DNA from: Thraustochytrium sp. TN22
Lineage: Eukaryota; Sar; Bigyra; Thraustochytrida; Thraustochytriidae
DNA length: 64,000 bases
Reading direction: 5' to 3'
Assembly (NCBI GenBank): GCA_013306675.1
Contig: JABLUY010000060.1
Span: 1 to 64,000, forward strand
Numbering within the stretch: the stretch's first letter is position 1; the number at the start of each line of letters is the position of its first letter. The notes beneath the pieces were generated by a model. It worked only from the letters and a program-made list of their open reading frames with translations. It made no database searches and was not told where the DNA came from. The position numbers and the translations under genes were made by a program. This document shows, piece by piece, positions 1 to 64,000 of the stretch.

Positions 1-100
1 CGCCCGCCCGCCCGCCTGCCGGCCCGCCGCGCGAGCCGCCCGCTTAGGAATTTGCCGCCGCGAGCGGCACGCGGCTCGCTCGCCTCGCCTCGCCTTCAAG

Positions 101-151
101 TTGCCGAGTCCGAGTCGCCAGTCGCGTTGCCGAGTCCGAGTCGCCAGTCGC
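101..151. repeat. two tandem copies of a 26-base unit
   Basis: The unit beginning ttgccgagtccgagtcgcca occurs twice back to back, at 101-126 and 127-151, almost unchanged. It lies in non-coding DNA. Confidence 0.8.
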
Positions 152-210
152 TGCTCGAATCTCAGCTCTGTCAGACAACTCCGCTCTGGCGAGAACCTTG
201 CCTTGATGAG

Positions 211-250
211 AAGGCGCAGAAGGCGCAGAAGGCGCAGAAGGCGCAGAAGG
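211..250. repeat. AAGGCGCAG 9-mer tandem repeat
   Basis: Slightly more than four perfect copies of the nine-base unit aaggcgcag follow one another. No gene is recognised around it. Confidence 0.85.
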
Positions 251-799
251 CTTGGTTGGTTGAAAGAACCACGAAAGGGCCAGAGATGGGCGGCAGAACG
301 CGAGGTCGGTGGTCCCGAGGTCGGCAGGGCGGCGGCGCGCCGACCCGCCGCGCGCCGCGCCGGGCCGGCTGGTGACTGGCAGGCACTGGCACTGGCGGCG
401 CCCGGCAGCGGCGCAGGCGCCCGGGCACTGTTGGCGCAAATCGTGGCGTGACTCGACTCGCGGCAGCGCCGTGGGAGGACGAGAGGCCGCGGGGCGGCGG
501 TCGCGCCCGCCGCCGGGCTCGACCGTCAGGGCTGGGTCGTCAAGCCGAGTCAGGGCCTCGTGGCTCGCCGCCGCCGCGGCGCGCGGTGCTGGTGCCAGTA
601 TCGGTGGGAGGAGAGGAGATTTCCGTGCGCCGAGCAGAGGTGGTCCGACGGTCCGACGGCTCGGGAGTCGGGACGACAAACGAGCTTGGAGACTCGACGG
701 GCGGTTCATAGATAGCTACCGGGGGCTTTGGGCGTTGGAGTCATATTTAGGTACAGGGCGGCGCGGCGGCGCGTGTCGCTGCGATCTTTGGGTGCAGGT

Positions 800-856
800 C
801 GTTGCATCGTTTGAAGGTCGTTGCATCGTTTGAAGGTTGTTGCATCGTTTGAAGGT
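800..856. repeat. three tandem copies of a 19-base unit
   Basis: The unit cgttgcatcgtttgaaggt is present three times in a row at 800, 819 and 838; the third copy differs at its first base. Non-coding. Confidence 0.85.
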
Positions 857-974
857 CGTTCGTTCGTTGCAGCGGTTGGGACTTCGTTCACAGCCAGTCC
901 TCTGCTAGGCCTCTTGAAGAGAAAGAAGAGAGAGGTCTCTGCTGCGACTCTGACTTCGTTCGTGGTTGCTAGCT

Positions 975-3153
975 CTAGGCGCGCGAGTGGAAGAAGACGC
1001 GGAGGCGGCGACGCAAGATGTGCAGCGCGGAGAGCAATATAGCGAGCGAGAGCGCGTGCTTGATGAGCTCCATATGCTGGTCGGAGACGAGGTCGAGGAG
1101 CGGGGTGACGCGAATGACGAGGAGGATGAAGTCGTAGAGCCCATGCAGGATGACGGCAGGCGCCAGCACGCGGTACATGGAAAGGCCAGACTTGAGGAAG
1201 CGCTCAATGAGGCCAAGGCCGGTAAAGCAGCCACAGGCAACGTGCATGGGCAGCGCGAAGCAGAGGCGCGCCAGCGCAATACGTAGCGCATCCGGCGGCG
1301 TGCGCGCCAGGCAAATCACGTAGAGCATACTCTCGCTGGTGGCGAGCCCGGCGCTGAATGCGATGAAGTAGAGCACGATGGCGTGCGCACTCGTCACGCC
1401 CAGCCCGGGCCGGCCCTCCGGCTCGAGGGCCGCGACAGCGGCTGCCGCGGCGGCCGCGGTGGCAGCGGCCGAGTTGGAGGCCGAGGCCGAGGCGGATCCG
1501 GCCGAGGCCGAGATGGAGGCCGCCATCTCCTCGTCGCGCGACAGGCCGGCGAGCATGTCCGCGGCAGTCGCGGGCTCGGTCGCCCCGGTGCCTGCAGTCG
1601 CGACCGGCGAGATGGCCTGAGGGCTCATGGGCTCCCCCGCCAGCCCGAGGTGCGGATCCGCCACGAGCGGCGCGGCGACGTCAGGAACCACCACAGGTTG
1701 GGGCCGCAGGCCGAAGCGAATGGCGCTACGCACGAAAAAGAGCTTGGTGCTCTCCTCGATGAGCCCTGCCGTGAAGAAGCACAGCACGAAGCCCACGAGG
1801 AGGCCACGAAGCGGCGACGTCTGGTACAGCAGGCGCGCGAGCTGGCGCAGGTCGCGCAGCACATGCAAGTCGCCCATGCGCTCCATGGTCTCCGTGCAGT
1901 CCGCGCCGTAACAGTAGTATCCCATAATGGTTACCGCGCAGAACATCTCGATGAAGAGCAGCAAGAGGAACCCCGGTCCGAAGCCCTTGAAAAAAAGCTC
2001 CAGCACGGTGCCCGGCTCCACCCGCTTGTGCTCCCAGCGGTGCGCCGCGATGTAAAGCGCCGTGGCGGGCGGAATGGCCAGCACAAAGAGCGCAATCCCG
2101 TTCGACACGCCCTTGGCCACCAGCTCGTGCAAGAACATGCAGCCGGCCACCACCGCAGACGTCCAGGCCGCCACGCTCAAATTCCACCAGTCATCCTCAC
2201 GGTCCTGGTAGCCCTTGACCGCGGCCTTGATGCCGAAGACCGGCCGCCGCCGCCGCCCGCGCCGCGGCTCGCGCCGCTCACTACGCGCGCCACCGCGCGC
2301 GCGCGCCGCCGCGCCGACGCTGGCGTCCGCCAAGGACACGGGCACCTGCAGGTCGTCCGGGCTCGCCTCGAACATCCACCCGAGCTCCGACGCGCCCTCC
2401 AGCCCGCCATCGTCGTCGCGCCGCCGCATCGCGCCCGCGCAGCCGCCGCCGCTTCCGCCGCCGCGTCGCCGCGCCTCGCGGCCGGCCCGGGCGCCGCGGC
2501 CGCGAGCTCTGCCTGCATGACGTGGTGCAGGCCGTGCTCCAACCTGAAGAGCGGGGCGGGACCAGCCGCTCGCAACTGGCACCTCCCAGGAACCAGGAGC
2601 AGAGGCCGCGCCTTGGGCACGAAGACATGCTTGGGCTGGTCGATGAGCGCGTCGGCGACGGCGGCGAGGCCCCTCGAGGGGGCCAGCATGCATGCGCGGA
2701 CCTTGGAGTGGCGCTTGATGTCCCCCAAAAGTGTCTCGGAGCTGAGGTTGACCGAATTTGCGAGGAAGAAGTGGCGCGACGGCCCGTACGTTGGGTCCAG
2801 CACCGCGCGCAGCGTGCCGAGCGCGGCGTAGTCGACCGGCACCACGTTGATCGCGCCCTTGGTGCACACGGAGCTCCTGCTGCGCCCCCGCGACCAATTT
2901 GTATGTGTGCAACGGGTCAATGGACAGGCCGGGATAGATTGAATTGCTCTGCAGTTGAGGCGAAACGCTTTCCTCCGAGAGTCAGGGCCAGCACCCTAGC
3001 AGCTAACGAGACCATGGCGGAGGCTCGCGCGGCCGAGGAGATCAAGTCGCCGCGTTGCGTCCGCGAGGTCTTTGATTCCCTCTCGACGGCTCGCGCAGCT
3101 TCTTCTTCTTCTCCGTCGTCGTCTTTGTCGACATCGTCGCGATCCTGTTCCAT
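975..3153 (-). CDS. PrsW-family intramembrane metalloprotease-like membrane protein, frame-disrupted N-terminal half
   Basis: The C-terminal half (about 975-2400) is a multi-pass membrane protein with the four PrsW signatures in order: EExxK (EESTKL), a second glutamate in an FSAGLATSES context, a histidine helix (PMHVACGCFTG) and HGLYDF near the end. PrsW proteins are membrane metalloproteases that cut membrane-bound regulators. An alanine-rich loop of roughly 100 residues separates the first two motifs. The N-terminal half reads well only in other frames: residues starting GAINVVPVDYAALG continue to about 2520, then the frame changes in an Ala/Gly-rich stretch around 2420-2520 that has no GT for an ordinary intron. 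A first exon from the ATG at 3153, rich in Asp/Glu, could join by a short GT-AG intron near 2850-2920; this is a guess. No ATG opens the long C-terminal frame. Either the assembly has indels here or the gene is damaged. Confidence 0.6.
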
Positions 3154-3284
3154 GACGGCTGCCAAGGGCGCCCCAAGCCGCGACGCGGCAGTGAGAATTC
3201 GAGCAACCTGTTGAACAAAGGAAAACAACCAAAACAAATGTTAAGCTCTCGCGCAGAGCGCCAAGGTGGGGCAGCGACGCAAAA

Positions 3285-3668
3285 TCACTGGGTAGAACGG
3301 CGGATGAGCTCGGCCAGAAAGGCCTCCTCCTCGTAATAGCGACGGCGGACGGGCAGTGACTCCTCCTCCTGGAAGAGTCCGGCGCAAAAGTCGGGCGCAG
3401 TCTTGATGTAGTCGCCAAAGTCCGCGTAGCCCGGACGCTTCGGGTTGGACTCATGCACGCAGACGATCCGCTTGCCCAGGGTCCTGGCGTGCCGTAGCTC
3501 CGCGACCACGGCCTCGCTCTGGAAGATGTCGCGCGTCAAGATGAGCACGTAAGTGAGCGAGTCGCGCACGCCGTCCAGCATAGCCTCCCGATTCAGGTTG
3601 CCCTGATACTCCTGCCAGTGCAGAGCGCAAGACGATGCGCTGACAGGTGAGTGAGGACCAGTGACCAT
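3285..3668 (-). CDS. TIR-like domain fragment
   Basis: The 127-residue frame from the ATG at 3668 matches the C-terminal two-thirds of a TIR-type fold of the protist kind: a GNLNREAMLDGVRDS segment, a hydrophobic strand (YVLILT), SEAVVAELRHA where TIR domains have the S-x-x-x-x-x-E-L helix, then a KRIVCVHES strand. The first strand and the loop that normally open a TIR domain are not in this frame. The frame stays open upstream without an ATG to about 3745, so an upstream exon may exist, but I could not find it before the kinesin gene at 4311. It could be a partial copy. TIR domains act in signalling or cleave NAD; which applies here cannot be told. Confidence 0.45.
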   Translation of the reverse strand: MVTGPHSPVSASSCALHWQEYQGNLNREAMLDGVRDSLTYVLILTRDIFQSEAVVAELRHARTLGKRIVCVHESNPKRPGYADFGDYIKTAPDFCAGLFQEEESLPVRRRYYEEEAFLAELIRRSTQ

Positions 3669-3745
3669 TCGACCGTAAAGAGTGGTACCCCGCCGGGCCC
3701 CGTCGAAGTCCGAGAACGAGTCCTCGAATGCGGAGAGCGCCTTTT

Positions 3746-4310
3746 CAAGCTTTACAGTTGGTTACCCGCTCATCGGCACAAGGCTTCTAGAACGTTCAAG
3801 TTGAGAACGATGCCAGATTTGGATCCAGCAAAAACAATAGCAATCGTGGCAAGCGCAGGTCCAACGCTTGCCAGGCTGGGGGATGCCTTTCGCTCGCGAC
3901 GTCGCTGTCCGTGCATGGCTGCCGGCTCTGCACTGCAATTCAGAAGCTCCAGAACTGAGGACGAGGAACGATGCGCGCTCTAGAGCCTACATTAGCTGGA
4001 AAGCAGTAACTGCACGTAAGACGCGCGTGTACTTCGCGCTTTTTTTGGCTCCGGCAATCGCGGGCCGTGGCCACTCGAAACAGCACCCGGCTCGGCGCAC
4101 ACCGAGGTCCGCACGCGTCCCAGTGCTCGTGCGGCGGTTTTCCACAGCACGCGCGGCGGCGCGGGCGCGGCAGCGCGGGGTGGCAAAGGGGCATCGCGCG
4201 GGGCGCGGAGGGAGCGGCGGGGCGCCTGCGCGGGGCGCACGTCGAGCTCGGGTCGCCTCGCGTTGGAACTCGGGCCGTGTCGCGTCGCGCGCAAGAGAAG
4301 AGGGGCCGGC
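3746..4310. other. intergenic, upstream of the kinesin gene
   Basis: No convincing gene on either strand. It should contain the kinesin promoter and might contain missing 5' exons of the TIR-like gene, which I could not identify. Confidence 0.4.
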
Positions 4311-7300
4311 ATGGACGCTCAGGGCGCCGTGCTCGCCGTGCAGGTGGCGCTGCACGTGAGACCTCTGCTGGCGCACGAGCAGGCGCAGGGCTGCGTGGCG
4401 AGCTTGAGAGCGGACGAGGAGGAGAGCACGGTCGCGCTGCCGGGCGGCGCGCGCAGGTTCACCTTCGACCATGTCTTCGAGGCGGGCCGGGCCGTTGAGG
4501 CGGGCTCAAGCGAGACTGGGGACGACGTCTTGCCCGCCGTGCCTGCCTGCAGCTCCGACCGCCTGTACGAGTCGTGCGTGCGGCCGCTGCTGGAGGGGTG
4601 CCTGGAGGGCCTTAACGCGACAGTATTGGCGTACGGCCAGACTGGCTCCGGCAAGACCTTCACGATGGGCACGACCGGAGACGATGCGGCTCGTGGTGTG
4701 ATCCCGCGCGTCGCGACTGACCTTTTCGCCCGCCTACAAAGCGAGGCGGAGGCTGCACCCTGGGAGGTCAAGGTATCCTTCTTCGAGATTTACCGCGAGA
4801 GCATCTTCGACCTGCTGGCGGCCGGGCAGGCGGGCCTCTCCTCCGGCGGCGACGGCTCCGCTGCTGCGCCCGAACTCAGCATTCGCGAGGACGCCGCCCG
4901 CAACGTCTTTGTCGTGGGTCTCACGGAGGAGGCCGTCGCGGACAAGGCGGCGCTGCTCGAGGCGCTGCGTCGCGGCGGCGAGCGTCGCGCCACGGCCAGC
5001 ACGGAGATGAACAGCGTGTCGAGTCGCTCGCACGCCGTCTTCACCATCTCTCTGCGCCGCGAGGACCCGGAGGTCGGCACGGTGCGCACCTCCAAGCTAC
5101 ACCTGGTCGACCTGGCCGGCTCGGAGCGCGCCAAGCGCACCAAAGCCGAGGGCAGCCGTCTGCAGGAGGGCATCAACATCAACCGCGGCCTGCTGGCGCT
5201 CGGCAACGTGATCTCGGCCCTCGGCGACGACAAGCGCAAGGTCGCCGGCAAGGTCGGCCACGTGCCCTACCGTGACTCCAAGCTCACGCGGATCCTGCAG
5301 GACTCGCTCGGCGGCAACAGCCGCACCGTCATGGTGGCCTGCGTCTCGCCTGCTGACAGCAACGTCGAGGAGACTCTAAACACGCTCAAGTACGCCAATC
5401 GCGCGCGGAACATCCAGAACAAGCCCACCGTCAACGACGAGGCCATCACTGAGGGTAACTCTACGCTCGTGGCGCAATTGCGCCAGACCATCGCCAACCT
5501 CCAGGACGAGGTCGCGGCGCTGCGCTCGGGCGCAGAGCGCCCGCTCGAGGCCCACCGGGCCAGAATCTCCACACGCGAGACCAGCCAGCTGCTGCTTCGC
5601 CTCAGCGAGCGCAACGTCGCGCTCGAGGCGCGCCTCAACCGCGTGGCAGACCTCTTGGAACCTCCGGCGCCCGCCGCCGGCGAGTGCGAGGACACCGCCG
5701 CCACCGCCGCCGCCGCCGCTGCCCCCCTGGACCGCGAGACGCTTCGACGTGCGCTTGCGGTTGAGCAGGAGGTGGATGAGGAAGGGACCGCAGCGGGCCC
5801 CGCCGCATCCTCGTCAGGAACCGACGTTGATGACGGCAGCAGCGGTGGCGACGACGAGGACGCCGATGGGGATGCGAACGGAAACGCCGGCAACATGGAC
5901 ACCGAGGAGCTCGAGGAGCGCCACATGGAACGCCAGGTGGCGCTCCAGCAGGAGCTGCAGGTCATCAACGATGAGCTGAGTTCCAAGGTGGAGGCCATGG
6001 AGCGCATGGAGCAGAGCGGCAGCCAGTTCGCGCAGTTGGAGGCGTCCTACGCCCGGGCAGTGCGCGAAATGTGCGACGAAATGTCTATTCTGCAAAACGA
6101 GCGCGATGACCTCCTGGCCAAGCTCAAAGAGGAGCAGCAGCAGCAACAACAGCAGCACGCGGGGCGTCCGGGCGCCCAAGGCGCAGCGCCCATGAGCGGG
6201 CGTGAGAAGGCGCTCAAGCAGAAGCTCGCGGACCTGGAGACTCGGCACGCGCGACTGCAGAAGCAGCAGGCGGAGCAGGACCGCGTCCTGCGCATTCAGA
6301 AGCGGGACGTGGCCGGCATGGATCGCCTCAAACAGGAGATCCAGGCGCTCAAGCAGTCGCGCGTCAAGCTGATGCGCCGCATCAAGGAGGAGGGCGACGA
6401 ATTCCGCAGGTGGAAGCAGGGCAAGGAGAAGGAGCTCAAGCAGCTGAAAAAGCAGGAGACCAAGCAGCGCTACAAGTATATGGTGCTGGAGCGCCAGCAC
6501 GAGCGGCAGCAGCGCGTCCTGCAGCGCAAGCAGGAGGAGGCCTCGCTTGCTCAGAAGCGTCTGCGTGACGTCCTGCAGAAGCAGCGCGAGGCCTCGGCCT
6601 CGCGCGGTGAGACCGCCTCGGCCCTCGGTTTCGGCAAGTCCGCCGAGGACCAGCGCGCCGCATTCAAGTCCTGGCTGGTGGACCAGCTCCACATCTCGCG
6701 CACCGTGCGCGGGGCGCGAAGGGCGTTGCGCGCAGAGGTCGAGACGCGCAAGGCGCTCCCGCTCGGCGAGGACGACCCCGAGGTCCATGCACAGCGCAAG
6801 GCCTGCACGGAGCGCATCGCCGCGCTGCAGGCAGTCGTGCTCGAGGCTGAGGACGCCGCGCAGACGGACCGCCGCTGGGCCTCGGTGCGCTCCACGCACA
6901 CCGCCAAGCAGTGGCTCAAGGTCATTTACCAGGAGCTCGTGTCCGTCGCGGACAAGCTCGACACGCTTGAGGTGCAGTCCAACGACCTCCGCCAGGACAA
7001 TGACGACCTCCAGCAGATGTTCCTCGAGCTTGAGCACTCCCACGTCCTCGACAAGGCGAGACTGCAGCGCGAGTACGAGGACAAAATTGTCGTGCTCCTG
7101 CGCCACCAGGCCGCCACAAGCACCAGCACCAGCGGCATCACCAGCGGCAGCGCCGCTTCGGCGTCTACACCATCGCGGGCGAGCGACTCGCCCTCCGCCC
7201 GGTCGACGGGCAGCAAGTCACCTGGGGTAACCGACGCACAGGACGCCCCCGTTCAGGCGGCTCTTCTCGAAAAGCTCGACCAGCTCGGCGCAGAGAACGA

Positions 7301-7979
7301 GAAGCTTGTCGCCCTGCTGGCCGAGGCGACTCCGTCCAAGGCCAAGGCCGCGCAGGCGCGCAAGGCGGCCCAGCAGCGGGCCAAGCAGCTGCGTGACGAG
7401 ACCGATGATGACGATGAGGAGGACGGCGAGCTCTGGCTCAGCTCCGAGTCCGAGTCTGAGGACGCCGAGCAGGACTCTGACGACGAGGACTGGACTGAGG
7501 ACTCCCCAGCGAAGCGCAAGGCGGCGGCCAAGCGGCCCTCTGGACCCTCGCTTGACTCCCAGGCCTCCAAGCACAGCGCACCGCCGTCCTTTGAGGATGT
7601 GGCGGCCATGCGCGACTCCGCGCAGGACCAGCTGCCGGAAGACCTCGTGCGCCGTATCGATGCCTTCAAGGTCAAGGAGCTGCAGGATGCGCTCTTCCAT
7701 ATTGGTCTCTCCGTGTCCGGCCGCAAGGACGTTCTACGCACGCGCCTTCTCTGTGGCCTTCTCGATCGGCAGGCGCAGCGCGAAGCAGGTGCTGTCCTGC
7801 TTCCTGAGGCGCTGCCCTCGCGCCACGAGGCAAAAGCCACGGATAGCGAGAGCGACGAGCCCAAGGCAACGGATGTGGAGACCAAGGTCCAAACGGACAC
7901 CAAGGTCGAGGTGGAGCCCAAGGCCAACGTGAAGCCCAGCGTGAACCGCGCCAGGCCCGAAAGCACCGACACGGAGCAC

Positions 7980-8032
<53 letters not shown>

Positions 8033-8363
8033 CGTCAAGGATGGGACTGCGACCAAGTTGACACAGCCAAAGACGCGCCTTCCTGTAGTCGCGGCCGCGC
8101 CCTCAGCGCCGCCCGTCCCAACACAGCAGCCGCTTGCGCAGACTGGCAAGTCCGAGGGCGTGAAGAAGCCCCCTGCGCCAATCAAGTCCTTCATGGCCGG
8201 CACAGCAAGCAGCATGAGCAAGGAAAATTCCATGGAGGCGCGGCTTGCTCAATGGCGCTCGCAACAAAAGAAGGTCGCGCCTGACGCGCGTCCTGCAACC
8301 GGACCGGAGCCCAAGCGCAAGGCGCTCGGGGTCCTCAACAACAGGAGCCTTCCCGGCAAGTAA
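4311..8363 (+). CDS. kinesin-4-like chromokinesin with C-terminal SAP-like motif
   Basis: An intronless 1,350-residue microtubule motor. The motor domain is N-terminal (about 1-375): P-loop GQTGSGKT at 109-116, NSVSSRSH switch I, LVDLAGSE switch II (DLAGSE at 267-272), and the neck sequence NRARNIQNKP typical of the kinesin-4 family (KIF4/KIF21). A long charged coiled coil follows (about 550-900), interrupted by a short polyQ run. Near residues 1112-1150 there is a SAP-like helix-turn-helix (KVKELQDALFHIGLSVSGRK...LRTRLL), a motif that binds AT-rich chromosomal DNA in other proteins. A 16-17 residue polyQ lies at about 1226-1242. The start is the ATG at 4311; the frame is open 16 codons further up without an ATG. 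Likely a plus-end motor on chromosomes or spindle microtubules. Its stop is 55 bases from the stop of the convergent gene. Confidence 0.9.
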
Positions 8364-8418
8364 CCTTGACTGTCACCATGATGATCGATCCTGCACACTG
8401 CTTCCTTGCTTCGCACGA

Positions 8419-10350
8419 TTACCAATCTACGTCGGTGCCCTCAAAGCCGGCCAGAAACGGGCGCACCGTGCGCCACACGAGGCCCGAGCGGATCAGGTCA
8501 ACCGCAGTTTCGATGTCCGGACTCATGATGCGATCGCAGTCCCAGCTAGGCACACGCTCGCGAACCAGGGCTACAAGCGCCTCCAGCGGCTCTGTTGTGC
8601 GCAGCGGACGGTGGAACTCCATCGCCTGGCAGGCGGCGAGCAGCTCAATGGCGAGGACGCGCTCAACATTCTCCACGACCTGCACTGCGGCACGCGCCGC
8701 ATAACAGCCCATGGACACGTGGTCCTCCTTGGCCGCCGAAGTGGAGATGGAGTCGACGCTAGCCGGATGCGCGAGCGACTTGTTCTCCGAGACCAGCGCG
8801 GCTGCCGTGCAGTGCGCGATCATGAAGCCCGAGTTGAGCCCGCCGTCCTTGACGAGAAAGGCGGGCAGCCCGCTGAGCGCCGGGTTCACCATGCGCTCGA
8901 TGCGGCGCTCGCTGATGGAGGCGATCTCACAGATGCCAATGGCCAGGTAGTCGAGCACCTTGGCCGGATACTCGCCGTGAAAGTTGCCACCTGAGATGAC
9001 GAAGCCCTCCTGCGTGCCGGCGTTGGTGTAGAAGGTGTCGCTCTGCCGCTTGGCGCCGAGCGTGACGCCGGCCTCGGCGCCGGTGCCGCCGCGGGCGGGC
9101 GCGCCGGCCGGGCCTGCGCGGCCGGCCACCATGGCGCGCAGGCGGCGGATCTCTGCCTTGGCCTCGTCCAGCGTCTCCGGGTCGGTCTCCGAGGGCGAGG
9201 GCGGGCGGCCTTCGCTCGAGTCCGTGCGCCGCATGTTGCGCCGCGGCGGCCACACGTGCACGAGGTTGCCCTCAGCGTCGACGGTGGTCACGTCAGGGCT
9301 GCCGGTAAAGACCATCGGGTTGTCCGTGGAACTGTTCAGCTCGACGTCCAGGACAGACTCCGCGAAGGTGAGCGTGTCCGCCACGATGCCGTGCACCTGC
9401 GGCGTGCAGCGCAGCGAGTACGCGTCCTGCACCTTGCCCGAGTACCGGTGGCTCGCGAAGAGCTCCGAGGGCTCCCCAGGGTGCAGGAGGGCGCGCAGGC
9501 GCGCTGCGACGCGGCCCTGGCCCCGGTGCGCGCGGCGCTCGTGCACGCGCGGGTGGAAAGCAGCCACTGTGCCCTTGAGCACCTCGAGGGTGAGCGCCGC
9601 GATGGCGTCGGCGCAGTTCTGCGCGTTGCGTGCGCGCACGAGCGCCTCGGCGCCCAGCGCTGCGATCATCTGCGTGCCATTGATGAGCGCGAGGCCCTCC
9701 TTGGCGCCCAGCTTGATGGGCTGCAGCCCGTGGCGAGCCAGGACCTCGACGGCCGGCCGCTGCGGCGGCACCAAGGCCTGGCCACTGCTGCCGCCCATGT
9801 TGCGCACGGCGAGCGCCCCGCCGGCCGGCTCGTCCATGCCGGCGACATCCCACATGCGACCGTGGCCCAGGAGGCCAAGCGCGAGGTGGCTGAGCGGCGC
9901 CAGATCGCCCGAGGCGCCCACGCTGCCCTGTGACGGCACGACGGAGATGCAGCCGGCGTTGAAGGCAGCGACCATCTGTGCCAGCGTACGCTCCGAGACG
10001 CCAGAGTTGCCACGGCAGAGCACATTGATGCGCAGCGCTAGCAGCATGCGCGTGCGCTCGTACGGCAGCGGCTCGCCCACGCCCGCCGAATGCGACTTGA
10101 TGAGGTTCTCCTGGAGCAGCTCCAGCTGGTCATCGCTGATGATGACATCGGAAAACAGTCCGAACCCCGTGTTGATGCCGTACGCGACCTCCTTGTTGGC
10201 CAGCAACTGCTCCACCACCAGGCGCGACGCCTTGACGCGGCCCAGAGCCTCGGCCGCGATCGAGATCTGCGACCCGTGCTGCGAGAGCGCCACCAGCTGC
10301 TCGCAGTCCAGCGAGTCGCCGTCCAGAACAATCTCCACCCTGCTCTTCAT
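8419..10350 (-). CDS. HAL: histidine ammonia-lyase (histidase)
   Basis: A 643-residue enzyme that deaminates L-histidine to urocanate, the first step of histidine breakdown. The cofactor-forming triad Ala146-Ser147-Gly148 sits in GSVGASGDLAPLSH and would cyclise to MIO. Other family blocks are intact: YGINTGFG, NSSTDNPMVF, ISGGNFHGEYPAKVLDYLAIG, SERRIERM, GLNSGFMIAHCTAAALVSE and TSAAKEDHVSMG. The sequence resembles animal histidases more than the shorter bacterial ones. Unusual is an insertion of about 95 residues (roughly 352-450) between NPMVF and ISGGNF, including a short charged helix; it is in frame and free of stops, so it may be a real loop or a retained intron. The start is the ATG at 10350. 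The N-formylglutamate-hydrolase-like gene lies 4.4 kb to the right. Confidence 0.95.
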   Translation of the reverse strand: MKSRVEIVLDGDSLDCEQLVALSQHGSQISIAAEALGRVKASRLVVEQLLANKEVAYGINTGFGLFSDVIISDDQLELLQENLIKSHSAGVGEPLPYERTRMLLALRINVLCRGNSGVSERTLAQMVAAFNAGCISVVPSQGSVGASGDLAPLSHLALGLLGHGRMWDVAGMDEPAGGALAVRNMGGSSGQALVPPQRPAVEVLARHGLQPIKLGAKEGLALINGTQMIAALGAEALVRARNAQNCADAIAALTLEVLKGTVAAFHPRVHERRAHRGQGRVAARLRALLHPGEPSELFASHRYSGKVQDAYSLRCTPQVHGIVADTLTFAESVLDVELNSSTDNPMVFTGSPDVTTVDAEGNLVHVWPPRRNMRRTDSSEGRPPSPSETDPETLDEAKAEIRRLRAMVAGRAGPAGAPARGGTGAEAGVTLGAKRQSDTFYTNAGTQEGFVISGGNFHGEYPAKVLDYLAIGICEIASISERRIERMVNPALSGLPAFLVKDGGLNSGFMIAHCTAAALVSENKSLAHPASVDSISTSAAKEDHVSMGCYAARAAVQVVENVERVLAIELLAACQAMEFHRPLRTTEPLEALVALVRERVPSWDCDRIMSPDIETAVDLIRSGLVWRTVRPFLAGFEGTDVDW

Positions 10351-11903
10351 CGTCTTCGTTGCTGCCTCTCCTCGACCGGTTAATCAAAGCACAACGCGGG
10401 TACGAGTTTTCCTGGCGGCCCCTCGCAGTCAGGCTGCGATGATCGAGACAGTGACTGCAGTCCACCGGCGTGCGAACGAACGTTGGGCCCTTTTCCTGCC
10501 TTTTCCTCTCAGGCTGCTTGCGAGGGAATTGCGGTCTGCTGCACCGCTGCACGCCGGCCGGGTCTGCAGCGCTCCGCGACGACGCAGCCCTCCTCATTGC
10601 CTCTCCCGCGCTGGACCTCGCGCTCGTCAGCCGGCTGGGTGGCGCAGCCTGGCGCGCGCCTCGGATCGACCTCGTCCCAGTCTCTCTCGCGCGAGAATTC
10701 GCAGGTCCGGGTTGCGCGGCTGCGTCACAAAGCCCGCTGCTGCCGTGGGCCCATGCAGGGCCAGGCAGGGCACCTGCGCCCTCGACCCAGAAGGCCCGTT
10801 CTGGATCCCGCCAGGCCCGGTCGGCCGGCCGACGCCGCGCGGCCCGCCGCCAGTCGCGCGCGCCCGCGCCACCGGCCGCCGCGCGCTCGCGCAACGCGCC
10901 GCCCAGCGCCCGGGGCGCCCGCGAAGCCAACTTGAAGGCAGTCTGCGGCTCGGACTCGGAGGGGACAGCGCGCTGGCGCAGCGCCAGAGATGGGCCGCGT
11001 CAGGTCGAAGTGGCCTTGGCGAGCGCCGCCTCTAATGAAACATGGTGGACACTGGGGAGGGCCACTCCGTTAGGAGGCGACTTCGGACGCGTGGTACTGG
11101 CATTCCAGCGCGGCCGCGTCAACTTGAACTCGGAGGACGAGCGCGCCGTCGCCGCGCTGCAGCATCGCACTGGCAATGCTCCACAGGCGACGCGGCCGCC
11201 CGGGTCAAGAGGTTTGGCTGGCTGGCTGGCTGGGCTCAGGGCTGCCTGGCTGCCCGCCTTCCGCCTGCCTGACGCCGGGCCGTTCCCAGGACACCTGCAA
11301 AGTCCCCGGGAGAGCCGGACAGAAGGCAGACAGTCTGCTGCGTGAATACGAACGCGAGTTCGAACGAGAAAGCGAATGCGAGTGCGAGAATGCGAATGCG
11401 AGTGCGAGTGCGAGTGCTTGCGGGCTTTGGCGACCTTGAACGAAGCTCGCGACGCAAAGGGCGGTCCCGGCTGCGCATCAAGAGGCCCCGACGAGCCGCC
11501 TGCAGCTGCTCAGCTCGAGGTGCTCGCTCACTGGAGGGATGGAGAAGTGACGCAAAATGGCAAAGGTTGCTTGATTTCTGCGCCGCGCATGACGACGCTT
11601 CATAACTACGAAGGGCCCTGCTACACGGCGCAGCGGCCCGGACGTTGAGCCCTCTTCGCGATCCCGCGTCCGTCCACGCTGCCAGCTTGCGGTACGTGCA
11701 AGTTGCAAAGGGGCCATGCACATCGCGTCGGCCCATGTCCCGGGCCTTAGGGGTGAGAACGAAAGCCGGGAGAGGAGCTCGACGATGAGTAGACACGAAA
11801 CTCAGTTGGTCATCGTCGAAAGACAGAGACAGAGAGAAGAGAGAAGAGAGAAGAGAGAGAGAGAAAGAGAAAGAGAGGACCAGGGAGAAGAAGCCTCCCA
11901 AGG
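10351..11903. other. 1.55-kb divergent intergenic region
   Basis: Separates the start of histidase (minus) from the start of the four-TM protein (plus), so both promoters should lie here. Open frames in it are GC artefacts. It contains a run of GCGAATGCGAGT-like hexamers at about 11350-11420, TGGC repeats at 11217-11237 and a purine (GA) tract at 11825-11880 just before the downstream start codon. No gene is supported. Confidence 0.5.
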
Positions 11904-12770
11904 ATGAAGCGCCGGACGTGCTGCGCGGCCGTGTGCGGGCCGCTCGCATGGGTGCTGACCATGGCCGCCTTCTGGAGCGTGGCCTGGGTGTACGCGTGGT
12001 CGAGCTCGCTGTTTAACCTGGATGGCGACGCCGTGGTGGTCGCTGCGTCGCCGCTCTACATCGCGTGGTCCGAGGATTCTATCGAGGTCTCGGACTCGAA
12101 CACGGTCGCTGCATACACGCTCAACATCATGGACGTCACGGACAACGCCTGCAGCTCGTCGCTCTCAGTGGTTGGCGAGGACGCCTCAGGCGACGCCTAT
12201 TCTTACTTTGGTGCCTACGGCTTTTGCTCGGACGAGGACGGCGAGTTCAAGTCGCCCGTGGAGGCCAGGGCACTGCTGGTCTTCGGGTCGATGGCGCTGG
12301 CGATGCTCACCGTTGCCGCAATTCTCTCGTTCGTGTCCATCTGCACGCCGACGCGCTGCGGTGGCCGCACGCAGCTGTGGTGCTTCGCACTATCGACTGT
12401 TCTGCTCTTGTCGGAGATCATCATCACGCTCAAGTGGGACTACTTCACCGCACTGCGGCAAGGCGAGGCTGGTGTCTTGGTGCCCACCAACGCAGACCAA
12501 ACCGAATACGCCATCTATGTGCCGGATGAGCCGCTCGGGCTCGGTGCCAGCTTCGCCGTGCTAGTTGTGGCCACCTTTTGCTCGCTCTGCGCCACCTTTG
12601 CCGCACTCGTCCCTGACCTTGCCCGCCCTGCTTTGGAGGACCCGCTCGAAGCCTCCGCCGCGGAGCCCGTGCGCGCGTCCAAGGCGACTGTGACTAAGGC
12701 GAGCAAGGTGCGCTCGGCCAAGACGACCACCTCGCGCGGCCCGGCCGACGCTCAGGTCTCGCACGTCTGA
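11904..12770 (+). CDS. four-transmembrane protein, claudin/tetraspan-like topology, function unknown
   Basis: A 288-residue intronless protein with four hydrophobic segments (about 10-32, 122-145, 155-175, 212-240). The first extracellular loop is about 85 residues long, acidic, and carries two cysteines; the second is short. The tail is rich in Ala, Lys and Thr and probably cytosolic. This topology resembles the claudin/PMP22/SUR7 type of plasma-membrane protein, but I see no W-x-x-W or GLW signature, so I do not assign it to a family. The start is the ATG at 11904, directly after a purine-rich tract. Confidence 0.7.
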   Translation: MKRRTCCAAVCGPLAWVLTMAAFWSVAWVYAWSSSLFNLDGDAVVVAASPLYIAWSEDSIEVSDSNTVAAYTLNIMDVTDNACSSSLSVVGEDASGDAYSYFGAYGFCSDEDGEFKSPVEARALLVFGSMALAMLTVAAILSFVSICTPTRCGGRTQLWCFALSTVLLLSEIIITLKWDYFTALRQGEAGVLVPTNADQTEYAIYVPDEPLGLGASFAVLVVATFCSLCATFAALVPDLARPALEDPLEASAAEPVRASKATVTKASKVRSAKTTTSRGPADAQVSHV

Positions 12771-13070
12771 GATCAAGAGTGGTACGGTGATGGTACCCGG
12801 GTCCACCTCGTTGTCAACACCCTGGCCTCGCGTCTAGACTGCCATAACATTACATAGACTGCAACAGCAAACACCAAAGCGAGAAACAAATCCAAAGCCA
12901 AAAACCAAGAGCAAGAGCAAAAGCAAACGCAAACGCAACAACAAGAAATTGCGATGCTCGTAACGCCGCGGAGATGGCCTTGCTTGGGAGCTCCTCTGCG
13001 CACATTGCGCGGCCGCGTGCCTGTGGCGCACATCCAACGGCTGCAGTCCCAAGACCTGTGCGCAGCAGCC
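12771..13070. other. intergenic, with an A-rich CAAAGC/CAAAAGC stretch
   Basis: Contains a low-complexity A-rich run of CAAAxC units at about 12865-12945 and an ATG at 12954 in frame with the next gene. I prefer the later ATG at 13071 because it starts a clean signal peptide. Confidence 0.4.
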
Positions 13071-14704
13071 ATGCGGCGCCTGTGGGCGGGCGCCGCGGGC
13101 GCCGCGGGCAGGCGGGTCGCGGCTGCGGCCACTGTTGCGCTGGCCTGTCTCCTGCTGTGCGCGGCCGCGGCAGGGAGCGAGCAGAACGGGTGCGGTGATG
13201 ATGCCATCGACATCAAGCATCGTGACCTGGAAACCTGCGGCGCGGCGGCGCGCGAAGCGCTGGAGAGCCTGGCAGCGGGCTCAGGCCCGCGCGTGGAGGT
13301 GCTACGGCCGCGTGCCGAAGACCCCTACGTGGTCACTTCGACGGTCTTTGCGGCGCAGTGGCGGTCCGGCGCAGACCCGGACCAGGTGGTATGCTTTCAG
13401 ATCATCTCGGTGCACTACCCGCCCGCGCCGCCCTCGTGCATGACGGCGAGCGCAGCCACGGTCGTCAACGTGGAGTTTTTACCGTACGGCGAGCACGCGC
13501 TCGTCGTCTGGGCCCGGGGCGTCCCGGGGTCCGGCGCGCTCCGCTGGGTCAAGGTGAGCACCGAGGTTCCGGCGCCAGGAGCGCCCGCGACGCAGCCGAA
13601 CTGTACGCAGCAGCGCCGCGACGTGGCGGCGACCGGGACCAGCAAGCCGGGCGGTCTCGTGCTCGCCGCCCTCGTGAACCGCGGCGGGCCCTCGTTTCAG
13701 GCGGCGGTGCGCTCGTGGGCGGCGAGCGGCCTCCTCGAGGCCGCCACGCATCGATTCGTGTTCTTGCAGAACTGGGCAGCGGCGGATGGCCTGGGCGACA
13801 TGGACATCGTGCCGCACACGGCTGCGCGCGACTCGCGCGTGGACGCGCTGCCCAGCTCCTACTCACTGGAGGTGCTCGGCGCGAGCTCGCAGGCCGGGAT
13901 TGGGCCGGCGCTAAACAGGCTCGTGGAGGCCGCAGTGCGCGTTGGTGCGGAGCACGTGCTCTTCATCGAGGAGGACTTTTGGGTACCAGAGGACGAGCAG
14001 GCGCGCGCGGTGGACACGCTGCGCGAGGCGCGCGACCTTGAGCGCAGCGGCGTGGCGGACGTCGTGAAGCTGCGCCACCGTCTCAAGCCCGGGGAGCCCT
14101 TCTTTCCATGGGCGTGGAGGACGCATGAGGAGCTGCTGACAAGCTACGAGACGCCGTACGGGTCAAATCACAGCGTCCACGAGACCGTGCACTGGCTGCT
14201 GGACCCGCCGTCCTTCTTTGAGGCCAGCGGCGTCAGCCCACCGCCCGTGTACGAGTGCGGGCAAGGCACGAGCTTGGGGGGCGCGCCGTGGTTCTGCGCG
14301 TACTCCACGCACAGCGCCTGGTCTAACAATCCTTTCATCGTACGGCCCTCCTTTTATCAGGTGAGTTTCAAGAGTGCGCAAGCTTGCCATGGCTCGGGTC
14401 TCCAGACGGACTAACTTGACTGACTTTGCGCACCTAGCAAAACGTGGCGCCCACGGCTGCACGAGACTGGACCCGGACCGTGGAAGGCGCGCTCGCACAC
14501 AGCCCGCACCTTTGGGACCACAGGTGCTTTGTGCTGGCCAAGGGCCGGGGTATCTTCTCGCATCGCGACATCGACGGGCGTCCGCTCGCGGCGCAGTCGC
14601 CCTCCGAGGATCCTTTTGGCGAGGCCGTGCGCGCGCGGTACCGCTGCAGAGACGCGCTTCGCGCGCAGCGTGCAGACGAGTGCGCCTCCCTTCCCCCGCT
14701 CTGA
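13071..14704 (+). CDS. secreted glycosyltransferase-like protein, one intron
   Basis: Two exons, 13071-14360 and 14438-14704, joined in phase 0 across a 77-base intron (GTGAGT donor, CTAAC branch site at 14411, CACCTAG acceptor) give 518 residues. The ATG at 13071 starts a typical signal peptide or signal anchor (hydrophobic core VAAAATVALACLLLCAAAA). The middle resembles a GT-A fold: a strand-rich LVLAALVNRGG region, then VLFIEEDFW with an acidic triad Glu300-Glu301-Asp302 where such enzymes hold metal and sugar nucleotide, then Trp-rich segments with several cysteines. Substrate unknown. A Golgi or secretory role is likely from the signal. A frame-extending ATG at 12954 would add 39 residues before the signal peptide. 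The stop lies only 22 bases from that of the convergent gene. Confidence 0.7.
14361..14437 (+). other. intron of the glycosyltransferase-like gene
   Basis: GT-AG intron of 77 bases with donor GTGAGT, branch-site-like CTAAC 26 bases before the acceptor, and acceptor CACCTAG. Reading through it hits a stop in 17 codons, whereas splicing keeps the frame for 88 more residues. Confidence 0.85.
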
Positions 14705-14726
14705 CGACTGAAGGGCGGCTCTCACG

Positions 14727-15584
14727 TCAGAGCTTGGACTCGGTGAGGCCGCCGGCAGGAAGTAGCGGTAGTAGGGCATCCAGGAAAGTAGCGCGCCAGG
14801 CCGCGTCCTGGCAGAGGTCGTTGCGAACCTCGAACATGATGGCGTTGCGCGCGCCGGGGTGGCTCGCATTGTAAACAAAACAATCCGCGGAAAACATGAA
14901 GCCGTCGCGTCCGCTCCAGGGCGCGTTGACCTCGGTCTTGAAGCCGGCCTTGCAGAGTGCCGCTGTCATGTGCTCCACCTCGGAGCGGTTGTTGGTGGAA
15001 TACAGCACGCCCACGTCCAGCTCGCGCTTGGTACCTTCGTAGACCGGCGTGAAGGTGTGCACAGAGAGCGCAGTCTTGGCGCGCGTGGCCACGGCCACGC
15101 GCTGCAGCTCCTCATGGTACGGCAGGTAGTAGTCCGTGATGCGGCGCACGAGCGCCTCGCGCGATGCGCGCACGTCTTGGTTCAGCTCCGTGGGCTGGCC
15201 GTCGCAGAGCTCGCGTGCCAGCGTCGGCGACGACACCGGCCGGTTCACGTCCACGAAGAGCCGGCTATACAGCGAGTGCACGAGCGGCGCCTCGAGGCGC
15301 GCCGCCAGCTCCTCTGCCAGCTCCAGCGCGCCAGGATCGTAGGCCCAGTGCTGCGAGGCGAGGCCGCGCGCCTCGTCCGCCGCCCCCCAGCGCTTGCCCT
15401 CGGGCAGCGCGTTGCCTGCATGCTCGCACGTCACCAGGTAGGTTGCGCTATCCGCGCCGAGCGGGACCACGGACCGCACGTTGGGCCCGGCCCTGGTCTC
15501 GCTCTGCTTCGCCGCTGCGGATGAGGCCGCGCGCCGCGCCGTGATCCTCGAGCCGCTGGCCAGCATCTTTTGCGTCACCTGCAT
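14727..15584 (-). CDS. N-formylglutamate amidohydrolase family protein, probably mitochondrial
   Basis: A 285-residue protein of the N-formylglutamate amidohydrolase family. Visible family blocks: TCEHAGNALPEG with the metal-binding Glu-His, HWAYDPGA, SRLFVDVNRP, SVHTFTPVYEG with a second metal-binding His, and GVLYSTNNRS. The family hydrolyses N-formyl-L-glutamate to glutamate and formate, the last step of one bacterial histidine pathway; the compact form seen here is less well characterised biochemically. The N-terminus (ASGSRITARRAASSAAAK) is Arg/Ser/Ala-rich and without acids, like a mitochondrial presequence. The start is the ATG at 15584. Histidase 4.4 kb away makes a role in histidine breakdown attractive, but this is inference. 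Confidence 0.85.
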   Translation of the reverse strand: MQVTQKMLASGSRITARRAASSAAAKQSETRAGPNVRSVVPLGADSATYLVTCEHAGNALPEGKRWGAADEARGLASQHWAYDPGALELAEELAARLEAPLVHSLYSRLFVDVNRPVSSPTLARELCDGQPTELNQDVRASREALVRRITDYYLPYHEELQRVAVATRAKTALSVHTFTPVYEGTKRELDVGVLYSTNNRSEVEHMTAALCKAGFKTEVNAPWSGRDGFMFSADCFVYNASHPGARNAIMFEVRNDLCQDAAWRATFLDALLPLLPAGGLTESKL

Positions 15585-16170
15585 TGCAGCGTGCTGTGGT
15601 GTGTTCGAGTCGAGTCAAGTCGAGTCGTGTCTCAAGCGCGCGTCGTCGTCGAGCTCGAGCTGCAGCTCCAGCAGCTGCACCTCAAGGAGCGAGCGTGATG
15701 CCCCCGTCCGAGGCCGGCGTCGCGCTTCGCTGCGCCGTGGCACTGCAAGCGGCACCCGCGCGATCCGCTGCGGCGCTTCGAGTTAGCACTCTGGAGACGG
15801 CGCTTTGCGCGCCGCGAGCAAGCTCAGCAAGGTCGCAGCGCGAGGCTCGCAAGGGTCCAAGGGAGCGAGAGAACCCTGGAACCCGCGCAACCCCGCGGCG
15901 CGGAATGCGTTGCGGCGGAACCCCTGGAACCGCGAGGTCGAGGAGGAGGAAGGCGGCGGCACTCTCCTTGTCGCCCGAGGCGCAGAACAGCGCGAGCTTC
16001 GCGAAGCGCGGCCGCAGCGACGCGCGCGGCGCGGCGCGGCGCGGCGCGGGCGGCAGTCCGGTTGCCTGCGCGACGCGGCCCGGGAGAGTGCGAGGCTCGG
16101 GCCGCGGCCTGGTCGACGCGCTGGGCGGGGCGGGGCGCGAGCTGCGCTAGGCTGGGCTGGGCTGCGCAAG
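15585..16170. other. 586-base divergent intergenic region
   Basis: Lies between the starts of the amidohydrolase (minus) and Lon (plus), both probably mitochondrial, and should carry both promoters. A plus-strand frame stays open through it into Lon but has no ATG before 16171. GGCGC-type repeats (gcgcggcgcggcgcgg) occur at about 16023-16045. Confidence 0.45.
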
Positions 16171-19100
16171 ATGCTGGCCGCGGCGGCGCGCCTGGGCCCC
16201 GGGCAGCGGGCGCTGACGCTGCGCGCGCCCGCAGCGGCGCGGCTGCGCGGCGAGCAGCAGGCGCGCGTGCTGAGCTCATGGTGGTGGGATAAGAAGCGCA
16301 AGAGCAGCGCCTCGCGCAAGGAGGCGGAGGCCGCCGAGGAGGCGGCCACCAAGGACGCGGAGACCGTCGAGACGGCGGAGACGGCCGAGGCCGCCGCGGC
16401 GGAGGGCAAGGGCCGCGCCGCCTCGTCGTCCTCGGGCGGCGTGAACCCGCAGGAGGGCGGTGCGTCGACGTCGGGTCCGTCGGCGGCGTCGTCCTCTGCG
16501 TCGTCGACCTCGGGTTCGTCCTCATCGACCTCGTCGTCCATTGCGCCGGTGCTCAACCTGCAGGGCGCGCCGCGGCAGCCGCACGTGCTGGCGCTGCCGC
16601 TGAGCCGGCGGCCGCTCTTCCCGGGCTTGCTTCATCCAATCCAGATCACGGACCGCAAGGTTTACGAGGCGCTGGTGCGCACGCGCGCAAGCGGGAACCC
16701 GTACATTGGTCTCTTCTTGCGGCAGCCCGGGTCCGGGCGGCACGAGCTGGAGTGGGAGAACGATGACCTCTCGCACCGTATCACGAGTTTGGATGACATC
16801 CACCACGTGGGCACTTTCGCGCAGATCGTGCAGATGGAGCCCATGCGCGAGCTGCTGTCGGCCAGCTCGGATGGCGACATGATGAGCGATCACGGCATCC
16901 ATGTGGAGGAGATCGGCGGCGGCTTTCAGGACCCGGAGCAGCAGCGCAAGAAGCAGAATCTTCGCCACGCGCTCTTTGAGGAGGACGAGATGCGTCGTGC
17001 GCGGGCTGGATCTCCGAGCGAGGCCGTGGCAAACGCGCGCGAGGAGTCGTGGACGCTGGTGGTCAAGGCGCACCGCAAGATCAAGATCGAAGAGATGCTG
17101 AACGAGGGCCCGCCGCCGCTGGTCAAGGTCAAGCACCTCACGGAGTTTCCCGTGGACTCGTACGACCAGGATATGCTCCGCGCCTACACGAACGAGGTGC
17201 TGTCGACGCTGCGCGACGTCATCAAGGCGAACCCCTTGCTGCGCGAGCACATGCAGTTCTTTACGACGCGTTTCGACATGTCCGACCCATACCACGTGTG
17301 CAATTTTGCCGCCTCGCTGACCTCGGCCGAGGGCGAGGACCTGCAGGAGGTGCTGGAGGCCTTCAACTTGGAGACGCGCCTGAAGAAGGTGCTCACGCTG
17401 CTCAAGAAGGAGGTGCAGCTCTCAGAGCTGCAGCAGGAGATCTCGCGCCAGGTCGAGGACACAATTAGCGCAAACCAGCGCAAGTACTTTTTGAACGAGC
17501 AGCTCAAGCAGATCAAGAAGGAGCTCGGTCTCGAGCACGATGACAAGGATGCGCTCCTAGCCAAGTACGAGAAGCAGCTGCGCCAGCTCAAGGGTCTCGA
17601 GCCGCCCGCCGAGGAGGCCGCCGCCGCGGCCGATGGCAAGGGCAACGACAAGAAGAAGTCGAAGAAGAAGACCCAGGAGCAGGCGGAGGACACCGCCAAG
17701 CCCAAGCGCACCTTCATCTACGAGGGCCTGCCCCCGGACGCGGAGCGCGTCATCAACGACGAGCTCAAGAAGCTCTCGGGCCTCGAAAAGACTTCCCCCG
17801 AGTTCAATGTAACGCGCGCCTACCTGGACTGGCTCATGGCGCTGCCTTGGGGCAAGCACTCCGTGGAGAACCTGGATATCGTTCGGGCCAACGAAATTCT
17901 GGAGGCGGACCACTTCGGTCTCAAGGACATCAAAGAGCGCATTCTCGAGTTCATCGCCGTCGGTAACCTGCGCGGCACGGTGCAGGGCAAGATCATCCTG
18001 CTCGTTGGCCCGCCTGGCGTTGGCAAGACCTCCATCGGCCAGTCCATTGCGCACGCGCTGGACCGTGAGTTCTACCGCTTCTCCGTGGGAGGCCTCAGTG
18101 ACGTCTCGGAGATCAAGGGCCACCGCCGCACGTACATTGGCAGCATGCCGGGCAAGCTCGTGCAGTGCCTCAAGACCGCAGGCGTGTCGAACCCGGTCGT
18201 GCTCATTGATGAGATCGACAAGATCGGATCGGGCGGCTTCCGTGGTGACCCGTCCAGCGCGCTGCTGGAGCTCCTTGACCCGGCGCAGAACAGCGCCTTC
18301 GTGGATCACTACCTGGACGTGCCCATGGACCTGTCCAAGGTCCTCTTCGTCTGCACGGCCAACGAGCTTGACACGATCCCGGGCCCGCTCCTGGACCGCA
18401 TGGAGATTCTTCGCCTCTCCGGCTACGATCTGCCAGAGAAGGTGCAGATCGCCAAGCGCTACCTGGAGCCGCGCGCGCGCCGCGACTCAGGCCTTGCGCT
18501 GCCGGAGGACGAAGCCGTGCCGGAGACCGTGGACGAGCCCGAGGAGCCGGCTGAGGGCTTCAAGAAGAACCCGTCGCGCGTGAGCTCGATCGAGGTGCCC
18601 AAGGACCTCGGACTGGATGATTCGGCCTTTGAGGCGCTCGCGCGCTGGTATTGCCGCGAGGCCGGCGTCCGCAAGCTGCAGCAGCACATTGAGCGCATCT
18701 ATCGCAAGGTCTCGCTAGAGCTGCTGCAGTCCAAGACCAAGGCGACGATCGAGGGCGCGGCCTCGGACGCCGCCGCGGCGCCGGAAACGCGCGACACCTG
18801 GGTCATTTCCGAGGGCGACCTCGAGCGCTACGTGGGTAAGCGCAAGTACCAGAGCGACAAGCTGTACGAGTCGGTGCCGCCCCCTGGCGTCGTCATGGGT
18901 CTGGCCTGGTCCGCCGGCGGCGGCAGCGCGCTCTACATTGAGAGTACTCGCATCCGCCGCGTCACCAGGGCGCAGGCGGACGCGGCCGGCACCGGCGACG
19001 AGGCCGCGGCCAAGGCTGGCGCCGCCGGCGCCGCTGGTGCCGGTGCTGGTTCTCCCTTCACCGTGCACTCGACGGGCCAGCTGGGCGACGTCATGCAGGA

Positions 19101-19518
19101 GAGCGTGCGCCTGGCGCAGACGAACGCCAAGCACTTTTTGCAGGAGGTGGCGCCTGGCAACGACTTTTTCGAGGCCAACCAGATCCATCTTCATGTGCCG
19201 GAGGGCGCCACCCCGAAGGACGGGCCCTCCGCCGGCGTTACCATGACCACGGCGCTGCTCTCCCTGGCGCTGGGCCGGTCTGTCAAGGCGGACCTCGCCA
19301 TGACGGGCGAGATTAGCCTCACTGGCCGCGTGCTGCCGGTGGGTGGCATCAAGGAGAAGGTGATTGCGGCACGCCGTGCGGGTGTCACCACGATCGTGCT
19401 CCCGGACGGCAACCGCAAGGACGCTGACGAACTTCCGGACTATCTGCGCGACAACCTCGACATTCACTTCGCCACGCACTACGAGGACGTGTACAAAGTC
19501 GCCTTCGAGGAGTCCTGA
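16171..19518 (+). CDS. LONP1: mitochondrial Lon protease (ATP-dependent serine protease)
   Basis: An intronless 1,115-residue AAA+ protease that degrades damaged matrix proteins. The first 40 residues ([20 protein letters not shown], then Arg-rich) look like a matrix-targeting presequence, followed by a low-complexity acidic/Ser segment. Then come the Lon N-domain ([15 protein letters not shown]), a long helical segment, Walker [10 protein letters not shown] at 613-621, Walker [12 protein letters not shown] at 676-686, and the protease domain with catalytic Ser1020 in KDGPSAGV and Lys1061 in GGIKEKV. An Ala/Gly insert near 955-970 is extra to most family members. The start is the ATG at 16171; the frame is open further up without an ATG. 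The stop lies 105 bases from that of the convergent BioD gene. Confidence 0.97.
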
Positions 19519-19623
19519 TGAGATGAGCTGAGATGAGTGCTGTGGCGGTTGACGCTGCCAGGCTCCATCAAAAAGTGATGTGCTCCTATCATCTTTTAGT
19601 ATCACCTCAAGCTAACTAAACTT

Positions 19624-20385
19624 TTAGACCTGCAGGTCCTTGACCATGGTCTCAAAAATGGGGCGCGCCGCCTCGTGCCAGGCGTCGAGCGGCTCGGGCT
19701 CCGGGGGGAACCCAGAAAAGGAAAAGACCGGCACGTCCGCGCCGAGCACGCGGGTCAGGAACTCGGTGTTGCCAAAGCCGCAGGAGAGGTCCTCAGCGAT
19801 AGCCAGACCGGCGAGCCGGAAGCCGCGCGCCCGCAGCGACTCCACCGCGGTGAGCGTGGTGGAGATGCCACCAAGCTTGCCGTCACCCACGAGCAGCACC
19901 GGGAGGCCGAGGCCGGCATACATGTCGGCCTGCAGCGTGCGCGAGGGGCCTGGCGAGAGCACGCCGCCGGCCGTCTCCACCACGGCCATGGCAGCGTCCT
20001 CGTGCGCAGCCAGGCTCTGCGCGAGGCCTTCGCAGATGGCGCCGTCGCTCGGGGTTTCGCGCACCGTGGAGCCGTCGGCCGCCACGGCCGGGCCGGCCTC
20101 GGCCGCCACGTGCGCCGACACGGCAGGCGCCCAGGTGTAGAGCGTCTCGTGGCGCAGCCGCGGCGCCAGCGCCGGGTCGAGGCGGCGCAGCACCGTGGCT
20201 GCGTCCGAGTGCCCGTGCTCCGACCCTGTCTGCAGCGGCTTCACGTAGAACGCGCTGCCCAGCACGCCACACGCGGCGCGCACCAGGCCGCAGCTCACCA
20301 CCGTCTTGCCCACGTCCGTGTTCGCGCCGAAGACCAGCAGCTGCCGCCGCGGCCCCGCCAGCGCGCGCGCCACGCCGCCCGCCAT
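19624..20385 (-). CDS. bioD: dethiobiotin synthetase, stand-alone
   Basis: A 253-residue ATP-dependent carboxylase-ligase that closes the ureido ring of biotin, the penultimate step of its synthesis. Motifs: FGANTDVGKT P-loop with Lys27, YVKPLQTGSEHG with the substrate-binding lysine, and VVETAGGVLSP. In plants and most fungi this domain is fused to the preceding enzyme, DAPA aminotransferase; here the stop follows directly after the synthetase domain, so it is the single-domain form. The start at ATG 20385 leaves no obvious organelle signal. The upstream gene on the same strand ends only 75 bases away, which is unusually tight for eukaryotic tandem genes. Confidence 0.93.
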   Translation of the reverse strand: MAGGVARALAGPRRQLLVFGANTDVGKTVVSCGLVRAACGVLGSAFYVKPLQTGSEHGHSDAATVLRRLDPALAPRLRHETLYTWAPAVSAHVAAEAGPAVAADGSTVRETPSDGAICEGLAQSLAAHEDAAMAVVETAGGVLSPGPSRTLQADMYAGLGLPVLLVGDGKLGGISTTLTAVESLRARGFRLAGLAIAEDLSCGFGNTEFLTRVLGADVPVFSFSGFPPEPEPLDAWHEAARPIFETMVKDLQV

Positions 20386-20460
20386 GCCGCCCGCCGTGCC
20401 TGCCGTGCCGGCCTCGCCTGGGCGGCCCTCCTGCCTGCCTGCCCTGCCGCCGCTCCTCGG

Positions 20461-22017
20461 TCAGGCCGCCGCCGCGCGTCGCGCCCACGCGCCCGCGAGC
20501 GCCAGCGCCGCGCGCGCCCACGCCGCGCTCGCCGCCGCCAGCGCGAGCGCCGCCGCCGCCGCCGCCGCCTGCTGCCTCGAACCCGGACTGCCGGCGGAGC
20601 CTGGGAGGCCTGACCATGACTGCTGTGAGTCCGAGTCTGGCGACAGAGCGGGCGGCGCGGCGGCGGAGAGCAGCGCGGAGAAGAGCGCGCCCAGGCCCAT
20701 GGCCAGGCGGTAAACGACGGTGTCCAGGAGCGATTTGACGGCGAAACGCGGCTCGCGGGGCACGACCGCGAAGAGCGCCTCGCGCGTGGGCTTGGACACG
20801 CCGAAGGACACGACCCGGCGCGAGAGCTCGAGCACCACGGAGGCGTGCAGCGCGGGCAGCGACCCAGAGGCGAGCAGGACGGCGCCGGCCAGCGTCACGA
20901 GCGGAGGCGCCAGGAGGCTGGCGCGCACGCCCAGCAGCGCGGCCAGGCGCCGGCTCGAGAACCCCACCTGCAACGCCAGCGTCAGCACAGACGCAGCCAG
21001 GCTCAGCTGCGCGGAGAGCGCAGCGGACTCCGCCACCGTCAGCCCGCTCGCCGAGGCCGCGTTCGTGCGCTCCAGGAACACCAGCGACAGCGTGAACGCG
21101 TAGCCGCACGTGTACACCGCGAACCATAGGTAGAAGGCGTCTGAATACAGCAGTGTCCAGGCGCGCGTCGTCGCCGCCCAGGCCGACCGCAGACCGAGCT
21201 CGACGCTGGGCCGCTCTGCGGCGTGTTGCGCGCGGGGCGTGGCCGACGCAGGCCGCAGCGCGGCGCCCGCCGCCTCCACGGCGGCCCGGCCCGCCAGTTC
21301 CCACGCGCAGACCACGGGCACGGCGATCCAATGCACGGGGCAGCCCAGCCACAGCAAAAGGCTCGTCAAGGCCGACCCCAGGCCTTGACCCACCGTGCAG
21401 GCCGCGGCAAACATGCTGTAATGGTGCACGCCGGCATCGCGCGGCAAGACCTCTGCGGCGAAGCTCCACAGCACGGAGATGGCTACATTGTTGACGCTCT
21501 GCGTCACCACGTGCAGCGCGCTCACCCAGATTAGGCGCGTCTTGGTTACCGCTGTCAGGTCCATTTCGACCAGGACCATGGCGAGGAGCGCCACGCCGTA
21601 CGCCCTGTACAGCTGCTGCAGCCGGAGGGCCGTCGCGCCGGCCGTGGGTTGCGCCACGAACTGCATGTCATGCACCCATGGATTGATCGATTGATTGATT
21701 GCGCGCGAATCCGGGTCAGTCGACCTGGTGCGCGGACCCATGCCGTCAAGCCCACGTCGGATTACTTACGCGCGCAAGGGGGCCCACGACGATGGAGACC
21801 GCGGTAGACCCCGCGAGCAGCCACGGGCTGAGCCCCCTGCCGACGAAGCGCAGCTGCGCGTCGCGCACCGCCTGCAACAGATAGTTGGCCGTCATGGCCG
21901 CCAGAAATGCCAGGCCCATGCGCCGTGCTGCAGACCTCGTCGCTGCCTCGCTATCCCGGGCTGCCTTGTCCCCCGGCATGCTGTCCATGCCGCCAACCGC
22001 ATCCCAGTCGCTCGTCT

Positions 22018-22048
<31 letters not shown>

Positions 22049-22132
22049 TGCCGCCGCGCCTGAGGTTCTTCGGGCCTGCGCCGGACCCGGGCTCGACAGC
22101 CGGCGTGCCGCCCGCGCGCCGCCGCGGTCCAT
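20461..22132 (-). CDS. ATP/ADP carrier (TLC/NTT)-like membrane transporter, one intron
   Basis: Exon 1 (22132-21770) and exon 2 (21660-20461) join in phase 0 across a 109-base intron (donor GTAAGT, acceptor ATGCAG) to give 520 residues with about ten to twelve membrane segments. The block VVSFGVSKPTREALFAVVP, followed by KSLLDTVVYR, matches the conserved segment of the NTT/TLC nucleotide transporters known from plastids, rickettsiae and chlamydiae and their major-facilitator relatives. The N-terminus has a polyalanine run; the C-terminus is Ala-rich and may be unstructured. Substrate cannot be read from the sequence. Its stop lies 75 bases before the ATG of dethiobiotin synthetase. Confidence 0.72.
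21661..21769 (-). other. intron of the TLC-like transporter gene
   Basis: On the minus strand the donor is GCGC|GTAAGTAATC and the acceptor CATGCAG|TTC. Both flanks are in phase 0, and unspliced reading stops after seven codons. The intron contains a short ATCAATCAATCGATCAATC run. Confidence 0.85.
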
Positions 22133-23142
22133 GGTCGCGCGGCGGCGGCCGGCGCGAGCCTCAGTTGCCGCTCCGTGTTGGAGACTGCAGCCTAGTAGGC
22201 TGTCAGCGTGGCGCGGGGGCGTGCTAGTTACGGTCGCTTTACAGCCGCCACGCCGTCACGAGCTGCTGCTGCGAGGCTGCCTGCAAGCGCGAGCGATCAT
22301 GCGCCCTTCGTGCTCGTCTACGCCTACGGGCGTTGGGCGGCGTTGGGCGGTGGACTCGCTTTTGTGGACAAGCTATCTCTCTACGTTTAGCTACTACAAG
22401 CTGGCTAGCTAGCTAGCTTCTCTGGCACCACCCCACCCCGCCTCGGGACCGCCAAAGCGTAGATGTGAGCGCGCGTGTCCCGCCGCAGAGGCCTCCGGGC
22501 CTCCAGGCTCGCGGCGCGGGCCACGGCCTGCCGCCGCCGTAGCGCGCGTGCATGGCACGCCTCCTGGCTCGCAGGCTGACAACAGTAAAGTGCAGACTCC
22601 CGGAGAACACGGAGACTGAGGGAAAAAAACAGAACTGTGAGAACTGTGAGCGCTGCCGCAAAAAAGCGGTCCAAAGTAACGGAACCCACTGCAGAGCAAT
22701 CCACGACTCGGACTCGAGTACATTCGAAAGACGGTTGCCTTACTCACGGTCAGGGGCGCGGACAGTCCTTGCGAGGCTTTGCGTTCTCGCCATAGTCTGC
22801 CCGCACGCACCGGCCCCACCGGCCTGCTTCCATTCGGCGCGGCACTCGGCGCGGAGTCGACCCGGCTTGCCGCGGAGTCCTGTTAGGCTAGCGCGAAGCC
22901 GCAGCGTGACAAGAAGGGGAACGAGAAACGAGGTGAGCGAGCAATCGTGGGCAGCGCCCTGTCCTCGAATTCGGAGAGAGGGTGATTGCTGTTGTCTCGT
23001 CCAGACCGCGCTCGCTGGGTGGCCAGCCTCAGCAGCGAGCGAGCGAGCGAGCGAGGGAGCGAGCGAGGTTGCGGCAAGAGAGGTTGCGGCGAGCGAGGTC
23101 GAGCGCGCCGACGTAGCTATCGCCTGTAGACGCTCAACTCGT

Positions 23143-23186
<44 letters not shown>

Positions 23187-23206
23187 CCGTCGGCGGCCGC
23201 AGCGTG
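22133..23206. other. 1.07-kb divergent intergenic region and kinase 5' leader
   Basis: Lies between the transporter start (minus) and the CaM-kinase start (plus). Open frames are GC artefacts. It contains a GAGC tetramer run at about 23036-23066 and a CAG run just before the kinase start codon. Confidence 0.5.
23143..23185 (+). repeat. (CAG)14 run in the presumed 5' leader of the kinase
   Basis: About fourteen uninterrupted CAG triplets end 21 bases before the ATG at 23207. They lie outside the coding region as I read it. Confidence 0.85.
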
Positions 23207-24363
23207 ATGCCGTCCTTCTTCTTCAACACGGATGTAAGTGCGAGATCAAGCCGCCACTTGGCGCATGGCCAAAGCGCAGGCGGAGAGAAGGCTGCTCGTT
23301 TTGCGGAGCGAAGACTGACAAGACAGACTTTTTTTTGGCGCACTAACAGGAGTTTTCGAAGCGGTATCGCGTGAGCAAGACCCTGGGCACCGGAAGCTTC
23401 GCGACGGTGAAGATCTGCACGCTCAAGGAGGACAAGGCAGTGGTGCGCGCGGTCAAGATCATGAACCTGCTCACCATGAAGGCCGAGGACGCTGAGGCGC
23501 TCGAGACTGAGATGAGCATCCTCTATGAGATGGACCACCCGCACATCGTCAAGCTCTACGAGACATACCGGTCAAAGAAGAACGTGTACCTGGTCATGGA
23601 GCTCATGATGGGTGGCGAGATGTTCGACCGCATTGTGGAGAAGGAGCACTTTGAGGAGCGCATGGCACGGCGCGACCTCAAGAGCATCGCCGAAGCCCTG
23701 CTGTATTGCCACGAGAGGGACATTGTGCACCGTGATCTCAAGCCGGAGAACCTACTGTACTCGGACAACACCGACGAGGCCGTTGTCAAGCTCGCCGACT
23801 TTGGCCTCGCCAAGGTCTGCAAGGAGGAGCCCTTCATGAAGACCGCGTGCGGGACGCCGGGCTACGTGGCTCCCGAGATCTTGCAGGGGGACAAGTACGA
23901 TTTCAAGGTCGACGTCTGGAGCTTCGGGGTTATCGCCTACATCCTGCTCTGCGGCTTTCCGCCTTTCTACCACCCCAACAACGCCGAGCTCTTCCGCCAG
24001 ATCAAGCGCGGCAAGTACGAGTACCCCTCGCCTTTCTGGGACGATGTCTCGCAGGACGCTAAGGACTTCATCGACTTTATGCTCGTCACCAACCCGGTCG
24101 AGCGCCCAACCATCGCCGAGGTCCTCAAGCACAAGTGGCTCGTCGGCGATGCCAACTCCAACCTCACCGCGAACCTCGAGAAGCTGAAGGAGTACAACGC
24201 CTCGCGCAAATTCAAGAATGCAGTCAACGGTATCAAGGCTGTACAGCGCCTGCGCCGCTCGCTCGCCATTGGCGAGACCTCTGCCGGACCCGGCGCTCCC
24301 CAGGAGTCTCCCGACAACTCCGTCAAAGAAGAAGACGCCGCGGCCGTTGCTGCCGACAACTGA
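23207..24363 (+). CDS. calcium/calmodulin-dependent protein kinase, CaMKI-like
   Basis: Exon 1 is only nine codons (23207-23233, MPSFFFNTD); exon 2 runs 23350-24363. The 116-base intron has donor GTAAGT and acceptor CTAACAG. The product has 346 residues: glycine loop GTGSFATV from residue 22, Lys45 in VRAVKIM, HRDLKPEN with catalytic Asp138, DFG Asp159, an activation-loop Thr174 in TACGTPGYVAPE (the CaMKK target in CaMKI), and a C-terminal basic helix (about 275-305, KFKNAVNGIKAVQRLRRSL) resembling the autoinhibitory/calmodulin-binding segment. There are no EF hands, which excludes a plant-type CDPK. A soluble calcium-responsive signalling kinase is the natural reading. Confidence 0.92.
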
Positions 24364-24539
24364 GAACAATCCGTCGAGCGAGCTGTCCGTCCTGTGCCGA
24401 GCGCCAAGCGCCAAGTTAAGCTATGTGTATTCTACGACGAAAGCTCAATAAGAATGTAAAGGCTCGAGTGTCCTTGCTTGTACACATGCCTCACAGACAT
24501 CTTTACGTTTCTGACTTTTTATTGTTTTCCACGGGCTCA
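24364..24539. terminator. shared 3' region of two convergent genes
   Basis: 176 bases between the stop of the kinase (plus) and that of the polyketide synthase (minus). It is the most AT-rich spot nearby. CAATAAGAATGTAAA at about 24447 could serve the kinase transcript, and the complement of TTTTTATTG at about 24516 the synthase transcript. Signals of this kind are weakly defined in such genomes. Confidence 0.35.
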
Positions 24540-25418
24540 TCACATTAGGTCCTCCAGCACAGCGCGTGTGACCTCCGCGGCATGCGTCTGTAGAATGTAG
24601 TGCCCGCCGTCAGCAATCTCGACGTGACGGAAGCGGCCATGCGGCGCGTGCAAATGCCAAGCAGCCGGCCAGTTCTCCGGGATGGTGTCATCCAGGCGGC
24701 CGCTGATAGCTGTCACAGGCACGCCAGCGCCTTCTGCGGTCTCGTCGTACATGTAGCGCTCGGCAAGCTGCATTTGGCCGGCGATCTGCGCCATGACGTG
24801 CTCGAAATAGGTCTGATTCGCCACTAGGTTGGCCAGCGTCGAGTCGTCCTTGAAGAAGCCCAGCTGATGAAGGTCGCGCACCGTATCGTCGCGCTCCTCC
24901 TGCGTCAGGTCTTGGAAGCGCACGGCAGCCGCGGTCTCGTCCGATGGCACGAAAAAGGCGTTCTCCTTGAGGCGGTTGCTGTAGAGCAGCCGCAGGGCAC
25001 GCGAGTAGTCCTGTGGCGCGCTGCAGGCCATGGCAAAGTGGTGCTGCGGCAGGGGCTCGCCACGACGCCGAAGGCTGCGCGCCACCTCGAAAGAGATAAT
25101 GGCACCCAGGCATGACCCGGCCAGGGCGAACGGTGTGTCCGTGGGCAGAGCGCGGGAGACCGTGTCTGCGAGCTCCTGGACGGACTGCCAGAACGCGCGC
25201 CCCGTCTGCTTGCCGTAGCCCGGCATCGAGACAGGGCACACCTGGATTGTGCCCGGAATGTGCGCCATCCAATCCTGAAAGACATTCGGGTGCCCCCCCG
25301 CGTACGCGAAGCAGAAGAGGCGCAGCCGGGGTGCGAAGAGCGGCTCCAGCCACGCTGACCCACCGCTGGCATCGAGGGCCCTCAGCGCCTGGTTCGGCGC
25401 CGGTCCCTCACTCGCAGC
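24540..25418 (-). other. PKS releasing thioesterase with Cys in the nucleophile position
   Basis: Residues 5346-5637. The alpha/beta-hydrolase resembles type II thioesterases of the RifR kind (LFCFAYAGGHPNVFQDW near its start). The nucleophile elbow, GHSMGA in relatives, reads GSCLGA, putting Cys5448 in the nucleophile place. The acid is probably in SGRLDDTIPE and the base is His5618 in DGGHYIL. It should release the chain as acid or lactone. Confidence 0.8.
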
Positions 25419-28400
25419 AGTCTCACTCGCCGCGCTCGCATTCTCCGACGGCGCGCGGGGTGCCAAGTGGCCCGCCAGAAGTCGCGCAAGGCCCTCGCCA
25501 TTGACGCAGTCCAGGTAGAAGGTTGGAGTCAGGCGCACGCCCGTTCGGTCCTTGACGAGCCCCACGAGCTCCAGCGAGGTCAACGAGTCCAGACCCTGCG
25601 AGGCAAGCGAGGCAGACATGTCGGCGATCCCGCACTGACGGAGCAGGTCGCTTACAAGCGCCTCCGTGGTCTCCAGAGCGGCCCTGTCGGTCTCGTTCGG
25701 GGAGCGCAGGTCGCTCTCGCCCTCGCCCTCGGATGGTGCGTGTGCCGGACCAGGGCCCGCCAAGTACACGTTCGCGGCCTTGCTGTCCGGCTGGAAGAAG
25801 TGGGCGAGGTACCCGAGGTCCACCTGCTGGGGGCCGAAGCGAGCCCAGGCCACTGCGGACACGCCCACAACTGCAGCGTCGCCTGCCTCGCTAAGCAGCG
25901 CAGCCCTGATCGCCTCCCGGCCGCTCTCGATCGGGAGAAGGCCCATTCCGCGCGCGAGCACGGTCTGCGCGGCGCGGTCCGAGGCCACGGCGGCGCCGAG
26001 GTCGTCCCAGCCGCCCCATTGCACGGAGAGGCCCACGAGGCCCTCGGCGCGCCGCTTCGCCACGATGGCGTCCATGACAGCATTGGCCGATGCATGGTTG
26101 CTCTGACCCGCTGACCCAAAGGTGCTGGCCGCGGATGAGTACACCACGAAGTGCTCCAGGTTGGGGTACCGCTCGCGCGAGATGCGGTCCAGGTGCCCAG
26201 CTGCGGTCGCCTTGGTCGCGTAGACTGGACAGAAGTCGTCCGCCCAGTCCATGCCCGCAAGCGCGCGGTTGCGCAGCTGGCCTGCCGCGTGCACGATGCC
26301 GCGCACCGCCGGAAGGCGCGCATCGGCATCAATGCGGTCGAAAACCTTCTTACGCAAAGCCTCGTGCGAGCTCACGTCGCAGGCCACCGTGCGCACCACG
26401 GTACCGCGGCCAAAACCGCGGATCCGCTCCATGAGCTTTCGCTCGGTGGCAGCGCTCGCGTCATTCTCGCGCAGGCGCCCCGACCGCGACACGAGCACGA
26501 GGCTCTCCGCGCCCAGCTCCAGCAAGACGAGCGCGGTCAGTAGCCCGAGGCCGCCCAGGCCGCCCGTCACCACATAGGTGCCCGAGAGATGGGCCCGAGT
26601 CGCGACCGCCTCGGGAGGCGCCGGGCGCAGCGAAGCCGGCATGAGACGGCACTCGAAGCGCTCGCCACCAGCAAGACGAACTTGCGAGAGACGCGGCCCG
26701 CCAGGACGCTGCAGTTCGGACAGCACGGCGTCCACGACATGCTGCGCTGTGCACGCTTGGCCCTGGTCCATGCACACCACACGCCGGTCGTCCTCCGCCT
26801 CGAGCACCAAACTGCGCGCGAGGCCCCAGAGCGCTGCGTCTTCAGGGCGTGAGCTCGTGTCGGTGACGACCACGAGCGCTGTGAGCGCGCTATCCTGCGT
26901 GAAGGCCTGCATGTGCAAGAACATCTCGTGGAGGTCGTTGTCGCCGCCGCCGGGCGCCAGCACCAGCGCGCCGGCGCTGGCGCCTGCACCTGCCGCCGTG
27001 ACATCACGAAGGAGGCCCGCCGTAGGCCCGCTACCGTGCACGCGCGCCGTGGGCCGGCCCAGGCTCACCGCGGCAAGCGAGCGCGAAGGTGTCGCGCCGC
27101 GCAGCGCGCAGAGGACGACCTGACTCTGCGCCGCCTCGTGGATGGCCTCGGCGCGCACAAAGCCGGTCTGCTCCAGCAGCGAGACCCAGCGCTGCGGCGC
27201 CAGGAGCGGGCCCTCGCGCTCCTGGCGCGCCGGATCGTTCACCGCCGCAAAGCGCCACCAGCCACTCGTCAGCGCAAAGGTAGCATCCAAGAAGCCGGTC
27301 GAGACGGTCGCCTCGTTGAGCAGGAAGCAGCCGCCCGGAACAAGGAGGTCCGCCACCTGACCCAGCGTCACGTGCAGCTCCTGCGTGGCGTGGATGATGT
27401 TGGACGCGATGATGACGTCAAACTGCGCTGGCGCAAAGCCCTGTGCGGCCAGCGGCTCCTCCACGTTCAGGAGTGCGTATCGCATCATCGGCGCCTGCGC
27501 CCGAAAGGTCTCCTCCGCCTGCCGCAAGAAGTAGTCCGAGATGTCGGTGAAGACGTACTCGGAGCGCGCCGGGTCCAGATCGCCCACGATGTGCATAGTC
27601 GTACCGCCCGTGCCGGCGCCCAGCTCCAGGATCCGGAACACCGCCGTGGGTGCGCTGGCGTACACTGCTTGCGCCACGCCCCGCACAGCCTGTGCGATCG
27701 CCCGGTTGCACGTCAGCGAAGGCGTCGACTCGCCGTAGAGCCGCGTCGTCAGAGCCGGCTTGGAGAAGAGCACGTCCAGTACCGGCCGCTCGGCCTTCAT
27801 CATGGCCGGAAGGGCGTCCACGCAGTTACGCACGAAGTCTGCCTCCACCCCGGACGGCTCCACACCAGCACGCGCGATGTCCTCGACCGAACGCGCCTGG
27901 CTGTACGTTCGCTTCCATCGCCGGAGCAGGTGCTGCAGGTGCGGCTCCACCGGCTCGAACCCAGGAGGGAGCGTCTCCAGCGCATGCCGGATGTGCGCAG
28001 CGCAGTACAGCTCCAGCGCGGAGTCCCCTTCAGGGTCCAGCGAGGTGCGAGGCTCCACAAAGCGAGCCACCTCGGAGATCGAGAGCGAGCGCGACACGCA
28101 AGAGCGCGGCGTCGCGGCGAGCTGCCGCGGAAACCACTGCCGCTGGAAGACGTTGGTCGCGCCAAAGCCGACTCCGAAGGCGCATCGAGCGCCCTCGAGG
28201 CGAAGCAGAAGGCGGCCCGTGGCCTCCTCGCTGAGCTCCAGGGTGCCCCGGCCCGCACCTGCGCTGGCATCTACGACGCACACGTGTGGGCCCATGCCCC
28301 CCTCGCCTCGTGCGTACAGGTCGCGCGCGATGGGGCAGTTGACGCGCTCTACTTGAACCAGCGTCGGCGAGGTTGTCACCCGGACGCCACTCGCGGCCTC

Positions 28401-31400
28401 CTCAGCCCATGCCAGCACCAAACCGAGGGCCTGCACGCACTCCGCCAGAACCGCCGGCGCAAACATGGAGGCAGACCTGACGCCACCGCGGAGTCGCAGC
28501 GTCAGCTGCTGCTTGTCGCGGCTCGCCTCGACTGTTTCCGTGCACAGGGCCGCGCGAGAGCGCCAGCCGCGCTCCGCGAAGGCGTTGCGCAGCCACTCAC
28601 CGTCGTGATAAGAGTAGGTTTGTGCGAGGCCAGAAGCAAGGACGTCCGGCGTGCTCCTCGCATGAGATGCGCTTGCTTTGCAGATCACGTCCATGCCCGC
28701 GCGAACCTCGAGTTCGCCCGGGTTGATGGTGACTGCCGCCGATTGTGAGCCCTTGAGCTCCACCGCCTCGAGAAGAAGACCTTCGGCGCCCGTCCGCGCA
28801 GCGAGGCTCCAGAGCAGCGCGTCAAGCGCAGCGTGAGACGGGATGCCTTCGTCAAAGCCGAAAATGGAAGCGGCCTTGGCGCGCATTGTAGCCTGCCCAG
28901 CATCCTCAAGGTCGTGCTGCTTGGGCTTTTGTTGATGTTGCGCTCCGGACTCCGGCTGCTCCGGCTCGGGCAGCGGCTGGTGCTCAGGTTCAGAACTGAG
29001 CTGCCGCTTGTGCTCCAGCTGCCGCTTGTGCTCTGGCTGCTTGTGCTCAGGCTGCCTGTGCTCCGGCTGCTTGTGCTCCGGCTGCTGGTGGCCCAGCTGC
29101 TTGCCAAAGTTCTGGCGGGCCCAAACGATGGTCCTTTGTGCCTCGGAGGACACCGAGGCGGTTGAACTGCGCGACGTGCCCGCGCGAAGCACCACATGCG
29201 CATTCGTGCCGCCAAAACCGAAGCTCGAGACACCTGCGAGCGCCCCGCGCACGAGAGCAGTAAGCGAGCCCCTGCCCGGAAACCTCATCTGTTCGAGGGC
29301 CGCCTTGGCAACCTTGGGGTTGAGATCGGAGCCGGCCGCCTTGTCGTCGAGGCTCGCGTTCCCGGGCACGAGCTCATGGTGCACGCAAAGGATCGCCTTG
29401 AGCAGGCCGGCAAGGCCGGAAGCGCCCTCCGTGTGGCCAATGGCGGCCTTGGTGGCGCCCAGCACGAGCGGCGCGGTGCGGCCCTGGAAGACGCGAGCCA
29501 AGGCGCTGACCTCAAGCGGGTCACCGAGCGCCGTCCCGGTGCCGTGCGTCTCCACAAAGGCGACCTCATCTGGCGCGGCTCCGGCACGTTCGAGCGCCAG
29601 TTTGATGACCTGCTCCTGCGCCCGGCCATTTGGCGACGTGATGTTCGCGCTGCGACCGTCCTGGTTCACGGCAATGCCCAGTACCTCCGCAAAGACCGCC
29701 TGATGCGTCGGCACGGACGCGGTGCGCTGCAAGACCACGGCAACACAGCCTTCGCCGCGCGCGTAGCCGTCCGCGCTGGCCGAGAAGGTCGAGCAGGCGC
29801 CACGCGGGGACAGCATACGTGCGGCGCACTCCTCCACGTAGAGCTTCGGCGAAAGAATGAGGTTGATGCCCACCACGACAGCCGCATCGCAGTCGCCCGA
29901 AGCGAGCGCCCTGCATGCGGCGTCGAGCGCCACGAGGGACGAGCTGCAAGCCGTGTCGAGCGTCATGCTTGGGCCGGTGAGGCCGAGCAGATAAGAGATC
30001 CGGTTCGCGGCGACCGCCGGCGAGTGGCCCGTGGCGGTGAAAGGAGACGGGTCACCGTGCTCCATGGATGCCCAGTCGTGCGTCATCATGCCCACGTAGA
30101 CGCCGATGCGCTCTGTGCGCACGGCGGACGGGGACACACGCGCGCGCGGCACGCCCGGGTCCTCCACAAGGCCGGCGCCGACAAGCGCCTCGTAGGCGCA
30201 CTCGAGCGAGAGGCGCTGCTGTGGATCCATGCGGGCGGCCTCCAGGTCCGAGATACCAAACTTGGCATTGTCAAAGAGGTGCACGTCATCCACAAAGGCG
30301 CCTCGGTCCACATAGGCCTTGCCTGCGGTCCCCGGTTCCGCGTCAAAGTACGAGCGCATATCGAAACGTGCGGCAGGCACGTGCTGCATGGCGTTTCGCC
30401 CCGAGCAAAGCAGATCCCAGAATGCTTCGGGTGAATTGGCGCTTCCCGGCAGACGGCAAGCAACGCCAACAATCGCGTAGGTGGACTGCGCGGTCTCGTC
30501 CGGAGTGCAACTGCCCTCCTTGATCTCCTCCTCCGTCTCGTGGAGGACCTCATTGGACGACTCAACCGGGAGCTGCGCGAGGAGCCAGTCGGCGAGGTCC
30601 TTTGCGGTCGTATAGTCGAAGAGTAGCGTGTCCTCCAGCTCCAGTGCGGCGGTACCCACGACTCGGTCCTGAAGAAGGTTGCGGAACTCGACCATGGCGA
30701 GGGAGTCCAGACCCGCGTCGCGCCATGGGTCGTCAAGGCCGATCGATGCGTGGTCCGGGCTCACCTCTTGCGCGATGGCGAGGATGGTGCTGCGCAGACC
30801 GCCCAGCGTCCTCGGGGCGCGTGAAGGCCCCGTCGCGGACGCAGACTCGGCGCCAGGAACGGACACAAAGTCGCAAATGGTCAGCACCGCGACATCTCGC
30901 GGCACGCGCAAGAGCGCGTCGATCGCATGACTCGCACTCAGCGGCCGCAGCTGCATCCGCTCCCACTTGCGCGAGAGGCTGGCGGCCATGCCCGCGCCGG
31001 CCCACGGCCCCCAGCGAATGCTGGTCGCCGGAACGCCCCGGGCGTGCAGGCGTTCGGCGAGCGCGTCCAGCTCCGCGTTGGCGGCGCCGTACACTGCCTG
31101 GCCTGCGGAGCCCACAGACCCGGCAATGCTCGAGAAGAGCACGAAGAAGTCAAGCTCCGCCGTCTGCAGGACACTCGCGAGGTTTTCGGCGCCGAGGACC
31201 TTGGGCGCGCGCACGACGTCCAGGTCCGAAGGGTTCGCGGCGACCAGCGTGGCATCCCGTAGGACACCTGCGCAGTGCACAACGCCGCGCACCTCGTTGC
31301 GAAGATCGTGCAGTGCGGCGGCCACAGCCTGCGCATCGCTCACGTCGCAGCGACGGAATTCGCAGCCCTCCTCCAGTGGCTCACGGGGTTCCCTACGACC

Positions 31401-34400
31401 AAGCAGGACCGCCACGCCGGCGCGCTGGACGATGGCCTTGACAACGAGTCTGCCGAGAGCGCCTGCGCCGCCCGTCACGACGTAGCGCGCCCCCGAGCGA
31501 ATGCGCACGAGCGCGTTTGCAACGCTCGCTTCGAGCTTTTCCAGTCCGCCAAAGGCCTCGACCGAGCCGTCGGAGCGAATGCGAAGGTCCTTCGAACTTC
31601 TGTGGAGCGTGGCCAAGCGGAGGACCTGGTCCTGCAGCACGCTGCAGCCCTGCGCTGCAACCAAGCGTAGCTGGGCCCGCGGGAACTCGCGTCGCGCGCA
31701 GGCCACGAGTCCTCCATGGCCAGCAGAGCGCCCGACAACGAGGATGCGAGCTCCCGGGGTCGTCGAGAGGACGCCAGCGAGGCGCGGCAGAAGCGCCGCA
31801 GCAGTGGGCTCGTCCATCACGATCTCCTCGCCGAGGCTCTCGGGCTCCAGGGTCACCTGCGCCGGGGCCCAGCGGTCCGCCCAGAGCAGACCGTCACCGG
31901 CGCCTGAATGCGCAGCGGCGCCGCGAGCAAAGAAGCCGAAGCTGAATTGGCGCACCTCGGCGAGGAGCTCGCCGTTGTCGCGGCAGATGCGCATGTCGAA
32001 GGTGTTGGGGGAGGTGCGGGAGATGAGTGACCACAGGAAGGCGTCCGCGGCTGCCGCGCGCTTGGTGGCCGCGTCCGCGAGCCAGTACGACCCCACGCGC
32101 TCAGCATACACAGGACGGCTGCGCTCCTCCGTGGACAGCGCCGCGAGGGCAACGTGCGAGGCGGCGTCGAGCCAAGAGGATGCGAGTGCGTCAGCCGCTA
32201 CGGTCGGGTCAATCTCCACCTTGCCGATGAGCCTCGATCCGTCGGCGTCCGCCCAGGCCGCCGAGACGGCGCGAAAGGGCCCACGGTACTGGTTGCCAAT
32301 GCTTGCATACAGCGCGTCCCCGCTTGGCAGTTCGCGCGTGCAGGTGGCCCGAAGTGCCGCCAGTTCCTCGCTACCCAGAGCCGCGTGCTCCGCCGGCCCG
32401 ACTCGCATGGAGGCACGGAGGCGGTCGTCATGGGCGGACACGATCGTGACCGTCCCCGCGCTAGGGTCATGCGAGAGCACGAACTTGAGCTCGCGTGCGT
32501 TCTCCGGGATGAAGAGCATACTGCGAAAGCTAAGCTCGTTGAAGGTGAGCGCCTTCCCCGCAAAGAGCGGCTGTACGAGCTCCATGTAGGAAGTGGCCGG
32601 AAACACTGCGAGCGCGCCCACACGGTGATTCCGGATCAGCTCCGTGAGCCCGGTGGAGAGCTCCTCGTTCCAGGTCATCGTGGCGGCTGGCGCGTCGCCA
32701 GGGCTTGACTTGTACAGGCTGAGCACCCTGGTCGGCAGCAGCTTGGGCCGGAAGCAGGCGACCGCGCGCGCGGCCCGGGCAGGGTCCACGGCGGCGAGCA
32801 CGACGTGAGCGTTGGTCCCGCCGAAGCCAAAGGAGGAAACGCCGGCGAGGAGAGCGCCGCAACCTTGCGGCGAGGCCTGGATCGCTTGCGATTGCGTCGG
32901 GAAAGCGAGCGGGCAGCGCTCCTGGATGCGCAGGATGCGCGGGTTGAGCTTGGCGCAGTGCAGGTTGGGCGGGAGCTCGCCGGCGCGGAGGCTGAGAAGA
33001 GCCTTGATAATGCCGGCCAGGCCGGCGGCTGCCTCGAGATGGCCGATGGCGGACTTGACCGCGCCCACGGGCAACGCGCGGCGGCGGTCCTTGAAGACCG
33101 TGGCGAGGGCCTCCAGCTCTTGTGGATCACCCAGACGCGTTCCCGTGCCGTGGGCCTCCACGAACGCGACTTCGTCTGCATCGCTGACGCCAGCGCGGTG
33201 CAGCGCCTCCTCGATGCACGCCACCTGCGCCGGCCCACGCGGCGAAGTCAGGTTAGCACTGCGGCCGTCCTGCGTGAGCGCCACGCCACGAACCAGACCC
33301 CAGGCGGGCAGGCTCGCGGTTTTATCCAGCGTAAGCACGAGTGCTGCGCCTCCCTCGCCGCGCGCGTAGCCGTCCGCATCCTCGGAGAAGGTGGCACAGC
33401 GGCCCTGCGGGGAGAGCATGCGCGCAGCGCACGTGGTCTCGAAGCGGTGGCTCGAGAGCATGAGGTCCACGGCCAGCACCAGTGCACTGGTGCAGTCACC
33501 AGCACGCAGCGCCTTGAGAGCGGCGTCCATAGCCACCAGCGACGAGGAGCACGCGGTGTCGATGGTCATGGACGGGCCAGTCAAGTCAAAGGCAAAGGAG
33601 ATGCGGTTCGCGATGATGGAGAGCGCCGTGCCGGTCGCCGTGAAGGTGCTAACCTTGTTGGCCTGCGAGAGCATGTACTCGGTGTTCTGCGCGCCAACGA
33701 AGACACCAACGCGCTCCATATCGGCGCCCGCGGCCTCGGCAGATGCCAGCGCCTCTGAGGCGACCTGCAGCGCGAGGCGCTGGTGCGGGTCCATTGCCTC
33801 GCAATCAGCGTCGGAGAACGGGAAGGCGCCGCGGATGTCGGCGTCAAAGAGCTCCGGGTGCAGAAAACCGCCCTTGCGCACGTACACGCCATGAGGCAGC
33901 TCCGGAATACGCGCTGCCGGGACCTCGCGCAGAGCGTCGCCGCCGCGCTGCAGAAAGTCCCAGAATCCGAGCGGGCTCGCGTTCGTGCGCGGCCCTGGGA
34001 ATCGCAGCGCCATGCTGACGACCGCCGCATCCTCGCGCTGCAAGCTCGAGGTTGGTACCTGCGCAGCGGTCAGTGCGCCTCGTGTGCCGGTATCAGTGTT
34101 TGCGGCGCACGGAAGTGGTGCGAGAGGCGCCCAGGTGTCCGCCACGTGCTGTGCGAGCTGCCGCGGGGTGGGATGGTCAAACATGACGGTGTCGGAGAGC
34201 TCGTTGGACGTACCACGAATGCCGAGGGCCGTGTTGAGCGCCGAAGTGAACTCCGTCATGGACAGCGAGTCGAAACCCACTTGCTGCCACGGCGTGGAGG
34301 GCTCCAGGGACGCCGTGGTCCCCGCCTCGCCCTTGAGCAGCGGCTTCGCCTCTGCGAGAAGCCACGCCTCGAGCACTTTGGGCCGCTTTGCAGCCTCGGT

Positions 34401-37400
34401 CTGTGTGAGCTGGTTCACGAGAGTGGACGGCCGCCCGACCTGCGGCGCCGCAGCCTCATCGTGAGGGCCAGCTGCCTCGGGCACAGTGAGCTCGTCCAAG
34501 AGGCCCGGGTTGGAGATGGTCTTGCGAAGTCGCGCCAGGTCGGCGTCTAGCACAAGCAAGGTTCCGACGGAGTCCGCGCCCTCCTGCTCCAGGGCCTGCA
34601 GAACGCCGATGAGCACCTGACAGGCGCGTCGCGTGCTGAGGCCGCGCGCTGCGCTTCCCATGGAGCGAGCGTGCGCCATACCGGTCTCCTTCCAAAGATC
34701 CCATTGGATGCTCACAGCGGCGCGGCCTTGCGCCCGCGCGGCGTCGATGGCAGCCTCGAGCGCAGCGTTTGCCATTGCGTAGACTGGCGCCTCGCGCATC
34801 CCAAAGACCGAAGACGTGGACGAGAAGCCCACGAGGGCCGCAGCCGGAAAGCAAGCCTGCACGTTAGAGAGGCCCTGGGTCTTGGGCGCCTCGTGCGCGT
34901 CCAGGACGCTCTCGTCTAGCGTCTCGAGGCTCGCTTCCTGCAAGATCCCCGCCACATGCAGAACAATGTCGACGAGGTTCGCGCCAATGCTGCTGGCAAT
35001 GCTGGCCACGTCAGCCCGCTTGCTCACATCGCCTGAGACCCAGGTGACCCGCGCGTCGGTCTCACGATCAGTCGGAAGCGCCCGGGCCAAAGCGAAGACC
35101 TTGCCGACGCCGGCGTTCAGAAGAGCTGCGATGATGGCACGGCCGATGCCGCCGGAAGCGCCCGTAACGAGAACGGTCTTGGAGGGCAGGTGCAGACTGT
35201 AGGGAATGAGATGCTCGCGTGGGCGCAGAAGCGGGACCTGGACCTCGATTCGGCCGCTCTCGACAACAACACGTTGCTCCAGAGCGTTCTTTAGCAGAGG
35301 CGCAGCGCGGGCCGCCTTTGCACTTGGCGCCTCAACGAGGCGGACGATCCAGCGCGGCCGCGCAAGGCGCAGCGAGCGTATGAGCGCGCTGACGGCAGGC
35401 TCGGGCGTCGCCAGCGTGAGCTCACAGCTTTCGGAGGGCGCGAGAAGGTCCACGAGCGCGCGGACCTCTTTCAGAGAACGCACAAAGTGCACGTCGTCTG
35501 TGACGCCGCGTGGCGCGCCATCGGGCTGGGCGACCCAGGTCACTTCGTAGGTGAAGGCGCCCGGGCTCCATGGAAGTCGGGGCGCACCAGGGAGCGGCGT
35601 TACGACGGTAAGCGCCTGCTTGCAGTCCCCGCGCGGCGCAGCCACGATGACGTGCGCGTTTGTGCCGCCGAAGCCAAAGGCTGAGACGCCCGCGACAGCG
35701 CCCAAAGCAAGCGGGAAGGGCGCGGTGCAGGGGAAATGCATCCACGGAGCAGCGACGTGTGCGACTTTGGGATTGCGGTCACCCTGGTGCAGGTTGGGCG
35801 GGACGCGGCCGTGTTGCAGGCAAAGTAGCGACTTGAGGACGCCAGAGAGGCCTGCCACCGCCTCGCCGTGACCGATGACCGTCTTGAGCGCTCCCATGCA
35901 GACCTGGCCCGGGTGGCCCTTGAGCGCGTCAGCAAGCGCTCCAATCTCGATCGGATCGCCCAGCGGCGTCCCCGTGCCGTGCGTCTCAACGTATGCAAGA
36001 TCCGCCAGGTCCACATTCGCGCGCTGCATCGCGCGCTGCACGACGTCGACTTGCGCCCTGCCGTTGGGGGAGGTGAGGTTGGCGCTGCGGCCGTCCTGGT
36101 TCACGGCCGAGCCGAGGACCGTGCCCCACGAGGCGCGGCGTTGCGAGACCACCTTGTCTGCGGGCTCCAGCACGAGCGCGACGCAGCCTTCCCCGCGCGC
36201 GTAGCCGTCAGCATCTGCAGAGAAGGTGGCGCAGCGGCCAGTCGGAGACAGCATCTTGGCAGCGCATTCCTCCGCGTGCACGCCGGCGTCAAGGATGAGG
36301 TTGACGCCGAGGACGACGGCAGCGTCGCAGTCGCCACGCGCAATCGCGGCGGAGGCCACGTCCAGCGCCACAAGACCGGAGCTGCAGGCTGTGTCAATGG
36401 CCATGGACGGCCCTTGCAAGCCGAGCGCATACGAAATGCGGTTCGCCAGAACGCACGGGATCTGGCCAGCTGCGGAGTACGCGGTCGGGGCGGACGGGTC
36501 CATGAGGCGCGCCCAGTCGTTGGTCATGACGCCCACAAAGACGCCCACGCGCGTCGTGTGGCCCAGGCCGGCGTCCTCCAGGGCATCTGCGGCCACAGTG
36601 AGCGCGAGACGCTGCTGCGGGTCCATCTGAGAAGCCTCAGCAGGCGCGATGCCGAATCGCTTGTGGTCGAAGCAGTCTGCACCGTCCACAAAGGCTGCGC
36701 GCCGGGCGTAGATGCGCTCCGGCATGGTCTCCCAGTCGAAGCGGGCCAGGGGAATGTCCGTCATGGTGTCCTTGCCACTCTCAAGGAGCCCCCAGAGCGC
36801 GCCTGGACTGGCGACGCCGCCCGGTAGCCTGCACGCGGCGCCTGTCACGGCGAGCGGGCCGCTCCCAGCTGGTGCGGGCCCCGGAGCAGCAGGCATAGGG
36901 CGCACGGCCATGCCAGGGTTGCCACTCTGCAGGAGCGACTCCTCGAGGTAACCACACAGCGCGTGCGGTGTCGGGTAGTCAAAGAGCACGGTCTCGCGCA
37001 GCTCGACGGAGTTCGGAACCGCGGCACGCAGTGTGTTGCGGAACTCAACCATGGCGAGTGAGTCGAGGCCCGCATCGCGCCACGGCGTGTCCTCCTTGAG
37101 TTCCGAGGTGTCGAAGAAGGTCGACGCGACGCGCCACACGATGGCATGCGCCGCCGGTGCGCCTTTCTCATCCGCCTCCGTTGACGCAGGCAAAGACGGG
37201 CGTGCGAGGCTTGAAAGAAGGTCCTGGACCGCCGCGTCGTCGGACCAAGCCGCCGGGGCGCCCGGTGCGGTTGGATCCAGCGAGGCGATGGTGACCACAG
37301 GCCCGCAGTCCTTCGAAAGCCCAAAGAGAGCGGCGACGGCGGCCTGCGGCTGCATGGGCGGAAGGCCTAGACGCTTCCAGCGCGTCGAGGACGCCGCGGC

Positions 37401-40400
37401 CATGCTTGAAGCGCCCGCCCAAGGGCCCCACTGGACGCTGATGATCTTGTCCGAGCGCGACGCCTCCGCCATGGCATCCAGGACAGCATTCGCGGCGGCG
37501 TAGTTAGCCTGGCCAGCGCTGCCGAAGCACGAGGTGATGCTGGAGCACAACACGACAAAGTCGAAGGGGCAGCGTAGCGTCTGCAGCACCTCAAGAAGGG
37601 CTTCGGCGCCGCGGACCTTGCCGGCGAAAACCGCGTCGAATTCGTCGAGCTTGGGAATGGTGCTGTCCTGCAGGACGCCGGCGCAATGGAAGACGCCGCG
37701 GATCTCGCGGGCAAAGGGCCGGAGCGCTGCCTCAAGCACCGAGATGTCGCAGATATCGCACTGCACGTAGCGCAAGGCGGGAAAACCCGTCGCATCGGCG
37801 GGCTGCGGAGATCGGCCCAAGAGAAGGACCGTACCGGCGCCGCGACGCGCGAGCTCGTGTGCGAAGACCCGACCGAGAGCACCAGCCCCGCCAGAGACTA
37901 CATAAACGCCGCCCTTGACGATCTGAATGAACTCATCGCCCGGTGCGTGGGCATGGACCTGCTCGAGCCGGCGCAGTGCCACGCGGCCATCTTCGGCGAA
38001 GAGGACCTCCGGCTCGCCCCGGTACGCGACGAAGGGGCTCAAGGAGGGTCCGCAGAAGGTGGAGACGGACCAGTCTGGGTACTCGCGGCGCAGCGAGCGC
38101 ACGTACCCCTCCTGCGCCGGGTCTTCCACGCGGATGCCTAGGGATGAGGGGCGCTCCTTGAGCGGCAGGCGCAGCAAAGCGCGGACGTGCTCGTGCAGCT
38201 CTTCGCAGGTATTCTCGGCGAGCACGACGGCCGGCTCGAAGGGCTCGAGCGCCGTCACTTGCTGCGAGCTCAAGCGTTGCCACACAGGGCGGAGCACGGT
38301 GGGCATCGTCTCGCGCCGGCCCGCGCGCGAGCTCTGGCCCATGGTGAAGCCACGTGCGGCTGCCACGAGCGCGCCGCTAGCCGTGTAGAGGTCCCAGTCG
38401 AAGCAGAGGGCACCCTGCTCCCGCACGACGCACCACGAGGGCTCCGAGCACGCGGAGGGCGCCCAGGCCGGCGAGCACCAGACGAGATCGTAACCCTGCG
38501 CAAAGTGCGGCTGTGCGCGGGCCTCCGAGGGGAGGGCGAGAAGGCAGGCATGCGCTGCGGCGTCGAGAAGGACCGCACAGGCCAGCTCATCCGTCGTGGC
38601 GGCGCCCTCCGGCAGTTGCAGCTGCGCAACGAGGCGCTGGCCGTCTTCGCCAGCGCGATGCGCGGCCCGCAGGGCCTGGAAGATGCCGAGGTACTGGTTG
38701 CCGAGGTCTGCGTAGAAGGTCGACAGGTCCAGGGTAGCCTTCGAGGCGTGCACGTCGGCATCAAAACCAGAGAGCGCTGCGACGGGCGGCGTGGCGAGGT
38801 GGTCCACAGCAAATTCGCATAGCAGAGTGCCCTTGTCGTCCACGAAATTCGCTCTGTTTGAGGCCCGGTGCATGGACAGGGTCCAGGAGCTTGCGACGGG
38901 AAGATGGGTGACGGCACGGAAGTGCACGTTGCGTAGGTGCGCGCCGGGATGCAGACGTGCGGCCAGCGCGACCCAGAAGGAGCCCGGCACCACAGCGAGC
39001 GTGCCGACACGGTGATCTTCTAGCTTGCGCAGCATGGCATCGTCCGCGAGACGGAGGGTGCGCACGAGGTGCGCCTCGAAGGGAATCTCCCGGCAATTGC
39101 CGGCGAAACGCAGCGCGTTGCGCGAGACGAGGTCCTGACCGTGCAGCGCAGGGCCGACCGCTTGCAGGACTGCGTGCGCATTCGTGCCGCCAAATCCAAA
39201 GGAGGATACGCCGGCGCAGATCCCCTCCTGGGACGGCAGGCGGACGGCGTCCGAGGCCGAGACGGGCGCGAGGTTGTATGCTTCGAAGTTGACGGCGTCG
39301 GTGAGCTTCTCCAGGCGAGGGTTGGGAGGGAGCTGGCGCGTTTGGAGCGCGACGATGGCTGCGACGAGGCCGATCATGCCCGCGGCGCCCTCCAGGTGGC
39401 CGAACTGCGACTTGATGGAGGCCAGATGCAAGGGCGTCGTGCGCGAGGGGGCGGCGCCAAGTGCCAGGTGCAGTCCCTGGGCCTCGATCGGGTCGCCCAG
39501 TCGCGTCCCGGTCCCATGTGTCTGTACGAAGCAGACCTGGCCCGCGTCGACGCCAGCGCGCGCATAGGCCTGGCGCAGGAGCGCGGCCTGGGCCTCCGGG
39601 TTGGGCGCGTGCAGGTTGGCGGTGCGGCCATCTTGGTTGACGGCCACAGCGCCAACCTTCACGCGCGCCGAGGCCGCGTACGCCTCCGGCAGGGCGTCCG
39701 CGCGTGCTAGCAGCAGGGCACCAGCGCCTTCGCTACGAGCGTAGCCGTCGGCGCGCGCGTCGAAGGCAAAGCAGGCCTGTGACGGCGAGAGGAAACCGCC
39801 CTGACGGAGCAGCGCGGTGCGCGCGCCGAGAGCGTCGACCACGTTGACGCCGATGACGAGCGCCGCATCGCAGGCGCCGTTGTGCAGGGACTGTAGCGCA
39901 TAGTCGAGCGCCACGAGCGAGCTGGAGCAAGCCGTGTCAACAACGACACTGGGCCCAGAGAGGTCGAGCGTGTACGAGATGCGGTTGGCGAGAATGGAGG
40001 TGGAAAAGGCCGCTGCGGCGCCGGCAGAGGATGCCTCGAGCGCCTCCTCGGAGGGCGTCTCGCCGCAGCCGCCGTCCCAGGCGCCAACGAAGACACCCAC
40101 ACGGCGACGGACGTGGTCCAGGAAACCCTCGGGCGCGTCGCCGATGGCGGCGAGCGCGGTCTCGAGTGCGAGGCGTTGCGCAAGCGGCATGCAGCGCGCC
40201 TGCTCGAAGGTCACGCCGCGCTCCAGCAGTGCGAGGCTGAAGCGATCCCGCTGCGCAAGGCGCTTGAATGACGCAGGGTCTGTGTCGGCGCTGTGCAGCG
40301 CGTGCCAAAAGTCCTCGACGGTCTCGATGTCGCCATCGGCCGCGGCAGCGCCGGGAAAGCGCATACCCATGCCAAAGACCAGCACCGGCGCCTTCGCCTT

Positions 40401-41453
40401 TGCCGTTTTCGTCTCCTCAGCCTCGCCAGCGCTCCTCTCGGTGGATGTTCCTGCCACGCATGTGGCGCCCGTGAAAGCGCGTTCCAGCTTGGCGAGCGTG
40501 TTGACGCCGAAGAGGAAGGATACGTCCAGCGGCGACTCCAAGGCGTCCTCGAGCCTGCCGTGCAGCTGCATGAGCGAGACAGAGTCGAGCCCGAGCTCAA
40601 ACCACGGCCGGTTCGCGTCCACGTGCGCGTCGGCTTCGACGCCCAGAGCCTCCCGCACGAAGCTCGCGAGCTGGTCCGCCGTCATCTTGGCAGCTGCGAG
40701 TGCGGCCGTGGGCGCGGAGGGCATCTTTTGCGTCGTGGGCGCGGGTTGGTACTCCATCATGACGGCGAAGCCCGCGTTCGCAAGGTCGCGAGGGTTGTAA
40801 TCCGCGATGAGGCCCTGAAAGCGCGCACCGTGGCTGGTATGCAAAAAGAGGTTGCGGTCCGTACGCACTGAGGTCTCGACGTAGTCCTCGAGATCCCAGA
40901 GGCTGGCGATCTGGCCGTCCGACAAGTCGCTGCAGTGCGTGAGAGCGCGAACGCGCGAGGCGCCCAGTTGGTCGAAGCAGTGCGCGCGGGCCCTGGCGTG
41001 AAAGTCATCGAGCAGGTTGCGAGCCATGGGGTCCAGCACGAGGTGCACCCAGAGAATCAGGTCCCCGGATGCATCCGCCTGGTCGAAAACCGTATCGTAG
41101 CGCAGGCTGTCGCAGGACTCGGCATTGACGCGCACAAAGTACAAGACGCCGGCTACCTTGCTGCCATGAGGCGCCATCGCGCTCGCAGACTCGTGCGACC
41201 CGACAGAGGCCGAGTCGGACGAGCCAGAGGAGGTATCGTCCGAGGCATCGATGCTCGAGGGCTCGGGACAGACTACGAGCATAAGCGCGCCACCCACCTC
41301 AGGCGCGAGCTTGAGACGGCGCTTGAGCACTTGCATGTCGACCTGGAACGCCGGATTGACGAAACACTCAAGGCGCGCGAGCGCCTGCGCGTCAACCTCG
41401 CCCGCCTGACGCACCTGGAAACGCGAGGAGGCCGGCATAGTTTCGGTCGTCAT
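24540..41453 (-). CDS. AT-less modular polyketide synthase with GNAT loader, four modules and thioesterase
   Basis: One intronless frame of 5,637 residues. Order: GNAT-like loading domain (about 8-222), ACP (Ser291); module 1 KS (Cys509)-DH (His814, Asp964)-KR (Tyr1318)-ACP (Ser1465); module 2 KS (Cys1690)-KR (Tyr2225)-ACP (Ser2396); module 3 KS (Cys2635)-DH (His2943, Asp3096)-KR (Tyr3455)-ACP (Ser3584); module 4 KS (Cys3836)-degenerate DH-C-methyltransferase (ELGAGTGG near 4608)-KR (His5120 in place of Tyr)-ACP (Ser5290); thioesterase (Cys5448, His5618). All KS domains keep the Cys-His-His triad (DTACSS, HGTGT, GHxE). No acyltransferase or enoylreductase domain is present. The ACPs must therefore be charged in trans, as in bacterial trans-AT synthases. 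The start is the ATG at 41453; the frame is open 18 codons upstream without an ATG. I see no acyltransferase or phosphopantetheinyl transferase gene nearby. Confidence 0.95.
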   Translation of the reverse strand: MTTETMPASSRFQVRQAGEVDAQALARLECFVNPAFQVDMQVLKRRLKLAPEVGGALMLVVCPEPSSIDASDDTSSGSSDSASVGSHESASAMAPHGSKVAGVLYFVRVNAESCDSLRYDTVFDQADASGDLILWVHLVLDPMARNLLDDFHARARAHCFDQLGASRVRALTHCSDLSDGQIASLWDLEDYVETSVRTDRNLFLHTSHGARFQGLIADYNPRDLANAGFAVMMEYQPAPTTQKMPSAPTAALAAAKMTADQLASFVREALGVEADAHVDANRPWFELGLDSVSLMQLHGRLEDALESPLDVSFLFGVNTLAKLERAFTGATCVAGTSTERSAGEAEETKTAKAKAPVLVFGMGMRFPGAAAADGDIETVEDFWHALHSADTDPASFKRLAQRDRFSLALLERGVTFEQARCMPLAQRLALETALAAIGDAPEGFLDHVRRRVGVFVGAWDGGCGETPSEEALEASSAGAAAAFSTSILANRISYTLDLSGPSVVVDTACSSSLVALDYALQSLHNGACDAALVIGVNVVDALGARTALLRQGGFLSPSQACFAFDARADGYARSEGAGALLLARADALPEAYAASARVKVGAVAVNQDGRTANLHAPNPEAQAALLRQAYARAGVDAGQVCFVQTHGTGTRLGDPIEAQGLHLALGAAPSRTTPLHLASIKSQFGHLEGAAGMIGLVAAIVALQTRQLPPNPRLEKLTDAVNFEAYNLAPVSASDAVRLPSQEGICAGVSSFGFGGTNAHAVLQAVGPALHGQDLVSRNALRFAGNCREIPFEAHLVRTLRLADDAMLRKLEDHRVGTLAVVPGSFWVALAARLHPGAHLRNVHFRAVTHLPVASSWTLSMHRASNRANFVDDKGTLLCEFAVDHLATPPVAALSGFDADVHASKATLDLSTFYADLGNQYLGIFQALRAAHRAGEDGQRLVAQLQLPEGAATTDELACAVLLDAAAHACLLALPSEARAQPHFAQGYDLVWCSPAWAPSACSEPSWCVVREQGALCFDWDLYTASGALVAAARGFTMGQSSRAGRRETMPTVLRPVWQRLSSQQVTALEPFEPAVVLAENTCEELHEHVRALLRLPLKERPSSLGIRVEDPAQEGYVRSLRREYPDWSVSTFCGPSLSPFVAYRGEPEVLFAEDGRVALRRLEQVHAHAPGDEFIQIVKGGVYVVSGGAGALGRVFAHELARRGAGTVLLLGRSPQPADATGFPALRYVQCDICDISVLEAALRPFAREIRGVFHCAGVLQDSTIPKLDEFDAVFAGKVRGAEALLEVLQTLRCPFDFVVLCSSITSCFGSAGQANYAAANAVLDAMAEASRSDKIISVQWGPWAGASSMAAASSTRWKRLGLPPMQPQAAVAALFGLSKDCGPVVTIASLDPTAPGAPAAWSDDAAVQDLLSSLARPSLPASTEADEKGAPAAHAIVWRVASTFFDTSELKEDTPWRDAGLDSLAMVEFRNTLRAAVPNSVELRETVLFDYPTPHALCGYLEESLLQSGNPGMAVRPMPAAPGPAPAGSGPLAVTGAACRLPGGVASPGALWGLLESGKDTMTDIPLARFDWETMPERIYARRAAFVDGADCFDHKRFGIAPAEASQMDPQQRLALTVAADALEDAGLGHTTRVGVFVGVMTNDWARLMDPSAPTAYSAAGQIPCVLANRISYALGLQGPSMAIDTACSSGLVALDVASAAIARGDCDAAVVLGVNLILDAGVHAEECAAKMLSPTGRCATFSADADGYARGEGCVALVLEPADKVVSQRRASWGTVLGSAVNQDGRSANLTSPNGRAQVDVVQRAMQRANVDLADLAYVETHGTGTPLGDPIEIGALADALKGHPGQVCMGALKTVIGHGEAVAGLSGVLKSLLCLQHGRVPPNLHQGDRNPKVAHVAAPWMHFPCTAPFPLALGAVAGVSAFGFGGTNAHVIVAAPRGDCKQALTVVTPLPGAPRLPWSPGAFTYEVTWVAQPDGAPRGVTDDVHFVRSLKEVRALVDLLAPSESCELTLATPEPAVSALIRSLRLARPRWIVRLVEAPSAKAARAAPLLKNALEQRVVVESGRIEVQVPLLRPREHLIPYSLHLPSKTVLVTGASGGIGRAIIAALLNAGVGKVFALARALPTDRETDARVTWVSGDVSKRADVASIASSIGANLVDIVLHVAGILQEASLETLDESVLDAHEAPKTQGLSNVQACFPAAALVGFSSTSSVFGMREAPVYAMANAALEAAIDAARAQGRAAVSIQWDLWKETGMAHARSMGSAARGLSTRRACQVLIGVLQALEQEGADSVGTLLVLDADLARLRKTISNPGLLDELTVPEAAGPHDEAAAPQVGRPSTLVNQLTQTEAAKRPKVLEAWLLAEAKPLLKGEAGTTASLEPSTPWQQVGFDSLSMTEFTSALNTALGIRGTSNELSDTVMFDHPTPRQLAQHVADTWAPLAPLPCAANTDTGTRGALTAAQVPTSSLQREDAAVVSMALRFPGPRTNASPLGFWDFLQRGGDALREVPAARIPELPHGVYVRKGGFLHPELFDADIRGAFPFSDADCEAMDPHQRLALQVASEALASAEAAGADMERVGVFVGAQNTEYMLSQANKVSTFTATGTALSIIANRISFAFDLTGPSMTIDTACSSSLVAMDAALKALRAGDCTSALVLAVDLMLSSHRFETTCAARMLSPQGRCATFSEDADGYARGEGGAALVLTLDKTASLPAWGLVRGVALTQDGRSANLTSPRGPAQVACIEEALHRAGVSDADEVAFVEAHGTGTRLGDPQELEALATVFKDRRRALPVGAVKSAIGHLEAAAGLAGIIKALLSLRAGELPPNLHCAKLNPRILRIQERCPLAFPTQSQAIQASPQGCGALLAGVSSFGFGGTNAHVVLAAVDPARAARAVACFRPKLLPTRVLSLYKSSPGDAPAATMTWNEELSTGLTELIRNHRVGALAVFPATSYMELVQPLFAGKALTFNELSFRSMLFIPENARELKFVLSHDPSAGTVTIVSAHDDRLRASMRVGPAEHAALGSEELAALRATCTRELPSGDALYASIGNQYRGPFRAVSAAWADADGSRLIGKVEIDPTVAADALASSWLDAASHVALAALSTEERSRPVYAERVGSYWLADAATKRAAAADAFLWSLISRTSPNTFDMRICRDNGELLAEVRQFSFGFFARGAAAHSGAGDGLLWADRWAPAQVTLEPESLGEEIVMDEPTAAALLPRLAGVLSTTPGARILVVGRSAGHGGLVACARREFPRAQLRLVAAQGCSVLQDQVLRLATLHRSSKDLRIRSDGSVEAFGGLEKLEASVANALVRIRSGARYVVTGGAGALGRLVVKAIVQRAGVAVLLGRREPREPLEEGCEFRRCDVSDAQAVAAALHDLRNEVRGVVHCAGVLRDATLVAANPSDLDVVRAPKVLGAENLASVLQTAELDFFVLFSSIAGSVGSAGQAVYGAANAELDALAERLHARGVPATSIRWGPWAGAGMAASLSRKWERMQLRPLSASHAIDALLRVPRDVAVLTICDFVSVPGAESASATGPSRAPRTLGGLRSTILAIAQEVSPDHASIGLDDPWRDAGLDSLAMVEFRNLLQDRVVGTAALELEDTLLFDYTTAKDLADWLLAQLPVESSNEVLHETEEEIKEGSCTPDETAQSTYAIVGVACRLPGSANSPEAFWDLLCSGRNAMQHVPAARFDMRSYFDAEPGTAGKAYVDRGAFVDDVHLFDNAKFGISDLEAARMDPQQRLSLECAYEALVGAGLVEDPGVPRARVSPSAVRTERIGVYVGMMTHDWASMEHGDPSPFTATGHSPAVAANRISYLLGLTGPSMTLDTACSSSLVALDAACRALASGDCDAAVVVGINLILSPKLYVEECAARMLSPRGACSTFSASADGYARGEGCVAVVLQRTASVPTHQAVFAEVLGIAVNQDGRSANITSPNGRAQEQVIKLALERAGAAPDEVAFVETHGTGTALGDPLEVSALARVFQGRTAPLVLGATKAAIGHTEGASGLAGLLKAILCVHHELVPGNASLDDKAAGSDLNPKVAKAALEQMRFPGRGSLTALVRGALAGVSSFGFGGTNAHVVLRAGTSRSSTASVSSEAQRTIVWARQNFGKQLGHQQPEHKQPEHRQPEHKQPEHKRQLEHKRQLSSEPEHQPLPEPEQPESGAQHQQKPKQHDLEDAGQATMRAKAASIFGFDEGIPSHAALDALLWSLAARTGAEGLLLEAVELKGSQSAAVTINPGELEVRAGMDVICKASASHARSTPDVLASGLAQTYSYHDGEWLRNAFAERGWRSRAALCTETVEASRDKQQLTLRLRGGVRSASMFAPAVLAECVQALGLVLAWAEEAASGVRVTTSPTLVQVERVNCPIARDLYARGEGGMGPHVCVVDASAGAGRGTLELSEEATGRLLLRLEGARCAFGVGFGATNVFQRQWFPRQLAATPRSCVSRSLSISEVARFVEPRTSLDPEGDSALELYCAAHIRHALETLPPGFEPVEPHLQHLLRRWKRTYSQARSVEDIARAGVEPSGVEADFVRNCVDALPAMMKAERPVLDVLFSKPALTTRLYGESTPSLTCNRAIAQAVRGVAQAVYASAPTAVFRILELGAGTGGTTMHIVGDLDPARSEYVFTDISDYFLRQAEETFRAQAPMMRYALLNVEEPLAAQGFAPAQFDVIIASNIIHATQELHVTLGQVADLLVPGGCFLLNEATVSTGFLDATFALTSGWWRFAAVNDPARQEREGPLLAPQRWVSLLEQTGFVRAEAIHEAAQSQVVLCALRGATPSRSLAAVSLGRPTARVHGSGPTAGLLRDVTAAGAGASAGALVLAPGGGDNDLHEMFLHMQAFTQDSALTALVVVTDTSSRPEDAALWGLARSLVLEAEDDRRVVCMDQGQACTAQHVVDAVLSELQRPGGPRLSQVRLAGGERFECRLMPASLRPAPPEAVATRAHLSGTYVVTGGLGGLGLLTALVLLELGAESLVLVSRSGRLRENDASAATERKLMERIRGFGRGTVVRTVACDVSSHEALRKKVFDRIDADARLPAVRGIVHAAGQLRNRALAGMDWADDFCPVYATKATAAGHLDRISRERYPNLEHFVVYSSAASTFGSAGQSNHASANAVMDAIVAKRRAEGLVGLSVQWGGWDDLGAAVASDRAAQTVLARGMGLLPIESGREAIRAALLSEAGDAAVVGVSAVAWARFGPQQVDLGYLAHFFQPDSKAANVYLAGPGPAHAPSEGEGESDLRSPNETDRAALETTEALVSDLLRQCGIADMSASLASQGLDSLTSLELVGLVKDRTGVRLTPTFYLDCVNGEGLARLLAGHLAPRAPSENASAASETAASEGPAPNQALRALDASGGSAWLEPLFAPRLRLFCFAYAGGHPNVFQDWMAHIPGTIQVCPVSMPGYGKQTGRAFWQSVQELADTVSRALPTDTPFALAGSCLGAIISFEVARSLRRRGEPLPQHHFAMACSAPQDYSRALRLLYSNRLKENAFFVPSDETAAAVRFQDLTQEERDDTVRDLHQLGFFKDDSTLANLVANQTYFEHVMAQIAGQMQLAERYMYDETAEGAGVPVTAISGRLDDTIPENWPAAWHLHAPHGRFRHVEIADGGHYILQTHAAEVTRAVLEDLM
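25419..30533 (-). other. PKS module 4: KS-(degenerate DH)-cMT-KR-ACP
   Basis: Residues 3641-5345. The KS is intact (Cys3836). A Gln-Pro-Glu-His repeat linker (about 4120-4159) precedes a DH-like fold without the His-x3-Gly-x4-Pro motif, so dehydration is not expected. The S-adenosylmethionine-dependent C-methyltransferase spans about 4430-4790 (ILELGAGTGGTT, then FTDISDYF). The KR has TGGLGGLG and SNHASANAV, with His5120 where the proton-donating Tyr normally sits. ACP Ser5290 is in GLDSLTS. Predicted chemistry: extension, alpha-methylation, reduction uncertain. Confidence 0.85.
28980..29095 (-). repeat. Gln-Pro-Glu-His repeat inside the PKS
   Basis: Degenerate tandem copies of a 12- to 15-base unit encode QPEHK-like repeats in the linker after KS4 (residues about 4120-4159). 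The frame is kept throughout. Confidence 0.8.
30534..34118 (-). other. PKS module 3: KS-DH-KR-ACP
   Basis: Residues 2446-3640. KS with DTACSSS (Cys2635) and EAHGTGT; DH with NHRVGALAVFPA (His2943) and WLDAASH (Asp3096); KR with TGGAGALGR and VYGAANA (Tyr3455); ACP with AGLDSLAM (Ser3584). Domain order and the ACP block PWRDAGLDSLAMVEFRN are the same as in module 1, suggesting that one arose from the other by duplication. Predicted chemistry: a second enoyl unit. Confidence 0.88.
34119..36923 (-). other. PKS module 2: KS-KR-ACP
   Basis: Residues 1511-2445. KS with DTACSSG (Cys1690) and GHGE in place of the more usual GHLE; KR with TGASGGIGR and VYAMANA (Tyr2225); ACP with VGFDSLSM (Ser2396). 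It has neither DH nor AT. Predicted chemistry: extension and reduction to a beta-hydroxy group that is left in place. Confidence 0.88.
36924..40418 (-). other. PKS module 1: KS-DH-KR-ACP
   Basis: Residues 346-1510. KS at 355-767 with DTACSSS and THGTGT; the DH double hotdog with HRVGTLAVVPG (His814) and LDAAAHA (Asp964); KR with SGGAGALGR and NYAAANA (Tyr1318); ACP with AGLDSLAM (Ser1465). The DH begins directly after the KS; no GHSxG-type acyltransferase is interposed. Predicted chemistry: one two-carbon extension, ketoreduction and dehydration, giving an enoyl intermediate. Confidence 0.88.
40419..41453 (-). other. PKS loading module: GNAT-like domain plus ACP
   Basis: Residues 1-345 of the synthase. 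The first 220 residues end in FLHTSHGARFQG...IADYNPRDLANAGFAVMMEY, closely following the His-x-x-His-Gly-Ala and R/N-P-x-D-x-x-N-x-G pattern of the GNAT-like loaders of bacterial synthases such as curacin CurA (His205, His208 here). In that family the domain loads a starter acyl group, typically acetyl, onto the next ACP. An ACP with Ser291 in GLDSVSL follows. A Ser/Asp-rich low-complexity insert lies near residues 70-95. Confidence 0.85.
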
Positions 41454-41577
41454 CGTTCGTGCAGCTGGCGTTGGTCTTCTGTGAAGAGCACGTTGAGAGG
41501 ATAACAAAAAGGCTTTCCTAAACGTCGCAGCAGGCGGTGAGGTAATCTCTCCAGTTCCACTCGGGAGGTGGCTACAG

Positions 41578-41709
41578 CTTCTTCTTCTTCTTCTTCTTGC
41601 TTTTCTTCTTCTTCTTCAAATTGTCCAAACAAATCTCCTCTCTCTCTCTCTCTCCTTCAATCGCCGATGCGACGATTCGAGGATTGCTCGCTCGCCCCCC
41701 CCCCCCCCC
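41578..41709. repeat. TTC tract, CT run and poly-C run
   Basis: Three simple-sequence tracts follow each other on the plus strand: TTC repeats, then CTCTCT, then about 14 C. On the minus strand, which is the transcribed direction of the PKS, they read as GAA, GA and G tracts about 125-255 bases upstream of the start codon. Confidence 0.8.
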
Positions 41710-41964
41710 TTGGCAGGGCTTCGGCCTATTATGGTACGCCACGAGCCTGAGCCAGCTCCATTCATGAGTCCGCGTTGGCGCCGGCGCGCGCCCCTGGCGT
41801 CTTTGCGGCCGCGCGCGGCTTGATTCGCCGGGCGTCCGACGGGACCGCGGCGCGCGGGCTGTGACGGGGCCAATCGAATGGCGCAGAGACCGGTATTCCC
41901 ACAGCAACGGTCCGCGCACGTTGATGTGATGTGACGCTACGGGTGACCCCGCCGCGCGACCCGA

Positions 41965-41998
41965 CTCCGAGTCGGACTCGGACTCGGACTCGGACTCA
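41965..41998. repeat. GACTCG hexamer array
   Basis: About five tandem copies of gactcg with slight imperfection at the left end, just beyond the stop of the two-kinase gene. Confidence 0.8.
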
Positions 41999-42036
41999 CA
42001 GTCAACTCGACGCGACTCCACTGGCAGTGATGGGCG

Positions 42037-44043
42037 TCAGGTAGCGACGCGGCGGACGTGAGCCACGGAGATGCGCGCGAAGAGAGCGCGGAGGTTGTTC
42101 GCGGTGAAGTCCGCGCCGCCAAGTTCCATGCAGCTAGCGGAGCCGGCGGCAAGACCCCGCGCAAAGCTGGTGGTGAGGTCCGCGCCGCTTACAAGCGAGG
42201 CAAGCGTGACGGCGCCGACCGTGTCACCCGCGCCGATGGGGTTCACGAAGTCGTCTTCGCCAATGGCCGGCACGAGGAACTCCGTGTAGGTGTCGGGGCG
42301 GTCTCGCGAGAAGGCGCAAGCCACGTGCGGGCCGTCCGTGACGCAGAGATGCTGCAGGCGGGCGTAGCGCGAGAACAGCAGGCGTGCGCACGCGAAGAGG
42401 TTTCCGGCAGCGGCGCCCCCGCGCACATCAGCAGCGCGTTCCACGTCCACGTCTTCTTCCACGTCCGGGTTCGCGGAGGTCTTGGCCGCAAGGTCACGAA
42501 GCTCGGACGCGTTGACCTTGAGCACCTGCACGCAGATGTCCAGCGCGGCGTCGATGCCCTTGTAGGCATCGAGGAAGGTGATGAGGCGGCCGTCGTGTGC
42601 GCGCGCCGCGACGGCGTTCGAGACGTCCTTGTAGACATCCTGTGCGCCGGGCGGCGCGGTGCCGCAAATGGCGAGGGCAGCGGCCTCCAGGCAGGCGTCG
42701 CGCGTGGAGTCAACCAGGTTGGTGTACTCCTGGCTCGAGATGGTCCCGGAGGGCTCAATGAGCTCCGTGGCTTGACCAGTGGTTTTGTCCACAATAGTGA
42801 GGCAGGTCCGGGTCTCCGCTTCAACGAGCAGGGTACGCATCGGAACACCGTCAGCGCTGAGCATGCCTTCGACAGCCTGACCGTTTGGCCCACCCAGCAC
42901 TTGGACGAGCTCCACACTCGTGACAGGGCGGTCATGAAGCGCATTATAGGTGGTGGCGGCGCGCGCGGCCTGCTGACCCTTGCCGCCCACAGACTTGCGG
43001 AGCTGCGCTGCGCGGTTCACCTCATCAAGGCGCAGCGCCTGCTCGAAGACCATGGTCTTTTGCAGCGCTGGGTTGGGTCCCAGCACGACGACCTTGGGGG
43101 GCGTCGCGCCTTCGGCTGGCGCGCCTATGAGGCAGTCGCCGGGACTGAAGGGGTTGCGTGGCGCCTCGTGGCGCTGCACAAAGGGAGTCCCGTCGGCCCC
43201 GATCCAAGCGGAGAGGATGCGCCGCGGGCGGTCGAACCTTGCGATTGCGAGGCGGGCGTCCTTGGCGAAGCGCTCGTTGTTGTCGCGGTCGACGCGGTCG
43301 TAGTGCCGCTCGGCATCTTGCCTCACGACGCCGTTGGTGGTCTTGCGGTGAATGACGCGTGCGCGGCAGGTTTTGTCATCGGCGTGCAGTAGTATCCAGG
43401 CATCGAAGGTGAGGTCCCGCCACGGGCTTTCGGAACGGAGCAGGTGGATGCCCTCGACAATGATGAGGTCTACGCCGGCCGGGACGTCCAGCGCGTCCGC
43501 GACGGGCTCGTGTTGGGCGCGATCGTACACGGGGAGCTGAAGTGCTTCGCGCGGCGTCCTGCGCAGGCGGTCTAGGTCGCGCTGGAGGGCACCACCGTCG
43601 ATGGTCTGCGGCTGGCCCTTTTGTTCGCGCAGGCCGCGGCGGTCAAGCTCCGCGTTTCGCAGGTGGTAGGCATCCATACCGAGCACGACGACGCGGCCCT
43701 GCGCGTGGGCCTCGAAGTAGCGCGCCAGCACACAACAGAGGAGCGTCTTGCCGGCGCCGGGCGCGCCGGTGACGCTCAGCACGCGGCGGGGCGACGCCTT
43801 TCCCTCTGCGGCCTCAGCGAGCAGGTCCTGGGCCAGCGCCACGCTTGGCTCCAGCACGAGGTCCGCAAAGGCTCTCGAAATGCACACGCGCTCCCGCAGC
43901 CCGCACAGCTCCACCTCGAGCTCGGCCTCGCGCTCTTGCGCGGCTACGGCATCCTGGTGCTGCTCCTGCTGCTCCTGCTGCTGCTGCGCCTGCTGCGCCT
44001 GCTGCTGCTGCAGGAGCCACGTCCAGACGCTTGAGTGTGCCAT
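42037..44043 (-). CDS. fused P-loop sugar/uridine-kinase-like and PfkB (1-phosphofructokinase-like) protein
   Basis: 668 residues. After a polyQ-rich leader (about 10-30) comes a P-loop kinase of the FrcK/YggC/uridine-kinase group: TGAPGAGKT at 92-100, LGMDAYHL, KGQPQTIDGGAL, LPVYDRAQHEP, IIVEGIHLL...PW. From about 310 on follows a PfkB kinase of the 1-phosphofructokinase/tagatose-6-phosphate kinase branch: LGPNPALQKT, VNRA, GGKGQQAARA, and the catalytic NPIGAGDT with Asp607. Two consecutive phosphorylations of one sugar (for example fructose to fructose 1-phosphate to fructose 1,6-bisphosphate) would fit the pair, but substrates are inferred. The start is the ATG at 44043. The gene is divergent from the TatA/B-like gene with 272 bases between the start codons. 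Confidence 0.85.
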   Translation of the reverse strand: MAHSSVWTWLLQQQQAQQAQQQQEQQEQHQDAVAAQEREAELEVELCGLRERVCISRAFADLVLEPSVALAQDLLAEAAEGKASPRRVLSVTGAPGAGKTLLCCVLARYFEAHAQGRVVVLGMDAYHLRNAELDRRGLREQKGQPQTIDGGALQRDLDRLRRTPREALQLPVYDRAQHEPVADALDVPAGVDLIIVEGIHLLRSESPWRDLTFDAWILLHADDKTCRARVIHRKTTNGVVRQDAERHYDRVDRDNNERFAKDARLAIARFDRPRRILSAWIGADGTPFVQRHEAPRNPFSPGDCLIGAPAEGATPPKVVVLGPNPALQKTMVFEQALRLDEVNRAAQLRKSVGGKGQQAARAATTYNALHDRPVTSVELVQVLGGPNGQAVEGMLSADGVPMRTLLVEAETRTCLTIVDKTTGQATELIEPSGTISSQEYTNLVDSTRDACLEAAALAICGTAPPGAQDVYKDVSNAVAARAHDGRLITFLDAYKGIDAALDICVQVLKVNASELRDLAAKTSANPDVEEDVDVERAADVRGGAAAGNLFACARLLFSRYARLQHLCVTDGPHVACAFSRDRPDTYTEFLVPAIGEDDFVNPIGAGDTVGAVTLASLVSGADLTTSFARGLAAGSASCMELGGADFTANNLRALFARISVAHVRRVAT

Positions 44044-44315
44044 CGTGACGACGTGCGGGCCGGCGAGGAGCGCCTGCGGCCGCGCGAGCAAAGGCTTGCG
44101 GTCTTGCTCGGGCGCCGACCTTGCGCCCGCAACAGCTGACTGCGAGTGTGTGAGTGGCAGCCTGAGGAGATGAGACGAGCGGCGGCGCCACGACAGCGCC
44201 TCGACTTGGCGTGGCGGAGACCGGGAGACGAGCGCGCAAAGCAAAGCAAAGCAGCAACGCGTAGGCCCGTGCGCGGCGGCGGCGCGGCAGGCGCGGCGGC
44301 CGCGGCGGCGGCGCG
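44044..44315. promoter_or_regulatory. 272-base divergent promoter region
   Basis: Only 272 bases separate the start codon of the two-kinase gene (minus) from that of the TatA/B-like gene (plus), so both promoters must share this DNA. GCAAAGCAAAGCAAAGCA repeats occur at about 44235-44253. No TATA-like element is apparent. Confidence 0.4.
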
Positions 44316-45139
44316 ATGTTCGACCTGTCGCTGGGCCAGCTCATGGTCATCGGCGGCGCCGTGTACGCCCTGTTTGGGCGCGAGGAGATGGTGCGCGGCG
44401 CGCGCTACGCGGGCGTGCTGCTGGGGCGGTCCGTGGTGCGCGCGAACCACTACCGCGCGCGCATGACAGAGGCGCTGCAGTCAGAGAGCCTGTCGTCGGT
44501 GCGGCCGGAGCTGCGCGAGGGCTTCCAGAGCCTGATGGCGCTGCAGAACGAGATCCGCTCGGCGACCATGAACCCGGTCCATTCCGTGCAGCGTACGTTT
44601 GCGTTTGTTTGGGGGCAGAGGCGCGAAGAGGGAGGCGAGCGCGCGCGCGCCAAGCTGACGCTCTCTCGCGAAAACGATGCGACACAGACGCCGTCATGGC
44701 GGGTGTCGTGCAGCAGCAGCATCAGGGCGGCGGCCCGGGCGCGGACAAGCAGGCCGAGGCCGAGGCGCCGCGCAAGACGGAGACAAGCCACCCAGGGAGC
44801 GCTGCACTTCGCAGGGCGGCGGCGCCAGGTGCTGGTGGTGCCTACGGCACGGGCCTGGGCGTCTCGCAGCCGCGACCTTCAGGCATGGCGGCCGTGGCGA
44901 CCGCGGCAGGGGCCTCGGCGGGCGCGGCTGCGGGCGCCGCTGCCGCGGCTCGCGCGGCCCCGACGCTTTCTTTGGAGCAATTTCGCGGTGCGAGGCAGGA
45001 TGCCGGGATGCGCATTACCACGGAGTCAATGCAGGGCGGGGCAGACATCCTCTTGCGCGGACTCGAGTACCGGCGCATGGCCGCGGCGTACAAGACGCTG
45101 GAGCAGCAGCAGCAGCAGCAGAAACCGCCAAGAGCATAG
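44316..45139 (+). CDS. TatA/TatB-like twin-arginine translocase subunit, one intron
   Basis: Exons 44316-44592 and 44688-45139 join in phase 1 across a 95-base intron (donor GTACGT, acceptor CACAG) to give 242 residues. The N-terminus MFDLSLGQLMVIGGAVYALF is a short membrane helix starting at residue 4, followed by the Phe20-Gly21 hinge, acidic/basic residues, and an amphipathic helix (REEMVRGARYAGVLLGRSV): the layout of TatA and TatB, which form the pore of the pathway exporting folded proteins. The rest is Ala/Gln-rich, with a helical segment ending in a polyQ run. There is no presequence before the helix, as in other Tat proteins. In an organism without plastids the location would be the mitochondrial inner membrane; in one with plastids, the thylakoid. 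Confidence 0.65.
44593..44687 (+). other. intron of the TatA/B-like gene
   Basis: GT-AG intron of 95 bases, donor CAGC|GTACGT, acceptor GACACAG|ACG, phase 1. Splicing moves from the frame of the membrane helix to the frame of the Ala/Gln-rich tail, the only one that then reads as protein. Confidence 0.75.
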
Positions 45140-45232
45140 CGCGGAACCTCCTCAACATAATAAATGCAACACTCAGCTGTATAATTTAGTGGCCGTGCAC
45201 GACTGTGCCTCTCTCTCGTTTTCCATCGGTGG

Positions 45233-47005
45233 TCACTTCTTGACGTCAGCCATGGCCTGGACGGCAAAGGCGACGGCCATGGCGCCCGGGTCCGGGACGC
45301 CGCGCATCTTCTCGTCAGGGATGTAGTTGCTGCGGCCGGCGGAAGCGTTCATCTCGGCGGTAGACTTGGCGCCCTCGGTGGCCTTGGCGGCGAGCTTGTC
45401 GATATCGGTGGAGAAGTCCTTGGTCATGGCGTGCAGGGCGTCGAGCATGGTGCGCATGCCAGGCTCGGCGCCGCCGTAGTGCGTGATGGCGTTGCAGCCC
45501 TCCTTGAGCGCGGCGCCGTAGTCGAGGTCGTGCTGGAGGTGGGTGCCGACGCAGTTGAAGAAGATGGAGGAGACGGCGCCGGAGGTGCCGCCCATCTTGC
45601 GCGCCTGCTCGGCGATCACGGCCATGGTGAGGGCCGGGCGCGAGAGCGGGAGCTTGCCGGCGTCGAGGACCTCGAGCACCATCTTGGCGCCGTGCTCGAA
45701 GGTGTGGCCAGCGTCGCCATCGCCGCAAATCTTGTCCCACTCGGTGAGCTTGTGCTCCTTCTCAATAAGAGCGTTGGCGGCGGCGCGGATGCGCTTCTCG
45801 AGGAGCTTGGACTGGTCCTCGGGGATGGACGGGAACTTGCTGCCGGAGTCGTCCTGGTCGGCGGGCGCGGCAGCCGGCTTGACCTTGGTCACCTCGGTCT
45901 CGCCGGCGAAGGAGGAGACAGGGCCGGGCCAGCCGAGCGTGGAGGTCTGGGCGTCGAGCATGGTGAGCAGCTTGGAGCCGTCGAAGGACTTGTCCAGGTC
46001 GAGGGCGAGCAGCGAGAGCGAAAAGCCCTGCATCTCGAGCGAGGTCATGATGGGGCCGGCGTAGACGCGCTCGACGGAGAGCTGGTAGGCGGCGCCGGTG
46101 AGCTGGCGCAGCGCGCTGTGGCAGATGCCGTAAATCTCGATGGGCGTGGTGCCGCCGGTGTTGTTGACGAGGAGCGCGACGCGCTTGGGCTTGGCGCCGT
46201 CGAGCTTCTGGAAGTCGTCGAGGATGATGTCGGTCAGCTTGGCGACGAGCGCGTCGGTCTCGAGCAGGTCGAGCGTCTCGCGGCCCGGCTCGCCGTGGAT
46301 GCCGAGACCGAGCTCCATCTTGCCGTCGTCCGCGGCGAGGCGCGTCGAGAGCGGCTTGCCGGGAACGTTGCAGACGCTGAGGGCCACGCCCACGGTGCGC
46401 ACGGCGCTGCTGACGGCCTCGGCCGCCTTGAGCACCTCCTCGAGCGAGGCGCCACGCGCCGCCTCGGCGCCAGCAGCCTTGTGCACGAGCACCGTGCCGG
46501 CCAGGCCGCGGCGGCCAGTGACGCCCTTGCCACTGAGCGCCGCGTCGTCGCCCACGATGACCATCTCCACCTTGAAGCCCTCGCTCTTGGCCTGCTCGGC
46601 CGCCAGACCGAAGTTGAGGCGGTCGCCCGTGTAGTTCTTGACAATGAGCAGGCAGCCCTTGGGGCCGGTCACCGTGCGGATCGTCTTGAGAATGGACTCG
46701 GTGCCCGGGCTCGCGAAAACGTTGCCGCAGACCGCCGCCGTGAGCATGCCGGGCCCGCAGTAGCCCGCGTGCGACGGCTCGTGGCCCGAGCCGCCGCCCG
46801 AGATCAGCACAACCTGCTCCTGCTTGACCTTTTCAAAGTCCGCGCGCACCATCACGTTCATGCCGTCCAGCTTCAGCACCTGCTTCGGGTGCATCTGCGC
46901 CATGCCCTCCAGCATCTCCTCCACGCACTTGGCGCCATTCTCGTTCACGAACTTTTTCGCCACGGGGCCCTTGGCGCCCTCCTCGCTCGACGTCTTGCCG
47001 CCCAT
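45233..47005 (-). CDS. DAK1: dihydroxyacetone kinase (DAK), single-chain DakK-DakL type
   Basis: A 590-residue ATP-dependent kinase of dihydroxyacetone and glyceraldehyde. The N-terminal DakK domain (1-350) has GGGSGHEPSHAGYCGPGM from residue 68 and the substrate-anchoring His237 in GIHGEPG, which forms a hemiaminal bond with the substrate. The C-terminal DakL domain (about 390-585) has the Mg-ATP aspartates in GDGDAGHTFEHGA near residue 424. Length and order match yeast and animal enzymes. The start is the ATG at 47005. The convergent TatA/B-like gene ends 93 bases away. Confidence 0.96.
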   Translation of the reverse strand: MGGKTSSEEGAKGPVAKKFVNENGAKCVEEMLEGMAQMHPKQVLKLDGMNVMVRADFEKVKQEQVVLISGGGSGHEPSHAGYCGPGMLTAAVCGNVFASPGTESILKTIRTVTGPKGCLLIVKNYTGDRLNFGLAAEQAKSEGFKVEMVIVGDDAALSGKGVTGRRGLAGTVLVHKAAGAEAARGASLEEVLKAAEAVSSAVRTVGVALSVCNVPGKPLSTRLAADDGKMELGLGIHGEPGRETLDLLETDALVAKLTDIILDDFQKLDGAKPKRVALLVNNTGGTTPIEIYGICHSALRQLTGAAYQLSVERVYAGPIMTSLEMQGFSLSLLALDLDKSFDGSKLLTMLDAQTSTLGWPGPVSSFAGETEVTKVKPAAAPADQDDSGSKFPSIPEDQSKLLEKRIRAAANALIEKEHKLTEWDKICGDGDAGHTFEHGAKMVLEVLDAGKLPLSRPALTMAVIAEQARKMGGTSGAVSSIFFNCVGTHLQHDLDYGAALKEGCNAITHYGGAEPGMRTMLDALHAMTKDFSTDIDKLAAKATEGAKSTAEMNASAGRSNYIPDEKMRGVPDPGAMAVAFAVQAMADVKK

Positions 47006-48291
47006 CGTCCCAGACTCGTCTCACGAAGCGCCCTTGGCCTCGCCCGCGCCCTCGCTCGCTCGCTCGCTCGCTCGCTCTCTCGCTCGCTTTCGATTCAGGT
47101 CTGCCTCGCCGAGGCGAGGCTCATCTCTGGTCAGAAGCAATCATCTCCCTTCGACGCAGAGCAGCTTGCCTGCCAGGCAGACTCGGACGGCGCTTGACGC
47201 GCCGCGAGCCCGGCGACGCAGAGCGTCGCGGAATCGGACTGCTCGAGGGCGATCACAAGCTAGCTTCTTCTCAAAGCTGGCCGCCGTACGCCACTCTTGG
47301 AATCGAGGCCGTTTGGACCGCTCGCGGCGGGCTGGTGAACCTCGAACCGGCAAGTTAGCGCAGGCGATCTTCGGGACGGGCACCGCGAGCACGCTCGCGG
47401 TGCCGTGCCGTGCCGTGCCGTGGCGTCGCGGCACGCTGCGCAACGCGGCGCGACGCGGCGCAAAAGTGCCAGATTTGCTGCAACTACAAGTAGTCAGCTT
47501 GCCGCGCTGCCGCCGCGCTGCCGCCGCGAAGGCGACCTGTGCAAGACCTTGGCGCTCGCCGGGTGCGAGGACTCGCGGACCATGAGGGCGCGGCCGCGCA
47601 GCGAGCAACTTCGGCTTGCAGCTGATCAGCAGCCTGATCAGGGCCGGGCCCGAGGCGAAGAGCGCGATCGCAGCCCTAGGCCAGCTCAGCTCAGCTGAGC
47701 CACGTCCACATGCATTGCATAGCAGCATCCTCTGTAGTTACGTACGAGCGCTTGCAGCCGCGAGCGCTTGGGTTAGACTCCCGCCAGGCGGGCCAGCCAG
47801 TCGTCCGCGCGGCCCGGCCGTCAGGACTGTCGATCATCCGTGATGATGTCCGTCCACCTCGCCGTGCCTGAGAGCGACGATCACGAGCGAACGAGGGTCA
47901 GCGGCGCAGTCACGTTTAGCACTGACACTGGCACTGCACTGCAGTGATGAAGGCCGGCCACTGCAGGCAGAGCCTCGGCCATCATCGGGGCCGCCGCACT
48001 GACGGCCACCGAGTTCCTGACGGAGTCAGCACAAGCTTCATGCCGCGCTCGGCTCGCGGCTGCGAGACGCCGGCGGGGCGCGCCCCGCGCGGCGCTTCTC
48101 TCCTGCGCGGCCTGCCGGCAGTCCTGAGTCGCGTGAAGCGAGCCGACCAAGCCTGACGCGACGCCGAAGGCGCCGCTGGCAGCCACCTCGTCCTCGTACC
48201 CTACCCACACAAGCACCGCGAAGAAGACACCGTCAAGTTGCCGGACCTGACAGGTGACAGGGAGAGCGCCGCGCGCGCAGACAAACGGTGA
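47006..48291. other. 1.3-kb divergent intergenic region
   Basis: Lies between the starts of dihydroxyacetone kinase (minus) and the 2OG oxygenase (plus). Only GC-driven open frames are present. CTCG tetramers run at 47057-47088 and TGCCG pentamers at 47399-47422. No RNA gene is recognised. Confidence 0.5.
47057..47088. repeat. CTCG tetramer run
   Basis: Seven to eight copies of cgct/ctcg with one CTCT interruption, about 50 bases upstream of the dihydroxyacetone kinase start. Similar CTCG runs occur near 23036 and 51950. Confidence 0.75.
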
Positions 48292-48485
48292 ATGGCTCCG
48301 CTGGCCGGCGGCGCGCGCGACCTGGCCCTGGGGCGCGCGATGGCGGCGAGGTCCAAGGCGCGCGCGGCGGCGGCGGCGGCGGCGCGCGCCAGGAAGGCCG
48401 AGGCCGCGCTCTTTTGGCCGCGGCTGCTGGCGCTGGCCGTGGCGCTCCTGGCGGCCGCCGGCGCGACGCTGGCGCTCGACGCGCA

Positions 48486-48529
<44 letters not shown>

Positions 48530-49308
48530 CGGCGACCGTGGAGGCCGCGCCACTGGGAGAGCCGTGGCGAGAAGAGGTCGAGCGACGGCCGCTGCAGGGC
48601 GAGGCAGAGGTGGTCGGCTGCCACGTACCGCGCACGTGGCGGCACGTAGAGGACGGCTTCTTCTCGGACGAGGAAGTGGATACGCTCTTGGGCATGGTGC
48701 AGCGCGGCATGAAGGCGAGCCGCAGCTCGACAGGAGGGCCCACGATCCTGGACGTCAACTCGGGTTTCATGAAGGACGCCGAAGGCGTGCAGGCCATCTA
48801 CGGGGGGAAAGACGCTGTGACCTTTACCGCAGAGGAGTACGCAGTCTACGCGCGCATGTTCGACCGCATCCGCGAGCGCATCATGGACATCAACGGGCTC
48901 GAGACGCTCTACTTCACCGCGCCCACCTTTGTGGCTCGCATCATCGGCAACGAATCATGGGCACCGCGCGAGCTGCACGACGAGTACTGGCACCCTCACA
49001 TTGACAAGGAGAACACGCACCACTACGACATGAGCGGCCTCGTGTATCTGACGACGCATGGCGAGGACTTTGAGGGCGGCGAATTCGTCTTTCTGGACGC
49101 GGACCGCCCGCAGACGGTGGTGCGCCCGCGCCGGGGGCGCTTCATCACATTTTCCTCGGGCGCCGAGAACCCGCACCGCTTCACGCCCGTCACGAGCGGC
49201 ATTCGCTACGCGTTCTCCATGTGGTTCACCTGCAATCCGGCCTACAAGTTCAACACCTTTCTCGATGGCAAGGTGCATCGCGCCTTCAACCGGCGCGACG
49301 AGCTCTGA
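48292..49308 (+). CDS. ER 2-oxoglutarate/Fe(II) dioxygenase, prolyl-4-hydroxylase-like
   Basis: A 338-residue type II membrane protein. A short Arg/Ala-rich cytosolic head precedes one membrane helix (about 40-62), then a polyQ run (66-79) and the lumenal oxygenase. The iron ligands are His236-x-Asp238 (WHPHIDKE) and distal His295 (NPHRF); Arg305 (GIRYAF) binds 2-oxoglutarate. The C-terminus is RDEL, an ER retrieval-type signal. Family members hydroxylate prolines or related substrates of secretory proteins; the closest domain layout I know is the membrane-anchored OGFOD3 type. The start is the ATG at 48292; the coding sequence has no intron. Confidence 0.88.
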
Positions 49309-49559
49309 TCGTTCAGCTGTGCTGCCTTGACCTGTTCTATAGTATAACACGTACCACGTAAAAAAAGAAAGAAGTTCGCACATCATTTACTTGGTCTCTC
49401 AACGAGTGAAAAGGGGTGGTGGTTAAGTAATTGCAAAAGAGAAGGGGCGGATTCGCCGCCTGGGCGGGCGCGCTCGGGAAGCCAGCCTCATGCTGCAGAA
49501 AGAGCTCAAGAGCTCAAGCAAAGCTCGACAGCCGGGGTTGTTTGGACCTGGCGCATGCT
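49309..49559. terminator. shared 3' region of convergent genes
   Basis: 251 bases between the stops of the oxygenase (plus) and the cellulose-binding protein (minus). The AT-rich patch ATAGTATAACACG at about 49337 and the A-run at about 49360 may end the oxygenase transcript. Confidence 0.3.
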
Positions 49560-50825
49560 CTACAAAGCGACCTGGCACGTCGACATGAACGGGCCCTCCG
49601 GCACACAGCTGAGACCGGTGCCGCAGTTGAAAAGGTTCATGTGTGCCAACTCCTGCGGCGAGTTGGCGCCGCCGCAGATCTCGCCTTCGCCCAGCACGAT
49701 GGGCACGCACTGGCTGTAGTAGGAGCTGGACCGCTTGCAGTACGAGCCAGACGTGCAGCAGGTCGGGCCGGTGTAGCTCGCATCGCCGCCGCACGTGCCA
49801 AAGAGCTCCGCGACGCCGTCCTCGCAGGTCTGCTGGCCAAAGTACATGCCGCGGTTAAGCAGGGCACTTCCGGCCATGCGGCCCTCCTCGTAGGTAATGT
49901 GCACCTGCGAGCTGGGGTGCTCCACGACGAGCTGCTTCATGGCGCTCGCCACAGCGGCCAAGCCCATCCAGTCCGCAGTCATATAGCGCGCCATCATGAT
50001 CATGTCGACGCCCGTGGTCGCCGCGTCGCACTTGAGCGGGATTTCGACGCAGGCCTCCGGCAAGCTGGGCACGGACACGATGGCCGAGGGTGCATACGAG
50101 TAGTAGACGTCCTCCGCGCGGAAGCCGGCCGGGTTGTCCGCGGTGAGCGTCGGGCGCAGGTTGGAGCGTACGTAGATGCCCAGGTTGCGCACGATGTTGC
50201 CGATTTGGTACGGGTTGTTGCGCTGCGAGTCCGTGCAGACCGTGGCGGACGACAGATCGAGGCGGTTCCACAGCTCGAGTAGCTTCTTGTGCTGCACGCA
50301 GCCCGCGGCAACGTGGCTGGGCCAGCCGCCCCGCGCCTCGTCCCACGCCGGCGTGGCCGAGTCGAGCCCGCATGAGCTGCGGTAGTCGGCCTCCTCGAAG
50401 AACTGGTACCAGCTCACGTTGCCATACTGGCCCAGAAGCGAGTTGGCCGCCACGTTCTCCGCCATCATGATATCTTGCCACGTCAGGTCAGTGGCGTTCT
50501 CCTCATAGCGCTGCGAATAGAACGTGCACACGCCCGGATACTTGTCGCAGTCCACGGGGTTCGTCACGTTCGGTACCTGGAAGTTGGACCCCACGATGCT
50601 AGGGTACTGGTACGTGGCCGGCATGAAAGGCGGCCGGGTCAGCTCGTTGCGCGAGAGCAGCATGGCCTGGCCTGCAGCCACGGCCGCGTCGAGGCAATCG
50701 AACTTGCCCGCCAGGTAGTCATCCTCGATTGCCCAGACCATCACGTTGTAGACTGCCTCACTCGGCTCGCTGAGCGCCACCACGGCGGCAGCCACCAACG
50801 CCAGAGCGCGCGTGCCCGGCGCCAT
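49560..50825 (-). CDS. secreted protein with fungal-type cellulose-binding module (CBM1)
   Basis: 421 residues, intronless, with a signal peptide (first 24 residues, cut after about SEPSEA). The main body (25-340) is Cys-poor and not recognised; it has N-glycosylation sites and conserved-looking Trp/Tyr segments. Residues about 342-376 (GTCGGDASYTGPTCC, then SGSYCKRSSSYYSQC) match the family-1 carbohydrate-binding module with its paired cysteines and aromatic face, which binds cellulose. A further Cys-containing tail follows. No glycosidase motif is visible, so it may be an expansin-like or structural wall/adhesion protein. The start is the ATG at 50825. Confidence 0.8.
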   Translation of the reverse strand: MAPGTRALALVAAAVVALSEPSEAVYNVMVWAIEDDYLAGKFDCLDAAVAAGQAMLLSRNELTRPPFMPATYQYPSIVGSNFQVPNVTNPVDCDKYPGVCTFYSQRYEENATDLTWQDIMMAENVAANSLLGQYGNVSWYQFFEEADYRSSCGLDSATPAWDEARGGWPSHVAAGCVQHKKLLELWNRLDLSSATVCTDSQRNNPYQIGNIVRNLGIYVRSNLRPTLTADNPAGFRAEDVYYSYAPSAIVSVPSLPEACVEIPLKCDAATTGVDMIMMARYMTADWMGLAAVASAMKQLVVEHPSSQVHITYEEGRMAGSALLNRGMYFGQQTCEDGVAELFGTCGGDASYTGPTCCTSGSYCKRSSSYYSQCVPIVLGEGEICGGANSPQELAHMNLFNCGTGLSCVPEGPFMSTCQVAL

Positions 50826-51368
50826 CCTGACTCCTGACCGAGACTTGAAACGAAAGCAGAGCGTCGGGGAGGCGGAGACGGGCTATACTAGTTTGCGGAG
50901 CCGTGGCGCGCCCCCCCTGTATCTGGGCAGGCTGGGCGTCGTCCGCTCTTTTCTATGCTTGGTGCGGGCCGATGCTACGGGTCTGCCAGACTCTGCCTGC
51001 CCGGCGGCACGCTCGGTGCGGGCCGTGAGCCACTCGACAGGCAACGGCGAGCGACGGCGGCGACCCAGAGGCTCGGGTCTCCTGGATTGCGTCCCTTTCT
51101 TGGGCCAGGACCAACGTCCACGGGGCTCGCTGACGCCTCCCCGAGCAAGGGGTCACCGACGTTTCGCGATCGATCTGTGACAGCGAGCGCACGGCCACGA
51201 CGGCGAAAGATTGAAGGCATTTTCGGCGCGGGTCGTCGCGCTCTCAAGGCAGCGGCACCCACTCCTCGTACCGGGTCGACTTTCCGCGCATCATGCGGGC
51301 CAACGTGGGACAGGCCGCAAGCCACACAGATCGTTGCGCCGGCCCCGATGTTGCTCTGGCCGCCGTCG

Positions 51369-51449
51369 ATCGAGGCGAGGCGAGGCGAGGCGAGGCGAGG
51401 CGAGGCGAGGCGAGGCGAGGCGAGGCGAGGCGAGGCGAGGCGAGGCGAG
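51369..51449. repeat. CGAGG pentamer array
   Basis: About sixteen perfect tandem copies of cgagg in 81 bases. Because five is not a multiple of three, all frames through it encode the same RGEAR/AEARR-type repeat, which explains several false open frames here. Confidence 0.95.
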
Positions 51450-53536
51450 CCGAGCAAGGTGCAGTGGCGAAGCTGCCCTGAGCCGGACTTGGATGGGCAA
51501 GCAGCCAGCAACCGTTGCACCGCCCCGGCCTCCAAACCTCCGAAGCTACCATCCATTCTTCTTGCCAAGCTTGCTTTGCTCCTCCTTGCGTGGCGTGCCA
51601 GTTGCCGAGGCCAGTGGCTGCAGTGGCGCTTGGAGAGAGGTTGTCCCGAACCGCTTCTGTCTGTCTGTCCACCCGGGGGCGCCCAGCCACCTGGTCGCGC
51701 TGGCTGTGAAGTGAATGTAGTCCTTGTCCCACTTGCAGAGGGAGACCTCGTGCGTCCCTTTCAAAGGAAAGCCAAGCTGTCGCGCCGTGGGACTGCGCCG
51801 TCGGCGGCGCACCGTGACCGAGCGCGGCGATGTGGAAGCAAGCCATCAGGCACGCACTCCTCGCCGGGCTTGCCTCTGACTCACATCAAGCGGCACGCGA
51901 GCCCGTGGGACCAACGGTGTGACTGGCTTCTCGTCGCTCACTCGCTCAGCTCGCTCACTCGCTCGCTCGCTCGCCAATCGTCATCAGGCTCCGAGTCATC
52001 GTAATTCAATGGCTGGCACGGTACCTAGCGGCAGTACGGCACTGGCAGCCGCTCGTGCTGCGTGCTGCGTGACCTGGTTGCTGCTGGTTGCTGCCTTCAA
52101 CTTGGCTCAAACGCGGTGGCTTTCATCGACTCCACGACGGCACTTGGCCCGACCGGCGACAAGGCCATGACGGCAACTTCTTGACGGTGAGTGGGTTTGC
52201 TCCTTTCGCGCGCGCCCGGTCCCGACTTCATCGGTCACGACATGGTTCAAGTTGGTTGGTGGCGCCCTTGCAGTGCCAGCTCTTGCAAGGCTCGCGGCGT
52301 CACGACTAACTAACGTTAGCGCGAGCACCGGAGGCGGCTGCTGCGGCGCCGTTGGCCGTCGTGCCACTGACGGCCTCACGGTCGCCGACGGCGGCGGCGC
52401 CACGGCGCCGCCGCCGTATTCCTGGCCGTTAGGCCGGTTGGCGATCAGCAAGGCCTTTTCTTTCTGGCAGTCCGAGTCCGAGTCTTTTGGCCTGTCTTTC
52501 TCTCTCAAATTCCTCTGCAACTGTTCACCGGCACCGACCATGCAAGCGGCGGCACGTGTGGACTTGGACTCGGAGAGGAGGTTTTTTTGTTGCTTCGCTA
52601 CCACCATACGCTTTGACGAGATGAAATGGTAGATGAGAAGGCTGGTGAGCTGCTTTCGGAGCAGCACTAGTGGTGGGCCAGGCCTGGCCGAAAGGGCGGG
52701 GCCCGGGGGAGGAAGGGAGGGGGGGTCCAAGCACGCAATGATGCATCCAGCTTGTAGCTGAAGCTTTGTAGCTCTAAGCAAGAAGCTAGGGACGCCGTTC
52801 CTGGATTTAGCCTCGGGAAAAATGGTGGAGGGTGGGCACAACGCGTACAACGCCATGCCGCATGCGCGCGCGCGAGAGAGAGAGCGTCGCACCCGTCAGC
52901 CCCCCACACCGTGCAAGGTCTGATCTGGCTGCAGCGCAGCAGCTGCGCATGATGTCGAATGCCATGCTGAGCATGCTCGCACAGAGACCGAGAGCCCCCG
53001 CAAGCCAGCAAAAAAGGCAAAGGAGGAAAGGCGAGAAGAAACAACCGACAGCCACTGGCAAGAACAGCAAGTAGGCCTAGAGAGGTTGCCGGAGGACGCG
53101 GAGGCGCCGCATCGGAGCAGCCGGACCGAGTCGGACAGTACCGCGGGCGGTCAAATGTCGCCGAGCACCAAGGCTCCTCGGCGGGCCCGCCGCCAGTCTT
53201 GCTCGCTGACGACAGACGTACTCCACGGCGCTACTTAGAGCTATCGTGTCGTGTGGAGCAGAGAGCAGCAGTAGTGCCGCGAACGGACCCAGGGCCAATC
53301 TTGCGCCGCCCCTACCATCTGGGCCGGACCCTCGTTGCTACGAGACTGGAAAGAGCGATTCGCCCATTCGCAAAGGAGGTGCAAACCTGTCGGAGGAGCG
53401 TGACCGTGGCTTGACGTGGTGTGATTGTGGCGTCGCTTGGGCGTGGCGTATTGCCTCCACGCCGGTGCCAGAGTGAGATCGCGGCGGGCTCGACGGTCGC
53501 CGTAGCAGACCGAGCAGCACACGGGACGGGAGCTGT

Positions 53537-53610
53537 TGCTCGTGCTGCTCGTGCTGCTCGTGCTGCTCGTGCTGCTCGTGCTGCTCGTGCTGCTCGTGCT
53601 GCTCGTGCTG
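53537..53610. repeat. GCTGCTCGT 9-mer array
   Basis: About eight tandem copies of gctgctcgt lie 60 bases upstream of the next start codon. Confidence 0.9.
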
Positions 53611-53670
53611 GTTGCGCTGCTCGTACTCTTGTCTGCAGAGCGTCGCTCCTAGCCGCATCAGGTGCCAAGC

Positions 53671-54027
53671 ATGGCACTTCGGAAACATGGCCTCGTGCTC
53701 ATCGCGCTCGTCGCGGTGGCCCTGATCGCGAGCTCAAGGGCCTTCGACATCGTTTCTCCGGTGCCAGAAGGCTTTGAAACTCATATCTACAGCACCAAGT
53801 TTGGGCGCTTCTTCGGCAAGCAGACGTGCGAGCGCACGGTGGCTCCTGTCATGCCGCTGGTGACCGGAGACACCATGTGCAGCTCGAGCTGGAAGGGCAA
53901 CTATACGGGCAAGATCATCCTCGTGATGGATATGGTCTACCTCTTTGATACCGTCACGCGGAGCACGGGCGAGACCGTCGCCTTTAAGACCGCATATCCC
54001 AATCCCATCGCCCTAGACGGAGTTTAA
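53671..54027 (+). pseudogene. 5' part of a split PA-domain membrane-protein gene (signal peptide and start of PA domain)
   Basis: The ATG at 53671 starts a signal peptide (LVLIALVAVALIASSRA) and an extracellular region with paired cysteines that reaches SSSWKGNYTGKIILVMD at 53931. That is the first half of a protease-associated (PA) domain, whose next residues should resemble x-G-x-C-S-x-x-D-K. Exactly such residues open the plus-strand frame at 56330, 2.4 kb away, beyond the decayed transposon. After 53931 the frame runs 31 more codons of unconvincing sequence to a stop. It is either a separate small secreted protein (118 residues) or, as I prefer, the 5' portion of the gene continued at 56330. 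Confidence 0.55.
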
Positions 54028-56248
54028 TCAGGATAGCCATATTATCCCTAGTAAATCGGCTCTCCTGCTTGCGCTCGACTGACCTGTTGCTATCATGATT
54101 CTAATCATTTTTGGAACTTTCAACTACTGGGTTTGTATGGAAGCGTAAAGTGTTGGTCACTTCCGACTGGCCTGTGCGGATGCTGAGGCCAACTTGGGCT
54201 GCATCAAGGGCACGATGGACTCGTGCTGAGGCTGCTGCGAGAGGATCTTGAACTATGGCTTGATGGGGTGTCGGTGTAGCTGGCTTGGGCTACGTGGTCG
54301 TTCCTGCTCTGCGCTGTAGGGGTACCGGACGAGGCACTGGCGCTGCTCGAATCGACATGATCGAGGCAAATGGGCGAAGGTGTTCCGTTGACGTTTGTCT
54401 TGCGCTTCTTGAAGCCTTCGTGAGGCTCGACGCGCACGCGCGTGTGCCACTTGGAAAAGCAGGTTGTGCGTTCATTCTTTCTCATGAACACGTGCAGAGG
54501 CACACCGCAGATGGTGCAACGACGGTGCGTTTGCTTGCCGCAGATGACGCAGAGCCGCTTGGCGGGAATCCTCTTGTTGTTGGCGTTGAAGGATGCCTTT
54601 CCCGCTGCCTCTGAGTCATGTTGCAGTGCGGCATCGAGGCGGATGTCGCGGGCTTGGCCGTGGTTGAAGAACTTCTGCAACTCGGGGGTTCGCTTGCGCT
54701 TACCGGCGGTCACGAGGTCCCTCGCCGCTTCCCTGGTGAGCCCAGTGGGCTTGGGCATGCTTGGCTGCATGTTGAACTCCACCTGCGCCGTATCGAGCTG
54801 CCTGCTCCTGTAGACGTGACGGACCATGTCGACAGTGAGGCGGAACGAGACAGTGCTGAGCGCTTCAGAGCGGTTCACCTTGTCGCGGAGGGCCTTTAGC
54901 CCGTCGCTGTCTTCGAGGTTGCTCTTCCTCGCAGCCTGTAAGTAGCGGTAGACCACGATGGCGTTGACAACGAGCTGCTTGTACGTGCGCAACGCGATGT
55001 TCTGGTCGCAGCTCAGATTCATGCACTGCGTGTTGGTGATCTGCTCCACGTACTGTGTGCTTCCGTCGACGCCGCCCTTTGCGACGTTGTATAGCTCCTG
55101 CGGTAAGCACTTGATGACATGCACGGGCCGCATGGGCCCCTTCAGAGCGACAAGCTTGCGCATGGCGCGCCACAGCCGGAAGTGCGAGCTCAGCACCGCC
55201 CCCTCCTCCTCGCCGAAGATGGCAGGTGGCTTGGGCGGCGCACCCGCTGTCGATGCTCTGGTGCGCCCATGTCGTGAGCTTGTCCGCCCACGGTTTCAGA
55301 GCGCGCTCCATGGCGAGCCGGGCGTCCGGAGGCACTTCAACGAGGCAGGCGTACAAACACGAACTCGTGCTGGCAGCAACGTAGAGCACGTGATCGATTT
55401 GGAGGACCACAGCTTGGTGCAAGACTTGCGCGCGGTGCTCGGCAGGTATGGCCTTCCACCAAGTCTCGTCCCCCACGTGTTCATCTGGGTGCTCACGATA
55501 CGTGCGTCTACCGCGCCTCCAGGCGCGACGCGCGTCTTGATCTCGACGCTGCATAGTACTGACGATGCGTCGCACTCCGCGCCTGGAAGCCGGACGCGAG
55601 CGACTCCATCCGGCGAGACTGCGAGCCCCGGAACGGTCTTGTGCTGAATGAGGCCGACCTCGAACATGCACTCGCACCACGCGTCGGTTCGTCGACCAAC
55701 GCAAGTATGTCTTCGAAGTCTTGCTGCGCAGCGGCCTCAGCACGAGCATCCTCGTCGCCAAGCTCCTCTCCTTCTTCGTCTTCGTCCCCTGTGTCCCGCT
55801 TGTCCAGGGGCACGAACTCGCTGTCGCTGTCGCTGTCGCTGTCGTCCTCCACGCGGTGGTTAGGCCTCGCCGATGCCATGATGTCGCAGTGCGGGCCCGA
55901 CTCCACGTCCAAGCGCTGCGGCAGGGGCGTGCGAGCTGAGAGCAGGCACAAGGCACCCGCCAGGGCCGCCTGCAGCCGCGCGCCGCAGCGCCTGCGGCTC
56001 CAGCGCGCTCCGCGACGAAGTCGCGCGCGAGCTCCCCCCAAAGCCGCTCTGGGCGAACTGCCGAGCTCATCTCATCCTAACCACCACGCCTTCGGCCAAA
56101 ATGAATAGGGGGCAGGAGCCTTGGGTCGCTTCGAGTGGGCCTCTTCAAGCTCGGCCCCATCGCTGCGTTTTTGATCGAATGCGGAACTAACTTCGCCAGA
56201 CTCTAGGCCACTTTTTTGGAGCAAATCGGGAGTAAAGTACCCTCTTAA
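54024..56248 (-). mobile_element. decayed piggyBac-like DNA transposon with YqaJ-like nuclease domain
   Basis: Coding remains run on the minus strand from about 56070 to 54204. In order: an acidic leader (MASARPNHRVEDDSDSD...), a YqaJ-type nuclease-like part (GLAVSPDG, then VEIKTR, then a Gln-rich helix), and the C-terminal part of a piggyBac-type transposase (ELYNVAKGGVDGSTQ, VVNAIVVYRYLQ) with its cysteine cluster CVICGKQTHRRCTICGVPLH...CFSKWHT. These lie in at least three frames, so the copy looks dead unless small introns are hidden. The central DDE core was not seen. Candidate TTAA target sites, the piggyBac preference, are at 54024-54027 and 56245-56248, but I find no clear inverted repeats next to them, so the ends are tentative. 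Confidence 0.55.
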
Positions 56249-56329
56249 TACGCTTTAGTGCCCCCTGTGCCGGGCGTCACCGAGGGACCCCCGCGTGGTA
56301 GGCGGATACGAGTAAGCATAGAGGTGTGA

Positions 56330-57697
56330 TTGGGCTATTGCTCTCTGGAGGACAAGTTCGAGAAGATTGCGCGGTCTGGCGCTGTTGGCGCAATCTCCAT
56401 GGCCCTCGACAAAACGCCGAGCATGGGCGAGTACCTGACGGGCGCGGTCTACCATGACCCGGAGCTTTACAACAGCACCATCCTGGTAGCCGCCTACTTG
56501 GACGAGGTCCAGCCTATCATCGGCCTTTTGAAGCAGGGCATCCCAGTTCAAGTCGCACTTACCTGCGACGAAGAGAACCTTGGCCTGCCCTACCTCAAAG
56601 GCATGACGGCAGCCATCATGGGCGAGGGCTTCATCGACTTCTTCACCGGCATCTACGCGATCATCATCGGACTGCAGCTCCGGCCGGGCCTGATGGAGTC
56701 TCTGCGCTGCCGCAAGCGCGGCAGCCCAGACGAGGATCACAACGCGGCGCGGAGGCCTCAGCCCTCGCGCCGCATCCACGGCCAGAGCAACGTGCTCTTG
56801 CTCTTTGGCTCCGTCTTGCTTCTCTGCGGCCTGACACGCATGCTCGGCCTCATGCGCCTCTCCGCGTCGCCCGGCCTGGATGGTCTCATTTCATGGAGAT
56901 ACAAGCTCGCCTTTTCGGTCGGCTTCCCAGGCATGCAGTTCTTCATGACCTGCGTCGTCGCCGTGTTTTGGTACGAGATGTCCGAGTCCATCCGCCGCAT
57001 GCGCCCACTCCGCAACATATTCACCGTGCGTGAATACTGCATCTTCCTTGTCGTCATGTTCTTTGTGGTCAACCTTCCCGATGCGGTCTTCATGTACCGC
57101 TACAGCCACTACTACCCGGAGGACCAGGGTGCGCTCGCGATGACCTATTCGACAGTCACCTGCATTGGAGCCACTGCCTTCCTCTTCTCCGTGCAGAGGC
57201 TCCTCAGGCTTATCTCCTCGCACCTGCAACGGACGCAGGCGCACTCCCGCACCAACGGCACGGGGTTGGTCATTCAGCAGTTTGCAATGCACATGGCCTT
57301 TTGGCTGCGGATTTTCGCCGCGCTCGTCTTCACGCGCTTCATCGTGCTCATGGTCTTTATGGTTGGCCGCGTTCGAAACAACGGCGCCCTTGAGACCATG
57401 CTCATGCAGGTCTTCCTCTGGCCTCTGGCCGCCCTCCTCAACCTCACGCAGATCATCGGCCTCCGTGGGCCCGGCCGCGGCATCTTCGGCCGTCGCGCCA
57501 TCACGCAGGACGCCCCCGACAAGCGCATCACCGACGGCTCCATCTCGCAGAAGACCGGCTCTGCCACCTCGGAGCCGGACAAGCTCGAGCGCGGCGAGCC
57601 CATATCCGCCACCGTGCTCACCAGCCTCAACGGTAGCGTCACCGACGAGGCCGCACCCACATCCCACGCCGAATCCAACGCCGTCATCTCCGCCTGA
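56330..57697 (+). CDS. seven-TM protein with N-terminal PA domain, 5' part separated
   Basis: About 450 residues with no ATG at the front; an in-frame stop lies directly before the first matching residues. It opens inside a PA domain (GYCSLEDKFEKIARSGAVGAI) and follows with a short loop and seven hydrophobic segments (first near EGFIDFFTGIYAIIIGLQL, last near MQVFLWPLAALLNLTQIIG), then a hydrophilic Ser/Thr/Glu-rich tail. An extracellular PA domain plus seven helices suggests a receptor-like or sorting protein. The missing 5' part matches the piece at 53671-53931. Either a long intron carries the transposon, with an acceptor such as TCTGGAG|GAC near 56350, or the gene was broken by insertion. 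The coding part downstream is intact over 1.3 kb, arguing for recent or tolerated disruption. Confidence 0.65.
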   Translation: MGYCSLEDKFEKIARSGAVGAISMALDKTPSMGEYLTGAVYHDPELYNSTILVAAYLDEVQPIIGLLKQGIPVQVALTCDEENLGLPYLKGMTAAIMGEGFIDFFTGIYAIIIGLQLRPGLMESLRCRKRGSPDEDHNAARRPQPSRRIHGQSNVLLLFGSVLLLCGLTRMLGLMRLSASPGLDGLISWRYKLAFSVGFPGMQFFMTCVVAVFWYEMSESIRRMRPLRNIFTVREYCIFLVVMFFVVNLPDAVFMYRYSHYYPEDQGALAMTYSTVTCIGATAFLFSVQRLLRLISSHLQRTQAHSRTNGTGLVIQQFAMHMAFWLRIFAALVFTRFIVLMVFMVGRVRNNGALETMLMQVFLWPLAALLNLTQIIGLRGPGRGIFGRRAITQDAPDKRITDGSISQKTGSATSEPDKLERGEPISATVLTSLNGSVTDEAAPTSHAESNAVISA

Positions 57698-58472
57698 CCG
57701 TCTGTCTCCCTTTTCACACAAAGTCCCAATTCCACTCACACAGTCTGATGCCCGGTTCAACATGGATTGATGCTCGCTCTCTCCAGCCGGGGGTTGCGCC
57801 GTGGAACTGAATGCTTGCATGAAATCGTGTCGCGGCGCCGCACCTGTGTGTCGCGGGCGGCGCCTACTCGTTCCAAAATAACTTCTTTAAAACCGCCTAC
57901 GCAAGGCCGAAGCTCAGCCATCGGCGGGTCGCGCCTAGGGCAGCGCTCTCCACGCCAAGTATGCTACAAGCACAGCTTGGAGCCAAGCTGGACCTTGTCT
58001 CCACAACGCCGACGAACCAGGCAGCCCGAGACTGCCTTCTCGCTGCTCAGCTGGTAGCCTAACTTATTGGGTCCTCTCCACGAGCTGCTTGCTCTCCGTG
58101 GGCCCGCCCCGCTGCAGGCGCCTGGATCTTGACAATCTTGTAATCTTGAGGTAAAAGCAAATCGAAAGCGGTCCAAGGTGCCGTAACGGATCGTCGCGCG
58201 GTCTATCCAGCTGCGCCGGCGGCGGCGCCATTGCCACGGCGGCGCCGAGTCGAGGCTCGCTCGCGCGCGCTCGCGCGCTGCAGAGCGCAGGCGCGCAGGC
58301 GCAGCGGCGGCGCGCGGCTGTGGCGGCTGCGGCGGCGGCTGCGGCGGCGGCGGCGGCGGCTGCGGCGGTGCGCGGCGCCGCGCCCGCGGCGCCTCGCGCG
58401 GCTCGGCTCGGCTCGCAATCGCTACGACGACAACGCTGCGCGGCGCGGCGAGGCGCGGCGCGTGGACGCGCG
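57698..58472. other. intergenic, upstream of the formin gene
   Basis: 775 bases between two plus-strand genes. The GCGGCN-rich stretch at 58315-58375 would encode polyalanine in frame with the formin, but no ATG precedes it; I start the gene at 58473. Confidence 0.45.
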
Positions 58473-58898
58473 ATGCGCCGCGCGGAGCGGCTCACGGCCG
58501 GCGGCGCGGCGCGGTGCAAGCCCGGCGACGCCAAGCGCGAGCCCGACGGCGCGTCGACACGCGGACTGGTGACGGCGGCCTGGCAGGCCGAGCAGAAGCT
58601 GCAGGTACCGCAGCTGCAGCAGCAGCAGCAGGACGAGCGCGACCAGCTCTGGTCGCACGGAAAGCTGCGGCTCTCAGGGGACCTGGCGAGCGTCGAGGCC
58701 AAGCGGGACATCCTGCGCCATGCTAGTGTGCAATGCCTGGCGCGAGGCAACGCGCGAGGCGCCATTCGCAAGGCGCTGGAGAGCATGCGGCTCATGGAGG
58801 CCGAGGGACTCTCGTCCATGGGCAAGGGCGCCAGCAGTGAGCTGCTCCCAGGTAAGTGCAAAAGAATAGAACGCGCGCGCGCGCGCGCGCACGTGCGC

Positions 58899-58938
<40 letters not shown>

Positions 58939-61900
58939 GAACGAGAGAGGCGCGTGCGAATGCGTACGTGACGATCGACTTGGTTGCGAGGATGACACAC
59001 AAATGAGCTTGGCAGCCCGGTGGCTCTGCCCTCTCTCTTTTCGGGGAGCGGAGGGCCCCGGCCAGCACTCCAGCCCCAACGCACATCGGCGTGGGCCCTT
59101 GAGCCTGCGTCCCCCTAACCTAAAATACCTTGCGCGCGCATGCGCGTGCTCGGTTGTCTCTCTCGCCCCTCTTTGCGCCACGTTTCTCGGGATTCGCATG
59201 CGATGGCGAGCCCTGGCTCGCCTACGCTGCGGGAAAGCTAGCAAACGTGTAGCGGGGGGCCGGGACTGCATGGCGTATGGGACGCGGTTCACGCGTTGGA
59301 GCCGCCGGGCTGCCGTACGACAGACGAAACCCATGCAAGGCGACGTCGTCGCAACGTGATGATGGTTGGCCGCGGGCGGTCGCCTGGTTTCACTCGCACG
59401 GCGCGCCGGTTGGGCAGAGGAAGGAAGATCCTGGCTCTCTCACGATGTACTGATCAGAGCAATCGAGCGTGATTCTCTCGTGCGCGGCGTCGCACGAGGG
59501 AAAATGGGAGCGAGACGTGACATGAGGTGCACCGAGGGCCGACACGTGATGGACTAACATTCGAGGCTCGCGCTGCGCCGCCACAGAGTGCATGGTGCTC
59601 ACCCGAGCTTACTTTCGGGTCGGGGACGACGGCGAGGCGCGCTTCTACCTGCGTCAGAGCGAGCGCCTCGTTCGCGAGGAGCCCTACGAGGACGAAGCGA
59701 CCAACGTGGCGCTTTTCTCCGCGCTTGCTGAGCTCTACATGGTGGCCGGAGACTATGAGGAGGCGCGTATCCGCTACGCGGAGTTCATGCGCAAGACCGA
59801 AGCGCTCTACGGCCCCAACCACGTCGCCACGAGCGACTGTTACAACTCCATCTCCGCCTTTTACACGCATCGGGGCCAGTACCCAGAGGCGATCGATTTC
59901 TGCCAGCGCGCCCTGGCGATCCGCAACGACCAGCTCGGCTCGCACCACCGCTACACGGCCGACAGCCGCTACAACCTCGGCTTATTGCTGCGGTTGAATG
60001 GCCAGTACATCGAGGCGCGCCGCGAGTTTGCCGCTGCACGCCAGGTGCGCGAGGCCATCTTTGGGCCGCAGAGCCTCGAAGTGGCCGAGGTGGAACTCAG
60101 CCTAGGTTTCACCGAGTACCAGCTCGGCAACCTCGGTGCAGCGCACGAGCTGTGCGAACGCTCGTATGCGGCGCGGCGCGCTGCAGTCGGCAAGAACCAC
60201 CCGGACACCGCCGAGGCGCTCAACCTGCTCGATTCGGTGCGCACCGCGCGCGCACATGGCGACCTGCATCTCGAGGGCCTCACGGCCGAGTCTGGCGACG
60301 GCGCGACCACTTCGAGCCTCGCGCTCGACGACTGGGTGGAAGCGAGCACTGCGTCCGGTGCCGCCAGCTCGCGCGGCTACCACGGTCTCGATGCCGCCGT
60401 GCCCGCCTCCACCTTCGCGGATGACTCGCCACGCTACGACCGCTTCCTTGTGCAGCGCACGCTCGAGCGCATGCGTCAGCTCGACGACGCCCCCTCGCTC
60501 AGCTTCCAGTCGCGAGTTATGCAGACCATCAATGCGCACGGCACCATGTCAGCCAAGGACCTGCACGCACGCTTCGCGCCGCGCTTCCCGCGCGAGCTCG
60601 CGCACCTCCTTGAGAGCCTCGAGGAGCAGGACCTGCTCCTGCGCAATACCACCACGCGCCCCGTCGACGAGCATCCGGGCGCCGCACGAAGTATTTTCCG
60701 CCGCGGCCGTTCCCCGGCGCCGGCGCTGGCGTCGGCCCAGGGCTTGGACCGGGATGGCGGGGACTCTGACCCCGGCGATTACCCGTTCCCGGTCTCGCCG
60801 CTTGCCTCGGTCGACTCCCAGCGCCGCACGGGCACCTTTGCGCGCTCACCCGAGCTCTCTGCGCTGGACACGCCGTCCGAGGCCGCACCGACACCCTCTG
60901 GTTGGAGGGATGCCGTGCGTGCCAAGCAGGATGCCCTGGACCAGGCCAAGACTTCCGCAGAAGCTCAGCGCCCCCAGCCTCCCAGCCGCGACCGCTTCGA
61001 CTTTGTTGGCGATCGAGCATCCCCCGGTCCTCAACATCGTTTCCAGTTCGTCCAGAACTTTTCCGCGGGCGGCAATGGCGCGACGGCCGGACCAGGTGGA
61101 GGCAGTGCCGATGCCGATGCCGATGGCGCAGCGAGCGCGAGTCGCAATGTTTTCTCCTTCTTCGACACCTACACTTTCCCTTCTCGCGGCAGCGTCGCTG
61201 GCACATCGGCCGCTGATGCCGATGCTGGTTCTCGTGCTGCTGCAGCTGGGCGCCCTGGACCTGGTCGTGGCAGCTTGGGCGACGGAGATGGCGTCGAAGG
61301 CAGCTTGGGCGACGGAGATGGCGACGGAGGTGCTGGTCGTGGTCGGGTATATGGCTCTGATCGAGGCGATGGCTCTGGTCGAGGCGATGGCTCTGGCCGT
61401 GGCGATGGCTCTGGCCGAGGCGATGGCTCTGGCCGAGGCGATGGCTCTGGTGATGGTAATCGTGACGATACCGGCCGTCGTGACGGCTCCGTGAAAGTCG
61501 GCCTCGGGCGCGCTTCAGCTCGCGGCTTTGGTGAAGGCTCTGGTGGCGGCTTTGGTGAAGGCTCTGGTGGCGGCTCTGGTGGCGGCTCTGGTGGCGGCTT
61601 CGGTGACGCCTTCGGTGGCGGCTCCGGTGGCGGCTCTGGTGGCGGCTCCGGTGGCGGCTCCGGTGACGCCTTCGGTGACGCTTCTGGCCATACCTCTGGC
61701 CGCGGCTTTGGTCCCGGCTCTGGCCTCGGATCTGGCCATGACTCTGGCAAAGTCTCTGGCCACCTATCCGGGCGTGGGTCTGACCACCAGGGCAAGATAA
61801 AGTCAGGTCTGGGAGATGAAGATGACAAGGCCCAGGCCCAGCCGTCCGCCGGGACGGTGAGTACCCTTCAAGGCGAAGCCCGGGCGGATCGTCGCGCCAA

Positions 61901-63338
61901 GGTGGTGGAGTTGTCAGGCGCGGAGCTGTGGCAGGCGCACGATATCGAGGTGTTCTGTTCGTTTGGGCTGCTGCCGATGCTGATCGAGAAGCGTAAGTCG
62001 GAGCTGCGCGAGGCGGAGGCTCGCGCGGCACGCGAGCGGCAGCAGCAGCTCAAGAAGGAGGAGGCGAAGAAGGCGGAGGAGAGCGTTGGTGGCGGTGCGG
62101 CTGCCGCGGCAGCAGCGGCGGCAGCCAAGGCCAAGGCTAAGGGAAAGAAGAAGCCGCGCGGACCCAAGTCAGACACGAAGCGGGTGCATTGGGATGTGCT
62201 AGAGGACACGGAGGGTACGATCTGGGACAGCGGCGTGGACAGCGAAGACATCGAGCTAGCCGAGGTCTTCGGCGACCTGAAGGATGAATTCTCCAACAAA
62301 GCGGCGGCCGCAAAGCAGGCGGAGGCGAGCAACGGTGAGGGCGGGCAGACCAAGCCCAGGGAGGTGGCCCTGATCGCGGACCCGAAGCGGCGACAGAATA
62401 TGAGCATCTTTGCCAAGACGCTGATGAAGGGCGGGCGCGAGCTGTACGAGGTGGGCGCGGCGTTGCGGGCCATGGACCGGAGCAAGTTCGGGCCAAACGC
62501 GCTGGCTTCGCTGCAGGAGTTTTTGCCGCAAAGCGACGAGGCGGACGCCGTGCAGACGTACGTGGAGGCAGGCGGGGAGCGTGGTCTCCTGGGTCCGGCA
62601 GAGCGCTTTGTGGACGCGATCGGGTCGGTGCCGCGTCTCGCGCAGCGCATCCGAACGCTGACGGTGATGGCGGAGTTCGACGAACAGGCTCGCGATGCGG
62701 TGCGGCGCGTGGAGCTGGTGCGTACGACGTGTACGCGTGTGCGCGAGTCGACGCGGTTCGCGCGGCTGCTGAGCATTATTCTCAAGGTTGGCAACGAGCT
62801 GAACAAGGGCACGGACAAGGAGGAGGCGCGCGGTGTGCGGCTCGCGTCGCTGGTGCGCCTGAGCCAGACCAAATCGAACCGCAACACGACCCTGCTGCAG
62901 TACCTGGTGGAGCACCTCATGTCCAAGGATCCCAGAGTGCTCGAGGTGGCGGACGACTTTCCCGATCTGGCCGAGGCAGCTCGATGCAATATGCAGACTC
63001 TTTCCGCGGACGTGGCCAAGCTTGGCTCGGGTTTGGCCACTGTGGAGCACGCGACGACGGCGGCGACCAAGGCGGGCGACGACGAGGATTTTGTGCGCGT
63101 CGCGGCCCCCTTCGCACGTCAGTCGCGGCCGAAGGCTGAGGAGGTGGCGGCGGATTTTAAGAGCATGGAGGCCGCCTACGCCGAGCTGTGCACATATGTG
63201 GGCGAGAACGCGCAGGCGCTCCCGCCTGAGGAGCTCTTCCAGCAGCTGCTGGCCTTTGTGTCGGAGTTCAACAGCACGGTCAAGCGCGCCCGAGACGCCG
63301 CGGCGCGCAAGGACCGCCGTGCGCGCACACCATCCTGA
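58473..63338 (+). CDS. formin with N-terminal TPR repeats and Gly/Ser-rich linker
   Basis: Exons 58473-58851 and 59587-63338 join in phase 1 across a 735-base intron (donor GTAAGT, CTAAC branch site, acceptor CCACAG) to give 1,376 residues. Residues about 60-345 form tetratricopeptide-type helical repeats (NVALFSALAELYMVAGDYEEAR, NLGLLLRLNGQYIEARREF). A disordered region follows, with a Gly/Ser-rich tract (about 684-861). The FH2 domain (about 985-1350) nucleates and elongates actin filaments; hallmarks are RVHWDVLEDTEGTIWD, GNELNKGT near 1195 and SQTKSNRNTTLLQYLVEHL. A polyproline FH1 segment for profilin binding is absent where it is expected. There is no GBD/FH3 domain; the TPRs may replace it for targeting. 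An actin-assembly role is firm; regulation is unknown. Confidence 0.88.
58852..59586 (+). other. intron of the formin gene
   Basis: 735 bases, by far the longest confident intron in the window. Donor CCAG|GTAAGT, branch-like GGACTAACATT, acceptor GCCACAG|AGTGC. It contains a GC dinucleotide run followed by a GA run (58867-58936). Confidence 0.85.
58867..58936. repeat. GC and GA dinucleotide runs within the formin intron
   Basis: About nine GC repeats are followed, after CGTGCGCGT, by fifteen to sixteen GA repeats starting 15 bases from the 5' splice site. Confidence 0.85.
61330..61790 (+). repeat. Gly/Ser-rich minisatellite in the formin coding region
   Basis: First GGCTCTGGTCGAGGCGAT-type 18-base units (about 61350-61450, protein GDGSGR), then GGCTCTGGTGGC-type units (about 61530-61670, protein GSGG). 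All copies keep the reading frame. The opposite strand reads as proline-rich repeats by chance of codon composition. Confidence 0.85.
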
Positions 63339-63707
63339 GCTTCGTTGCTCTACCGTAGCGCGCAAGGACCGCCGTGCGCGTGCATCATCCTGAGCTTCTT
63401 GTGTTGAGAGGTGATAGTGATAATAGTAGTGGGTACTTTAGCTAAGGCCTGAAGAAGAACCTGTGTGTGGTGTGGCTTATCTTTAAGAAATCTGTTAGGC
63501 GCAAGAGACGAGGAGGAGGCCAGCCTCAATGGGCGCAAACTTCTCTCCCCTAGAGCTACTAGCTAGCTAGCCAGCCATCCCTTCAGCAGGCAAGCAAGCC
63601 CGAGTGCTTGTTCTGAAGCCCTGGCCGAACCACCTTCGCGGCACGGCACAAAATGCAGCAGACAGAGAGGATGGCCGCAGCAGGGGCCACAGCGGCAGCG
63701 TCTGGCA
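63339..63707. other. 3' region between formin and ribosome recycling factor genes
   Basis: 369 bases, convergent genes. A near-perfect copy of the last 40 bases of the formin coding region, stop codon included, lies at about 63357-63397. The rest is unremarkable and AT-richer, with CTAGCTAGCTAGC at about 63559. Confidence 0.5.
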
Positions 63708-64000
63708 TCAGTGCTCCAGGATGTCCTTCTTGCGGGACTCGAGGAGCTCATCGACGCGCTGCTTGTATCGGTCGGCGACGCTGTCGACGTTCTTGGTCTC
63801 GGCGAAGTGCTCGTCCTCGCTCATTTCCTTGCGCTTCTTGGAGTTATCAAGCTGCTTCATCGCATCGCGGCGAGCGTGGTTGACGGCCCGCTTGGCGATT
63901 TCGTGCAGGTCGCTGGCGTGGCGCACGGTGGCGTCGCGGGTCTCCTTGGTGATCTTGGGCAGCGGCACGTTGACCTGCGTGCCCTCGACGCTCGGGTTGA
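63708..64000 (-). CDS. ribosome recycling factor, C-terminal end (gene continues beyond window)
   Basis: The last 97 or so residues of a ribosome recycling factor, which splits post-termination ribosomes together with EF-G. Family pattern: NPSVEGTQVNVPLPKITKETR matches the conserved hinge segment, then the helical arm with AVNHARRDAMKQL and SEDE. The frame is open to the window edge, so the N-terminus is missing. In a eukaryote this factor works in mitochondria (or plastids). The stop is at 63708-63710. Confidence 0.85.
   Translation of the reverse strand, partial: NPSVEGTQVNVPLPKITKETRDATVRHASDLHEIAKRAVNHARRDAMKQLDNSKKRKEMSEDEHFAETKNVDSVADRYKQRVDELLESRKKDILEH

Follow-up and report, generated by a model that had tools for sequence, protein, structure and literature searches.

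We found that the window analysed here, a stretch of 64,000 nucleotides of Thraustochytrium sp. TN22 (contig JABLUY010000060.1), contains a real, intact-looking eukaryotic modular polyketide synthase (PKS) without acyltransferase (AT). The gene lies at 24540..41453 on the minus strand and is a single exon encoding 5,637 aa plus the stop codon. It belongs to a protist kind of synthase that is already in print, to which our results add a starter domain, the apparent loss of most of the linker behind the KSs and named candidates for the helper genes; a duplication unit is added as a lead. Taken as a whole, the PKS is in our judgement fairly probably a non-iterative, AT-less assembly line of a thraustochytrid-like protist, which would follow trans-AT logic, be charged by a free-standing malonyl transferase on contig C244 and be started by a GNAT-like domain.

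The single intronless frame of the original prediction was borne out. The minus-strand frame is free of stop codons from 41507 to 24540 (5,655 codons), and its first in-frame ATG at 41453 gives the boundary already proposed. Under a simple independent-base model with 67% GC, the chance that a given frame stays open over 5,655 codons is about 10^-56. In addition, Pfam gave the domain order ACP, KS, DH, KR, ACP, KS, KR, ACP, KS, DH, KR, ACP, KS, MT, KR, ACP, TE, that is, four KSs, five carrier domains, four KRs, a methyltransferase (MT) before KR4 and a C-terminal thioesterase (TE), in agreement with the four KS modules, five ACPs and thioesterase that had been predicted. With several KS-ACP modules, processing domains and a release domain in one chain, the protein is a modular type I PKS, and by Pfam it lacks the combination of its own AT and tandem ACPs that marks a PUFA synthase or a type I FAS. 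The N-terminal GNAT domain, the methyltransferase and a Tyr-to-His replacement in KR4 were absent from the original prediction.

The same layout is known from another thraustochytrid. For the PKS-like gene Mn4_04057, Table 4 of PMC6050695 (2018) gives the string PP-KS-DH-KR-PP-KS-KR-PP-KS-DH-KR-PP-KS-MT-KR-PP-TE, without AT; all 17 domains stand in the same order as in our PKS, in a comparison of the published string and not of sequences. However, the parts of PMC6050695 available to us do not mention a GNAT domain, the loss of an active site or a partner AT for this gene, which was weighed there for DHA synthesis; ten AT-only genes were listed as trans-AT in the same source. Furthermore, Shelest et al. 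2015 described about 30 noniterative algal PKSs, nearly all without an integrated AT, together with an AT displacement model (PMC4661987), and trans-AT PKSs with adenylation-type starters were described in Chlamydomonas and Chrysophaeum (PMC7073580, PMC10366177). The view that AT-less multimodular synthases are rare outside bacteria is outdated, since they have been published for green algae, a haptophyte and a pelagophyte, and the same domain string occurs in the thraustochytrid gene. As far as the accessible parts of these papers go (PMC4661987, PMC7073580, PMC10366177), the chlorophyte, haptophyte and pelagophyte PKSs resemble ours in being eukaryotic, multimodular and free of AT, with module duplication proposed. 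They differ from it in the starter, which is of adenylation type in Chlamydomonas and Chrysophaeum (PMC7073580, PMC10366177) and GNAT here, and in the methyltransferase, which is missing from most of the algal trans-AT PKSs.

All domains lie on the minus strand, and most active sites are kept. KS1 (39153..40391), KS2 (35628..36848), KS3 (32778..34061) and KS4 (29172..30455) were recognised by Pfam, motif and tree, and the Cys, His and His residues are present in all four. DH1 (38298..39110; PF14765; HRVGTLAVVP) and DH3 (31953..32765; PF21089 exactly at the cut-off; HRVGALAVFP), both with approximate limits, keep HxxGxxxxxP and D...H. The KRs were placed by Pfam (PF08659 for KR1) and alignment, and the catalytic motif reads NYAAAN in KR1 (37416..37910), in which the catalytic Tyr is kept, VYAMAN in KR2 (34734..35180) and VYGAAN in KR3 (30999..31490). 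In KR4 (26001..26582), it reads NHASAN, with His in place of the catalytic Tyr, and KR4 is probably inactive. The five ACPs keep DS: the loading carrier ACP1 (40476..40673; GLDS; PF00550 and alignment), ACP2 (36963..37169; Pfam, motif and alignment), ACP3 (34143..34316), ACP4 (30588..30815) and ACP5 (25479..25622), the last three by Pfam and alignment. The methyltransferase core (27324..27629; PF08242, alignment) has the motif LELGAGTGG, and the thioesterase (24543..25322; PF00975, alignment) keeps GSCLG and GGH. The loss of the Tyr in KR4 and the low FPKM of the relative Mn4_04057 (3.52; PMC6050695) would suit a non-functional or decaying relic. However, 5,637 codons are open, the motifs of KS, KR1-KR3, DH, ACP and TE are kept, and the same domain string occurs in a thraustochytrid whose genome has 65.69 Mb and 45% GC according to the part of PMC6050695 available; we consider a relic very unlikely.

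The absence of AT was supported by three lines of evidence. PF00698 was not listed at E values up to 0.1 in any of three overlapping pieces of the PKS (Pfam), a second AT profile (15 bacterial cis-AT sequences and two free-standing ATs of the same genome) gave no match in the PKS frame, and the motif GH[SA]xG was not found there. No module contains an AT, as predicted, and in its working logic the PKS is of trans-AT type. Between KS4 and the methyltransferase lies a stretch of 508 aa without a recognised domain (27648..29171), in which a 15-base tandem repeat of 6.3 copies at 29006-29103 encodes QPEHK-type repeats. Two candidates for this stretch were rejected. A hidden AT was negative with Pfam and the second AT profile, and the PDB search returned only two matches with E values of 0.53 and 1.1; a degenerate DH obtained no support from hhalign against DH1 and DH3. 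The fold model of the stretch was too poor for use (mean pLDDT 41.6).

In contrast to the working logic, descent from the bacterial trans-AT family, which the label "trans-AT-type" also implies, was not supported by the linker test or the KS tree. A profile of the KS-AT linker, made from 57 segments of cis-AT loci and trained on bacteria only, matched behind 26 of the 28 bacterial KSs that lack an AT and have 300 aa or more of following sequence (two of the 28 from Legionella loci), whereas none of the four PKS KSs is followed by a match. Over all 30 AT-less KSs tested, there were again 26 matches, and two of the four misses were host KSs (those of the C26 protein and the PUFA synthase). On cis-AT KSs, the profile matched 69 of 78, a figure that includes its own training set and is not independent. 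Short parts of PF16197, the KS C-terminal extension, were matched after the PKS KSs (profile positions 21-65 of 111 in the matches shown), and some of the linker may thus survive. We claim that most of the linker appears lost, while loss of all of it is not proven. In addition, the DH motif begins 53 aa after the end of KS1 and 59 aa after that of KS3. Four of 31 other AT-less rows have a DH-like motif, at 210, 216, 323 and 377 aa, of which the two longest distances are less sure.

For the phylogenetic analysis, the bacterial comparison set comprised the best 80 loci among the matches listed and five plasmid regions, which is not an even sample. A KS was labelled cis-AT or AT-less according to whether or not the second AT profile matched within 350 aa after it. 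The careful tree has 72 rows; 34 surplus cis-AT KSs, 18 KSs with less than 500 aa downstream and 4 Legionella KSs were left out before counting, the KSs of L005 and L013 from the host were not entered in the KS trees, and FabF, L092, L094 and two L037 rows were then removed. In this tree, 20 of the 23 bacterial AT-less KSs formed a clade with support of 100/100, which we took as the bacterial trans-AT clade, and the PKS KSs lie outside it. KS2-KS4 formed a clade of their own (98/99), and KS1 stood apart from them on a long branch. Nevertheless, 82% of 200 bootstrap trees grouped KS1-KS4, and a tree uniting all four was not rejected (AU p 0.605). Apart from one another, the PKS KSs had cis-AT KSs of cyanobacteria and Chloroflexota as their closest rows by path, and KS1 also those of Parabeggiatoa. 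A quick tree of 77 rows had given a clade at 97 with 20 AT-less and two divergent cis-AT rows, and a single clade of KS1-KS4 at 91. It was superseded by the careful tree, because a 72-row quick tree with the PKS and AT-less rows held together beat the free tree by 27.99 log units.

The remaining three bacterial AT-less KSs, all from one Janthinobacterium lividum plasmid (NZ_CP139977.1), were placed among cis-AT rows. On this plasmid, AT-less and AT-bearing modules occur on neighbouring or the same proteins, which could be an instance in bacteria of an AT being lost outside the trans-AT clade.

These results bear on whether the PKS truly belongs to the bacterial trans-AT lineage, having been gained by horizontal transfer and diverged afterwards. 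The AT-less plan, the GNAT starter and the in-module methyltransferase would fit bacterial trans-AT systems, and a sister relation of KS1-KS4 to the bacterial AT-less clade was not rejected (AU p 0.328). When the KS profile was run against the PDB, AT-less chains scored about as high as cis-AT ones, the bacterial AT-less PKS chain 4qyr being close to the cis-AT CurL (399 vs 421 bits). However, the strongly supported bacterial clade excludes the PKS KSs, their nearest rows are cis-AT, the linker profile finds none of the four, and the codon use of the gene is like that of its neighbours. Such a transfer is therefore improbable to us, and we keep to the reading of a protist assembly line that shares the logic and not the family.

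The original prediction was right in its logic that AT and phosphopantetheinyl transferase (PPTase) have to be provided by the host, and genes of both kinds are present elsewhere in the assembly (37.9 Mb, 453 contigs). At least five AT matches were found: in the FAS (C442), in the PUFA synthase (C124), in a protein on C26 and as two free-standing transferases, on C98 and C244, so that the proposed search for a stand-alone malonyl transferase was successful. The C244 enzyme lies at C244:67266-68072. Its best PDB match is 2c2n (6.2e-49), and the next chain is named mitochondrial malonyl-CoA transacylase. Codon periodicity sets in with the ATG that immediately precedes the domain (GC 0.723, 0.510 and 0.839 by codon position, against 0.50, 0.53 and 0.53 in the 90 bases upstream), and a leaderless, cytosolic protein is thus the likelier product. 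The frame is also open upstream of this ATG, and if translation starts further upstream, the protein could be mitochondrial. The C98 transferase, with 3qat as its best PDB match (2.2e-52), has a coding, Arg/Ala-rich N-terminal stretch with a GC3 of 1.0 and looks mitochondrial. We take 2c2n to be the human enzyme and 3qat to come from Bartonella. For carrier activation, a PPTase with AASDHPPT_N and ACPS domains is encoded on C66; further PPTases are a 192-codon frame on C123, AcpS-like by reading of its sequence, and one inside the FAS.

We infer that the C244 transferase is the best trans-AT candidate for the PKS. Alternatively, another megasynthase (C26, PUFA synthase or FAS) could lend its AT for the malonyl units, or C98 could deliver them. 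The number of AT genes makes this conceivable, the C26 protein begins with an AT followed by KS and carrier, and semi-trans AT has been discussed for haptophytes in the part of PMC7073580 that we could consult. However, the C98 protein has a leader-like coding stretch, the ATs of the FAS and the PUFA synthase lie inside their own enzymes, and C244 would otherwise seem to have no obvious task. We regard another source as unlikely and prefer C244.

The other megasynthase genes of the genome can be described as follows. The C26 protein (C26:4164-10274, or L102:365-6475) has 2,036 aa, with an N-terminal AT, a KS, a carrier and then an NAD/FAD oxidoreductase-like part; its order resembles that of the AT-KS-PP gene Mn4_10926, which is highly expressed in its thraustochytrid according to the accessible part of PMC6050695. 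The FAS is of fungal type; its frame of 4,221 codons holds two alpha-ACP stretches as well as a PPTase domain. The PUFA-synthase-like genes on C124 have tandem ACPs, KS-KS and FabD_helical_ins. In Schizochytrium, a PUFA synthase and a single type I FAS have been described (PMC11145866, as far as available to us). Together with the genes around the PKS, this FAS and PUFA-synthase set suggests a thraustochytrid-like protist as the host.

The GNAT-like starter (loading) domain spans 40746..41423 on the minus strand, with a significant match at 40746-41168 (phmmer, PDB chains) and an N-terminal part below threshold. Similarity to the GNAT loading domains of GphF (7.7e-6) and CurA (0.0019) covers residues 96-236, numbered from the ATG, and residues 11-50 align to GphF below threshold only. 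An FHxxHGA stretch and then Y.P.D are kept in the alignment, and the domain sits directly before ACP1; homology to CurA/GphF, the conserved His stretch and the adjoining ACP are all features of a GNAT-type loading domain. In the available parts of the sources, GNAT-like domains are described as decarboxylating malonyl or methylmalonyl starters on line in trans-AT modular PKSs (PMC8302727), and malonyl-CoA decarboxylation and S-acetyl transfer are cited for the CurA GNAT (PMC3075265). By analogy, the domain of our PKS may decarboxylate malonyl units and supply an acetyl starter. The CurA/CurL system (PDB 2ree, 4mz0) has a GNAT loading domain in common with the PKS, with weak similarity; CurL carries an AT, unlike the PKS, and both the C244 and the C98 transferase have 4mz0 among their PDB matches. 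GNAT-loaded trans-AT PKSs of bacteria, represented by GphF through the PDB match, share the working logic of a GNAT starter, an AT in trans and an in-module methyltransferase, but belong to another KS clade and mostly retain the KS-AT linker. Pederin-type systems are of this kind.

As to the origin of the starter domain, no second match was found elsewhere in the genome, in the plasmid collection or in two further genomes, and two of 292 cyanobacterial genomes gave weak matches (best 3.6e-6). Among the matches listed from the open literature on thraustochytrids and algal trans-AT PKSs, as far as those texts were available, a GNAT starter in such a gene was not found; the accessible parts of PMC10794256 and PMC12258536 likewise mention no such gene with GNAT.

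These observations suggest the following scheme. The GNAT-like domain would give ACP1 an acetyl group from malonyl units, a free-standing malonyl transferase (best candidate C244:67266-68072) would load ACP2-ACP5 with malonate, and the two-domain PPTase of C66 would activate the carriers. The four KSs would carry out four extensions, with processing by KR/DH, then KR, then KR/DH and then the methyltransferase, as KR4 is probably dead. If the modules are used colinearly, acetyl, four malonates and one methyl are predicted to form a 2-methyl-3-oxo-7-hydroxy-deca-4,8-dienoyl chain, or its 3-hydroxy form if KR4 works. Release by the thioesterase would yield a C10 chain with one methyl, as 2-methyl-3-oxo-7-hydroxy-deca-4,8-dienoic acid or a derivative.

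Comparison of the modules gave hints on how the gene may have grown. Among the KSs, KS2 and KS4 are the most similar (56% identity), by a small margin over KS3-KS4 (52) and KS2-KS3 (50); KS1-KS4 reach 45% and KS1-KS3 43%. KR1 and KR3 share 48% (next pair 39), and ACP2 and ACP4 share 50% (next pair 40, with one of the ten ACP comparisons aligned over 3 columns only). Furthermore, a collinear alignment of residues 790-1975 with 2905-4125 extends over 1,189 columns at 39.6% identity. Together, the KS, KR and ACP identities and this alignment favour a duplicated unit of DH-KR-ACP-KS, in which each KS goes with the preceding module. The DH comparison is limited to one pair, and modules 1 and 3 do not stand out in the DH-KR stretch (27%, against 29% for modules 1 and 2), so that the unit is a lead and not proof. 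A like unit has been proposed for bacterial trans-AT systems. In our reading, the AT and most or all of the KS-AT linker have been lost, and the modules seem to have multiplied by duplication inside the gene. A further step, which we put forward only tentatively and hold somewhat less probable than not, would be an independent eukaryotic reinvention: AT and linker cut from a cis-AT ancestor, the GNAT acquired, a second MCAT-type transferase kept cytosolic as trans-AT, the DH-KR-ACP-KS units multiplied and the whole conserved across thraustochytrids.

One genome here yields both an AT-less synthase and a specific malonyl-transferase candidate, a point left open in the algal papers as far as available to us. 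With both named, the use of a recruited MCAT-type transferase by a eukaryotic trans-AT synthase becomes directly testable. The absence of the KS-AT linker and the possible DH-KR-ACP-KS unit bear on the origin of AT-less assembly lines outside bacteria. In addition, thraustochytrids are industrial oil producers, and the product is thus of practical interest too; the protist itself looks akin to marine makers of omega-3 oils.

The contig had been predicted to be eukaryotic, and its gene content confirmed this. The genes that flank the PKS include those for a kinesin with a KIF21A-like part, a formin, a protein kinase, a PfkB-type kinase, a dihydroxyacetone kinase, a Lon protease and an aromatic amino acid lyase. 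The codon-use distance of the PKS to seven of the flanking genes pooled is 0.092, compared with 0.139-0.288 for each of the seven against the rest, a low value that is due in part to the PKS being the longest gene. A single exon and high GC could suggest bacterial contamination or an assembly chimera, but eukaryotic genes with the same codon use stand on both sides in one contig, and the other thraustochytrid has the same layout (PMC6050695, available part); we give this explanation practically no weight and treat the PKS as a gene of the protist. No light-harvesting gene was found in the genome by a search that was positive, among the control genomes, in Synechococcus only. Among the neighbours, the PfkB-type sugar kinase at 42037-44244 (minus strand) has an N-terminal P-loop part and adjoins the dihydroxyacetone kinase at 45233-47005 (minus strand), the protein of 421 aa encoded at 49560-50825 carries a cellulose-binding domain of fungal type (CBM1), and at 59592-63338 a formin FH2 domain lies behind tetratricopeptide repeats in one frame.
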